DNA from: Sinohyriopsis cumingii | Lineage: Eukaryota > Mollusca > Bivalvia > Unionida > Unionidae | Direction: 5' to 3' | DNA length: 64,000 nt | Assembly (NCBI GenBank): GCA_028554795.2 | Contig: CM068824.1 | Coordinates: forward strand, 163,488,130 to 163,552,129 | Part shown: positions 1 through 64,000 of the stretch, in pieces | Layout: each line of letters starts with the position of its first letter | Position numbering within the stretch: position 1 is the stretch's first letter | The notes under the pieces: generated by a model | What the model was told of the DNA's origin: nothing | Databases searched by the model: none | What the model saw: only the letters and a program-made list of their open reading frames with translations | Program-made: the position numbers and the translations under genes

Positions 1-112
1 TGAGCCAAGGTGCAGACCCTGAACTGCTGGTACATTATGTGATGGCAGATCAGGATCTTTGTTGTTTGCTGTTCAACTTCTTATAAAGCAAGTATATATG
101 GTAATACCTGCA
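1..112 (+). repeat. Right half of an inverted-repeat element, cut by the window edge
   Basis: The first 110 bases match the right arm of the element at 4925-5015. Both read gaccctg, then an imperfect hairpin around cagatcag, then tgttgtttgc and an AT-rich tail ending in aaagcaagtata. Only the right arm is inside the window. No coding potential is visible. Confidence 0.55.
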
Positions 113-1419
113 ATGTTCTTAAAATATTCCATTTAAACAGGATTTCATGGGTGACTGAAATTCACATATGCCCACAGGTATGATAATTGAAGATATTATT
201 TGAAACTTTAACATTCTTTACAATTTATACATGTTAGGAACATTTCAATTAGTTTTTTTTTAATACATAATTTCCACGTTTAATTAACTTTTCTACAGGT
301 TAAATTACATACTAGTACATAGAAAATGAGTAAAAATAAATTGTGTACAAATAAATTACAGACTTAATCCTGATCATCACAGTTATTATCAGTGGAATTG
401 TCCTCATCATGTTCAACTTGACTGCCATTATTGTAATCACATAATGGCAATATATCATTGGGAAAGAATAGATATATTAATTAGACCATGTCATCATTAA
501 AGTTCCTCTGCAATTATACTTTTTCTGTTTTACAAATTTGTTTCAGGATTCATTAACCTTCAATTTTAGTAAACAACAATATACACTAATCATAAAATAG
601 ATTTTTATTAGGTTATTGTTTAAATAATTATTCATAAAATATATGAAAATAAAAACTGTGATAAAGCAAGAAATGTCCAGGCTTTTAGCTACTAAAATTT
701 GTTTGCATTTTAGACCCAAATTTATGGATAATTTTTTGTGGGATGCAAACTTTCACAGATTTTATTTCAAGACATAATTAGATCCAATGTATGTACATGT
801 TTTGGCTCAAGTTTAAACGAATTGTACTTTAAGATTTTAGGTTTTATTTTAGAATTATTCTGTCCAGTGTGCAAGTAAAAACACTGATTTTTAATTTGAC
901 ACAAATTTGAGTACATTGTTTTTAAAACAGTTATATATCCACTCTAAATGAAGCTTAGGTTTTTTTACATAAGCTAATTTTAATACCTTTCTTGACATTT
1001 CAGGATTACTCTTTCAACATGGAAAATGTCTTTATTTGCCAAATGAGAATTATGTGATTCTTTTCAATGTCTCAAAGATTTTGTTGTGTACTTCCTTTTG
1101 ATTTTTACAATTCCATATCTGACAGTGAAAATTATTGTGTTGAAACTGCACGTGTGTGTGCATATGTGTTTAGAAATATTAATCTGCTTCCATGGTTGTG
1201 AAGTGCTTCAGTAAAATATTTAGGAAAGTGGATGTGGAAAACATTCATTATGCTGAATAGGTGGTCCTTTCAGAAAAGTCAGACTGTTCAGTCGGAGTTA
1301 CAATAGTCCATCCAAATTTGTTTATTTCAAATTCGATCATTTAAGAATAAACTTGACAAGAACACCTTAGAGGGAGACGAGACAGATCAATCACTTTCCA
1401 CCACCACTGGTGTTAGGGT
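113..1419. other. AT-rich intergenic DNA, no gene seen
   Basis: Long A and T runs with stops in all frames. No coding region, RNA gene or clear repeat is recognised here. Confidence 0.6.
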
Positions 1420-2200
1420 TTTAGTTAATGGTTTTCATTTGCATATATTACCTAAACCCTTTGATTGATTCTCATCATACTTGACATGAATCATTATGAA
1501 ACTAAGACAGTACTGCAACATGATCTGCTCACTCCTTTTACCTTGTAGTCAAGGTAACAGTCAAGGATAAATGTATATTTATGTTTCGATTAAAATTGTT
1601 AAATTTGCTAATATTTCCTAAACACCTTGATAGATGTTTGTCACACTTGCAATTAATTATCATAAAGCTAAGACATTTCATTATATGATGCACTTACTTC
1701 ACCCTATGACCTTGGGCTTAGAGTCATGCTAATAGAAAATGTGTGTCAAGGTTTTGATTAAAGTTTTTTCATTTATGAATATTTCCTAAAGCCCATGATG
1801 AATTTTCTTCATACTTGGAATGCATCATTATGAAGCTAAGACAGTTCATTCTGTGACATGTGCTTGCATTTTGACCTAGGAGTCAAGGTCACAATGATAG
1901 AAAATTTCTATTTAGGTTTTTTGGTTAAGTTTTTTCATATTTATAAAACCAACATGATGAATTTTCTGCACACTTGGGGATGAATCATTACGAAACTAAG
2001 ACAATTCATTCTGCTACACATGCTGTCTATCCTTTGATCTGGTCATCAAGATCACATTCATAGAGAACTCAAGTTAAGGTTCATTACTTATAGTAAACCC
2101 CTTGATTTTGTTGATAATTTAAATGAACTGTTATGAAACCAAGAAAAAATTATGTGACATGTTTGCTGAACCTGTTCTTGGGGTCAAGGTCACATGTTCT
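1420..2200. repeat. Decayed tandem repeat, unit about 150-175 bp, about five copies
   Basis: Successive blocks share the same order of words: a run like catcatacttg, then atgaatcattatgaaacta, then agacagttcatt, then a gacctaggagtcaaggtcac segment, then a stretch like tttcatatttatgaat. Copies begin near 1441, 1616, 1786, 1931 and 2076. They differ by many substitutions and small indels, so the array is old. No open frame runs through it. Confidence 0.6.
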
Positions 2201-4008
2201 ACAGCAATGCTTTAATTGTAGTCTCAGCATGCAGACCTCGACCTTGTAATATGATACATTAAAATGGAATTTTCTTGTCAAATTGCTGTCTTTACTGTTT
2301 TATTGCTGGTACAGCAATAGGATGAATTATTGAGATGTGTATTTTGCCAACTAGGGTGTTTAGGTTATATCAGATAAATTTGAAAAGTGACCATTTCTGT
2401 TTCATTCCTTAAACTCAAATAAGGATGGAGTTTTCTGTCTCAGATTTCAAATACATGTTTACAGTATTTCCCACCGAGCTACTCTTTATTGTTGCAGTGA
2501 CATAATATTCTTTATATGTATTTTTTATTTTTCTCATTTTTGTGTATTTCCTTGATATGATAATGTCAGATTTTGGTGACCAGCTATTGTCTTTTTCAAA
2601 AGGATGTTGTTTGTTATGATGAACTGTTTACAGAAAATCACTATTGATCACCTGTCAAAATATTGATGTTATTTTCCTATAAGATTTTAGTGTATAAGAT
2701 CATATGTTTTTAAAAACAACATACCATGTCAGTACTCATTCCATGGATGTATGCAGATTTCATTTACTTCTCATTATAAGATAAATATTGGTTACTATGA
2801 GTGTAGCAAATGAAGAAGACTCCTGATTATTTATGTTAAAAACCTTGTTTTACTAATTAAATACCACATTTTTACTTTTAAAAATTGTATTAGTAATAAT
2901 AACAAGTATGCAGGGGCTAAATGCAGATCCTATATTTTGTTAACTGTTTGAGTTTAAGGAGAGGTTAGTTCATTTTACTTAAATGATCAATGTTTCAGTT
3001 ATTCACTGGAAGTGTGGTATTTTAACTGAAAATGGGGTGTTTGACTGAACTTCCTCTAAATCTATCATTGGGTGGTGGATTTGTCCATCAAGGCTGCTGG
3101 GAAAACTTTTTAATTTCTTGCATCATCCTTAAAGTCTGCTCATTTTCAAATTCTCATATCATCCGTAGCAGTCTGCTTTATTTATTTACTTACTTTTTTT
3201 TTACACATTTTTTGAAAATAATAATGGCACTGTATTCTACATATGGGAGAGGAATTGTACCATTGACAGTAAAAATTTGATAGGTATCCAATAGTTAACA
3301 ATTACTGAACAAGATGAAAGGCACTAAGCCATGTTTGAAAGGGTATTTACTGGAAGACAGCATTCACTTGATATAAACTTTATATTGTCTCAATGTCCCT
3401 ACACAGTCTCAACATACCATAGTCCCAAATCTTCCAAATTTAAGTTCACAATATGCATGTATTGCAAATAATGTCTTGCAGGGGTATATATTGGAACTGA
3501 AATGTATGAACCTTTGCAGTTATGTATAGTTTTCATTTGCAGACAGAAAAATGTGTATCCAGTAAATGACTGTGTTTTTAACATATCATATTCTCCTGTC
3601 ATAAAGTAATTATATGCAGGAATGTACAAGTTTTCATCATTCCATCTTTACTTATTCACTCCTTTTTAGTTTCATTTTGGAATGAATGTAGAAAAATTAT
3701 AAATGTGTAGAATTTTTCATTAGTCTAGTTCCCGTCCTGTTGAGTTACTTTTGTCAAAAGAATTACAGGTGACCAGTCTCAAAACGACATTATTTATCTT
3801 GCACATATCCCATTTTGTATGTTTTGAACAGTTGTATATACTATAAGTGGAAATCTGGGTTATTAGTGTTTTGTAGTGTATCTTTTATTAAGTATATAAA
3901 TTTAAAATTGTCACATTATAAATTTGAGTTTATGTAAAATGCCTAAATTATTTACATAACAATGACTACAATAAACTGAATGACATGTGCTTAAGGGGAT
4001 CTGTCTCT
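2201..4008. other. AT-rich intergenic DNA, no gene seen
   Basis: T-rich sequence with short chance frames only. No domain, splice pattern or repeat structure is recognised. Confidence 0.55.
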
Positions 4009-4575
4009 TATATACTACAGTCTTATTTAATCCAACAGACAAGTTAGATTCATGTATACTACAATCTTATTTAATCCAACAGACAAGTCAGATTCATGTA
4101 TACTACAATCTTATTTAATCCAACAGACAAGTTAGATTCATGTATACTACAATCTTATTTAATCCAACAGACAAGTCAGATTCATGTATACTACAATCTT
4201 ATTTAATCCAACAGACAAGTCAGATTCGTTTATACTACAATCTTATTTAATCCAACCGACAAGTCAGATTCATGTATACTACAATCTTATTTAATCCAAC
4301 AGACAAGTCAGATTCATGTATCCAACAGACAAGTCAGATTCGTTTATACTACAATCTTATTTAATCCAAAAGACAAGTCAGATTCATGTACACTACAATC
4401 TTATTTAATCCAACAGACAAGTCAGATTCATGTATGCTACAATCTTATTTAATCCAATAGACAAGTCAGATTCATATATACTGCAATCTTATTTAATCCA
4501 ACAGACCAGTCAGATTCATGTATACTACAATCTTATTTAATCCAACAGACATTTCAATTCAGATTCATGTATTAG
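4009..4575. repeat. 44-bp minisatellite, about 12-13 copies
   Basis: The unit runs tactacaatcttatttaatc followed by caacagacaagtcagattca and tgta (44 bp). Copies are head to tail with few substitutions, for example aagtta/aagtca and catgta/cgttta. One copy near 4318 is shortened. The last copy runs straight into the SINE at 4584. Confidence 0.9.
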
Positions 4576-4583
4576 TATAAAGT

Positions 4584-4800
4584 AGGGGAGTTGCAGTGGC
4601 TCAGCAGTTAACATGCCAGATTTGTGACCAAACGTGTGCAGGTTCAGATCTTACCATCAGACCAGCCTGAGTTTGCTACCACAGTGTGTCCCTGAGCAAG
4701 GCACTTAACTCCAATTGCCACAATGTGTCCCTGAGCAAGGCACTTAACTCCAATTGCCTCAGCACTAAGTAATCTACTTGTGTTGCTGTGCCATAAAGCA
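4584..4800 (+). mobile_element. tRNA-derived SINE with duplicated core
   Basis: The head reads like a tRNA: a box A-like tggctcagcagtta near 4598 and a box B-like ggttcagatctta near 4631, spaced as in a Pol III internal promoter. It is followed by a core, gtgtgtccctgagcaaggca, of the kind common to several animal tRNA-SINE families. The core and its continuation cttaactccaattgcc are present twice in tandem (about 4685-4722 and 4723-4760, roughly 38 bp each). The duplication looks like a local replication event after or during insertion. The element directly abuts a minisatellite on the left and an inverted-repeat element on the right, so its own ends are uncertain. Confidence 0.6.
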
Positions 4801-4804
4801 CCAA

Positions 4805-5015
4805 AATCAAAACGTTGCTTAAAGTAAGTCCAACTGCAGCCTACGTGGACCCAGATCTGCCGTATCTTCATGCACCAAAAGATCTGTGTCTGTGTGGGAT
4901 TTTTTTAAATGTGTTAGTAGAACAATTTACATAGACCCTGATCTGCTGATGCATTGTGTGTCAGCAGATCAGAGCCAATGTTGTTTGCAGTTGGACTTAA
5001 CTTAAAAGCAAGTAT
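4805..5015. mobile_element. MITE-like imperfect inverted repeat of about 210 bp
   Basis: The left arm contains taagtccaactgca and cccagatctgcc. The right arm contains the reverse complement, tgcagttggactta, preceded by tcagcagatcag. The arms are about 60-70 bp with many mismatches, and the right arm holds a smaller hairpin (ctgatctgctga against tcagcagatcag). A second right arm is present at 1-112, so this is a family and not a chance hairpin. No target duplication could be seen. It could also be the 3' part of the adjacent SINE. Confidence 0.45.
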
Positions 5016-5489
5016 AAATGATACACCACTTTATATCTCCAGTAACTTCTGTCTGGTTCATAATCTAACAATGATGAAAGACTCATAATTACATTGATAA
5101 CCTTCCTGTTAAGTAAAATGTTTGGTATCATGAGATGAATTTTTCAGTTATCAATTCAGATGGGAAAATTCATGTTTGCATCAAAACAAATATCAAGCTT
5201 ACGTAGTGTGCATAACATGTGAAGACGAACCACCACTGTAAATATTGGAAATTAGGTCAGGATTGTAAGACTATCATAACTCTTGTATTTTCCAGACTTG
5301 AGTGTACACGTTTTGGAAAAATATTGTGTGTGATTTAAGTGATCATGAGGGTTTGTTCTTTAAATTAAGTGGTGGCTTGTTAGCAAAAGTTTATTGTCAC
5401 TACTACTCTAAACTACTACTGAAAGGATGCATGAAACTTCTCACACCCATTCATCCCAGGGTCTAGCTTGTCCTGTTTGAAAATGGTGC
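5016..5489. other. Intergenic DNA, no feature seen
   Basis: No coding frame, RNA gene or repeat is recognised. Confidence 0.55.
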
Positions 5490-5971
5490 CCTTCAGGCAT
5501 TTAGTTATTATTGTGGTCATGTTGAAAATGTTAATATTGTTAATATTCCTGAACGAATGGTCATGTCAACATAGGGCTCTCACTAAAATCTTCTTTTGAC
5601 ATGATGGTGTTAAACAAAACTGATGCCATTTTGATATCTAACATGGTAGTCATCTTTAAGATCATCTTGCTTCCTCCAGAACAGATGGTCATATCTACAT
5701 GGAATTTTCACTAAAGACTTATTATGACATTTAGTTGGACCTAAACAAAATTCGTGCTGATCCAACTTCCACCATGACTACCATGGCAACCATCTTGAAA
5801 TCTTGCTTCATTTGAATGGATTGTTTTATTGGGGTTTTCATTAAATTACTTTTTATGATATATATTTGGTTCTAAGTGAAAATGTTTCCAAATCTGACCT
5901 CCAACGTGGCTGATATGGTGGCCATTTTGAATATCTTGTTATGGATATTCTGAATAGATGGTCATCATTGG
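5490..5971. repeat. Diverged tandem repeat (about 120-200 bp units) interrupted by the DIRS-like element
   Basis: Three units and the start of a fourth share the order gaa(c/t)agatggtcat, a word like ttttcactaaa, a segment like cctaaacaaaattc, then tggccattttgaatatcttg. Units begin near 5550, 5695 and 5815. The fourth begins near 5953 and stops after about 20 bases at the left end of the DIRS-like element. Sequence matching its continuation (ttcactaatgacta, then aacaaaattc) appears at 12468-12535. The element therefore appears to have inserted into this unit. Confidence 0.55.
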
Positions 5972-6190
5972 GTTTCTCCTTCGAATGTATTCCCCAACCA
6001 CATTAACATTAAAAAATAAACCCTACTACCTGCCCCACCCAACCCCGAATCCAGCCCTCCCAAAGATGAAAATTTGTCTTTATGTGTATACTATATAGAC
6101 AAAGGGCAATAACTCTTGCCCACTGCCTCCCCTTGCCACCTACTGGTGGTGCTAGTTTGAAGCTTTTACTGTGAACTGGAAAGACGTAGT
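5972..6190 (-). repeat. Left inverted terminal repeat of the DIRS-like fossil
   Basis: It begins gtttctccttcgaatgta. Its reverse complement aligns to 12250-12467, sharing blocks such as ggtggcaaggggagg, agagttattgc, ctttgtctatat and tttgggagggntggattcgg. The match is imperfect, in keeping with age. Confidence 0.8.
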
Positions 6191-6544
6191 TCATTTGACC
6201 TCCCTAAAACCAGATGGATTTTGTGTTATATCCATCCACCATCCATTGAGGATTACATTATTTTGAGACTTATTACATCTTAATCTACACATATGTGGAC
6301 TTTATCTCTGCAGTCTCTTACCATATGGTTTTTGTGGCTACATTGTTGTAGACAATAGCAAAAACCAACATATTTGTAGTTTGTGTTTGCGCACACTGTC
6401 TATTTAACATGTCTTTGACATGTTTAACATTGTCAACTATGAATATTATTATATTTTTTTCTGTCTTTATTCTTTTGCCATTTCAAAACATAACAATCAC
6501 TATGAAGTATATGAAGTACAAAGAATTCAAGGTCAGCATGAATT

Positions 6545-7345
6545 TACATAATCCATGCATCACCTGTATCCAAGTGTACATCATCAGGTACATGCATCAC
6601 CTGTATCCAAGTGTACATTGTCAGGTACACGCATCACATGTATCCAAGTGTACATTGTTAGGTACACGCATCACATGTATCCAAGTGTACATCATCAGAT
6701 ACATGCATTACCTGTATCCAAGTGTACATCGTCAGATACTTGTATCACCGGTATCCAAGTGTACATCATCAGATACATACGTCACCAGTATCTAAGTGTA
6801 CAACCTCAGATACAGGCATCACCTGTATCCAAGTGTACATCATCAAATACATGCATCACCTGTATCTAAGTGTACATCATCACATACAGGTATCACCTGT
6901 ATCTAAGTGTACATCATCAGATACAGGCATCACCTGTATCCAGGTGTACATCATCAGATATATGCATCACCTGTATCCAAGTGTACATCATCAGATACAT
7001 GCATTACCTGTATCCAAGTGTACATCGTCAGATACATGCATCACCTGTATCTAAGTGTACATCGTCAGATACAGGCATCACCTGTAGCCAGGTGTACATC
7101 ATCAGATACATGCATCACCTGTATCCAAGTGTACATCATCAGATACACGCATCACATGTATCCAAGTGTACATCATCAGATACATGCATCACCTGTATCC
7201 AAATGTACATTGTCAGATACAGGCATCACCTGTATCCAAGTGTACATCATCAGATACATGCATCACCTGTATCCAAGTGTACATTGTCAGATAGACGCAT
7301 CACATGTATCCAAGTGTACATCGTCAGATACATGCGGCACATGTA
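6545..7345. repeat. 37-bp minisatellite inside the DIRS-like fossil, about 21-22 copies
   Basis: The unit is atccaagtgtacatcatcag followed by atacatgcatcacctgt (37 bp), repeated head to tail with common variants (cgtcag, cacgca, acaggc). The unit holds no stop in any + frame and 37 is not a multiple of three, so all three + frames stay open for several hundred bases. The resulting overlapping open frames are products of the repeat and not evidence of a protein. The sequence just left (6400-6530) and just right (7440-7560) of the array is related: both have a T/C-rich run followed by catttca and aacat. The array may therefore have grown inside a duplicated segment. Confidence 0.85.
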
Positions 7346-7699
7346 CTAATTAGTCAGATACTACATGGTCGACAGTACTAAGGAAAAGTTCAAAGAACAA
7401 GAAATGATGGGGGAAATCAAAGTCTGAGAGTACTGAGGCATTGAGTATCCCCTGGCATAGCTAGTTTCTCACATTGTTAATGTTAACTGTTAATATATTT
7501 TTATTTTTTCTTTCTTTCTTCCTTTGTCATTTCAGAACATTGATGATGAAGTGTATGTTTGGTACAACATTAGACAACAGAGCTGATTAGTTCTGACCAA
7601 CTTTTCCCATCCTTCCATCTTCTTCTGTCCTAGCAGAACATTTCAACACGATGGGGAAAGAATTTTCATCCAATCCTAGGCATCTCAGTATGTGTCGGT

Positions 7700-9060
7700 A
7701 TCCCTGCATGTCTGAGCATGGCCTTAGGACAAGTTGCACCTCAGTTTGATGCTGTACTGGTTACTGAACATTCAGCTCAGCCATCTGGCCCACAATCCAC
7801 TCAGTTCAGGGACTGTATGGCTTCCATGGTATACTGTACCACACTTCATCATGTAGAACCATGCAGTGTTGAACTTGACAAGGATCTTATTGATAGATTA
7901 ATCCATTACTCTATTATAACCACTACATTGGTAATTCCACTGTCGACACTATCGACTCCACTACTGACAGCTTTTGGTTTTGACAAGCTGTTTGTACCAG
8001 TTTGACAACTATATTCTCAGATACTGTTAGCCATTTACTCATGGCTTACCCTCTGGAACTGTAACATGACAGCCTTAGAGAAGATGTCTTCACCTTAACT
8101 ATACCTCTGTGTTTGCATTATATGGATGTAGATTTTGATCTCAACCAGGATGACTCACACACTGAGTATGGGGATAATCCTGATATTAGCTCCCTCTTCT
8201 ACACCTGCATACAGGGTCAAGGCCTCAGTCAATACTGAAAATGAGGAAGTCAGCCCCTCCTTTCATCTTCTCCCGCTGTCAAGAAAAATCAAGTAAAACA
8301 CCAGTATCCTTCAAAGCTCAAAAACAAAAGCTGGTATAGAATTGATTTCAATACTTTTTCTACAGGTCCCCCAGTGTTAGACAAGAACTGCACTGCAGTC
8401 AATATGATAGTGTACTTACTGTAAGATGGATGAAGGAGTTATGTATGCCACTTCGAAGCTCATTCACAACATTGTGGCCATGTCTTCATTGTTGGATATG
8501 GCATTGCTGACAATATTTTTGCAGCTTGCTGAAAGGCTAGCAAAAACACACCTGGGATCAATGGCTAGAATACCAAAGGTGGTTAACTGGGCAGACCATC
8601 ATGAAATAGCAAATACTTTAGTGGCTTACTCTAACCCAGAACTTGTACAACAGGATCTATGCCTATGTTTTACCTCGCTCAAACCTCATTATGCACTGAC
8701 ACTGTGAACCACTTCCTTCAGATTGCATCTAATGTTCAGTGATAAGATAAATGAACTACAGAGACAGGCAGGACAGGAACTGACCCTCCATCTCTCTACA
8801 TAACTATCACATTATAAATCATCTCTCACTCTGCCTCGAAAATGAGATGACAGAAGACAAGGTGATGCAGGATCATTTGCTTCTGAACCCAAAGAACAGG
8901 CACAGTCCCATCCCTATACACAGAGACCATTTGCTGAACAGTCTTGGAGACAGTCATCTCATTGGGATAGGAAACCAAGTTTCTCTACGACCAGTCCTCC
9001 ACTCTCTTGCTGATGACTCATGTGCCCAACTGCTTACAGACAACTATCCATAATTGTTTG
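7700..9060 (+). pseudogene. Gag-like region of the DIRS-like fossil
   Basis: Short + strand open stretches (7718-8005, 8426-8707, 8847-9053) precede the reverse transcriptase in the position expected for the first ORF of a DIRS element. No zinc knuckle or other signature is recognised, so the assignment rests on position alone. Confidence 0.4.
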
Positions 9061-9369
9061 TTTTTTTCAAAATTAGATTGATCTCTTCTCGCAAGATGAG
9101 TGTGTGATTCAAATTGTATCAAATGGACCTCGGATCTCGTTTTGCCATCCCCCTCCCTTTTTGTCTTCTCCATTCCCGAAGTAAGCTCTGTCAGACTTGG
9201 CATTTAAACACTTTTAAAACACGATATCAGGATGCTTGTAGAAAAGCTGGTGTGAAGATTTATTCAAAATCCACAATCTCCAAGGTTTTATTTTAAGCTT
9301 TTTCTAGTCAGGAAGACAGTAGCAGACCAAGAATCAATCTCATTTAAATCAATTTATCCTTGCATCAAA

Positions 9370-9700
9370 TTTCAAGGCTGAGTTGGTCAGATCAGTCTGC
9401 CTCTCCATCCTTCGATACAAATTTGCACTCGGGTTTCATCTGACAGACACATATTTCTACATATCAATCCATCCATCCTCAAGAAAATTCCAGCAGTTTG
9501 CATACCAAGGGACTTGCTGTCAGTTTCATGCTCTCCCTTTTGGCTTAAACATAAGTCCTTGGGCCTTTATGAAACTGCTCAACCTCATCATCTCCCTCTT
9601 CTGTACAACAGTATCAACCTTCACAGCAGTATATTTGGACAACATTCCCCAGAAATAAATGGTAAGTTCTCTTCTAGTCAAAGAAAAGAACCATCACAAT
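9370..9700 (+). pseudogene. Reverse transcriptase region of the DIRS-like fossil
   Basis: The translated stretch at 9383-9658 carries the DIRS/Ngaro-type series: an LTDTYFYISIHPSSRKFQQF block, then FAYQG, FHALPFGLNISPWAFMKL, and a YLD motif about 30 residues later. This order is characteristic of YR-retrotransposon RT. It is one part of the broken element and is not functional. Confidence 0.75.
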
Positions 9701-10089
9701 TTCCCATTTACGTCATTTAGATTCTCTGATCTGTTGGGAAAAGTCTGACTTTTATCCTTCTTAACAGTTTATCCACCTGGGTATGGAATTTCACACCTAC
9801 CCAAACTTGATCTGTCCTTCCATTCCTCAGTTGGTCCAAATCATTTATCTTGCACAGTCCTTTTCCGTCAAGAAATGGATAAGAACCAAGGAGTTTATGT
9901 GACTCTACAGATTCTTCAGTACAGCAGCAGATCTTATCCTACTGGGTTGTCTATACATGCGCCCTTTGCCTTGCTCTCTCAATGACCCCAGTTTTCAATG
10001 CCACTCAATTTCAGGGTCAGAGTAACAAGCAAGATTCCTGAACCAATGAAATAACCATTGCTGACTCACAGCAGGAATACCACTCGAAC

Positions 10090-10500
10090 ATCCACCAACA
10101 GATCTGAAAGTATCCACAGACACAAGCTTTGGGGGTTTGGGAGCTCATCTATTCCCACATATTGACACCGTCAATGACCATTGGAGTCTGGAAGACAGGT
10201 CTCCATGTCAATCTTTTAGAGATGAAAGCCATCATAAAAACTTTTCAATTTTGCAGTGACCATCTTCAGAATAAGGTTGAACTCATCATGTCAGACAACT
10301 TAATGGTAGTGACAAACCTCCTCCAACAGGATGGTACCAATTCACCCCAATTCTGCATTTTGATCTGGCAATTTTGCTGTTGGTGCGCACATTGCAGTAT
10401 CAACATCCAGATCAGACATTCGCCCTGCTGACTCAGTGTCTTGGCTGAATCTCTATCAAAGAGAGGACAGGTTCTCAATCTATAATGGTCCCTCCATCCA
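10090..10500 (+). pseudogene. RNase H-like region of the DIRS-like fossil
   Basis: The stretch at 10129-10431 reads with blocks typical of the domain after DIRS RT: GVW, then HVNLLEMKAIIKTF, then IMSDNLMVVTNLLQQDGTNS and an RHSPC-like end. These match the position and pattern of the RNase H segment. It is degraded. Confidence 0.6.
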
Positions 10501-11059
10501 TCAGTCTTTCAACAGATTTGCCATTTATGGGGGCATCCAATAATATATCTTTTTGCAACCAGGGGATGCACAATTTACCCACTTTCAAATCACCATTACC
10601 AGATCTCAAGGCTTGGTCTAATGCTCTTTCTCAGTTGGAAGGTCTGTGGGCCTTTGCCTAACCCCCACCAGTCTTAGTTCCATAGGTCATACAGAAATTA
10701 CTGGGCTTAAAGAGCAAAATGATTCTGATTGTCCCTCTGCACTATGACAAATTCTGAATCAATGAATGATAGATCTACCCAGAAAGATCTGAACCAGACC
10801 AAATCTTCTCAAGCAGCCTTGGATCCATGTGTTCCATAATTGCCCAGAACACCTCTTTCATACCTGGCTCTTGTCGAGACAGCCTTGCAGTAAAAACAAT
10901 TCAACTCTTCAATCATGGAAAAAATTGCATGAAGTAGAAGGTCCTCCACTGTAAAGGCCTGTGAAGGGAAATGGTGCATTTTTAAGGAATGATGCAAAAT
11001 CAAAAGCATTGTCACATCAAGTTCCTCTGTCCCACAAGTAGCTGACTTTTTCTTTGGCT

Positions 11060-12110
11060 GTTCAAGGAGAAGAAGTTTGCTCTGATTACTATTATGGGCT
11101 ACCGTTCTATGATATTAGACACATTCCATCATCTTTACATGGAGGATCTTGGTCATAACAAAGACTTCTCTGATTCGTTGTCCAACTTTGACAAACACAG
11201 GCTTAAATACTCATTTTGTCTCCTAAGCTTAATCTATTCTGTATTCTCACTTGGCTGAAATCAAGCAAGTTCAAACCTTTAGTCTGGACCTTACTGAAGC
11301 TCCTTTCAAACAAAACCTGTTTCTTGATAGCATTATCAGCAATCAGAGTCAATGAATTACATGCCCTCTCAGTTGACCCGGACTACCTTCAGTCTTGATC
11401 AGATGGCTCATCGGTCCTTACGATGCAACGGTTTTTTTTTTTGTCACCAAGAACAGGTTGCTGTCAGTGAGCAATCAAAAAGTCATCAAATGTCCTCTTT
11501 CCTGTATTGACATATCCCAAGGGGCTTTCTAATAGAATCCAGTACACGTGCTCAGACTTTATCTTTAGTATAGCAAGCCAGTTTTTGGGACTTGAAGATG
11601 CTCCTTTCTTCAGTTAAACCTGGGAAAGGGAAAAAACCCCTGAAGTCATCTCGTCAGGCTGAAGTGGGTAATACCTATTGCGTACTCTCACTTAACACCA
11701 GAGCAGAGCCATCTCACGTATATATCTACTCATGAGTAATCTCTACAAGGCATTCCTTGACTAATATGTTTCTATCATAGATATTGTCGAGGCAGTCAAC
11801 TGGCATACACAGTCAACCTGCTAGAGATTTTATTTTTGAGATTTGGCTCTACAACGAAACACTGGATCTGATAGACCCAGCCTCAGCTGCACAAGCAGTT
11901 ACCAGACCCAAATGTAGTCAGCACATACTTTGGCTGAACACCCTGCACAGCTTTGCTAGACTCGTCCAAAACAAATATGTGGTAAGAATATCTCATTATT
12001 TCTTCTTACCAGTCATATCCACATTGCCTCCACTTGTATTGCTCACAATTACGAGAGTAGATTACGTAGTTCATATGAGGAGTCCTCAGAGGATACATGG
12101 GGTGTAGGCT
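11060..12110 (+). pseudogene. Tyrosine recombinase region of the DIRS-like fossil
   Basis: The stretch at 11216-11398 includes LSNKTCFLIALSAIRVNELH, which resembles the conserved first catalytic box of DIRS-type tyrosine recombinases (FLIALAS-x-RVSELHAL). It lies downstream of the RNase H segment, as expected for the family. The downstream open stretch 11784-12107 probably covers the end of this gene, but no signature was recognised there. Confidence 0.6.
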
Positions 12111-12119
12111 GCTTATTAC

Positions 12120-12200
12120 CTATTCTCCTAAAAATAATGGAAATGTATTCAAAGGAGAAAACACATTTTGTAGTAAATTATGTTTCTCCTAGAATACGTA
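12120..12200. repeat. Internal complementary region of the DIRS-like fossil
   Basis: Two back-to-back segments, gtattcaaaggagaaa and tttctcctagaatacgta, sit about 25 bp apart. The second half with its neighbour tagtaaatt is the reverse complement of the outer right end (gtattcgaggagaaac, aatttacta). The first half resembles the complement of the outer left end. A region complementary to both ends is the structure used by DIRS elements to form their circular intermediate. Confidence 0.65.
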
Positions 12201-12249
12201 CATATCACATTACTTTCATACACTCCTAACCTCCCTGCATTGTGAACAT

Positions 12250-12467
12250 CCTTGAACGCTATGCTCCACTCGGTTTTAACCTAGTGCCACCTGTATGTGG
12301 CAAGGGGAGGTAGTGCACAAGAGTTATTGCACTTTGTCTATATGTTAGAGTCAGAAACACGAATTTTCGTCTTTGGGAGGGTTGGATTCGGGAACAGTAG
12401 GGCTTATATTCCTAATATTATTGTGATATGGTAAGTATTCGAGGAGAAACAATTTACTAAAATATTT
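12250..12467 (+). repeat. Right inverted terminal repeat of the DIRS-like fossil
   Basis: Partner of the repeat at 5972-6190, in inverse orientation. Its outer end reads gtattcgaggagaaac followed by aatttactaaaat, and the last part is mirrored in the internal complementary region. Confidence 0.8.
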
Positions 12468-13005
12468 GCTTTTCACTAATGACTATAACAGTACAGTACT
12501 TATTACCTCATAAACAAAATTCTAAGAATATAATGGGGCAATTATCAAGATATAAAATCAAGTATTTCTGTTAAATTTATTCAAGCAAGAATTAAGAACT
12601 CCAAAAAGGTGATAACTATCATGTAACTTATAAGCAGGGTGTAAGTAAGGTAAAAGAAAATGGTGTACAATCTGAGTCCACTTCAACATTTAAAGTGCAA
12701 TCAATTGTACTTCAATGAACTTGTCCACTTTTATTGTCCAGATTATTACTTTTGAACCAATGAGGATATTTTAATGAAACTCTACCCAAGTATATATCAT
12801 ACCTAAACAATGTCACATACCTACCTTTTTCAAGGGGAGGAATCTTTTACATGCATAGGGTGTGACTTTTCATGCAGAGTGGAGTGCATTTTATATCCCA
12901 CAGGTGTCAGAAGTATCATATCCACCAATTATGCTAATGGAATTGCTCAGAAACACAGCTTTCTTCCACCAAGTTTTGAAATAATAAAACGATAATTTGC
13001 ATAGG
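12468..13005. other. Remainder of the interrupted tandem repeat, then AT-rich DNA
   Basis: The first 70 bases resemble the second half of the unit described at 5490-5971. The rest shows no gene or recognisable repeat. Confidence 0.45.
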
Positions 13006-13009
13006 CCAC

Positions 13010-13385
13010 ACATACATGATGCTCCTTCCCATGTCTGCAACAACCTGCGGAAAACTTCATAAGAAATTGCACATAGAGTCTGGCTTGGCAGGCTGTTCCA
13101 GACAACCTGGAGAGCAGCAAATCTGAATGAAGCTTTGCCATACCTCTCTGTTCTCACACTAGGTAGATCTAAATATTATCATGCATGGAATTTTAACGAG
13201 AACAAGGTCTGGGTGATATACTGGTGCCATGTCATATATGAGTTTATAAACACTCAGACGTTGGTTTGAAGTCGTTTTAAATGGTGTGTTGCTAATTCTG
13301 CCCATGTTGATATCACTGGGAGCCATTGTGGTCCTCGTAGATGGACCACGAAACGTGGGGTTCCTAGTTGTATTTGTTTCTAACT
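13010..13385 (-). mobile_element. LINE 3' fragment (C-terminal end of a Jockey/CR1-type ORF2)
   Basis: Read on the minus strand, 13260-13010 gives VYKLIYDMAPVY, then PDLV, then ERYGKASFRFAA and WNSLPSQT with FRRLLQTW. This is the well-known tail of many non-LTR ORF2 proteins (LYK-x-L-x-G-x-AP-x-YL, RYGxxAFxxxAxxxWNxLP, FKxxLKT). At least one stop lies in the stretch and a frame change is needed between the first and second blocks, so it is a dead 5'-truncated copy. It shares no boundary with the + strand LINE fragment at 14530. Confidence 0.75.
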
Positions 13386-13654
13386 AAAGAGTATTCTGCG
13401 TGCTACAAATATTACATGCTAAAGGATTGTAATTAAAGTTATAATACAAGTGAAAGAAAATTAATTTCCCGCTGAAAGTTAGATACCGAGTAATGTACGT
13501 TCGGTTGTCTCGAAGCTTTCCTACACATTTCACTTGTGCTCATCGAATTTTAATAAGGACATTTGCAGGAACTCCAAACGGAAAAAAGTGTCGTCACCAT
13601 CACGCATCTTTTCACTCTTACACGTCCTGGAACTTGAATTGGTTTAGCCTTCAT

Positions 13655-14495
13655 TTCATTGCGGGAAAACCAGTCGGCCATGGTTTCACACTAGCTTTCA
13701 TTTCATTGTGGGGAAAACCAGTCGGCCATGGCTTCACACTAGCCTTCATTTCATCGTGGGAAAACCAGTCGGCCATGGCTTCACACTAGCCTTCATTTCA
13801 TTGTTGGGAAAACCAGTTGGCCATGGCTTCGCACTAGCCTTCATTTCATCTTTGGAAAACCAGTCGGATATGGCTTCACACTAGCCTTCGTTTCATCGTG
13901 GGAAAACCAGTCGGCCATACTTCATACCAGCCTTCATTTCATTGTGGGAAAGCCAGTCGGATATGGCTTCACACTAGCCTTCATTTCATCGCGGGAAAAC
14001 CATTCGCCATGGTTTCATACTAGCCTTCATTTAATTGTGGGGAAAACCAGTCGCCCATGGCTTCACACTAGCCCCCATTTCATTGTGGAAAAAAACCAGT
14101 TGGCCATGGCTTCACACTCGCATTCATTTCATCGTGGGAAAACCAGTCTGCCATGGCTTCACACTAGACGACATTTCATTGTGGGGAAAACCAGCTGGCA
14201 ATGGCTTCACACTAGCCTTCATTCCATTGTGGTGAAAACCAGTCGGCCATGGTTTCACACTAGCCATTTTTTCATCGTGGAAAAACCAGTCGGCCATGGC
14301 TTCACACTAGCCTTTATTCCATTGGGGGGAAAACCAGTCGGCCATGGTTTCACACTAGCCTTTATTTCATCTTTGGAAAACCAGTCGGCCATGGCTTCAC
14401 ACTAGCCTTCATTTCATTTGGGAGAAACACAGTCGGCCATGGCTTCACACTAGCTTTCGTTTCATCGTGGGAAAACCAGTCGGCCATAGATATTC
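13655..14495. repeat. 46-48 bp minisatellite, about 18 copies
   Basis: The unit is cttcatttcatcgtgggaaa, accagtcggccatggcttca, cactagc. Length varies by one or two bases in the G and A runs. Most copies carry the ggccatgg word, and a few read atatgg or aatgg. Where copies are 48 bp the + strand stays open and reads GKPVGHGFTLAFIS repeatedly. I treat this as a by-product of the unit length. Confidence 0.9.
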
Positions 14496-14529
14496 TAGAA
14501 TTGAGGAAAAATGTTTGTCTTGATGAAAT

Positions 14530-14835
14530 GTTAATAAGAAATCAAATTAAGTGTCGTCGTTGGCAACCTTTTTTGAAATGTAGAACGACCAGTTGCAGGT
14601 GTTCTCCAGGGATAGATTTTTAGAGGTTTCCTATTTATTGTCAATATTAACGACATAGTTTAAAATCTCTCGCATGTTTATATGCAGATAACTCCTGACT
14701 TCAAACTAGTGTTTCTGACCCAGTGTGTTTTAAATGATGACCTTCTCATACTATCAAAATGGGACAATTGTTGGCAAGTAAATATTTATCCATCTGAAAC
14801 AAACTGGAAGGTGAATTGTTTCCCAACTTGAATTG
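14530..14835 (+). mobile_element. LINE reverse transcriptase fragment
   Basis: The + strand frames show the palm region of a Jockey/CR1-type RT in order: a GVxQGSxLGP-like block (tgcaggtgttctccagggat), an FPIYCQY block matching FLIYIND, then ACLYADN matching LFADD, then DLLILSKWDNCWQVN matching the L-x-KW-x-x-xWQ block. Stops interrupt it and only about 100 codons remain. Neither end shows a tail or target duplication. Confidence 0.75.
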
Positions 14836-15224
14836 TGTGTATATAATGATCTTTAAAGCTGAGTAATCTATAGTGCGCATGTTGTTGCATTCATAAAGTT
14901 AGTTCCAAAGTTGAGATGTACTATAGTTCAAATAAACATCATATGATCCAACAGGGACATGAGTTCTTGAGAATGAAGGTCATAGATTCCTAAAGGGACT
15001 CCCGACCTATTTCCTGGTTAGCTGGTTGTAAACCACGTTACTCTTATTTGCTGTAAAGATTATTTCGACACACGTCTGTGACTCAGTCAAAGCCTTTAAT
15101 TGTTTTCCTGCTATTACGTGTTAAATTTAGTATAGAATATAATTACTATGCAGAATTTAACATTCTTAGTAGCATTATTAATCTTGTAAGAGCTTTTGAG
15201 AGGATTTATTCATTTGTTTAATAT
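14836..15224. other. No feature seen
   Basis: AT-rich DNA between a LINE fragment and a dispersed repeat. It may include decayed LINE sequence, but nothing can be aligned by eye. Confidence 0.45.
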
Positions 15225-15612
15225 AACTATTCGTTGGAACTGCAGTGCTCTAACATTCATTTAAAGACTGTTTCGATATATAACAGCTGTTCCGAATTAC
15301 TGTGAAACATTCAAAGACTTTTGGATAAATATTTGTATTGGAATTATTGTGGATTCATTTAAAGATATTTTTGGATTATATCGGTGATTTCATCTACACT
15401 GTTCACACGTCATTATTCAAATACCTCTGGAACTTATTCGGATTACTCAGAACTATTGAAATTTATAGAACATTTAGGATTTTAGGAATTCATTTATCAT
15501 ACTTGAAGTTATTTTTAATTCTTGCACCTTGTATTTTAGGGAGATAAATTATATTTAAATTGTATAAAACTTGTTGGTTTTGCTCTGTCTTGATCCATAG
15601 TTTAAGACCCTT
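15225..15612 (+). repeat. Dispersed repeat, copy 1
   Basis: An AT-rich block that ends ataaaacttgttggttttgc, then a pyrimidine-rich run, then tagtttaagaccc. The same ending, with related upstream text (gaattcattt, tatttt, acacatc), occurs at 40795-41216 and 60770-60957. Its upstream half resembles 46035-46300. All copies lie in + orientation. The class is not known. Confidence 0.45.
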
Positions 15613-16349
15613 GAGTTGGAACACTGTATAAAATCATTCCATGAGATCTTAGCCTTTTTACTTCCACCTTACGCACAAGATGCAACTACATATAATCTAT
15701 GATGTTCTGACAAGTCACAACATTGTTCAGCTTCGTTATGGTACTTCATTTGCTCGATTGAGACATAAATCCGGTATTCTCAAGTACGATTTCTTAGGAT
15801 TTAACTTAGGACCTTATCCATTTAGCAAACTACTGTGGATATCCAGTCGATATCGATTAACATCTCTTTTTTAAGTGCAGCCTTTATGTTGAGCATAAGA
15901 ATATATATCATCTTAATTTTTTAAACCATATATGTCACTTAAGGAATCTTTTCCTCAACATTTCTTTTCACTTGCCAACTCTTTTGTCTTCCTCAACCTA
16001 TATTTGACTGAACGGAATGCATCAATTCAGAAATAAACACATATTTTTCTTATAAAATGAAGCGGTTCACTCAATCGTAAGTTACTTTGTGTAATTATTG
16101 TTGACTTTTTAGCTTTATAAATATCGCAAGTTCCTAAATGGAATCTCTTCACTAAAACATCATTGTTCGCATATATAATTTCTCTCTGATGTACATAATT
16201 TCCTGACTATCTACTAATAATTATCAGCAGTAATACATTATTACTGGATATGACTGAACAAACTGTGAGGAAATATTCAGAATGTTTCCATCTTTATGGG
16301 CATGATTTTAACTTTCTTACTAGATAAGGGTTTTTTGACAGTTGACTGA
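15613..16349. other. No feature seen
   Basis: AT-rich DNA. The + strand frame 15680-15874 is short and unlike any known protein. Confidence 0.5.
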
Positions 16350-16375
16350 AGGCTTTGTGAGACCCACAGGGGATG

Positions 16376-16454
16376 GTCGGCTGTGTGTCTATTCCGTGAT
16401 TAGACGGTTGAGTCGGCTGTGTGTCTATTCCGTAATTAGACGGTTGAGTCGGCT
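16376..16454. repeat. 36-bp tandem duplication
   Basis: A 36-bp unit starting gtcggctgtgtgtctattcc occurs twice with one difference (gtgatt/gtaatt), followed by the first seven bases of a third copy. Confidence 0.85.
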
Positions 16455-16659
16455 AGTCTCTTCAAAGGATTCAACTCTTTGTGCGTTACGAAGGCCACAT
16501 TTCTGCGTTCACAGGTACCTGTGCAAGGGTTGTAGCAAGCACCGCGAACATCTAACTAGGCGTACCAGCCAATTGCACACAAAAAAATACCACAAGGAGG
16601 AGCTAATGTCTCAAAACAGACAAAGGGGCAATTAAACATCTAACCAGTACCTGGGTAAA

Positions 16660-17215
16660 GTTAATTAGTGGTTCCTGGCCATTTGAGAAGATCGGAAGAT
16701 ACAAGAATTATCAAAAAGAATACTAAGGGAAAAGACCACTCCGAGCAAGAGACTCGTAAAAAGGGGAATGAGGAATTGAACTGGGGAAGAAATAGAAAGC
16801 TTCTGCATGAAGCTCGCATGCTGTACGTAGAGACGGCACTAAACTCTCAAGGAGGGATGAAGGAAGTACGAGAATAGTACCAGGAGTAGCGGAGTACAAG
16901 GAGTAACACAGGAAGGGTGAAGGAGAAGGAGAATAGTATAAATGGAGCGGCACAGGAAGAGGGCAGGAGGGAAGAAGAATACAGAAAAGGAGAACTGATA
17001 TAGATGAGTACAAGGGACTACTCACTGGAAGGAGACTTTCTCTCATTAGGACATTACTTGTTTATTATTAATATTGATTACATTCTTATATAGTTTACCT
17101 TAAGTTGTTCATGTATTTAGGCTGTCGGCATTGCTGACTGGGGGCTCGTGATTCAATCAGGATTTAAATGTCCACCTTTCTGCCGTATTAGCCCTAATAC
17201 TGAAGACGAGTTGTG
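16660..17215 (+). mobile_element. LTR-like fossil with primer-site-like edge
   Basis: A purine-rich stretch is followed by an AT-rich stretch and then ttgctgactgggggctcg at about 17131-17148. The same edge, and about 70 bases beyond it, recur in opposite orientation at 32230-32330. The word tgggggctcg matches the start of a proline-tRNA primer site as used by many retroviruses and Gypsy-like elements. This suggests the block is the LTR and first internal bases of an old LTR retroelement. No coding remains are seen. It is fragmentary and old. Confidence 0.35.
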
Positions 17216-17223
17216 ATACGCAC

Positions 17224-17228
<5 letters not shown>

Positions 17229-17270
<42 letters not shown>
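17229..17270. repeat. (CT)n microsatellite
   Basis: About 20 uninterrupted ct dinucleotides. Confidence 0.95.
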
Positions 17271-18830
17271 ATGTTGGATGAAGAGAGTATATAATTGTAC
17301 ACATCAAACTTCTCAGGTGGGGGGGGGGTAGGTTTTGGCGACTATGGCGCTGGGTGTGTACACATCTCTGGCATACTAATTCACATTTGTATTAGGGAGC
17401 CTAAAAAGCAAGTCAAAGAACATTTATTTTCCAACCATTTTGCCATGCGAAATATTTACCATTTGCGGAATATAATATATTCAAACGAAGCTCATGTTTT
17501 TTTTATTTTTTTTTAAATAATTTTTTTATATTTTATTTTATTTTATTTGAATAACAATTGTGATAATTACAGATTATGTTCCATCTTTGATGGAGACGCA
17601 TATAAAACGCGATATTTCTATATTTCTTATGCTATAATTGGAACTTGTCACAGAACCTCGTTATAGCGATGTATTGACTAGCTCATTAAAATAAACTGAG
17701 ATAATTGGTATGCCACTGATCTGCCAGAGAAACGCCGCAATGAAACAATCTACTGTTAAGTGCGGAGGGGAGTACAGAGTTATCTCCCCCGGCACACATA
17801 CGTAACGTGACTATTTCACTCCGGGAAGCAGTCGATAGTCAAACAAAATGTCTCAAACTTCACACACACACACACACACACACACACGAAAAAACGATTT
17901 GATGTTTTTTTACTTTGACACTTTTAAAAATATTTAAATTCTTGTTTGGTTGGTGATTAAAGGTTATAGAGATGATTGCTAAAATTAATATATTTTTTTT
18001 ATTTATATACGGGAATCGTTTTAATCCTGGAAAAGAAGAATTGAGAAATTCCTCAAAAGGTCCTTAAAGTGTCCTAAATAAAACAATACTCTTTTTGGGA
18101 AATTTTAATATAGCATGATTAAATTTTAAACCCCGATCACTGTTGAATGTTTAGTGAAAAACTGATTGCTGCAAATTAAACAATAACAATGATATTTAAA
18201 ACTGTCATTTTTTAAATATAAATAAACGTTCAAAATTGTTGAAAGAAAACATATCGTTATTTAGCATCAAATCCAAGTTATGAAGTTTACACTCGACTTG
18301 GTATCTACACTTATATCTTTTTATGGCAGCAATAAGCGGCTTGTATACTGTCTGACACGTTTAAGTGAATTCGTGGTTTTTATTACGAGTATCAAACATT
18401 TCCAATATATAAGCATTAGCGACAAGTTTTGGTTTTGTTTATTTTAACTTGTATTCGATCCTTGTGTTTGCGTATTCGAGCCTTAAAGATCTTTTTTATA
18501 TGGTATCAAGAAGACATTTATGTGATATAAAATATGTGTTTAATTTGCTCTCGAATTCGCTAAATGGAACTTTGAACACGCACAGTCGAGAATGGGGAAA
18601 GTAAAATGTTTTCACATTCTGTCTATTTGGCCTGTGAGGTTGTTTCATTACTTGAAATGAATGTTCGATCTTGTCATTGTCGCTCGTTTCTCTTATGATG
18701 CGCGTAAATACGAATACATCTCTATTAAAAGTGTTGATCTTACTCTTATTTTGACAAACAGTAGTAATTTGCTGCATGACTTAATTCTATCTATTTTTAA
18801 TGGCATTAACATTCTTGCAATCCTTCTAAT
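17271..18830. other. AT-rich DNA with simple repeats, no gene seen
   Basis: Contains a G run near 17320, a T/A-rich stretch at 17500-17555 and a (CA)n tract at 17862-17886. The minus-strand frame 18496-18777 (93 codons) has no recognisable domain and a biased composition. Confidence 0.5.
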
Positions 18831-18833
18831 AAA

Positions 18834-19042
18834 ATGACAAAGGGGGTAAGTTTGAACCTTAAGCTCGGTGACATTCAAACGAATCTAGCAGCCGACACGA
18901 ATGGATTGGATTCAGCTGCTAGCTTGTTAGATGAAGGTAGAAGGGCAATAGAGTCAAGCATCAACAGATTAGATTGGTCGTCTGAAAGATCTAGAGCCGC
19001 AGGACTCACCACAGTTGAGGTCGGAGTGAGGAGTCTCTTTAG
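18834..19042 (+). CDS. Candidate coding exon, unrecognised protein
   Basis: Unlike its AT-rich surroundings, this stretch has coding-like composition. It reads as a helical, polar peptide: LGDIQTNLAADTNGLDSAAS, then LLDEGRRAIESSINRLDWSS, then ERSRAAGL and VEVGVRSLFR. A consensus splice donor (AG, then gtaaag) follows 19042, and the frame would otherwise stop two bases later. I could not identify a convincing 5' splice acceptor, and the ATG at 18834 may or may not be the true start. The family is not recognised. Fragments of the same sequence (tagagtcaagcatcaac) recur at 19455-19500. It lies 5.3 kb upstream of the stum acceptor at 24350. Splicing to that exon would leave the reading frame out of register with the stum ATG, so at most it would be a leader. 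Confidence 0.35.
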
Positions 19043-19505
19043 GTAAAGGATACACGCACGTGTTGCTAGTGAACTTCTGAAGTGTGCGCAGTTGTTATTT
19101 GAAGAAGGATAAAATTCGAATAACTGTCAATGTTAATAAAGCTATAAAATACATTTTTGGGAGACTTGTTTTGTATTCTTATAAGTGACACCCCCTCCAC
19201 ATTTCTCCCTGCCAAGACAAATACTGTAAACTCATTCATCTAAATGTAATAGCTAAAAATCAGATGTCTGCAGGTTATTTTTACCTGTTTATAACCCAGT
19301 ATAACCAAATTCATTCCTATAGTTGCTTCCCGATAAGGCCACTAGCAGACGATATTCTGCCAATTTTACCTGGACGATGGGTAACCTGGTAGTTTCTCCT
19401 ATGTGCGACCACCAAAACTGACAATTTTGAACAAACCGAAACTGAAGCAAAATCAGCTTATAGAGTCAAGCATCAACTGATAGAGTCAAGCTTCAACAGA
19501 TTAAA
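19043..19505. other. No gene; partial echoes of the candidate exon
   Basis: At 19455-19500 the word tagagtcaagcatcaac occurs, followed by a second partial copy, tagagtcaagcttcaac. Both resemble 18949-18975 in the candidate exon. Nothing else is recognised. Confidence 0.45.
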
Positions 19506-19507
19506 TA

Positions 19508-19833
19508 AATACTAAAAGAAAGCCTGATTAAATGATGAACCTAAAATGGTTACAAGGTGTATACCGAAAAGAGTTACATTTGATTCATTAAAAAAAACAA
19601 GATGTCTTGGTTGCTCCACAAGATAGGAGTGAATCATCAAAAAACCATACTTGATCAATGTCTTGGTCCTAACTTCAAAATTCAAACGATGATGTTGTTT
19701 TTATGCATATTCTGCATTCATTTTCTTTGTAAATGTAAATCGTCTCTCACAATAATTTAAATTTCGATTATTACTTGAAATAACATATTTCATCATTTCC
19801 ATTATCAAGATAGATACTAAAGGAAAGCCTGAT
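19508..19833 (+). mobile_element. 285-bp element with a 21-bp target duplication, copy 1
   Basis: A unit of about 284 bp (19529-19812) is flanked by atactaaaagaaagcctgat(t) on the left and atactaaaggaaagcctgat(t) on the right. That is 21 bases with a single mismatch, as expected of a target-site duplication. The unit matches 23893-24190 in reverse complement at roughly 85-90 percent by eye. It contains no tRNA-like boxes or open frame. A long target duplication suggests copying by target-primed reverse transcription, but the family is unknown. Confidence 0.65.
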
Positions 19834-20128
19834 TTGCGTTCTATTTATGTATGTATGTTTTGTAACAGTATCGTCAGATTCAAAGAATTTATTTCAACTT
19901 CCAAACATCATATAAACTCAACGGTAAATCTGCCAGCATGCCACAAATTTGGATGTTGATGATGTCATTCTGGGACTATATATGAGTACAATTGCCAGTT
20001 TTTATGTACAAATTTAATGTTTCATATACCTGACTAATATAAATATTAATAAAATAAAATAATATACATGAGTGAGGTCAAAAAGTCAATATTTTTGGAC
20101 AGGTATAATAAGGAAAAACATAAGAATA

Positions 20129-20637
20129 TCATTCACTATATATACTTAAAATGTAGTCCTGCAGCTCACTGGTTACAGTTTCTTCAATGACAGTAAGATA
20201 ATTAACATGAGTAGATATTTCTTTGTATTGTCGCTTATTAAAGTCGACATCTTCGCTCGCCAAGGTTCCGATAACCCTATCTACACCTTGGTATATCGAG
20301 CAGATATTTCTGTGCTTCGGGTCTGTTAATTTAATTAGATGCGACAGCAAGTCACTGCATCCAATCAAAATTAAGTTGTTCAATTTGAACACTGTTTCTA
20401 CGTAATCGAAACAAGGGGAGAACACAACTTGAATGTTTGCACAAATACATTTCACCCAAATAGACCTGTAATGGCTTCCCTCTGGTACATAGTCATACTT
20501 TCGATGTTAAACTTACAAAGTATACTTTTTAGGTCAGTTGTCACTACCGTTTTCGGACGATGGACAATGTACCAGCTATAACGGTACCAATTTCGAAAGT
20601 CCAGGTGGGCGGAGCATAAGGTGTAGGAAGATTGCAT
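20129..20637 (-). pseudogene. Unrecognised minus-strand coding remnant
   Basis: Two minus-strand frames abut, with the second starting where the first ends: 20637-20452 (61 codons, LDFRNWYRYSWYIVHRPKTV and onward) and 20455-20129 (108 codons, including NLILIGCSDLLSHLIKLTD and VDRVIGTLASEDVDFNKRQY). They are in different frames, so the stretch looks like one gene piece broken by a frameshift, or two exons. Composition is more coding-like than the flanks. No domain is recognised. It could be a mobile-element ORF or a host gene fragment. Confidence 0.3.
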
Positions 20638-20739
20638 TCAGAAATAAAGAACAACTCTAGCTGTGATTGGTGCATTATATAGGAGTTGTACTTTCTGTTA
20701 GGCTTAAAAAAGGTTAAGCCTCTTGGCAACATGTGAGAT

Positions 20740-21179
20740 TATGTTAATTTAGATCTAGATCATATTTTGTATTTTTTTAATGACTTTTTTACACATGGCT
20801 GAAACTGTGTCTGTTGTGACTAGATAACACTTACCCCAATCTAGTTCCAGCAGAGTTATCTCTCTTAAATACAATGGCTTACCTGGTTTTGTCCTTGTCA
20901 AATTGACAATCTAGCATTATTCTCTATGACAGTGTGTAACATGCATGCTGAGGTAGAATAGAAAGTATATTTATTTCACAAAACATTAGCATTGGGGTAT
21001 ATGGAAAAACAATTGGTACCATGATACCACCACGTTATTGGTTAGTTGGCATTATATTCTAAGGGAGGCAACACATGAAATACAATAGATGTCGCTAGGA
21101 CAAAGCACCGATAAAGCTATTCGATCTGACAAGGTTTAGCTAGGGAATTTTAAGGAAAAACAGTTTGATTCAATATATG
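20740..21179. other. No gene; weak inverted ends at 20867 and 21073
   Basis: The words gagttatctctcttaaa (about 20866) and ctaagggaggcaacac (about 21058) are roughly inverse to each other, the kind of end seen in MITEs. The match is imperfect and no target duplication is visible. Confidence 0.3.
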
Positions 21180-21570
21180 ATTTTTTTTTTCTCGACATAC
21201 GACATTGAAGTTTCAACTGCAACGTTCTTATTGAACCAGCTTAGATAAAATGGAAAAGAAAAATCAGCATTTGATATCTAAGTTTCGACCAGCGCTGTGA
21301 TTCAGCAGTTGAATTATAAATACTCGACGTATCAAATAGAACTTTAGTTTCAACACAAACGGTTAGATTCTACATGTGAACATGGAGTTCTAGACATAGG
21401 AGATTGAAATTTCAACAACCGATACACAATTCAACATATAAAATATAAAATCTCGACCTAGACGATGGAACGTTAAGGATACGCAATTTGATTCAAAACG
21501 GATTCAAATTGGAATTCTCAACATATGACATTGCGCGTTCAACTGCAACTTTCTAATTAGACCAGCTTTT
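21180..21570. repeat. Decayed short-period repeat
   Basis: Diverged copies of a motif like ctcgacatacgacattgaag, followed by tttcaac, recur near 21192, 21392, 21455 and 21515. The first and last are followed by the same words (tgcaacgttctta/tgcaactttctaa, then accagctt). The copies are old and of uneven spacing. Confidence 0.4.
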
Positions 21571-23892
21571 GTCCGCTACGGCGCCGCATATACTTGGGTT
21601 TATGTCGTCTTCTCATTCAGGTGCGTTAAGAACAGTCCATATCAGTAGCGAAGATAATGGCCCCGCCAACCATTTTCATTCAATTAAATTCTTTATCAGC
21701 TGTTTCGGTGCCCTAAGACCTCTGGCAAATGTTTCGCCCACGCACCCCCCCCCCCCCTTCTGATATCAAAATCATTATTTAAACACTGAGATAAGCTAAA
21801 TCAGCCCCACGCGCTTTTTTATATTCTGTTTGGTCATGCACAGGAGGGTCAGTTTATCGCATGTTTCATCGTTTTGTGGAATACAATGCTATTGCACTTC
21901 AATAGAAAAAGAAATATTTTTATGATATTAAGATTTTTATAGTTGGAGAGACAGTGACTGCCGCGCTCCACCCTATGCTAAATCACAGTTTCTTTACGGC
22001 AGGGTGCAGAAATCAATGTAACAAATGTAGGTCTCTATTTGAATCTTGACATCGTCGGTTATCTCAGTGATTTAGACTTTTTTATTGATTATTTGTTATT
22101 ATATTAATTGAATCACCTCTTAACAAATATCAATCGATGTAAATTCTTTCCAACATAAATAACCAAAACCAGTAAAGTATTTGATTTACTTTTGGGGGGT
22201 TTAACGCCATACTTCATCAGATTTTATTTTGCTACACTGAGCCCCTTAAACCATGTTTTTGTTTAATAAACATATGCACTAGCATTGTAGTTTTGTTTTG
22301 AATCTTGCAGATGTCCGTCAATTTTACATTGAGAACAATGACTTTCCGGTACATATCTATGAAAATCTTGGAAAGACAGTCTTGTATGGTGCGCAATTGT
22401 TACCGTATAAGAAAAATTGATAAGACAAATAACGAAACTTACGCCGAAAAAGACAAGCGTCAGTGCCAATCGTTATATTGACAGAATGTTTTTCATTTCT
22501 CCCAGTGCACTCATATGACGGTGTTCAATAAGAATTCCAGAGCTTATTAGTTATTACGAAGGCTGTAATGGAGTAATTGCTTTTCGCAACATAAATAATT
22601 CATTGAATTACACGGATTTTATTGGCAGAATTCAGTCATTTCAATGCTTGAGAGGAAGTTGATTCATATGTTATGAATGGTTTTAGACTGCAAGCAATTA
22701 AAAAAAGCACAATCAAACAAAAATACTTGGCATTATGTAGAATCGCTATTCCACTATCACCACGCCCTGTTCCCTACACAGCAGGTCTACATGAATAATA
22801 TGCTTTTTTTTTAGAGTAGTATTAGGCGCTGATCAAATACTCGTAGAAAGTATTAGGCACTGACCAGATCATTGGGGAAAGCACTGACCAATAGTTGTCG
22901 ATTTCATGCGTTTTCTTCGAGTGGTATCGCAGGTATACTGGACGGGTATAGCTAGCATCATACATTACGGACATTTTTGAATTGACAGTTACAGAATGTC
23001 ATGCCTCCCGTCGTGGATGGAATTGATTCACAGGAATGTTCTACATCACACTACAATGCATGTTTCGAATAACTTTGTAATTAATAACAGACAGCGGCAA
23101 TGATTGACATAAAGTATTTCTGGCCTGGCTGACATTCAGTATCACTGTTTGTCATGCCAGCGGAACAGTTGAACCAGATGTTATGAGGCAAAACACGGGT
23201 TTGGAGGTGTGTCAAATTATCTCCAAGGTGATAATCATCATCAGTCAAACATGATCATGCGCTTATGTACAGCACAATGTTCTGCTTCCCTCCAATTAAT
23301 TATACAGTTTCCTACAGTTCATTTTTATATTTGAAGAATCCAAGTGACAAACTCTTTACTCATTTGAAAAATGGATCAGAATTTACACCTCTTTCCATAT
23401 GATACTTATAATTTCTTAGAAGTCTTGCTTGTGCAGATCATATACTGTGTTATTCCATGACGATTCCATTTTTTAATAATACTCACCGCAAATATCACAA
23501 GCTGGAGAACCATCATTACTAAAGAGAGAAAGGGAGCTGATATAGCAGAGTATCCTAGAAGTTTTGCACAATTTACCAACAGACGGAAGGAGTTATTACA
23601 AAGGTTACCTTGTGTTTTCCTATCCAATCTGCATGGGATGTATTGCTGCTGATAACGCACTAATCATACTTTGGACGCCAAATAGCCAAATAGTGACAGA
23701 CCACTGATAGATTATTGCTAGCTTCCTTTGTCACCTGACAAAGACAATGGACACGGCATTACCCTGATTAAATACCTGTCTACCAAACTGTACGAAGAAA
23801 AATTGTTTGGTATTGCAATCATCAATCATGACTTGTAAATTTTGGATTAATGAAAGTCTTAAGGAAATTTCATCGGATTTAAAATTATCACC
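21571..23892. other. No gene seen
   Basis: AT-rich DNA with a C run near 21747. The minus-strand frame 23406-23660 (84 codons) includes one hydrophobic stretch, LSLVMMVLQLVIFAVSII, but shows no family resemblance and no splice context that I could support. Confidence 0.45.
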
Positions 23893-24190
23893 ATAGATTC
23901 TTGATAATGGAAATGATGAAATGTATTATTTCAAGTAATAATCGAAATTGAAATTATTGTGAGAGACGATTTACAAAGAAAAGAATGTTGATAAAGAGCA
24001 GAGCATGCATAAGAACAGCATCATCGTTTGAATTTTGAAGTTAGGACCAAGACATTGATCAAGTATGGCTTTTTGATGATTCACTCCTATTTTGTGCAGC
24101 AACCAAGACATCTTGTTTTCTTAATGAATCAAAAGTAACTATTTTGGGTAGACGCCTTGTAACCATTTTAGATTCATCAATTAATCAATG
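23893..24190 (-). mobile_element. 285-bp element, copy 2, inverted
   Basis: Reverse complement of 19529-19812. It shares long exact words such as catacttgatcaatgtcttg, gtcctaacttcaaaattcaa and tcgattattacttgaaataa. No target duplication is visible here. It ends about 160 bp before the splice acceptor of the stum coding exon. Confidence 0.65.
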
Positions 24191-24335
24191 TTTCCTCTAC
24201 CAAGACGACACTGAAAAATATGTAATGGCGGAGAGTGATCGAGAAAAAATATAGTATAAAATAGGCAGTAGATAAATTTGTCCTGTATTAAAATCCGCTA
24301 CATTAAAACAAATATTCTGTGTTGTACCTTGAACG

Positions 24336-24350
24336 TTATATAATTTTCAG
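24336..24350 (+). promoter_or_regulatory. stum: Splice acceptor of the first coding exon of the stum-like gene
   Basis: A pyrimidine-biased run ending ataattttcag sits 45 bases before the initiating ATG at 24396. It implies that the 5' untranslated region is spliced and that the promoter and first exon lie further upstream, possibly outside what can be recognised here. Confidence 0.55.
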
Positions 24351-24395
24351 GTATCGTTGGAAAATATTTGACATAGTTCAAAGAATCGTTTTGTT

Positions 24396-25005
24396 ATGAA
24401 CAGCTGGAGGTCTGTATCACCAATTAAAAAAATTGAAGAAGCAACAGATATGTCGGATACGTCTACCCCCAGGCTAAATGACACCCCCAGGATTAATGTT
24501 ACAGAGGCATCAGATACTAACGCTGGGTCAACAACGAGCGAACCTTTTTGGAAGCATATCTCCCGCACATCTCCGGTTGTTCCCGAAGACGTTCCAGAAG
24601 AAGACGTAATCCATCTTCAAGATTCGAGACCTCGGTCTTCTTCTAGCAAAAGTAATCGTTCCCCAAAGATGTCAGGATCTGCAAAACAAGGCAGACGGGA
24701 TAACAAGTCTACTAACCTCTCGGTACCCTTTCCTGGGGGAAAGGAGAAAACACAGAAGGAGATTACAGAAGAGATGAGAGTAAGTACTCCCATTCAGAGG
24801 GAATCAACAAACGCATCGCTGGACACCGAATCATGGATGTCAGTAGATGGCAGGATTCATCCGACTATGGTCCAGATAGCTGCTGACGAAAAACCCCAAA
24901 CGGTTCTGTCTCCAGGCCAAACTTGGATCGGAGCTGCCATTCCGTATCTTCCACTGGGACTAGCCATTTTGTGTCTTATTATGAATATCTTCATACCAGG
25001 TTCTG
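24396..25005 (+). CDS. stum: SPEC3/Stum-family membrane protein, coding exon 1
   Basis: Encodes residues 1-203 and the first base of codon 204. Residues 1-170 are polar and probably disordered, rich in Ser, Thr, Pro, Asp, Glu and Lys. Residues 176-203 read TWIGAAIPYLPLGLAILCLI, then MNIFIPGSG, the conserved first membrane segment and IPG-x-GT turn of the SPEC3/Stum family. Known relatives are Drosophila Stum, needed for mechanical sensing in proprioceptive neurons, sea urchin SPEC3, and vertebrate STUM (about 140 residues, so this protein has a much longer N-terminus). The exon closes at G, then gtacgt. Unspliced, the frame would run on to 25163 with no family resemblance. The next exon is 21.5 kb away and restores the conserved TVLSGFSILCCG. 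The start is the first ATG after the acceptor at 24350. Confidence 0.9.
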
Positions 25006-25194
25006 GTACGTACAGCGTATTTCTGTCTGTCTTTCTTTCTTTCGCTCTCGAGTGTGCTGCCTTGTATCTTATTATAAGCGTCTTTATTTTGAGCTGTGGT
25101 ACACACGGAATACCCCTCTCCGTCGTGTTTCTTTTCTGTTTATTACCGTCGTGTGTCTTGTAATGGATATTTTCATACCGTGTTCTCGTACGCA

Positions 25195-25238
<44 letters not shown>

Positions 25239-25240
25239 AT
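24966..25240 (+). repeat. Decayed triplication of the exon 1 end and splice donor, ending in (CT)n
   Basis: Three consecutive blocks of about 90 bp share a common order: (g)tgtcttattatgaatatctt, cataccaggttctg, gtacgtac, then a pyrimidine tract. Block 1 is the real exon end and donor at 25005. In block 2 (from about 25056) the corresponding words are tgtatcttattataagcgtc and gagctgtg, then gtacacac at 25099. In block 3 (from about 25152) they are gtcttgtaatggatattttc, ataccgtgttctc, then gtacgcac at 25188, and it runs into a (CT)n tract at 25198-25232. Blocks 2 and 3 are intronic and diverged to roughly 60-65 percent by eye. Confidence 0.6.
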
Positions 25241-26113
25241 AACATAAAATGCCTCAAGTGAAAAAAGGTTGAGCGTTTACTAAACTTACTAGTGTCTCGA
25301 GAAGCTAAGATTTATCACAGTTACTTGTGTATAGGGCGACTGAAAATGCATTATATGCCTTGAATGGCGCAACTGTCCATCGCAGATTAACACGAGCGGA
25401 TGGATTGAACAACGATAGTTAAGCCGTGTTTACTGCCTCGCAGAAGGGTACAGCAACAACAGACCACTCGGAAAAACAGATTGCTTCGCCTACTTATAGT
25501 AACTTGGTTTATTTGGGGTTTTTTATTTTTCGCTTTCAAAAAATCTCTTAGCGATTGAAACAAGAAGTATGGGCATATTCCCAAAGAAGTATGACTATTT
25601 TATAATAACTATACGCATTTAGTTGTATACGTAATATATAGTATATTCTATTTTATCCACTCGTCCTGGCATGCTCTAGCCCGGATACCCGATTATGCAA
25701 GAGCAAACACATATCTGGCCATTGAACTGGTCAGGGGTCAACTGGAATCTTTGTTATGCAATAGTTGATTGACAGACGCCACCAGACCCGGTCCTAAGGC
25801 AAGGCGAACGAGGCAACCACCTTGGGCCCCGCGCTTTCAGGAAATCAACTCCGTAATGCGAGTGTTGTGCTTGGGGCCCCGCTCATCGCGTTTGCTGTCT
25901 TAGACCCCGCACATCCTAGGGGCTAGTCTGGATGCCACCCGTTGTGAAAGGTCAGTTGCCCTGGCTGCTTGCTTTTATTTAGTCCGAGTTTCATTTGACT
26001 CTTGCCACCCCATTTTGATATTTGGACGATTATGTTGGGGTGTAGGGTCGGAGTCCATTGCCTATCGAAAAGTTGGAAATCGCGGACGAATCGATCGATG
26101 TAACTCATGCCTG

Positions 26114-26371
26114 GCGGGTCCCCGAGTGGCCGAGTGGTCTAAAGCGCTCTACATTACGGATCACTACCATCTCACCTCTGTCTGCGTGGGTTCGAGTCTA
26201 GGATTCGGCCAATGTGGGTATGTGAGAAAGCTTGCCAGTAGCTTCTCGTGGGTCGGTGGTTTTCTCGGGTTCTCGGGTTCTTCCTCCACCATAATTACTG
26301 GCCGCAGTGAATAGCCTATCGAGTGCTGAAAAATGGCGTTAAACCCCACAACAACAACAACAACAACAACA
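26114..26371 (+). mobile_element. tRNA-derived SINE, family A, copy 1 (full length)
   Basis: The head, gggtccccgagtggccgagt then ggtctaaagcgct, is a box A of the tRNA-Ser/Leu type. It is followed by box B, gtgggttcgagtct, at about 26189. The body contains aaagcttgccagtagcttct and the end is tgctgaaaaatggcgttaaa, then ccc and a (CAA)n tail to 26371. Two further copies with the same body and tail lie at 35134 and 45508. The SINE is in the sense direction of the host gene. Confidence 0.9.
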
Positions 26372-28043
26372 CCATGCCTGGCTCAGCCTGTTTTTAAAAA
26401 CATATTTTGATACGGACACTTGAACGCTACATAGGTACGGAACACCGTCATGGGAAGTTTCATCCCTTGTTATATCCTGTGACAGCACACAGTGCGTCCC
26501 TGTCCTCCACACTACAACCAATCCGTCATGTTTATTGCCCATATCTATGTATTAGGACACAGAGACACGACTCATTTTCACTCTTCTGACGATTATATGA
26601 AGAAAAAAAAAAAAAAACGCTTCGTAGTCATTTGGTAGCGTCAGTCTCAAAATTGTCATTCACAGACTGAAAAGTTTATCGAAATGTGTCGAATACAGTC
26701 ACACAGAGTCATGTAATGTGTTTTTTTCTTTCTTTCTGACAGAACTACTGAATCAGTCAGGCTCCTTGAATGGAACAATATATGCCCAATATCCTTTTTA
26801 ACATAAACCTATTTTTGAAGGTTTATTTTAATACTCTTTTCCGATTGCTGTTCAAATTAGTCCTGCTTATTGGACAGCATTATTGTTTGGTTGGAAGGGT
26901 TCATCCATACTTTGTCATTAATATACATTGCATCATTTGCACGATGGGTTCTAGCAAATCGACCAATATTTGGACGATATCCATATGAATATATGAACTT
27001 ATTTAATTAAAGTGAAACATCTTAAAGACTTATTAAATATGCATTCAAATATTTAAGAGAAAATATTCTTTTGTTGATTCGTTTCTTACAACTAGGACAG
27101 AGAAGGTATGACAACTGTGATTAAAAACGTGTAATTCCGAACGAAATAAAAGCAGAAATGATAGAGACTTTATAAAATTCCAAAAAGACAAATTTTTAAT
27201 GCGACTTAAATACCCTTTCTATTACAAGTAATAACGTGACATGTTTACTTTTAACCGAGAAAGGCGTGTCGTTACTCGTAAACAATGCTACTTTTTCATT
27301 TTGTATTCAATAATTTCATGATTATATGATCTACATGAATTTATTTCCTGATAATTGTCCTCGTGATTATATAAGCAGTCTTGCTATATTTGGAGTTAAA
27401 AATTTAAATTCCTTTACAAACTTTCTTTTGGTCGATCCTAATAAACATACTTAGTTCAGCTCATCCTTGAAACGACTAAACCTTTTTTGAAATACTTTTG
27501 AAGGATACCAGATATATTATCCTTTGAACAAGTACCATTTAGCTAACTCTAACAAGGTAAATTCACCGTAAATTGGTTTGGTTGAGTTAATTTTCGTTGA
27601 TTGAATTTAAATTCGCCAAAGCCAATTCATCGACAATAACTGTTTTTCTTTAAAGTGACAATTATTTCTGGCATTAAAAATACAATCTGCACATATTTAA
27701 CTATTATTCATTTCCTGAGATTTTACATCTGTTTAACAAATTTACTATTACTTATTATTTTTGAAGAAGTTTTTCTGGAAGACGTTATAAGCTTTTTGTC
27801 TCAAACTTGCATTCAGTTTGATGTATAATTTTCACTTAGGATATTGTTTAAACAAGTTAACTCTTTGCATTAGAATTTGGTAGTGAACGAGACATTTCCC
27901 TTGGTTTTTCAATGTAATAACAGGTTTGGAAGTATTAGATTTGTACCCTCGCAACCATTTATCAGCTTGCAGACCCATATATACAGGCGACTTTATTACT
28001 CCTATCATTTCGTTTTAATCTGATGCTTTTATTGTCCGTATCT

Positions 28044-28618
28044 AATGGGACTAAAGATCGGGAATATTACATGTGAGTAGTAATGAGACTAAAGATCGGG
28101 AATATTACATGTGAGTAGTAATGAGACTAAAGATCGGGAATATTACATGTGAGTAGTAATGAGACTAAAGATCGGGAATATTACATGTGAGTAGTAATGG
28201 GACTAAAGATCGGGAATATTACATGTGAGTAGTAATGAGACTAAAGATCGGGAATATTACATGTGAGTAGTAATGGGACTAAAGATCGGGAATATTACAT
28301 GTGAGTAGTAATGAGACTAAAGATCGGGAATATTACATGTGAGTAGTAATGAGACTAAAGATCGGGAATATTACATGTGAGTAGTAATGGGACTAAAGAT
28401 CGGGAATATTACATGTGAGTAGTAATGAGACTAAAGATCGGGAATATTACATGTGAGTAGTAATGAGACTAAAGATCGGGAATATTACATGTGAGTAGTA
28501 ATGAGACTAAAGATCGGGAATATTACATGTGAGTAGTAATGAGACTAAAGATCGGGAATATTACATGTGAGTAGTAATGAGACTAAAGATCGGGAATATT
28601 ACATGTGAGTAGTAATGG
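28044..28618. repeat. 38-bp minisatellite, 15 near-identical copies
   Basis: The unit gactaaagatcgggaatatt, acatgtgagtagtaatg(a/g) is 38 bp and repeats 15 times with essentially one variable base (atgaga/atggga). Such uniformity points to recent expansion or ongoing homogenisation. Confidence 0.95.
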
Positions 28619-30283
28619 CTCAAACCACGAAACGCTTTATTGCAGTGTGCTTAGTGGCATGACAATTACGAATGCAGTCTAGTTGTACATATTAATCTGC
28701 TTGCTCCATTATTTACATTTGGTAAAAAATATAAAATTAGTGTCCTGCATATTAATGTCTAGGGCAGCTAAAATGAATATTTAGTCCAAGTAATTTTAGT
28801 ATTTTTTTGTTTCAAAAATTTATAAGTGGTTCTGATTTTCAATGAAAAACACCAGACATCGGGGTATTTTTGTTTTTAAAATATCTGATTCGTTCTGCAT
28901 GTCAGTGTTAAAGAAACTCAGGACATGGAGCTTTTTTCTCTAAGTAGATCGTCTAGATAATTTTCCCATAGGGATACGATATTTTAAATTTTAAAAAATG
29001 ACTGTCTGTCTTAACCGAATTGAACCCGTTTAATCTGGTTGTATGGTCCATCGCTTGAAACTGGTTCTATTGTCCAGCAATCGTCATTTGGTCGTTTAGA
29101 AATCTGCAAAAGGATATCTTACATACATATTTTTAGGTACTATCGTATTTATACAATGATATATATAACAAAATAGATATCTTGATTGCTGCATGAGATA
29201 GCTTATGTATTAAAAATACGTCTTCTTTGTTGAAAGAGTTGTAATATATACACTTAGACAAGACAGCTTAGTCAATGTATAAGATATTTTAAACATTAAA
29301 GACGTCTTCACTGCACTGAAGATATCTAATATACTTTACAATATAAAAATTGTTTGAGTATTTCTTAATTCATATTTGAAATATTTCTCCAGTAGGAATG
29401 TAGGACATTATATATTGATAGGTGCTGTTTTAATCACTATATTGCTGCATTAATTTGCGTCATCTGTCTTTTTATCAGAAGTGCATATTAACGCAGGCAA
29501 ACATCAGTGACCTAATTAAACAAACTTCATAATAGCCATATAAAAACCACATTACCTCTTGGATATTTGGAATTAATATAACGTTGATAGTTTTACTGTT
29601 TATGTCAATTCAGAGACTAATGGACTTTGTCATTAAATTATGCTGTAACTACGAAAATAAAGAATTCTATGCATTTTATATTTTATTGATATTACTTGTT
29701 TTTCTTCTCACTTTTATGATGACAACGCGCGTTTTTGAAAGCATTTAATGACGAGCTTTTACTCCAGTGCTATCAGACATCTATGTGCAGATCAGTGATA
29801 TAGGAATCAATGAATTAAAATACAATCAAAAGTACCCACTCCTATATCGACTATTTTATGGGAAAGTTTTTTGAAAAGATACTTAACTGAATTACCGTGG
29901 GGAATTAGCACTACCAGAGTGCAGTATGGTGTATTCTACTTCATCCACGGTGCAGAGATGGGTGTTCATATAAATGTCATTAGGCGTAGGAATGAATACT
30001 TTATTTTCATATATAAGGTGCATATAATCTCACGCGATCTTACTGATAAGTAGAGTAGTCACGTTATTGTATAATGCAAAAGCCATGGCAGCGCAAAAAG
30101 CGCAAAATGGACAAACTTAATAATAATGGTGCTTACTTCTGGTTTTCTTTTCTTTTGTGTATGTGACGTGGTGGTTATGGCCGGGGAGAGAGTACAGAAC
30201 GATGAATTCAATACTATTTCTTATCAGTTGTAATGAATTATGCAACAAATCAGTAGAATACTAACGGTGGGAGGCGGGAGGGG

Positions 30284-30640
30284 GAATAAATAAGGTGTTA
30301 CTTTGTATCCAGGTGCACCAAATGTAATACGGATACTCCGAACACGCTGGAAACGACATATTTTAAGAAATTCCTATGGTTGCCTACAACGGACTTCACC
30401 GAGCTCGTATTGTACAGGCTAAGGTCACTTCTGAGTCAAAAAGGCTATATCAACACTGTCACTGATCTCCCAATCTGCAAAAAAATGTGCTCTGTTGACG
30501 AAGCTGCGGAGTTCAGACGGTTGCCTCGTTCGCCAGAGGTATTGGAGCAACTAAACCAAGGGCTCCATCGGTCTTGGGCGTCAAAACCAGTTTGGGCCAT
30601 ATACCCATTGTACGCCACTGAATAAAGACAAAGACGGTAA
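30284..30640 (+). repeat. Dispersed repeat shared with 33728 and 38090 (copy A, partial)
   Basis: From 30284 to about 30535 it is nearly the same as 33728-34115: caggtgcaccaaatgtaat, acgctggaaacgacatattt, gacttcaccgagctcgtatt, gtacaggctaaggtcact and atgt(g/a)ctctgttgacgaagc. Beyond that the copies diverge. Coding-like frames here are short and broken. The family is probably the end region of the Penelope-like element described at 35560. Confidence 0.6.
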
Positions 30641-30786
30641 ATATGTTCGTTTGTGCTTGACATATACAAAGAAGTTGTCGATATTGTAGCCGGTGTTATC
30701 CGTCTTGGAGGATGAATCTAAAGTGAAACCTATCCTTGAGGTTTTGTCGAAGTTCTATGGATGTAGTTCATAACACTATCGAATTA

Positions 30787-30788
<2 letters not shown>

Positions 30789-30858
<70 letters not shown>
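30789..30858. repeat. (GA)n microsatellite
   Basis: About 35 uninterrupted ga dinucleotides. Confidence 0.95.
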
Positions 30859-30860
<2 letters not shown>

Positions 30861-32229
30861 TGGGGGAATATTATATGGTCAATATACTTTCCACACATTT
30901 TTGTGTGGTTTTATTTATTATTATTATGACCAAATATAAGGAACATATGATCAGATGAGGACCTCTATATCTGGCTGATATGGGACATATATAACAAATT
31001 ATTTTCATGAGATTTAGAGAGGTGGTTTCATTGTCTAACAGACCAGACATCTTTTTATTGATATTATAATTGAGCCACACGAACGTATAGACTGATTGTG
31101 TAACAAGGTAGGAGATTTCGGTTGTTTCATTGAGATCATATCTTTATTTACATTATCGCCAGTGATGTTTTCTAGTAAGATGTACAAGAGAACCATCTTA
31201 CAGCCTAACAAAGAGGGATATAGTTAATGCATTCATTTATAACCGAAAGGCTGATTGTGAGCAATAGTTTTAAACATCTCGTACAATCCATGCGCAGAAG
31301 CAAAATTGTTCCAAACCGTAAAAGTTACCAGGTACCAAGTCTGATGTAAATTTTCAACCATTATTTCCATTTGAGAAGTGTGTCAGAAAACTTATTTTAA
31401 ATCATTGTTAAGTATGAAATTGCTTCATCTGTATTTATTCTTGATATTTCAAACTGCAGTGAAAATAAACAAAAATTCGGACATATCCTAGACAGAACAT
31501 TCTGTTTGACTGGAGTTTTCCTGTATCAACTCAGTGCATGTATGGCTCGAGTTTAGAGTGTCCAGAAACCAACTTTTGCTCTCATCACACTGATGGAATT
31601 TCTTGATACAAAACGGAAAAAAAACCAACACACATAATTCTTGCAAGAAGGGCAAAATACTTCGCACAGCTGAAGATTGCCTGTTTAGTTATGTTTCCGA
31701 ACTCGTTGTTATCAACCTCAGTCATCGTATGTTGGAACAACTGTCTTAGATGAATGATATATTTACATGCTTTTACCATATTATGCAAACAAAATCTAGG
31801 ATATATTTTTGGAAAAGCAAATTGTAGTCACTTTTTTGTGATTAACCTCTGTGACCTTGACACCCTCAGTGGAGTTTACTATTATAATATGATGAATGTT
31901 CAAGCTCTACAATATACATATAGAATAAAGGTCACTGCCTGCTTTGTATGAAAACGTACAAACTGGGCACACTTTTAAATATGCCTGAATTGAAAACACA
32001 CTAGTTAATCCATAGTGAACTAAGTGGCATTTTATTACCTTGACACCGCTAGCAAGGTGGGAACGATAAAATATTTATGTACTCTTGGGTGTTAATTTAG
32101 GATTGTGGTCACTCTTTATCTTCTGTGTACGGAAAAGTTGTGTATAGAATCAATATTCGTGTGTGTTGAGATTACTTATATTAAATTTGACCAATACTAT
32201 ATTCATTGACTTTACTGTGACTGTCACGT

Positions 32230-32870
32230 GTCCCCTACGGAATTATTACTATCCCCGAAGAAGGACGGACAATTAAAAGGTTAAATATCTCCGAGCCCCC
32301 AGTCAGCAAAGCCGATGCTCTGTGGTGTATAAAATAAAAAATAATAAGGTGAAAGGTATAACAATTTAATAAACTATATCACGGTATTCAACAATTACAG
32401 GACAATTATTTCAATGCAATTGCTCCCAACCAATACAAGACCTATCCAAACTGCCAATTATTTCAACACGCGAAATTAAAGGTAAGAGTGTTTCCTTCCC
32501 ATCTGTGTTACTCATCTGTGACTTCCGCCTTTAATTCCTTGTCAGTACTTCCGGTACGCTTGTTTCCGTTTCCCGGCCTCCTTGTCGGTACTTCAGGTAC
32601 CATTTATTCCGTTATCCCGGCCTCCTTGTTGGTACTTCCGGCCCTGCGCCTTTGCTCAACTTCTTAATTCCACTTGCTCTCCTCGTCTCCTTCTCTCTAC
32701 TCTTCGGGTGGCGTCCTATTCCAAATCTCGTCCAAAGTTCCTAGAACTACCTTCCCGCCCTTTTAACGAGTGCACATCTTCGGCACTAGGAGCGCAGTCT
32801 AGCCTCCCCAACTTCCTTATGATCTGCTTTCGCCAATGTCCAGACATGCACTGATCAGTTCACAATGAAT
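32230..32870 (-). mobile_element. LTR-like fossil, inverted copy
   Basis: On the minus strand a purine-rich, then AT-rich block ends ttgctgactgggggctcgg (32309-32291). It continues into about 60 bases matching the sequence after the same edge at 17149-17215. The region is more GC-rich than its neighbours and includes repeated ggccgggaa and ggtac words. It is interpreted as an LTR-type fragment of the same old family as 16660-17215. No coding part is seen. Confidence 0.35.
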
Positions 32871-33727
32871 GTAGCAGAATAATGACTAGCTGTGTGAGAA
32901 ACCCGCCCCAAAATTTGACTATCTTAGTTGAGATTGGATACCGGTGGTCTCTTTGAAACTGTCTGGGGTTGTATCACTGATGAGTTATAATATCGGGTTT
33001 CCGGTTTCTAAGACTAAGAAGACCGATGACATCACTGCTGATTGCAAAACAAACATAGTTTCTCACCCCGCGGCAAGGTTCTTCAAAGGAAGTTACCGCG
33101 AATTCGACCGTAACGCAATGACTAATTTCACGGACAGGTTGTTTCTTTGTTTTAAAATCGGTCTAAGGCCGTAATATTATTTAACACATATTGACATTAC
33201 CCAACGTTCTTTGAACTACGAATTCTATCAGAAGGCATTAATAAACATGAAGCAGGAATTGTTAGCAAATTTTCTCACACAACGTGACAGTGACCTTAGT
33301 TTCCTCTCATAAGCTTACCACGAACATAAAATCAATATATTCTCTTTAGACAATGACTTTGGGATGTTGGTCACCTGGTCACATTAGGTTAATCAAGGAG
33401 GTAGCCATATCAATTTAATTCATATAAATAGTTTAGTCGGAAAGCAGCCAAAAGGAAGTACTGACAAGCAAATATGAAAAAGAGGCAGCCATCGCTTATA
33501 ATCTAGTATTTATTCATATCTAACATTCATCAAGAATTAACTGTACATATAATTTAAAAGAAATCTATCGAATTCACTTGCCTGACAGATGGTTGATTTT
33601 TGTTCCATAGATTGTTCTTAGCTTGAGTCACTATGTTTCGGAACAGAGTTGTTTGCATTTGAAGGAGAGTTTTCTGTTTATAGGCCTACATACATGATGA
33701 CAGGACATGTATATTAGAAAAGAGGTT

Positions 33728-34411
33728 AGAGAATAAATAAAGTGTTACGTTGCATACAGGTGCACCAAATGTAATGCGGATACTGCGAACACGCTGGAAA
33801 CGACATATTTTAAGAAATTGCGATTGTTGCCTACAACGGACTTCACCGAGCTCGTATTGTACAGGCTAAGGTCACTTCACCGAGCTCGTATTGTACAGAC
33901 TTCACCGAGCTCGTATTGTACAGGCTAAGGTCACTTCACCGAGCTCGTATTGTACAGGCTAAGGTCACTTCACCGAGCTCGTATTGTACAGGCTAAGGTC
34001 ACTTCTGAGTCAAAAAGGTTAGGCGTGCTTTAGCAACACTGTCGCTGAGTTCCCAATCTGCAAAAAAAATGTACTCTGTTGACGAAGCTGTGTTGTTCAG
34101 ACAACGAATAAATATCTGGCAAAGCGTGGCCGACAGTTATAATTCTGCCAGACATTATGTTGATTCTTTTGAGATACTGACAATCGAGTTCAACCCAGGG
34201 TGGAACAAATCAGAGAACAGCCGAAACGAAAAATATAGGATCCTGTGTTCAGAACACATGGGGAATTCGATCTTAACGACAAAAAATTCAGTTTCCCCAT
34301 TGCAGCCGCTCTGTTGTCTCTGTACTCACATAGAGACACAATATTACACTCTTTCTATGATAATTTGGTCTCTAATCCTACCAGTGAAAAACCCAGAATC
34401 TACTTCTTTTA

Positions 34412-34444
<33 letters not shown>

Positions 34445-34755
34445 GTGTCCCATTTATCTTCTATGAAAATTAAGGATTAGCATATCGAGCAGAAAGTGTG
34501 TCATAAAATATTTGACCCAGTTTACAGTTATCAGTAGTCAGAAAACTGGGATTCTTGTACAGGGATCACAAGGAGACTTGCCATTCACCCAGCGCGCTAA
34601 ACCTTTATTTTTCTAGGCAATGAACTTAGTCCTTGCTACTCGCGTATGCTTTAATTGTTTTTGTTTTGGTTACCTTTGAACATTTTGGTATATGTTATTG
34701 TTTTTTATTAATCTATCTCTCAAGGAGACGTAGTTTCCTTTTCCGTAGATTTCGT

Positions 34756-34792
<37 letters not shown>

Positions 34793-34900
34793 CGTCAGGT
34801 GGTTTTGAATCGTAATGTAAATACTTTTCCTTCTCATCGCCTGCATGTTAAATGTTAGTTTCTTTTCTTTTTTGTCCGTTTATTAGGATGATATTGCCTA
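33728..34900 (+). mobile_element. Dispersed repeat copy B with internal tandem expansion
   Basis: Shares its first 390 bp with copy A, and scattered blocks along its length with copy C (38090-39030), such as ctcacatag, gacacaatattacactctttc, tatgataatttggtctc, tgctactcgcgtatgctt and aatgtaaatac. At 33838-34010 a segment around ttcaccgagctcgtattgta then caggctaaggtcac is repeated four to five times. A (ATT)n tract lies at 34411-34443 and a (CT)n tract at 34759-34788. Short coding-like frames such as GEFDLNDKKFSFPIAAALLS and LYSHRDTILHSFYDNLVSN are visible but broken. It may be the 3' region of an upstream Penelope-like copy. Confidence 0.5.
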
Positions 34901-35133
34901 GCTCGACACGGTGGACTTCAGTTAGTACCGTTGCTAATCTTAGTATCAATATACATTATTTGTGTGTTGCTGGTTTGTATTACATGACCGCTTTAACACG
35001 AACTGCGGAGTAATTTTGCGTCTTTCAAATGTTAGATTGGTTGTGTTGATGTCATTTTCATTTACAAAACTCAGTGACACAGCCTGTATTTTATAGGGAA
35101 TGGTTTACCTTCATTGATAATCAGAACTCTTAT

Positions 35134-35322
35134 ACTCTGTCTGCGTGGGTTTGAATCTAGGATTCGGCTAATGTGGGTATGTGAGAAAGCTTGCCAGTAG
35201 CTTCTCGTGGGTCAGTGGTTCTTCCTGGGGTTTTCCCGGGTTCTCCCTCCACAATTAATACTGGCCGCCATGGATAGCCTATCGTGTGCTGAAAAATGGC
35301 GTTAAACCCCACAACAACAACA
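35134..35322 (+). mobile_element. tRNA-derived SINE, family A, copy 2 (5' truncated)
   Basis: Begins inside the head at ctctgtctgcgtgggtttga (box B) and runs through aaagcttgccagtagcttct and gctgaaaaatggcgttaaac to a short (CAA)n tail. The front half of the tRNA-like head is missing. Confidence 0.9.
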
Positions 35323-35559
35323 TACTCAATTTGTTCAGTTTTTCTTTTTTGCATGGTCTCACCTTGTAAGAGTCTTCGATTTTCATATTTGTTTTGCTTA
35401 ATTTCATGTTTATTATTTTATTTTTGGTTGTATATTTGCTCGTGTATTCTCATCTCTTCTTTTCATATGGGCCATAAATCCCTCTTTCTCACGCGTAGAT
35501 CCGTTAAAAGAATACAAAAATTAGGCTGATACTCACTTGAACAACCAGATGCACTACCG

Positions 35560-36660
35560 AACTATTATTAGATCTTGTCTTTGTGTTTAAACGTCAATGT
35601 TTCATCCGTCTAAGTCGTTGGGTTAAACTTCTATGCCTGGAGAAATATCGAAATTCTTCCACAAGATGCAGAATTCTGCAAATTGCACCGTTAAACTTTT
35701 TTAATTCTTAAAATCTAAATCAGTTCATATAGTTAGGGTATTGGAATTAGGCTTTAAAGTCAAAACCAAACGTCTTGGTGAAAATTTTGATCTTTTCATT
35801 TTCACTAACTATATAGAAATATTTGGTGAATGCCGTCTAAAGAACTTCTAGAGAAATTTAATAATAAATTCTCCAGTGGAAAGAAAAAATCCTACTTCAG
35901 ATTATTCCATTTTACACTGATAAGACTAATTAATTGACTACAACATTCCATCAGAGATCATCCACCAGTGCTCGTAGACTATTATTATCGTAAATCTGTA
36001 ATCGTGAGACTTGTCAGACCCTAACGCAAGTCCCCTGTCAAACAGCCGCATGTCTTATCAAGGATCCAAACTCTTCAATGTGACTGAGTTGAAAGAAGAT
36101 TTTTAAAATTTCGCTTGCAGAATGAGACCAAAAGCGAAATTCAATGATCCAGCTCGTGAATCGAACACTGAACATGATAATCAACCTCAAAAGTTTATCT
36201 ACAAAAGTCAATTTGGTCCATCCTTTGCAACATTCATGTTCGGGAGGCTTTCTTGTCAGCAGTGACAAGTGATATCGACTGACACAAAGTCAATCTAATG
36301 AGGACAAAGTGACTCCTCAAGAAATAGTCGTTGAAAGTGTTGATATTTTCATCAAGCCAGTCAACAAGTGGACAAGTGGTGTGGTCATGAGTGCATCAAG
36401 TTACTTCGCTGAGGCTGATAGACAATTATCAGACGGTAAATTTTACATGAAATTTGATAACCACCCCAGCTCAGAACAGGCTATGTTAAAATTCACACAC
36501 TTAGAAATATGCATAATACAGAACACACAGATTACACTATATTGGCCAACCTTCTTCCAGTTGACCACATGCCAGATAAGTTTTATCTGCTTCTCAAAAT
36601 TTTCAAAGCGAGAAAGTAATCATATCCGGCATTAATCATCATGCAGGACAAAATCCAGAT
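35560..36660 (+). mobile_element. Penelope-like element, N-terminal and RT fragment
   Basis: The + strand frames carry a series typical of Penelope-like elements. A KFIYKSQFGPSF-like block lies near 36200. It is followed by VDIFIKPVNKWTSGVVMSAS and SYFAEADRQLSDGKFYMKFD at 36330-36465, matching the IKPADKG-xx-VVM and RQL-x-D-xx-FY blocks, then DKFYLLLKIFKA near 36570-36606, matching FYLLPKIHK. The rest of the RT palm is not recognised, and stops and frame changes separate the blocks, so the copy is dead. Upstream sequence from about 35560 is compatible with the N-terminal part but only weakly. Related blocks B and C lie on both sides, as expected for tandem Penelope copies or their terminal repeats. 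Confidence 0.65.
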
Positions 36661-36726
36661 TTAGTTACCATCATTATGAATCTTTCATAGAAAACATCTT
36701 TCCCACATCCAAGACACTACATAGAC

Positions 36727-37033
36727 TAAGCACGTAAGACCAATCTTCCTGAAAACATTATCTACATTACTAATATATTCACTTAAGACCAACCTTCCTG
36801 AAAACACTATCTACATTACTAATATATTCACTTAAGACCAATCTTCCTGAAAACACTATCTACATTACTAATATATTCACTTAAGACCAACCTTCCTGAA
36901 AAAACTATCTACATTACTAATATATTTACTTAAGACCAACCTTCCTGAAAACACTATCTACATTACTAATATATTCACTTGAGACCAACCTTCGTAGAAA
37001 CACTCTCTACATTACTAATATATTCACTTGAGT
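36727..37033. repeat. 49-bp tandem repeat, about 6 copies
   Basis: The unit is cttaagaccaaccttcctga, aaacactatctacattacta, atatattca (49 bp), with a few substitutions per copy. It directly follows the Penelope-like fragment. Confidence 0.9.
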
Positions 37034-38089
37034 TTTGTTTCACTTTGTGTTCACTTTTTGGCAGCACCATCCAGTACGAAAATTTTAACAATCAAAAAAA
37101 TGCATTTCAAACCACTCCTTTTAATGATTTGTTAATACTGCAATCAACATTGGCATGAGAAAAATCAGTCAATGATTTCACGAGCAGTGTTTACATTGAA
37201 TATACTCAACAACTTTCTGTGTCGTTCACAACGCAACGAGGGGGTGATTTCGTCATTCTACACTTGCGTATGACAAAAAATTGTCTAGCTACGCGCCTAG
37301 CATTCAGCACGAGGAAGATATTGAAGTTTGCATAGACGCATTGGATAATTGCCTCGACCCTTCCTATACAATTGACCATCTGTTAAACTTTAGCGTCATG
37401 TTTTGATGTGTGACAGCTTTGAACTAAACGAGCACTATTATCTTTACAAAATGAGGCAGCATTGATTACTGAATTGACACCGCCGTATAACATTATTTTC
37501 ATTGGGAGGCTAAAACAAAACACCTTAACCAGACATCCCATAGACCCCTCGAAAACGGGATATAACTTAAAACAATTTGTTTTTCCTTTTTTTAATAACA
37601 AAAATTGAAACTAACTTTCATCCTACTATTAAATGTATATCGTGATCATCTGTCAGTTCAAATATTTGCTTAGATACCCAGTCCACACTTTGTGACGGGA
37701 ACATAGCAACCAACCTCACTGCCACGGAATTGATTTTCAATTTACAACACTGCCATCAATATGTTCAACTGTCTTCTTGGATACCCAGTATACACTTCGT
37801 GACGGAAACGTGGCAACCAGCCTTAACTGCAAACGAACTGATTTTCATCGGTATCTGCTGCAAAGCTGTGGCCACCCCAAGCATATTTAATAAACATAAA
37901 AAATAAAAGATAAAAAATCTCCCAGACTCCGCGTTCGTATCAAGCGCATCTGTTCCGATCAAAGGGTTTAGAAAGAATGACGAAAACTCAAGTGGTATCT
38001 CAAAAAAGGGCTACAAGAGGAAAATATTGACAGAGCTGTCGCCAAAAAGCAGGATTCTCTACATAAGTACTTTTTTGAGGTACAGACTA

Positions 38090-39030
38090 GAACCACAAAC
38101 GGACGCACCCCTTTAAGCTTACGTACTCATCGAGGCCCCATAAAGGAACGTCCGAATGGCATATTTTAATAAATTCCAATGATTGCATACCATATACCTA
38201 AAAAATAAAATTCCGAGACAAACACGTCCTTACTACAAATATATGCCTGATAATAGAACGTTCCGGAGGTTAACGACATGAGTAAGAGTTAACATAAGAA
38301 AATAGTTTCGGAAAATAGCCGTGTTATCCTAAAATGCTACTTATCTCCTGACGTACAAATACTGAACTGACCAATATGCTGGCGAAACTGTGACTTTAGA
38401 AATCAGATGAAAAACGTGAATAACCACATTTGCAAAAGATTCGCGACTAAACTTGGAAACCATTACATTTCAGCCAGAAATTTTGTTGAGTCCCTTAAGA
38501 TGTTTTGAACCGAATCGACATGTGATTGGGAATATAATGGATTTTTTTTAGCTAAAAACACACGGTAAATTGACTTTAACAACAAAATCTAGCTTACCCA
38601 TTTGAGTCCCTTTATTCTCACATAGGCACAATATTACATTCATTCTACGATAATTTGATCTCCAAACCAACATCAGTAGTAAAAGAAAACGTGCAATTCT
38701 GTTAATAGACTCATTGCGGTATTGCCTTCTATCCAGAGCGACAGTCATTTGTTTTTCAGTGTGAAACCGAGTCAAGGGCTCTTGTCCATGCTACCCGCAT
38801 ATGCTTAAAAAAAAAAAAAGAAATCTATTTTGCCAAATGACGCAGTTTTGCCTTTTCAATAATTTTCTTCTCATTTTGTCATTCATTTTAATGGCAGCTT
38901 CATAATGTAAATACATTTCTCCCTCATTATTTTTGTGGTAGGTGTATATTTTGTCATTGTAATTGTCCTTTTTCTTGCCAGCTCTGACGAAGATTTTGTT
39001 TTGCGTGAAACGTTGGGTTTTATATGGAGT
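38090..39030 (+). mobile_element. Dispersed repeat copy C, likely end region of the Penelope-like element
   Basis: Diverged from copy B but sharing its order of blocks: catattttaataaattccaa then tgattgcatacc, then ctcacataggcacaatatta, ctacgataatttgatctcca, catgctacccgcatatgctt and cataatgtaaatacatttc. Near the end, ctgacga (38984) is followed 16 bases later by gaaacg (39007). This recalls the hammerhead-ribozyme core found in Penelope-like terminal repeats, but I see no good stem between the two words. Confidence 0.45.
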
Positions 39031-39289
39031 TCCTAGTAATATAGTCTTCGCAAACTGTCTCCACGCGTTACTCTTGCCTTGGGGTGATGCTGTCTTCTAC
39101 GCATGCGACAGTAATTTAAAAAAAGGTCAACCGATGATGGATAAACATGTGTTCTGTTCTGACAGATGACTACTAAAAAAGCGAGTGTTCTGAAGGATTT
39201 AATGCTATGGGTCAAATAATGGGATTTCATGTTCAATCCGCGTACAAAAGTCAGTCGAAATAAATTTATTAATTACTAGAGAGCGGCCG

Positions 39290-39560
39290 ATAGTCCGAAA
39301 GTATTTCTTAGGAAAGATCCATTATGAAATGTCGTCTATTTAAGTTGGTATCCGCTACCAGGAATGTCGGAGATCTGCTAGTTGGTCCAATTACTCCTTC
39401 AGGCCAACCCGGATCGACTGCCTCTGTGTGTCTTTAGGAAAAGCACTTAGCTTCATTTTCTCGGCATGGTATAGCAGGAACGTGTTAAGAGTGGCGCTGA
39501 AACCAGCCGACAAACCATCTATCGACATTATCAACTGGTTATCCGACAGTTATTTTTATC
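39290..39560 (+). mobile_element. Possible decayed tRNA-type SINE
   Basis: The word gtgtgtctttaggaaaagca then cttagcttcattttctcggc resembles the core of the SINE at 4685. It is preceded by text with a loose tRNA-like layout. Divergence is high and no tail is visible. Confidence 0.25.
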
Positions 39561-39666
39561 TCACGGTTAAAGTAAAAACGATTTCGATTGGATAAAAGAG
39601 GTATCTGTATTTGGGTTTAACAGCACGTCAGTACAATACTGGCTATAGAGCGCCAGTTAAAAGTTA

Positions 39667-39668
<2 letters not shown>

Positions 39669-39742
<74 letters not shown>
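39669..39742. repeat. (TA)n microsatellite
   Basis: About 36 ta dinucleotides with one interruption near the end. Confidence 0.95.
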
Positions 39743-39752
<10 letters not shown>

Positions 39753-40794
39753 TTCTTCTTCAAAACACGTAAGCTCGGTAAACGAGACACAGACCAACAT
39801 ACACAAATATTAAATACCTAATCACACACTCTGTGTGTGTGTAAAACTTTACAAAGAAAATGCGATTGGTACTATTTAAGCCAGCAGTTTCAAAGTCATG
39901 AATCATTTGTTGTAACATAACAATTAATTCACATAACACTGGCCTACTTTTGTGACTAGATTTACGAAATGTATTCCAAAGCCATTCCTTCATTATCAAT
40001 ATTTACTTAGTGGTTGATTAATTCTTTTATGCAAAACCTTTGCGACAAATGGTCGGATGAAGAGCAATATTCTTGGTTGGTTGGCTATGATATAAAATGA
40101 ATAATCCTTTTTTTAATTATAGTCATGCGCATGGTGGTCTTTAATGCATTCTACTAGTAATTCCATTCACGACTTTATTTGAGCCACATGTGACCGAATG
40201 CATCAGGGTAAATTGCAATTTTTTATTAAAAAATTTCTGCAATTAGCAGATACAGAGATTTTTAGGTAGAAAAGTTTATCTTCTTGAGTCGCTATGTACA
40301 TTTAATTTGTATTGTTTGTTAATTGTTTTTCCTCCAACATTATTTTATGTTTAATTGTCCAAAATCAAGTTCATGCTGAACCCGACTAAGGACACTGGTG
40401 TTGTTTTTATTTTGTATACAAAATAATAAAAAGTTAATATTTCCATAGGAGTGTGGGTTAAAAATTAGGTTCATTATCAGTAGGATTAAACCTATTTATT
40501 CGGGTCTTGGTCTCGGACATTAGTATTTCTCCAAATACCTAGCCTACCTGATGTTTATCACAACCGTATTACAATTTTAGCAACATATTTTATATTGCAA
40601 AAACTTGGAACGTTCTAGACTGGAAATTTCCATTAAATCATATTATTTCCAGAAAATGCTAATTGTGACGTAAGTCAGGTGGAGGGGCTTATAATCTTGT
40701 AAAGTGGAGAAATTAATCCTGCATTAACATCTAAAGCATAAATCAGGCTTATTGTTGTGCTCATTTAATTGGGGGTGGAATTTATATATTTAAA

Positions 40795-41216
40795 TAATTA
40801 TTCACTGAAAATACAAAGTGTTCTTAAATACTAATCTTGGACAGAAACATTAACTTGGAATTATAGTCAATTCAGGCAAGTGCATCTTGGATTACATTAT
40901 TATAGTTAATTAGAAAACTGTTAGTACATCAACACACTTAAGGCTATTAGCACATTAGTACATTCAAGACTAGAGACACATCAACGCCTTCAACGCTGGA
41001 TTTTATTTCGAATACCAATGGAATTTAATTAGAACTTTATTTATTAAGACTCGTGATAAAACTCTTTGCACTATTCGGGATTAAATTCTCAACACGGTAA
41101 GTTCTTTTAAAATTTTCACTTTATACTATAGTAAAATAATGTTTTTGTTGAATTTGACAAAACTTGTTATTTTTTTTCTCTTTTCTATGACTTTGTTTAA
41201 GACCATATAATCGTAA
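40795..41216 (+). repeat. Dispersed repeat, copy 2
   Basis: Shares its 3' ending (gacaaaacttgttatttttt, pyrimidine run, tttaagacc) with 15225-15612 and 60770-60957. It shares the acacatc, tattag and ttcaagact words of its middle part with 46035-46300. Confidence 0.45.
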
Positions 41217-41545
41217 TAGATTATGGGGGGGGGAATTCTGTATCTTTAAAATTTTTAATTTTATCTTTTAAAGGGCACTATATAGCCATTATTGTTCTGA
41301 CGCATTTTCAAATGAAGGTCTTTATTATGCATTAAAGAATTTTATATATATATATATATATAAAGATTATATGATCATGGTTGGGTATTTATCGATGTGT
41401 AAAGTTTACCTAATCACTCACAAAGTAAATAAAGTCCGAAGTCTGTACTGTTCTATTTCTTTGTTTGTGTTTTTTTTAAACACTATACTTTCGAAACCGC
41501 CCAAGAAGCAATGAACGTTTTAATCCGTATATAAATTTTCAAATT

Positions 41546-41690
41546 AATAAAGCCGTGGATCGTTCATATTTTATAATTAAGCCGTGGACCGTTCATATTT
41601 TATAATTAAGCCGTGGACCGTTCATATTTTATAATTAAGCCGTGGACCGTTCATTTTTTATAATTAAGCCGTTGACCGTTCATAATTAAC
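41546..41690. repeat. 29-bp tandem repeat, about 5 copies
   Basis: The unit ataattaagccgtggaccgt, tcatatttt repeats with few changes. Confidence 0.9.
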
Positions 41691-42812
41691 CCTACGCATT
41701 CTGGTCAGGTTATAACGGACAGGATTGACATAAGCGCTTAAGGATATTAGCTTTTGTGAAATAATGTTAACTGCTCAGCCAGAAATCGCGTGATGATTAC
41801 ATTATTATGTCATCAAGATGCCATCACTTGTGACATCAATTGTTATATTAACTCTGAAAGAAATTGGGCGTAAGACAACGCGATTACCACTTGTTCATTT
41901 TTTTAAATCATGCAAAATAAAATAAAAATGTGTGTTATTTTAATAATTGTAATGACTATACTGTAAAAGAAAATGATGAAGTAAACTGAAAGAATATAAA
42001 ACACGTTTGGAAGCCATTAACGTAGTTTGGCCTATTGTAAAAATGGTTTCCAGGCTTTCCACTTTGATCTTAATAGATGTGACACAGTCAAAAATTCAAT
42101 CCCAAGCACACACTTTGTTAATTTGTATTATTATTTACTTGGCTACTAATTTACAGACAGTAAGTTTCTATTTCGCTGTTGTATGTAATGACCCTTTCTT
42201 GAGAATCGAAATTTAACTCATTGTAGTGCAAGCATATAGATACAAATAATTTAAGTTTCCGTGCTTGTTTGTTTTTTTCGGGGGGGGGGGGCTGCTTCGG
42301 TCCTTCACTATGTACGAAAGAAGGCTGTGAGGGGAGGAATGTATTTCAGTAGGTAAATACCTTATGTCATTGTTGCATCTTTAATAATTCCCAATTACTG
42401 GAAAGCGGTGGAATTATGTATAAAAAATACGAAACAAGGAAAATAGGTTCTTGTCAAGTGAATGATTTGAAATAAAGCGTCCATATGTTGATATTTGCAC
42501 TTGTCTAAACAGCTTTCACTAAATTCATTTTTTGTCGCAAAACTGCTACAAGATGTTGAAGCAGTATCCATGATTGACTGGCGCCTAGCACTCAGAGTAA
42601 ACAATGTAGTAAACATCTGAAACCAAAATGTTTATGGATTGTTTTATTGGCATTTACGTCACTGCCATAAAAAAATTCGACACATTTTGATGTGTACTTA
42701 ACGTTTGTCCATAATATTTCCATTTTTTCTGAATTTCCTGAAGTCAAGTTATTTGCAGTATTTTTCTCTGAATGTGCTACACAGAACTTGCAAAAAACTT
42801 ATCTTAAAAGTT

Positions 42813-43710
42813 CACCCAGTCTGAATCTAGCTCCCTGACTGGCAACTATTAATGCACGTTAACCCAGTCTGAATCTCTCTCTCTCATTAACAAATAATAA
42901 TGCAGGTCAACCAAGTCTGAATCTAGCCACCTGACTGGCAACTAATAATGCAGGTCAACCCAGTCTGAATCTAGCCCCCTGACTGGCAACTAATAATGCA
43001 GGTCAACCCAGTCTGAATCTAGCCACCTGACTGGCAACTAACAATGCAGGTCAACCCAGTCTGAATCTAGCCCCCAGACTGGCAACTAATAATGCAGGTC
43101 AACCCAGTCTGAATCTAGCCCCCTGACTGGCAACTAATAATGCAGGTCAACCCAGTCTGAAACTAGCCCCCTGACTGGCAACTAATAATGCAGGTCAACC
43201 CAGTCTGAATCTAGCCCCCTGACTGGCAACTAATAATGCAGGTCAACCCAGTCTGAATCTAGCCACCTGACTGGCAACTAACAAATGCAGGTCAACCCAG
43301 TCTGAATCTAGCCCCCAGACTGGCAACTAATAATGCAGGTCAACCCAGTCTGAATCTAGCCCCCTGACTGGCAACTAATAATGCAGGTCAACCCAGTCTG
43401 AAACTAGCCCCCAGACTGGCAACTAATAATGCAGGTCAACCCAGTCTGAATCTAGCCCCCTGACTGGCAACTAATAATGCAGGTCAACCCAGTCTGAATC
43501 TAGCCCCCTGACTGGCAACTAATAATGCAGGTCAACCCAGTCTGAATCTAGCCCCTTGACTGGCAACTAATAATGCAGGTCAACCCAGTCTGAATCTAGC
43601 CTCCTGACTGGCAACTAATAATGCAGGTTAACCCAGTCTGAAACTAGCCCCCTGACTGGCAACTAATAACGCTTGCCAACTTCTCTGATCGGCAACTAAC
43701 AATGCTAGTC
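42813..43710. repeat. 48-bp minisatellite, about 18-19 copies
   Basis: The unit aggtcaacccagtctgaatc, tagccccctgactggcaact, aataatgc (48 bp) is highly regular. Recurrent variants (cccctg/cacctg/cccag, gaatc/gaaac) are shared by non-adjacent copies. Edge copies on both sides are more diverged. Confidence 0.95.
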
Positions 43711-44013
43711 AGTTTGGAAATAAATTACGTCGGCATTGTGAAGTACTGTCTTACTCCCTTACTGTCTTATCTCACGGATCTCAGCTCTTGGGGTTCATTA
43801 AGCAGCGTAACTAAATGTATAGTAGCGTATTCATTTATTCCGTTTTAAGCGCATTTTATTGCCATAAATGAATAGAAACGGTTTTGGGCTACCAGTTCTC
43901 ACAACTTAAAATAAGCCCTTCCCGTACAATCACAATGAAATTTACATGGATAGCGGCAGTACATTAATTTGATTTCGTACAATTATAAGGAAAGTACATG
44001 ATTCAGAAAAGAT

Positions 44014-44016
<3 letters not shown>

Positions 44017-44046
<30 letters not shown>
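44017..44046. repeat. (GA)n microsatellite
   Basis: Fifteen ga dinucleotides. Confidence 0.9.
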
Positions 44047-44048
<2 letters not shown>

Positions 44049-45005
44049 GTTTCATACAGTTATCAGTTAATCGCAAATTCATCATAGTGGTAGAAGCTGG
44101 GTATTAGTACATACACAAAAAATGAATTCAGTTCCTAAGAATGAAGAAAATCATGTTACAAATAAAAATTAAATTTAGCTGTAAGTAATTGAGTAGAGAA
44201 ATCAAATTGTGAATACTCCGTAATTACATAAAGCGTGTTTCGTGTCTTTAATATATGTTTAGAGCCAGTCAAATGAAGCATTATTAACGTTGGCTGTAAA
44301 GTCAGACGATCAGGATAAAAATTAGTAGTAGTCGCTGGTACATGGAGATGATTTAGATTCTGTACTTTTTTGAATATATTATTAGCAAGTAAATATGTAA
44401 TGGTATGCATTTTCTATACCACAAGCACTTATTGGACTTTCTCTCAAAATGATTAGAATAGAAATCATTATGTAAATCACTACACTAATTTCTAATTAGA
44501 GGATGCCGAATGGATAATTTCCTGTTTCCATGAAAAAAAATTGGGTCGGCACTTGTGTCATCTTTGTCTCTATTTTACTTCTGAAAATAGAATGGTTATT
44601 TTCACTTTTTAATGAATCTGGAAGTGAGGTCCAAACATGAACAGAATAGTGTAAGAACGAGTTTCGAGTCCTGCATTAATGCAAGTAGAGTTATTCCTAT
44701 TTCTAAGGTCATGCCCGTTTGTCGTACCAACCAGTCGTGGTAGCAGGTCAGCAAGATAAGATAGAGAGACTTCTGTATAAAAGTTTATGAAAGCAACATC
44801 GTTTATAGACCTTATCTCCAATGGTAGACCAACCACCCAGTTTCTTTATGAATCTTATGACACGAGTCAATTTTTGGCCCATTTACAATTCCCCTATGTA
44901 TGCTTAATTTGTATTATTTGTGTAACGTTGGTCACTGTTTTAGGGTAGAGGCCTACTTGACTATTCACATGATTTTTTCAGTAAGCAATATATTACACAG
45001 ATTAT

Positions 45006-45316
45006 AACCGCTCCGGTGGCCTAGTAGTAGTTAAAGCGTCAGCCTCGGATGCGGGAGATCGCGTGTTCGAACCCCAGCCAAGTCATACCAAAGACTTTAA
45101 GAAAGGCACTAACAGCTGCCTCGCTTGGCGCTCAGCATTAAGAGGTTAGTGCTAGGACTGGTCGGCCTGGTGTCAGGATAATGTGAATTGGTGGGACATC
45201 AGGCTACATGTCTGCGACATGATGCCCCAGTGCTAGACATCACTATAAACTGTCACACTGCTGACATCGTAGCAATATGACTGAAAAATTGTTAAAGCTA
45301 CATTAAAAATTTAAAT
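45006..45316 (+). mobile_element. tRNA-derived SINE, family B
   Basis: The head, ccgctccggtggcctagtag then tagttaaagcg, gives a box A-like segment. Box B is gtgttcgaacccc at about 45064. The body includes ctgcctcgcttggcgctcag then cattaagaggtt. It ends with tgactgaaaaattgttaaag and an AT-rich tail at 45316. This family is different from family A. The tail leads straight into simple repeats. Confidence 0.8.
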
Positions 45317-45507
<191 letters not shown>

Positions 45508-45752
45508 GCGGGGCCCCGTGGTCTAAAGCGCTCACCGTTCTGGATCACTGCCATCTCACCTCTGTCTGCGTGGGTTCGAGTCCAAGGCTCTGCTAGCGTG
45601 GTTACGTGGGAAAGCCTGCCAGTAGCTTCTTGTGGGTCGGTGGTTCTTCCCTGGGTTTTCCAGGGTTCTTCCTCCACCAGTTATACTGGCCGCCATTTAT
45701 AACCTATCTTGTGCTGAAAAATGGCGTTAAACCCTAGAACAACAACAACAAC
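45508..45752 (+). mobile_element. tRNA-derived SINE, family A, copy 3
   Basis: The head, gcggggccccgtggtctaaa, lacks a few bases of box A relative to copy 1. The body (gtgggttcgagtcc, aagcctgccagtagcttctt) and end (gctgaaaaatggcgttaaac, then (CAA)n) are as in the other copies. Confidence 0.9.
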
Positions 45753-46034
45753 ATATATACACACAGCTAATACTTATGTATGATTGTATATTATATATTA
45801 TGAAGGTAAACATGTTTACTCATGTTGAGTTCAAGGTCTAGTTTTCTTCAGAAACTATGAATGTTCTGGAAGTAATCTTGTTTATGAATTTTATGGGAAA
45901 ATTAACGTTTGACCTTCATCATGGTTCTATAATTACGTCTTATGTTAATTGATACAAATGTTGTTTTCTTCAGAATTATTCATTCCATAGCTTCACATCA
46001 GTGTTAGCGGAATCGAACTGTATTCAGTTGAGAG

Positions 46035-46300
46035 GATTCGATTTATTTATTTAAATTATTCATTAGAATTACTAAGTGCTCTTTGACTCTATGACTAAAT
46101 AACTATTTTTGGAAATTATTGTGAATTCATTCAAGAACATTTTGAATTATATCATGGTAACACATCGAGACTGTTAGCACATCAAACTATTCCAGACTAT
46201 TGACACATCAGCACATTCAGCATTGAAATTTATTCAGAACACCACTGGAATTCATTTTGGAGTACTCTATAGTGGTACATACGATTCCATCAAAGATATT
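46035..46300 (+). repeat. Dispersed repeat, copy 3 (partial)
   Basis: Shares words such as ttattgtgaattcattcaag, gactgttagcacatcaaact and cattcagcattgaaatttat with copies 1 and 2. It lacks the tttaagacc ending. It lies 170 bp before exon 2. Confidence 0.4.
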
Positions 46301-46466
46301 AGAACTAGTTGAAGTTCGATACACCAACACTTACACATATATACACACACACAAACACTAATATTTATTAGTAAATTTACGTTGCTCGTGGCAAATATAA
46401 TAGATTTATAACCACTCTTATATATTTTTATTTAACAAACTGATTGTTGCTTTATCATTTTTTTAG

Positions 46467-46658
46467 GAACAGTTCTTAGTGGGTTTTCAATACTTTGTTG
46501 TGGAAGATCTCGGGTCACGAATAAGAAGGACGATCATATAATAACAACCATTTGTGTGAACGTGTGGGTAGGAGCAGCCCAGCTATTCACCGTCACTTTC
46601 TTACTTGTTGGATGGTTCTGGAGCTTTGCTTGGGGAATAAAGATGGTTCTCATCTCAG
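46467..46658 (+). CDS. stum: SPEC3/Stum-family membrane protein, coding exon 2
   Basis: Encodes the end of codon 204 through residue 267 and the first base of codon 268 (192 nt, phase 1 on both sides). It reads TVLSGFSILCCGRSRVTNKK, then a DDHIITTICVNVWVGAAQLF segment and TVTFLLVGWFWSFAWGIKMV. These are the family's conserved LCCGR motif, the second hydrophobic segment (about 232-258) and the GWxWSxxWG signature. The acceptor is catttttttag and the donor is gtatac. Codon phase and the conserved IPG-x-GT turn split across exons 1 and 2 fix the splice sites. Relatives act at the membrane of ciliated or mechanosensory cells, but a role here is inferred from family membership only. Confidence 0.92.
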
Positions 46659-47489
46659 GTATACATAATATCCTTTTTATCTCTCGTAACTCGACCGCTC
46701 ATAAAATGAGATGTGGACTGACCGGTTAGCATCCATATACAAGTCTTATGGTCTCCCAGGTACCTGGCCCGTGTTTTGATATTGTTCACGCGCTGCGGGC
46801 GCAGCGGTATGCATTGACAAATCGCAGGGCTACTGTATACGTCACAAAGTCATAAATATTCGTCTGGTAAAATAATATCAAAATTGCTTGTTGTTAATGG
46901 GCTCTATGGAAGTCTACGGACCGATCAATCACTTCCCCACTTAAAAGAAAAGGCCTAAAAACCTACATCTTCGATTCGGCCCATATACTTTTTTTGGGGT
47001 GACTAACCGGTTCATAAACTGCCCTAAGGCCTTCGGCACCGCTCAACACACTCCTTACGAGGACCAAATTTATTTTCAACCTGGCATCTTGACATCAATA
47101 ACGATTCTGTCGATGTAAAAATCATGCTTTTAATTTGGAATAGCCATCTCCCTTGTCTTCTTGCTGTCAAACCAGCCGTGTGTAAACCAAAAGATTGAGT
47201 CGAGAAAACAAATCGATACTTCATGCTCCTTTTTATCCTTAACTATTTATTAAATCTCATGCTTATTTTCAGTATTTTAAACTATTTTATCTCTACACAT
47301 ACACTTTTTACATACTCTCATCTGATATTTCCGAGTTTAAGTAAAATCCCAGGGAATAAAATTGACACTTTACAGAACAAAATATAATGAAAAATGTATG
47401 TTTGTTACCGGAAAATCTATTTTGGAGTGGGAAGCTGACTGTTGAAGATCAACTTTATCACTGAAAACAGTTGCTCCCGTCAGTTTTCA

Positions 47490-47695
47490 ATTGTAGCCTA
47501 AATATTCCGCAATGTAGGCCGCCCCCAGTTAGGGCCTAAATATTCTGTAATGTAGGCCAACTCCAGTTATGGCCTAAATATTCCGCAATGTAGGCCACCC
47601 CCAGTTATGGCCTAAATATTCCGCAATGTAGGCCACCCCCAGTTATGGCCTAAATATTCCGCAATATAGGCCACCCCCAGTAATGGCCAATAGCT
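47490..47695. repeat. 38-bp tandem repeat, about 5 copies
   Basis: The unit gcctaaatattccgcaatgt, aggccacccccagttatg is repeated with few differences. The first copies are slightly diverged. Confidence 0.9.
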
Positions 47696-49059
47696 GTGAA
47701 TGTATAGCTGATTTGTTTTTAATTCCTCTTATTTTTATTTGCCACCCTGGCTATCCGCCATCCAGCATGCCCGATCAATGCACAAATTACAAAATAATGA
47801 TCACAGACCTCGAATATTAAATTCGTGAATTCACCTATCGACCACCACCAATAAACAAGCTTAGTATTCATTCAACTTCGATGACACTTTTTCTAGAGGA
47901 ACTAACGTAGCACAATGCTTACCAGCGGTCACTGGCTCGGCTGATTTCCATTAAGACCAATCACGATAATAGCCAGAGTAATGTAAATGTAAATTACAAA
48001 GAACACCCCAAGTACAGTTAGATCAATTGAAAGGAAGTCGTTGTAAGGTTGACTAAAATTAATGTCTTGCAAATGGAAGAACAAACATGCCTTCCACTTA
48101 TCGAGATGCAACGTACGTCAGTAATGGAGTCGAAGAAAAGCAAGAGAAATGTGTTAGATCAGGCGATGAAGAGAGAGACTATGTATTAATCAAAGTTACA
48201 TCGACAACCACTTTGTTGCAACATTGGATTATTCCATCAAGATGCATAAGTAAGTGACAAATCTTTTAACAGGGTGGCAAGTGGGATGACTGACTTGACT
48301 ATTACCCCCCCCCCTTTTTTTTAAATACCGATATTGAAAAACATTGCTTTCTGTTTTGTTTTTTTTAATCCTAAGACAGACCATTCCTGTAACTGACGAA
48401 ATTTATAAAGAGAAGGTCAAGTCCTTTGATACAGAGCTTAATGTTCTTAACTTTTCATATTACGACTGATAATTGCGGAAATGTAAGGCCAGACACAATT
48501 CATGGTGTCACTTTTTTTTCTTGGGACTGCGCAGGGATTTACCCAAGCTGGTGACAACGTACTAGCTCTAGCAATTGACATAACGAGCTATCATTACAAG
48601 AAAGAGACTTTTGGATGAAACAGAACTTTTCTTTAAATGTTGCGTGACCGATGCCTATCAACAAAGGATAACACAAACAGGACAAAAAGAGCAAAGGATA
48701 GAATCACATGATGAATCTAAGAAGATGAAACCATTCTATTGGAAAATCACCCATGTGGTTTTGTATCTTTAATCACAAACTTTATGTTGGCTACATTCAC
48801 AGTCAGGAAGTTTGGATGACGTCACCAATTTTATCTTAGTGAATCAAGATATTTAGATTTAGACGAGAATGAAGAGGCAAAAGAGGAAAAAATGTTTTAG
48901 TGGAGAATTCCCCCACCCACATCACCCCCTCCAAACTAAAGCATGTTGGAATTCACTTTCTACCACCAGCGACAACCAGTAGTTTTGATGACACGAGGAC
49001 GCATACAGACATTCAATTCCGACTATCGTTGATTTCTTCTTAAACATCTCATCGACTGC

Positions 49060-49480
49060 AGAGGCAACAGAGAAATGCCCATTTACGAGACAACAAGGAA
49101 AGGCTTATTTAAGAGACAGCACGGAAATGTCTATTAAGAGACAACCAGGAAATGCCTATTTAATAGACAACCAGGAAATGCCTATTTAAAAAACAACAAT
49201 GAAATGCCTATTTAAAAGTCAACAAAGAAAGTCCTATTTGAGAGACGGCAAAGAAAGACTTATTTAAGAGACAACAAGGAAATGCCTATTTAAGAGACAA
49301 CAAGGTAAGACCTATTTAGGAAACAACATGGAAATGTGTATTTAAGAGACAGCAAGGAAAGGCCTTTAGGAGACAACAAGAAAAGGCCTATTTAAGGGAC
49401 AAAAAAAGAGGAAAAGCCTATTTAGGAGACAAAAAGGAAAGGCCTATTTAAGAGGCAGCAAGGAAAGGTCTTTTTAAATT
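49060..49480. repeat. Diverged 27-28 bp tandem repeat, about 15 copies
   Basis: Copies resemble ggaaatgcctatttaagaga, caacaa with many substitutions and small indels, so this array is older than the others in the intron. Confidence 0.8.
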
Positions 49481-49864
49481 AAGAGTCATGAAATTTTACA
49501 CATTGTATCACTATCCTAAGTAAATGCTCTAAGTATATCTTTGGACCATTAAAATAAGCCTTCAATTTTTTTACACGTTTTTTAGATTATTGGATTTTAT
49601 TTTCAAACGAAAATCTCATTAGCATGATTAAGAACAAAAACACGTAAGGCCCACAAATGAAATTTGGTGTTAATGTTTATATGCACATGCAGATAACCAA
49701 AATAAATTATCAGCCATTATAGCCATTTTTTTACAAGTTTATACTTTTGGGGACTCAGACCGTCGTGGTCTGCAAAACTGTCTAATGGCAGCTAATCATC
49801 ACTTTTCATGTAAAAGATAAATCGTTCGATCAGGAAAAGAAAGATACCTGCAGCATCACTTATG

Positions 49865-49880
49865 GTGCGCGTGCGCGCGC

Positions 49881-49914
<34 letters not shown>
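49865..49914. repeat. (GC/GT)n microsatellite
   Basis: A gcgcgtgcgcg start followed by about 15 gt dinucleotides. Confidence 0.9.
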
Positions 49915-49916
<2 letters not shown>

Positions 49917-50005
49917 CTTCACTTTTATGGTGGAACGGTCTACACGGAACATCTATATCACCGGAATGAAAACCACACGCAAATTTTGTGTGGCCAAGAG
50001 TTAGA

Positions 50006-50140
50006 GGTGACCGGTATACCGGTTTACCGCGATATTTTTTTCCGGTGGTACCTATAACGGTGCTTTATTACTTTACCGGTACTTCAGTAGTTTCCATTGT
50101 AAAGGAATGTACGGAAATTCCCGGGTTATCCCGGGTTGTC
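50006..50140 (+). repeat. CCGG-rich palindromic cluster, possible hAT-type terminus
   Basis: Begins tagaggtgaccggtatac then cggtttaccg, containing the perfect palindrome ccggtataccgg at about 50013. Further accggt/ccggtgg words follow, and cccgggttatcccgggtt comes about 100 bp later. Clusters of such words next to an agaggtg start occur at the ends of some hAT elements. No partner end was found in the intron. Confidence 0.3.
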
Positions 50141-52751
50141 TTGTTACGACTTCAATGATATTAACAGTGTATTTTCAATAATCATGACGAAATATTTCAA
50201 AAATATATATTTTTGTCAACAAAACGGTTGTATCTGACAAAAATTAATGTAGAATGTTACAAATATAAGTATATTTATGATCCTTTCTTTTACCACATGT
50301 TCGACACGTGTCACCAGTGCCACAACGCGATAGTAAAATGGAATGTTGTGAAAGATATTCGGGACAAATTCAATTGCCGTATGTAAATGTGTTAAGCACG
50401 TTTTCTTTTGTAAGACTGGCAATTCTCCTAGGATTTTCGGGTGCGCAATTGTTTTCTGTCTCAACTTTGCATAATTTCTCAAGTCAACTAATATTTGTTT
50501 CGTTTGTTGTGCAAATGTGTTGTATATTTACTGTTCTCTCTGATAAATATCTTGTTCGGCGCTGGCATCCTACTGAAAGTTTCCCTGCCTGTTATATCAA
50601 AATTGTAGTTAAAAAATTGTAGGCTTCAGAATCAACACTTCATCTTTTTATCAATAAGCTCTCAAATGTCAGCACGACGTCTTTCATAGTTTCAGCTATA
50701 GTGTAAAATTAATCATCCCATTTTAGTAAGTTTTTAGATTACAGCTTATACGACAATTAAGATATACATAGCAAATTTATCTTCGATATGTTCCTAGCAT
50801 TAATTTTCGGGGGAAGGGGTCCTTTCAGACGAAATATTTTATTTTCTTTATCTCCAGATAATTCGTATTTTATCCGTTAGTATTTTATCCGAATAATATC
50901 ATGGATATATATGATCGTGTTGTTTTGCTTTAAATTGGAGCAGTATATTTTTCCAGCTACTGACAGGAGGAGATTTCTTTTTTAAGGTATCAGGCCCCGC
51001 CCCAGTACACTGAATTGTTGGTCCCCAATATAATTGTGGAACATCGTGGTATATATCACGGAATAAAATATTTGTGGTACCCAGTACTACCAATAGTATT
51101 TGTATCTGCCCAGAAGTCTGGATGGAATAGTTGCATAGGTCATTTGGCATACATCGAAATCATTTATTTAAATTTTGATCTACCGCTGATTTTGACTTCA
51201 ATTTATATTTATTTTATTGCCCCAGACATATTACGGTGGCAAGTTCGGAGTGCATTGTATACACCATTTACAAACGAAGTGCTCAACATCTACGTACAAC
51301 AAATACTTATATAATTTACACAGTATAAAAGCTCTTAGAATTAGCAAGTAAGCGTGTATTTGATACATCTATCTCAACTCCATATATATGAAGGTTTCAG
51401 TTCAAGAGAGAGATAGTCGACAGACACACAGATAGAAAGAGGAGACATAATAATATATCCGTATGTTATGAACATTTCTGTATTGTTGATGTTTCCATTT
51501 AGTAAATAACATTTCTATTTTTGGTCCCAAATCAGACTTATTAGGTTCAAATTTAAACATGAAATCAAAGTAGAGCTGTTGCAGACTTGCAATTTCATTT
51601 CAATTTTTAGATTTAAAGAGATTTTGGTTAAAACAATAGAATATTTACAAAACTTGACTGGCAAGATTCACTGAAATCTCCAAATAAACTCACATTTTGG
51701 AAATCTCAAAATCTACTTCCGTATGAGTTCTACATGACTTTATTTTGTCAGCCCAAAGGGGTTCGATAATTTTATTGAGGTTTCTCTCTCATGTTTTCAG
51801 AGGAATCGTATGAATGTGTACCTTATGGTATTATGTCTCGGCGATAAGGCCATAGAAACGGTTCTAATGCCTTCAAACCAGTCAGAAGAGGTGCTTCCTT
51901 CCCTGGTTAGGCAACATCGATTGATCTTGTCGTGTTGTTCATTATATATGTATATATGTATGCTTAAATGCTAAATTAGTCAAAATTTCGGAGCAATTGC
52001 TCGACACCTAGTTTTCCGTGTTGTATAGCTCTCATAAGTCATGAGCAGATATTGGCCTACATACGGCCAACTTCTAAGTCAGATTTGTTTGAGACGATAA
52101 CGGCGATACATTCTCTTTCACACGTCAAAGGTAACGCCTGTAATAAACGCACATTTCAAAGTTGCACTGGATGTCACCGAACCAGTTTTACGATTATAAT
52201 GATATTTTCACTTATTACTCTTCGGTTGGTTTAAATGCGATTTCTGTTTTATACACTAATGGGTCAAGGTTTGTTTGCCAGTGAACAGACGTCATGGTTA
52301 TTAGGGTAGGACTAACACAACACTAAAATTTTCACTTTCCTTACTCTTGGTTCGTACCAAATTCTTACCCCGATTCTCCACCAATTGTTATGATACGGGA
52401 TTTTATCATAACCTTCTTCTCATCTCTTGCTATTTGAAGGGATTACTCATCAGTTAAGAAATCTCTTTGCCCATGGTAAGATGATGATATTCTTTTATTC
52501 CTCCATTTTCTGAAGATTTTAAGACAAAAAAAGAAATGCATTTAAATACATAGAATCATAGTGGATTCGTTACTTGTGGAATTAATTCCAATAGCAAACG
52601 AATAAATAAATTAAAATCATTACTAAACTAGATAGAGATACATATACGATAGAACATTTGAAAATGTATCCTCACAACAAAAATAGTTAGTTTCCTAATC
52701 GCTTTGCAATCCAGAACAAGTATTTCTTTCCTTATATTCTGAGTGAGTTCT

Positions 52752-53609
52752 CTATTGAATCGAATATATAATATCCTTTATCTTAATGAAATACTTGGTA
52801 GATAGTCTGATCATATTTATCCATGCCTCAAATTCTAAACGTTCTGATATATCATTTAAACCACCAAGTAGTATAATCAGTATAACATCATCGATCTGAT
52901 CACAGAAATCACGGTAAATCACTGGAGGCATATACGAAAATAGACTTTCCATCAAGTGGTTTATGTCGTCTAAGGTTAAGGCACAATTCATCGAAATGTG
53001 CAAAATACGGTCATGACTCATTTTGCCACATAGGGGACACAGTCCAGGTCTTGCTTGCATTCCTCCAATACGAATTAATGTCCCATATTCCATTTTTCTG
53101 CTTGAGTCAGTGTAAGCTATTTTCCATAGATGATGCATTTTTAGTCCTGGATTAATTTTTAGAAATCTACCGAATCCCTCTGATGGATTTCTGATACTCA
53201 TTTCATGTTTCCTCTCCTCAAATATCTGTATTCTTGTCCCAATTAAGTTTTTCCATGCTGTTTTGTTTGGAAATTTTCCAGTGAAAATAAAGTCGTTGAG
53301 ATAGTCTTCTAAATCATACTTTTTGAGTACAGTATTTATATCATATATAAAAGAGTTGTAGCTATGTTGGGGGTCAAAAATCAAATTTCCAACAGCCCAG
53401 AGGAAAACCTTTTTAGCAGTTAAGTTTGCTGATGTTCTACACATGCGACCAAGGAATACAAGATTTTGCTTATCTATGCGAGCTTCTTTTGATATCATCC
53501 CCAAGCATGATGTCGTAGATCCAATAGGCGATCTTTGAGGGAAACCTTGTACTCTCCGGGCGAAATATCGTTGTATTTTCTCCATTGATTCAATGCCCTG
53601 ATATGACAT
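52752..53609 (-). CDS. LINE ORF2 C-terminal domain (post-RT)
   Basis: An open frame of 285 codons beginning just after the deletion point. It starts with EKIQRYFARRVQGFPQRSP, matching the block that follows RT in many LINE ORF2 proteins (LEK-x-QRxFARxIxGFPxRS). It contains a zinc-finger-like C-x2-C-x9-H-x4-C (CPLCGKMSHDRILHISMNC) about two-thirds of the way through. No catalytic RT motif (YADD or GDPLSP) is present. In intact elements this region helps bind the RNA template. Here it can only be a separated tail. The ATG is probably not a natural start. Confidence 0.75.
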   Translation of the reverse strand: MSYQGIESMEKIQRYFARRVQGFPQRSPIGSTTSCLGMISKEARIDKQNLVFLGRMCRTSANLTAKKVFLWAVGNLIFDPQHSYNSFIYDINTVLKKYDLEDYLNDFIFTGKFPNKTAWKNLIGTRIQIFEERKHEMSIRNPSEGFGRFLKINPGLKMHHLWKIAYTDSSRKMEYGTLIRIGGMQARPGLCPLCGKMSHDRILHISMNCALTLDDINHLMESLFSYMPPVIYRDFCDQIDDVILIILLGGLNDISERLEFEAWINMIRLSTKYFIKIKDIIYSIQ

Positions 53610-53610
53610 A

Positions 53611-54312
53611 TTAAACCAGAGTTAATATATAATCAAGTGTGGACGTTCGTGACATGTCTTTTGATCTATACGTGATGTAATGTTCATGTGGTTTTATCAC
53701 CAGCGTAGCAACTATGTTTCTCTGTTCTATTCTTTTTTTGAGAGCAAGATCTCTTCTTGATGGATTTTTACATACAAGATCTGCATTCATGTCGCCTATA
53801 ATTATGCATATATTTTCAGCAGAATACCTATCATACACATCAAAAACATTTTCACAAAATTTGTCATATGCATCATCAGTTCTAGTTGTCGAGGGAAAGT
53901 AGGTTGCAATCAAAATTATAGGTTCCAAGTCTCTCACTAAGATTTTCACCGCCATAATATTTGGGAACTCATTTTGTAAGGTTCTTACTTTGCATAGTGA
54001 TGATCTATAAAATACGGCAACCCCGCCACTACCTCTATAGCATTGTTGTATCTCTTCAGTAGGTCGCGCAACTACTTTGAAATCATCATGTAATTTATCT
54101 AAATACGTTAGATTCTTTGTACAAAGCCAGTGTTCAGTGATAACAAATATATCTGTGTCTGGTAACAATTCAATTAGTTTCTGCGTGCTAGACATTATAC
54201 CACGTACATTCCATGTTGAAATAATGAGCATAATTATAATTAAGAAGCAATTACTAGTCATATGGCTATGCTCATTAGGAATATATTTTGTAATTCTCAT
54301 GCGTTTCATCAA
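53611..54312 (-). CDS. LINE ORF2 N-terminal apurinic-type endonuclease
   Basis: An open frame of 233 codons with the APE endonuclease series: STWNVRGI, VITEHWL, GGVAVFYRSSL, LIATYFPSTT, IIIGDMNADL, HYITYRS and TSTLDYILTL. These correspond to the metal-binding Asn and Glu, the Asp/Asn pair and the Ser/Asp near the end. The final SDHxP block expected after LDYI is missing because the frame runs into the deletion. The likely true start is one of the Met residues before STWNVRG. The first 38 bases overlap the end of the ORF1 C-terminal frame. Confidence 0.85.
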   Translation of the reverse strand: MMKRMRITKYIPNEHSHMTSNCFLIIIMLIISTWNVRGIMSSTQKLIELLPDTDIFVITEHWLCTKNLTYLDKLHDDFKVVARPTEEIQQCYRGSGGVAVFYRSSLCKVRTLQNEFPNIMAVKILVRDLEPIILIATYFPSTTRTDDAYDKFCENVFDVYDRYSAENICIIIGDMNADLVCKNPSRRDLALKKRIEQRNIVATLVIKPHEHYITYRSKDMSRTSTLDYILTLV

Positions 54313-54616
54313 GTGAGTAGCCTTCTCTCCATTTTCTGTTTGTTATCCATTCCCTACATTTTATTCCAGAACTCCAAAATGATTCATTATTCATCATCAG
54401 TTCAAAATCTTTATCCAGTACATTTAGTCGAAATGTATATATATTTGATCCATCCCAATGGGGTCGTTCCTTTATGGGGCGGACTAATGTTACTGTCACA
54501 CCTTCCTCCTTGCACTGAGTTGCGATAGCTGTCCTTACTACATCTATATTTTTTCTCGATTTGACATTCGATAGCAGAATGCGTCTTATTTTGTTTCTTA
54601 CAACTTGTTCAAACAC
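54275..54616 (-). CDS. LINE ORF1 C-terminal part, frame-shifted from the main ORF1
   Basis: An open frame of 113 codons reading FEQVVRNKIRRILLSNVKSR, then a VRTAIATQCKEEGVTVTLVR segment, then YTFRLNV and FWSSGIKCREW. This is the RNA-binding tail often seen in ORF1 of invertebrate LINEs (VTxIRxLxxxxxPTYTxRVNV, FWPxGIxCREW). It has no good ATG, its first codon is GTG, and the same frame stays open upstream (YRTNQRNIESDV). A single frame change near 54630-54660 probably split one ORF1 of about 690 codons. Confidence 0.7.
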   Translation of the reverse strand: MFEQVVRNKIRRILLSNVKSRKNIDVVRTAIATQCKEEGVTVTLVRPIKERPHWDGSNIYTFRLNVLDKDFELMMNNESFWSSGIKCREWITNRKWREGYSLDETHENYKIYS

Positions 54617-54624
54617 ATCTGATT

Positions 54625-56337
54625 CTATATTCCTTTGATTTGTCCGGTAATAATTGTCTCAATATGTCTATACGATGTATCTTTCCTTTTTTGTCTCTCC
54701 TCGTCATTCGGAAGCATTCTTTGATCATTTGGTGATTTGTTGTGCCCTATTTGATCTTTATTTATGTTTTCATTTATATTTATGTTAGCTCTATCTTCAT
54801 ATCTCAATTTCTTTTGTTGATTGTGGGTTGATGTACTTGCATTGTTAGATGTTACTTCTGTGCGCTGATTATGACTCACATTTTCCTTTATGTTAGTCCG
54901 ATCATTCCGTGAAAGTGGCGGGAAATCTTTCAGTGTAAACATAGCGGTACCATTTCCAGGCAAATTTGCTGGAAGAGCTCTAGCAGGCTCTTTGTGTATT
55001 TCTTTTTGTCCATGTACTATATTTTCTTGGTCAATAGATGGAGATATAACATGTCTACTCTCCTTGTATGCTGATAGTTCATGATTTACATGATTTTCTT
55101 TCATTTGCAAGTCTACGTTTCTACCTTTTCCTTTGTTAGACTGATTGTATAGAAGTTTGTGTCTTGTACAAATTGTGTCTAACTTTCCCTCAATACAGTT
55201 AATCTTTTTCATGATCACATCTAGATGTTGATGTACATGAGAAAATAATTCTTTAATCTCATTTTCCCGGGTTGCCATTGATGACATCTGGAAATACATT
55301 CCTCTATTATCATTGATTAGTTTTTCTTCCTTTAATTTCAGTTGTTCTATATGAGAGGTCGCCTCTTCGAGTTTCTTCGTAGTTTCCACTAAGTCTGACT
55401 TTAAGTTTAGGATCTCATTTTCTGTCTGTGTGATAATATCACCTAACTGGTTTTCCAATCTGGAGAATTTTTCTTCAAACTTATCATTCATTATCGCTAT
55501 CTGCGCAAATATTGTGCTCATTCTATCAGCATCTTCATGAGTTCTTTGTAAGGCGTTATCATTGACCGGAGCTTTCGGACTTTGTGATATACAATCACTG
55601 CGAATGGAGTTTAAACGCTGGGATGATCTTGTTTCATAATTATGTTTCAATGCACATTTAGATATATATGCTTTCATGTCACTGTAATTATTTTCTCCTT
55701 CAGTGAAATGGAATAAAATATAAATATCTTCCGATAACTTATCCTCCACAGGAGCACTATTTGTTCGAGGTAAACGTTCTACTAATCGACGATCAGGACA
55801 ATCATATCTCTTCCTTTTTGCTAGATCAAAGAGAGCTTGCCTAGAATCCCTGAGACCTTTGACATCAAGTGTTGATTTCAATCTTTTTTTGAAGGCACTT
55901 CTATTAAGAGTTCCAAATTTGGTTTTGATTTGCATGTATATGCCTTCATTAATTTCGTCTACATCTGAATCTTGTTCTGCTTGCGATGTCTGTGAAACAA
56001 ATAGAGCATCATCATTGGTATCATCTTTGGTATCAGCATCAGTGACACTTTCAATGTTTCTCACATTTCCCTTCGGTTTCCCCATATCATCCATCTCTGA
56101 TAAGTTTAAATCCGGCCTTGAATTGATGTTGTCCTCATTTTCATCAGTGACACTTTCAATGTTTCTCACATTTCCCTTCTGTTTTCCAATATCATCCATC
56201 TCTGATAAGTTTAAATCCGGCCTTGAATTGGTGTTGTCCTCATTTTCATTATCTAACATGTCTTGAGCAACATCAAAACTGTTTTGAGACTTTCTCTCAA
56301 TATCCACATCATCTATAATATCCTGCTGAGAGAGCAT
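54625..56337 (-). CDS. LINE ORF1 protein, N-terminal and coiled-coil part
   Basis: An open frame of 570 codons. Residues 31-65 and 66-100 are a near-perfect 35-residue tandem duplication (ENEDNTNSRPDLNLSEMDDI and onward). Residues 280-385 form a long heptad-rich coiled coil (NDKFEEKFSRLENQLGDIIT and onward), as expected of a trimerising ORF1 chaperone. Residues 400-560 are polar, Asn- and Lys-rich. ORF1 proteins coat LINE RNA in the cytoplasm. It ends GQIKGI just before the shifted tail frame. Confidence 0.75.
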   Translation of the reverse strand: MLSQQDIIDDVDIERKSQNSFDVAQDMLDNENEDNTNSRPDLNLSEMDDIGKQKGNVRNIESVTDENEDNINSRPDLNLSEMDDMGKPKGNVRNIESVTDADTKDDTNDDALFVSQTSQAEQDSDVDEINEGIYMQIKTKFGTLNRSAFKKRLKSTLDVKGLRDSRQALFDLAKRKRYDCPDRRLVERLPRTNSAPVEDKLSEDIYILFHFTEGENNYSDMKAYISKCALKHNYETRSSQRLNSIRSDCISQSPKAPVNDNALQRTHEDADRMSTIFAQIAIMNDKFEEKFSRLENQLGDIITQTENEILNLKSDLVETTKKLEEATSHIEQLKLKEEKLINDNRGMYFQMSSMATRENEIKELFSHVHQHLDVIMKKINCIEGKLDTICTRHKLLYNQSNKGKGRNVDLQMKENHVNHELSAYKESRHVISPSIDQENIVHGQKEIHKEPARALPANLPGNGTAMFTLKDFPPLSRNDRTNIKENVSHNQRTEVTSNNASTSTHNQQKKLRYEDRANININENINKDQIGHNKSPNDQRMLPNDEERQKRKDTSYRHIETIITGQIKGI

Positions 56338-56689
56338 TTTTGTTGTTTTCTAATGAAAATCTCCCAAAACATTAAAGTATTCATTTATTTATTTTGTTTT
56401 TATTTATTGTAGGTAGTATATTTTCATTTCAGCCATATTGTCAACTTTTATCTAACTTTCTCATGCAATATAGATTCTTCATTTCTCAGTTCTTTGCTTA
56501 TGTACACCTGATGCACACCTAATATTTCGACTCTTATTTCACAATATGCCACACGTGAAAGATCAGACTTATCATTTTGCGTCGATATTGCCTATTCATG
56601 TGACCTAGCCCAAACAATAGGAAGTCACTGAATTCTTCTAGAAACGTCGAAACCCCGTGATCCAATGAGAAATTAATCCAAAGGCGCCA

Positions 56690-57069
56690 TTAAGTCTTAT
56701 TATTAAGATTACCATTATTAATTGTCTGGGAATTCTTTAATGCCTTTAATTTTATCATTTGTGTTTTGTTGATATTCACCTTTATTCCTGACATTGATGC
56801 GAATAAGTATAATATTTCTACCGAGGCATACAAGGAGTTCTCTGATTCATCTAATAGAAACGACATGTCATCTGCATACTGAGCTAGTTTATTTTCATAT
56901 CCATTCATGCCTTTAATATCATTATTGTTGCGAAATAGAAAATTTCTGCTACTAATAAAATAAGTAAGTAGAGAGAGAGGATCCCCCTTATAGAAAAATT
57001 TCGCAAGGTAAAAAAGGTCCCAATTTTTTAAAAATTCCTACGTTTATTTTCCTTTTGCAATAATGTAGT

Positions 57070-57107
<38 letters not shown>

Positions 57108-57600
57108 TACAGATCAAATATCTTCTTTGAATATTTTATTTGTTGAGTGAATAAAAAACTATCCTAAATCGTTCCAAAACAAGTTATAAAATCGAACAGT
57201 GAATCTATCAATTCCTGGACTGTTATTATTACATCTGGTTTTTAGGCATTTCGAGGCTTCCGCAAGAGTTTTTCCATCCTCTATTGTTTTTATTCATCTT
57301 GTGTCAGTTTAAGAACCTAAAATTATCTAAGTATATTATCTAGTTTTATTTAATCTATATCATTATCTTGTCTACTAAATAATATCAAGGATTTTTTCTT
57401 CCTTCATTAAAAAATTTGAATTGAAAAGTGATTATTTGCTCTGAATCATCTCCACTTCTGTTATTGTTTTGTTTGTATAATGTCTTTTTTCCAAGTTACA
57501 AAAATATTATGTCTTTTATCCTTCTTTTATTCGTTTACTTTTGATCCTGTCATAGTCTCTTTTATTTTCTCCTTTCGTATTTTCTCGAGCCGAAGTTTCA
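56690..57600 (-). pseudogene. LINE reverse transcriptase fragment, L1/Tx1-like
   Basis: On the minus strand the blocks NNNSPGIDRFTVRFYNLFWN (about 57225-57165), KGDPLSLYLF (near 56990) and KLAQYADDMSFLLDESENSL (56890-56832), then ASMSGIKVNINKTQM, follow the standard RT order. Only the last part (56908-56690, 72 codons) is open. The rest has stops, and a (CT)n tract (57071-57102) sits in it. The fragment ends just before the leader of the RT-less LINE at 56337 and points the same way. It is more decayed than that element, so it is better seen as a separate older copy than as its displaced RT. Confidence 0.7.
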
Positions 57601-57794
57601 AATTGTTAATTATATCCTAACTCAATAGCTTTAAATTTGTTTTTAATACAATTTTCAAATGAACATTGAGTTTCTTTAAAAATTCCTTTTCTTCTTTTTC
57701 CATTTTCTTTTTTCTATAAGAAGAATGTTCAAATGTGAGAGCACAGATTTCTAATAAATTAATTTAAATAAATAATTGGTCATCCTTATTAGTA

Positions 57795-57832
57795 GTAGTA
57801 GTGGTAGTAGTAGTAGTAATCGTAGTATACAG
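57795..57832. repeat. (GTA)n microsatellite
   Basis: About eleven gta/gtg trinucleotides with one interruption. Confidence 0.85.
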
Positions 57833-58229
57833 TAAATTTATTTCCTCTAATATTTTCTTTACCTTTTCTGCATCTATTTTGTCTTTTAATAACGAATTAT
57901 TACAATTCCAGAAACTTGGTCCCTTTTTAATTGTGCAAATTGAAATGTCAGTATCATCGGGATATGGTCATGCTTATAGCTGGGAGATATGTTTTGTATT
58001 CCTAATATAAATAAAACCTAAACTTTCTTAATTTATCAACAAAGAAATCTAAACGTGCAATTTTATAAGGGATTTTTCTGAATCCAAGGACATGTATAAC
58101 TTTTAATCTCAGGATGATAAACTCTCCCCGGATGGCAGAAACGCTTTTTTATCCGGATCCAACACTCCGTCCTATGCTTTCGGGTTATTGTTGTTCTGTT
58201 GTTCTTTAGATCGATATCACAATCTTGAA

Positions 58230-59666
58230 CAAAGTTCCAGTCTGCATAGACGTTAGTGGTAGTATAACGGACTCAACAACAAGTTCCAGTCTGCATAGAC
58301 GTTAGTGATAGTATAACGGGCTCAACAACAAAGTTCCAGTCTGCATAGACGTTAGTGGTAGTATAACGGACTCAACAACAAAATTCCAGTCTGCATAGAC
58401 GTTAGTGGTAGTATAACGGACTCAACAACATAGATGTTAGTGGCAGTATAACGGACTCAACAACAAAGTTCCAGTCTGCATAGACGTTAGTGGTAGTATA
58501 ACGGACTCAACAACAAAGTTCCAGTCTGCATAGACGTTAGTGGTAGTATAACGGACTCAACAACAAAGTTCCAGTCTGCATAGACGTTAGTGGTAGTATA
58601 ACGGACTCAACAACAAAGTTCCAGTCTGCATAGACGTTAGTGGTAGTATAACGGACTCAACAACAAAGTTCCAGTCTGCATAGACGTTAGTGGTAGTATA
58701 ACGGACTCAACAACAAAGTTCCAGTCTGCATAGACGTTAGTGGTAGTATAACGGACTCAACAACAAAGTTCCAGTCTGCATAGACGTTAGTGGTAGTATA
58801 ACGGACTCAACAACAAAGTTCCAGTCTGCATAGACGTTAGTGGTAGTATAACGGACTCAACAACAAAGTTCCAGTCTGCATAGACGTTAGTGGTAGTATA
58901 ACGGACTCAACAACAAAGTTCCAGTCTGCATAGACGTTAGTGGTAGTATAACGGACTCAACAACAAAGTTCCAGTCTGCATAGACGTTAGTGGTAGTATA
59001 ACGGACTCAACAACAAAGTTCCAGTCTGCATAGACGTTAGTGGTAGCATAACGGACTCAACAACAAAATTCCAGTCTGCATAGACGTTAGTGGTAGCATA
59101 ACGGACTCAACAACAAAATTCCAGTCTGCATAGACGTTAGTGGTAGCATAACGGACTCAACAACAAAATTCCAGTCTGCATAGACGTTAGTGGTAGCATA
59201 ACGGACTCAGCAACAAAGTTCCAGTCTGCATAGACGTTAGTGGTAGCATAACGGACTCAGCAACAAAGTTCCAGTCTGCATAGACGTTAGTGGTAGCATG
59301 ACGGACTCAGCAACAAAGTTCCAGTCTGCATAGACGTTAGTGGTAGCATGACGGACTCAACAACAAAGTTCCAGTCTGCATAGACGTTAGTGGTAGCATG
59401 ACGGACTCAACAACAAAGTTCCAGTCTGCATAGACGTTAGTGGTAGCATGACGGACTCAACAACAAAGTTCCAGTCTGCATAGACGTTAGTGGTAGCATA
59501 ACGGACTCAACAACAAAGTTCCAGTCTGCATAGACGTTAGTGGTAGCATAACGGACTCAACAACAAAGTTCCAGTCTGCATAGACGTTAGTGGTAGTATA
59601 ACGGACTCAACAACAAAGTTCCAGTCTGCATAGACGTTAGTGGTAGTATAACGGACTCAACAACAT
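58230..59666. repeat. 50-bp minisatellite, about 29 copies
   Basis: The unit gttccagtctgcatagacgt, tagtggtagtataacggact, caacaacaaa is exactly 50 bp. One copy near 58430 is shortened. The base pair of variants gtata, gcata and gcatg is grouped: gtata in the first half, gcata from about 59045, gcatg at about 59295-59450, then gcata and gtata again at the end. Confidence 0.95.
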
Positions 59667-60262
59667 CAAAACATAGTGAATAATGTTCATTTGGGCAAAA
59701 CATATTGAAAAGCGTTGTTTGTTGATTGTCAGCGTCCATGTCAAGAACAAAGCGTTTCGAAACGTTAAAACCTATATTATTTGTGAAGAGTATCGCCACG
59801 CTACGAGATCTACTTGTACCAGAACTAAAATTATATATCCCCACTCTGTTTCAATATATGGATTGATTGTTTTTGAAATGACTATATTGTAAACAATATA
59901 TTTTCTTACAAATTCAATAACATGTTTTTTTTAATTTGTTTTTTGTTGGCTAAATCCTAGTCCCCCTGTATTTAAAGACAAAACCAAACCATTTTCAAAT
60001 AATATTAACAATAATAGTACAGTTCCCACCACTATACGCATGCAACATAAACTGCAAATATGGCGATGAAGAGTGACATGCTGTGATGGATCACGTGAAT
60101 GACCTGGCATGATAAAGATCCATTATGTATAAACAGAAGTAAGATAGAATTTACGCATTAGGCATAGAGATAAAAATAGAAAGCGAACAAACCAAAAAAT
60201 ATAGTCAAGTCCAACGTTTTGGAAAGTGAAGCACGGGGACTTTGTTTTTGTAAATAAATCTA

Positions 60263-60512
60263 TTGATTTGCATTAAACCATCGAAGCAATAACTGCAATC
60301 CATTATTAATATTTGTTTACATAAACCATCTAAGAAATAACTGCCATCCATGATTAATATTTGTTTACATAAACCATCTAAACAATAACTGCCATCCATT
60401 AGTAATATTTTTAACATAAACTATCTCAGCAATAACTGCCATCCATTAGTAATATTTTTTACATAAACTATCTCAGCAATAAATGCCATCCATTAGTAAT
60501 ATTTTTAACATG
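60263..60512. repeat. 47-50 bp tandem repeat, about 5 copies
   Basis: The unit is like ataaaccatctaagcaataa, ctgccatccattagtaatat, tttttac with small length changes. Confidence 0.85.
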
Positions 60513-60769
60513 AATTTAATCTGCTCATGAGAATCATGTTAATACATCAACACATATCCACTGTAAATGTATTTTGTTTAGTTTACTTATCTCACCTATG
60601 CCCTATTGACTTCAATAAATATGTTATGTATATTTAATTATATTATGTACTTGACTTTTGTCATGTAGTGATTGAGGGTTATGAATAGTGTTAATGACTA
60701 CCTGACTTATGTCATGCTTTTTCAAGTAGTAAACAAGCTGTTTACTAAAATTTGAGTTCGAAGGTTTTT

Positions 60770-60957
60770 AATATGAAATGATTAGTTTTACAGAACATTC
60801 TACTGGACTTGTGATGGGACATTTAGGATTATTTTTTAAATTAATTCATAATACTGTAAGTGTGTCTCTTGACTTGGAGAAATACATTATTTGTTGATTT
60901 TACTAAACTTTTTGGTTTCGCTTCTTTTTGTTACCTAGTTTAAGACCTAGAGCCTTA
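60770..60957 (+). repeat. Dispersed repeat, copy 4 (3' part)
   Basis: Ends ttttactaaactttttggtt, pyrimidine run, tagtttaagacct, like copies 1 and 2. Confidence 0.4.
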
Positions 60958-61234
60958 ACAATTAACAATTAATTTATAAGGTTCAAATTTAATTAGCATA
61001 CTAGCGATAGCGCATACAGCGACAACAAAGATTATTGTAGATTATGTTCATGTATATAGTTAATCTGTCAAAATATGCTTTTTTTTCTTTACACATTAGC
61101 CATATTCACAAACTGATTTGATTACGATCTGCATACGTCTTTCCTTAAAATGAAAATTCCAAAGCTTCTTAAAATAAGCAACATGTTTCTCAAAATAAGC
61201 ATTTATGATAATTAAAATACATTTGTGAATGTGT

Positions 61235-61568
61235 CCTTTTACAGATACATTGTGTGTTTGTATCCTTTACAGATACATTGTGTAATGTATCCTTTAGAGA
61301 TACATTGTGTATGTATCTTTTACATATATATTATGTGTTTATCCTTTTTAGCATATTTACATATGTATTAAATATAAATGTACATGTAATTTAGCATATT
61401 TACATATGTATTAAATACAAATGTACATGTAATTTAGCATATTTACATATGCATTAAATATAAATGTATATGTAATTTAGCATATTTACATATGTATTAA
61501 ATATAAATGTACATGTAATTTAGCATATTTACATATGTATTAAATATAAATGTACATGTAATTTAGCA
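61235..61568. repeat. Two adjacent tandem repeats (about 29 bp x 3-4, and 43 bp x 5)
   Basis: The first (61235-61325) repeats tcctttacagatacattgtg with short AT spacers. The second (61340-61568) repeats atttagcatatttacatatg, tattaaatataaatgtacat, gta. Confidence 0.85.
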
Positions 61569-61634
61569 TCTTTTGAAGATAACTTCAGTGACTTCTTTGC
61601 CTCATAATGGCTAAATCCGTTGCAGTGATTACTC

Positions 61635-61905
61635 TACTAACGAGTGGCGTCACTGGGGAGTGGGGTGGGGTGGGGTGCGGACCGCACCGAGTGACTCCAA
61701 CACAGGGGGTGACACCAAAATGACTGTCTATAAAATTTTTGAATTTTTGTGCAGGAAGAAGGTCAATGTGGGTGACACCATGAGTTACCGCACATAACCG
61801 TCTATACAATTGTTACATTTTTGTGCAGGAAGGATGTCCTTGGGGGTGACACCATGAGCTACTGAACCTGGTGACACCAACCCTAGTGACGCCACTGCTA
61901 CTAAC
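61635..61905. mobile_element. hAT-type MITE, 255 bp, with perfect 8-bp target duplication
   Basis: The element 61643-61897 is flanked on both sides by ctactaac (61635-61642 and 61898-61905). It begins gagtggcgtcactggg and ends ccctagtgacgccactg, inverse to each other apart from two bases. The end sequence cagtggcgtcactaggg and the 8-bp duplication are typical of the hAT superfamily. The interior has two diverged copies of a segment like tttttgtgcaggaagaaggt and four gtgacacc words, and no open frame. Confidence 0.85.
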
Positions 61906-62351
61906 ACCTTGCAATTATATACCATGTACTTTTCTACGGAGATTATTTTTCCCACTTTCTCCATGAATTCCAAAATTGTTTTGGTAATTTCCTCTCTTAA
62001 AAGGGTCTCTGATCCCTTCAACATTTACCTTTTCCAAATACCTTCAATCTGGTCATAGGCATGATGAATCTGCAAATTTTCGGTCTATCTGATTTTTATC
62101 AAATCAACCCAGTTGGTGTGCTATACTAATATCTTGTGAACCAATAATGAAGATGTTTTTATTTCTACAAAATATATAACCTTCTTTATACTAATGTGTG
62201 TCGAATAAGGATGAAATCCCTCAACAGACTCCAGTTTATAATCCATATACAGCTTTCTGTGTTGACTGTATTACATGCGTATGCATATATGAGACACCTC
62301 CGAATGACCATTTATTCGTTTAAACTTATTATCAAGTGGGTAGATGGTGTT

Positions 62352-63184
62352 TTCGTACCGATGTTATTTCGTACTCGCCGGAGATCAAAGGTTTTGTACC
62401 CAAAGTTAGTTGGTTTCGTACTTGAAGGACAGTGGCTTCGTACACGTGAACTGGAGGTTTATTATCCGGTTGTTGCCCGGAATAATGTAATAATCACACG
62501 GCTAATAGAAGTGTTTTAAAATTACGCTGGATCAAAAAAGAACGTGTGTGTCAGGAATAAAAACTAATTATGTGAAACAAAAAATGAGGAACAACTGCGC
62601 AAAACTGTCACGAAACGAGTCCAAGCTTGATCCAAATGTCCGAAACTTACAGGATGTTTTCAGATTTATAAATTATATATGAAAATATAAATTTAAACAC
62701 TTATTTAAATCTGAGTGAAAATACAAGATTTAAGATAAATCGGCAAAAATTAAAATACTTAAGTTAAATTGGGGGAAAATACATGTCATCGGACACGGAG
62801 AATGTTTTCTTTCGGATAGATGAATATTGCTTGTTTTGGTTTGGGTTTTTTGTTTCTTAGTTATAATGACATTTTTTCTAAAGGGATTTCATTCTTATAG
62901 ACCGTAATCGTTCCATCTTGAATGGATGGGCGATATAAACGTCATAATTGTCTTCTATCACGACGATATCAACATGTCAAAGTTAAGTGGTTTAATCCAA
63001 GGTAATTTATGTCGGCTTTTCATATCTGCAACCTAAAGAAATAAGCAAACTATAAAATAAATAATAAATTAATATAGTTTGTCACGTGTTCTTCAACTGG
63101 CGTTTATGAAACCTCTTCGCTTCAGGTACGAAACCACTCGCGTGGGTTCGAAACCTCTCGGGCACGATACCTGTTGGGTACGAA
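62352..63184. mobile_element. MITE-like inverted repeat built from ttcgtac motifs
   Basis: The left arm (62352-62447) has ttcgtacc, tttcgtactcg, ggttttgtaccc, ggtttcgtacttga and cttcgtacacg at intervals of 15-27 bp. The right arm (63100-63184) carries the reverse complement series: gaaacctcttcgc, ggtacgaaacc, gttcgaaacctctcg, gcacgatacc and gggtacgaa. The arms align over about 90 bp with roughly 60-65 percent identity by eye. The spacer is about 650 bp and AT-rich. No target duplication was found, so the exact ends are uncertain. Confidence 0.5.
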
Positions 63185-63691
63185 TAAACAAGAAAACGAC
63201 CAGTTGCACCTGCAGCAGTTTCATAGGACAAGCAAAGCCAAGAGGAAAAATTGTTATATAATACAGTTTTAGTATGATACGATGAATATTTGCTACATCG
63301 AACAGCATTTAGCTGTGAACTGGCTTACACTTGATATTTTAGAACGTTCTTGAAGTATCACTAAAACGTGTGTTATCAGCCCTGCAACTAAACATCGACC
63401 GGAAATATTGATATCTTATATATGGCGTTTAAAATTTCTGTAAAACCTTTGCTTATATATGAATAACAGAGGTCTTTTGATCACATCAATAGTTATAAAA
63501 GTAGCAATTAATTAAGTAATTAAAACCGACGGTAAAAGGTAATTTAATTGAAGGAAACTTCAGTACAATAAAGTCAAACTTCATATATTTTCACTGTGTT
63601 AAATACATCGATTTCCACGAATATTTATAGAATCATTGATATAATCACGAATGACCACTCTAAACTCATCTTGGTTTATTTTTCCTTTCAG

Positions 63692-63792
63692 TGGACGTGC
63701 GCCGTGAGGTGAGGGAAAAACGAGAAAAGGAACTGCAAACGTTAGCGTTAAGTGCATTCGGACCAACGGTTAACATGAATGCATTTAAATAA
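63692..63792 (+). CDS. stum: SPEC3/Stum-family membrane protein, last coding exon
   Basis: Completes codon 268 and adds residues 269-300 with the stop TAA at 63790-63792. It reads DVRREVREKREKELQTLALS, then AFGPTVNMNAFK. The acceptor atttttcctttcag is strong and the phase (1) fits the donor at 46659 exactly, giving Val268 across the junction. The tail is charged and probably cytoplasmic. No other phase-compatible exon with a stop was found between exon 2 and here. Identification rests on splice signals, phase and a plausible tail, since the C-terminus is less conserved in the family. Confidence 0.8.
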
Positions 63793-64000
63793 TAGTTTTT
63801 TAATGTATGAAATATCAGACATTTTCTTTGATCTTCCATGTTTTGCGAAGAGGCTGCAAAGTTGTACAATGGTTAAAATGTGAAAAGAATAAACTAGCAT
63901 CGCCTAGACTGTGATATGAAGTTCTTCAATGTTCTGGAATTCCATCTAATTCAAACGGCATTTGAGCGGAAGTAAGTTGGACGAACTTGAATAGTTGAGG
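63793..64000 (+). other. stum: 3' untranslated region and downstream sequence
   Basis: AT-rich, with the polyadenylation signal about 96 bases after the stop. Nothing else is recognised up to the window edge. Confidence 0.5.
63888..63893 (+). terminator. stum: AATAAA polyadenylation signal
   Basis: A canonical hexamer at a normal distance after the stop codon. A longer 3' UTR using a later site outside the window cannot be excluded. Confidence 0.55.

Follow-up and report, generated by a model that had tools for sequence, protein, structure and literature searches.

The DNA considered here, hereafter the window, is a stretch of 64,000 nt from Sinohyriopsis cumingii (assembly GCA_028554795.2, CM068824.1, positions 163,488,130-163,552,129 of the forward strand). 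It carries two coding exons of a Spec3/Stum-family gene on its plus strand, with a single long intron between them:

24396..25005, plus strand: coding exon 1 of the Spec3/Stum-family gene, running from the earliest in-frame ATG up to the genuine donor
25006..46466, plus strand: intron of 21,461 bases between the two exon ends, holding copies 2 and 3 of the repeat described below
46467..46658, plus strand: coding exon 2, the remainder of the Spec3 domain, delimited by profile match, acceptor and donor

The start of exon 1 at 24396 is a putative one, the first in-frame ATG of an open frame that spans 24372-25163; the exon ends in phase 1 inside a PGSG motif, with 25005 as its last base. Taken alone, the end of exon 1 matches positions 1-24 of the Spec3 profile with 21.9 bits (E 0.00025), under the curated cut-off of 27, and the translated segment 46442-46720 matches positions 23-85 with 72.5 bits. 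Exon 2 is preceded by the acceptor tttttttag, completes the glycine codon that is split at 25005, and terminates at a donor-like cag/GTATAC. Joined, 24396-25005 and 46467-46658 match Spec3 (PF15795) over positions 1-85 of 85 with 108.6 bits against the cut-off of 27, the domain running continuously across the intron. The gene is thus a member of the Spec3/Stum family, as the earlier note on this DNA, which also ended exon 1 at 25005, had proposed. Because this phase-matched exon pair yields the profile from end to end, the GT at 25006 (ctg/GTACGT) is the genuine donor. A GT at 25000 (cag/GTTCTG), 6 bases before it and in the same phase, was considered in its place and rejected: splicing from this GT would take two residues out of the PGSG motif, and its donor score of -3.19 and Spec3 score of 97.2 bits are both below those of 25006. 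The Spec3 family, which we take to be the one known under the name Stum, is described in Pfam as 'Ectodermal ciliogenesis protein'; Stum has a mechanosensory role in the fly. No solved structure matched at E up to 1. With a 63-residue query from exon 2, tblastn confirmed 0/23 pattern matches in the viral_contigs collection and 0/150 in genome_contigs, these being viral and prokaryotic collections that are uninformative on animals.

Two segments near the start of the intron resemble the 45 bases that straddle the genuine donor, as direct repeats 93 and 182 bases downstream of them (the spacing from copy to copy being 93 and then 89):

24970..25014, plus strand: copy 1, comprising 36 exon bases, the donor ctg/GTACGT at 25006 and 9 intron bases
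25063..25107, plus strand: copy 2 (probable), 29/45 identical to copy 1 (64%), with a GT at 25099 (gtg/GTACAC) that is in phase and a weak donor
25152..25196, plus strand: copy 3, 37/45 identical to copy 1 (82%), with a GT at 25188 (ctc/GTACGC) that is out of phase and behind a stop
25197..25238, plus strand: (TC)21 microsatellite following copy 3, reported by TRF

TRF, run at minimum score, did not report the period of ~90 bases, only short-unit runs at 25020 and 25197. When copy 1 is passed ungapped along both strands of the whole window, the best place other than itself is copy 3 (37/45), followed by copy 2 (29/45); the third-ranked place, on the minus strand, reaches 26/45. None of 5000 dinucleotide shuffles of 25015-25196 attains 29 ungapped matches, the maximum being 28. 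Gapped local alignments of non-overlapping blocks were evaluated in four settings (two scorings, each with or without the pyrimidine tracts) against 2000 shuffles apiece. The score of copies 1 and 3 is reached by 0/2000 shuffles in every setting; that of copies 1 and 2 by 31, 9, 1 and 1; that of copies 2 and 3 by 44, 781, 431 and 1210, which is not significant in three of the four. Judged from the letters, copy 3 certainly belongs to the repeat and copy 2 probably does: a short tandem duplication across the exon/intron border is found for copies 1 and 3, and is probable for copy 2. The proposal that the exon edge, its donor and the pyrimidine tract occur in three tandem, diverged copies, alike beyond what T-rich sequence would give, is accordingly solid in respect of copy 3, whose score no shuffle reaches, and only probable in respect of copy 2 (0/5000 ungapped, 1 to 31/2000 gapped). 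The tracts are alike in composition: the segments after the three donors are 75, 73 and 92% pyrimidine, compared with an intron mean of 51% (45-base windows). The tract of copy 3 is the (TC)n microsatellite, and that of copy 2 is only loosely similar in sequence.

Across the 45 columns of the three copies, 24 are alike throughout; copy 2 is the lone differer in 13, copy 3 in 5 and copy 1 in 2, and all three differ in the remaining 1. These column classes make copy 1 the centre of the family, which fits a parent under selection and two copies that drift. The GT of copy 3 does not share the phase of the exon, since 182 is not divisible by 3, and an in-frame TAA at 25161-25163 lies before it; the stop at 25161 that the earlier note had regarded as blocking copy 3 is real, and is joined by the loss of phase. 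The coordinates given there for copy 2 are also right: its GT lies at 25099, 93 bases on, in the same phase and with no stop between.

The strength of the copy-2 site is another matter. With a general consensus matrix, which was not trained on this species, the donors of copies 1, 2 and 3 score 4.11, -2.01 and -0.67. The copy-2 donor, which lacks the G at +5, is thus ~6 bits under the genuine donor and not comparable with it in strength; 19.4% of the plus-strand GTs of the window score above it, and 1.0% above the genuine donor. The best other GT within 25007-25300, at 25052 with a score of 0.25, lies outside all three 45-base copies. A base rate for such sites was obtained from the 400 top-scoring GTs of the window, of which those near TRF arrays were dropped, leaving 301 sites in three phases, or 903 trials (the genuine donor possibly among them): in 116 of these (13%) a further GT scoring at least -2.01 follows in phase, stop-free and within 100 bases. 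RNA structure as a means of favouring one donor was also considered and rejected, the mean unpaired probabilities of donors 1, 2 and 3 in one fold of 24940-25260 (0.27, 0.23 and 0.46) singling out neither donor 1 nor donor 2. An imperfect inverted repeat of 16 bases (24939-24954 with 25096-25111; 81% complementary), through which exon 1 would pair with the donor of copy 2, may be due to chance.

Splicing from 25098 would add 31 residues and lengthen the protein from 267 to 298. The number of added residues is as the earlier note had it; the mostly hydrophobic character that it ascribed to them can largely be put down to the T-richness of the sequence. Shuffling the 96 bases 10000 times gives 2132 stop-free sequences (21%), of which 12.6% equal or exceed the real translation in hydrophobicity. 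The Kyte-Doolittle scan of the longer protein shows an added hydrophobic stretch at 205-247. Relative to copy 1, copy 2 differs at 3, 4 and 6 of the 12 bases at codon positions 1, 2 and 3, 36 bases being a small sample, and a third-position bias or constraint is not clear; the corresponding differences of copy 3 are 4, 0 and 3. The PGSG motif is lost in copy 2 (CLIMNIFIPGSG becoming YLIISVFILSCG). Lying inside the Spec3 domain, the 31 residues break its continuity: the domain score falls by 10.1 bits, from 108.6 to 98.5, and the profile is matched in two stretches, the best covering profile positions 8-85. With exon 2 attached, the codons of copy 2 reach 79.3 bits against Spec3, above 9 of 9 shuffled inserts (73.1-77.8). 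This supports copy 2 as a homologue of the exon end; used or unused, such a homologue would score like this. The reading of copy 2 as a coding extension under constraint finds no support in the donor score, the codon positions or the loss of PGSG. Neither AATAAA nor ATTAAA, as a signal for intronic polyadenylation after the stop, occurs on the plus strand of 25000-27000.

These facts can be accommodated in more than one way. One is that the GT of copy 2 is in working use as an alternative 5' splice site. It would insert 31 mostly hydrophobic residues after the first membrane segment and before GTVLSGF, amounting to a second version of the segment end, and might alter the topology of the Spec3 domain. 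Copy 2 has retained its GT, its phase and an open frame, the 298-residue protein gains its hydrophobic stretch relative to the one of 267, Spec3 can be aligned from within copy 2, and 9/9 shuffled inserts score below copy 2. Set against this are a weak site without G at +5, a third-position bias that is not clear, the loss of PGSG, the lowered domain score, and the frequency with which open frames and further donors arise by chance (2132/10000 and 116/903). We consider a working donor at 25099 very unlikely, and the suggestion of the earlier note that copy 2 may offer an alternative 5' splice site is in this respect not supported. At the other extreme, copy 2 might be a chance T-rich resemblance, only copies 1 and 3 being related through a duplication at 182 bases, with no triplication. 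The gapped comparisons lean that way, the copy 1-copy 2 score being reached by up to 31, and the copy 2-copy 3 score by up to 1210, of 2000 shuffles; the ungapped identity that no shuffle reaches, at the second-best place in the window, and the location of copy 2, roughly halfway from copy 1 to copy 3, argue otherwise, and make this reading improbable.

It has also to be asked whether the array might act without entering the mRNA, its decoy donors and pyrimidine tracts slowing or tuning the genuine donor. Such a role would suit the three donor-like motifs, behind each of which lies a segment richer in pyrimidines than the intron mean, and (UC)n runs are binding sites of splicing repressors. 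Yet TRF lists (TC)n or (GA)n runs at four further sites of the window, the donors of copies 2 and 3 have themselves drifted, and the fold of 24940-25260 is without a pattern suggesting control. A regulatory array is accordingly hardly to be expected here.

What is probable, and in our judgement clearly so, is that an old tandem triplication has been left as a decayed, probably inert fossil at the exon edge, in a 21.5 kb intron of a repeat-rich genome. A unit of ~90 bases would have been duplicated in tandem, by replication slippage or unequal crossing-over, carrying the exon/intron boundary of the Spec3/Stum gene into the first part of its own 21.5 kb intron. Copy 1, which keeps the only strong donor (25006), would be held by selection on the protein; copies 2 and 3, being intronic, would have drifted neutrally and presumably for a long time. 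Chance would then account for the open frame and the phase of copy 2, and its GT would be no more than a weak cryptic donor. The junction at 25098 is probably not used to any useful extent; low-level use is possible. Three observations count against a fossil. Copy 2 has kept GT, phase and open frame together despite differing at 16 of 45 positions. Its codons joined to exon 2 outscore 9/9 shuffled inserts, though any homologue of the exon end would. And copy 3, although out of phase, has been preserved better than copy 2, a pattern not predicted by simple drift after a single event; perhaps copy 2 is older, or a two-unit block was copied and then partly lost. A search after copy 3 for the lost part of such a block gave a best local score of 15, which 197/500 shuffles attain, their mean being 14.4.

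A short tandem duplication at this place is unsurprising, since the window is rich in tandem arrays (8436 bases masked) and the unmasked window contains 8 clusters, this one included, with short-range ungapped repeats of at least 29/45, of which 3 reach 37. The counts of short-range repeats are 153 and 9 of 16737 starts with arrays masked, and 1316 and 1039 of 12700 with satellite arrays included. The other two places outside TRF arrays with such repeats of at least 37/45 are 37636-37687 and 61708-61756.

Alternative 5' splice sites are a general class, which copy 2 resembles in presenting a second, same-phase GT downstream of a donor, and from which it differs in that the second site is weak and a candidate only. 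The closest published relatives concern the gain of introns. In the potato RdRp gene, as presented in excerpts of PMC4974935, an internal tandem duplication across an intron-exon boundary included the splice signals, and a new intron was gained via a cryptic donor. The likeness lies in the tandem copying within a gene of a segment over one exon/intron border, splice signals included; the difference is that a new intron arose there, whereas the copies here lie inside an existing intron and no new one is indicated. The Rogers model, as described in the same excerpts, has introns gained by duplication of an exon segment bearing AGGT. There too tandem duplication yields further donor-like sites, but it is exon sequence that is duplicated, to give a new donor and a new acceptor, whereas here the unit already contains the start of an intron. 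Internal gene duplications are common (Gao and Lynch 2009, as cited in the excerpts of PMC4974935). A search of the open-access literature in narrow terms, which is no proof of absence, turned up no account of a donor copied in tandem that acts as an alternative 5' splice site; excerpts of PMC7730772 contain nothing on duplicated donors, in PMC4994401 Spec3 occurs solely within a reference, and 'Stum' in PMC7431706 is the name of an author.

Were copy 2 spliced, it would exemplify clearly how duplication of an exon edge can supply an alternative donor and change a membrane protein. As a fossil, the locus illustrates how a short tandem duplication leaves remnants of splice sites in an intron. 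It also carries a caution: where sequence is rich in T, in-phase open extensions adjacent to a donor are a common occurrence.

Elsewhere in the window, the minus strand of 52755-56349 bears a series of long open frames, of which 53614-54342 matches Exo_endo_phos (PF03372) with 38.7 bits, an endonuclease of the kind found in non-LTR retroelements; four scanned pieces of the 52755-56349 region yielded no reverse transcriptase domain. Minisatellites with units of 37-50 bases lie at 4011-4551, 6554-7335, 13645-14487, 28043-28617, 42814-43669 and 58429-59665. Those at 28043-28617 and 42814-43669 are inside the 21.5 kb intron, and that at 58429-59665 consists of a 50-base unit in 24.7 copies at 99%.
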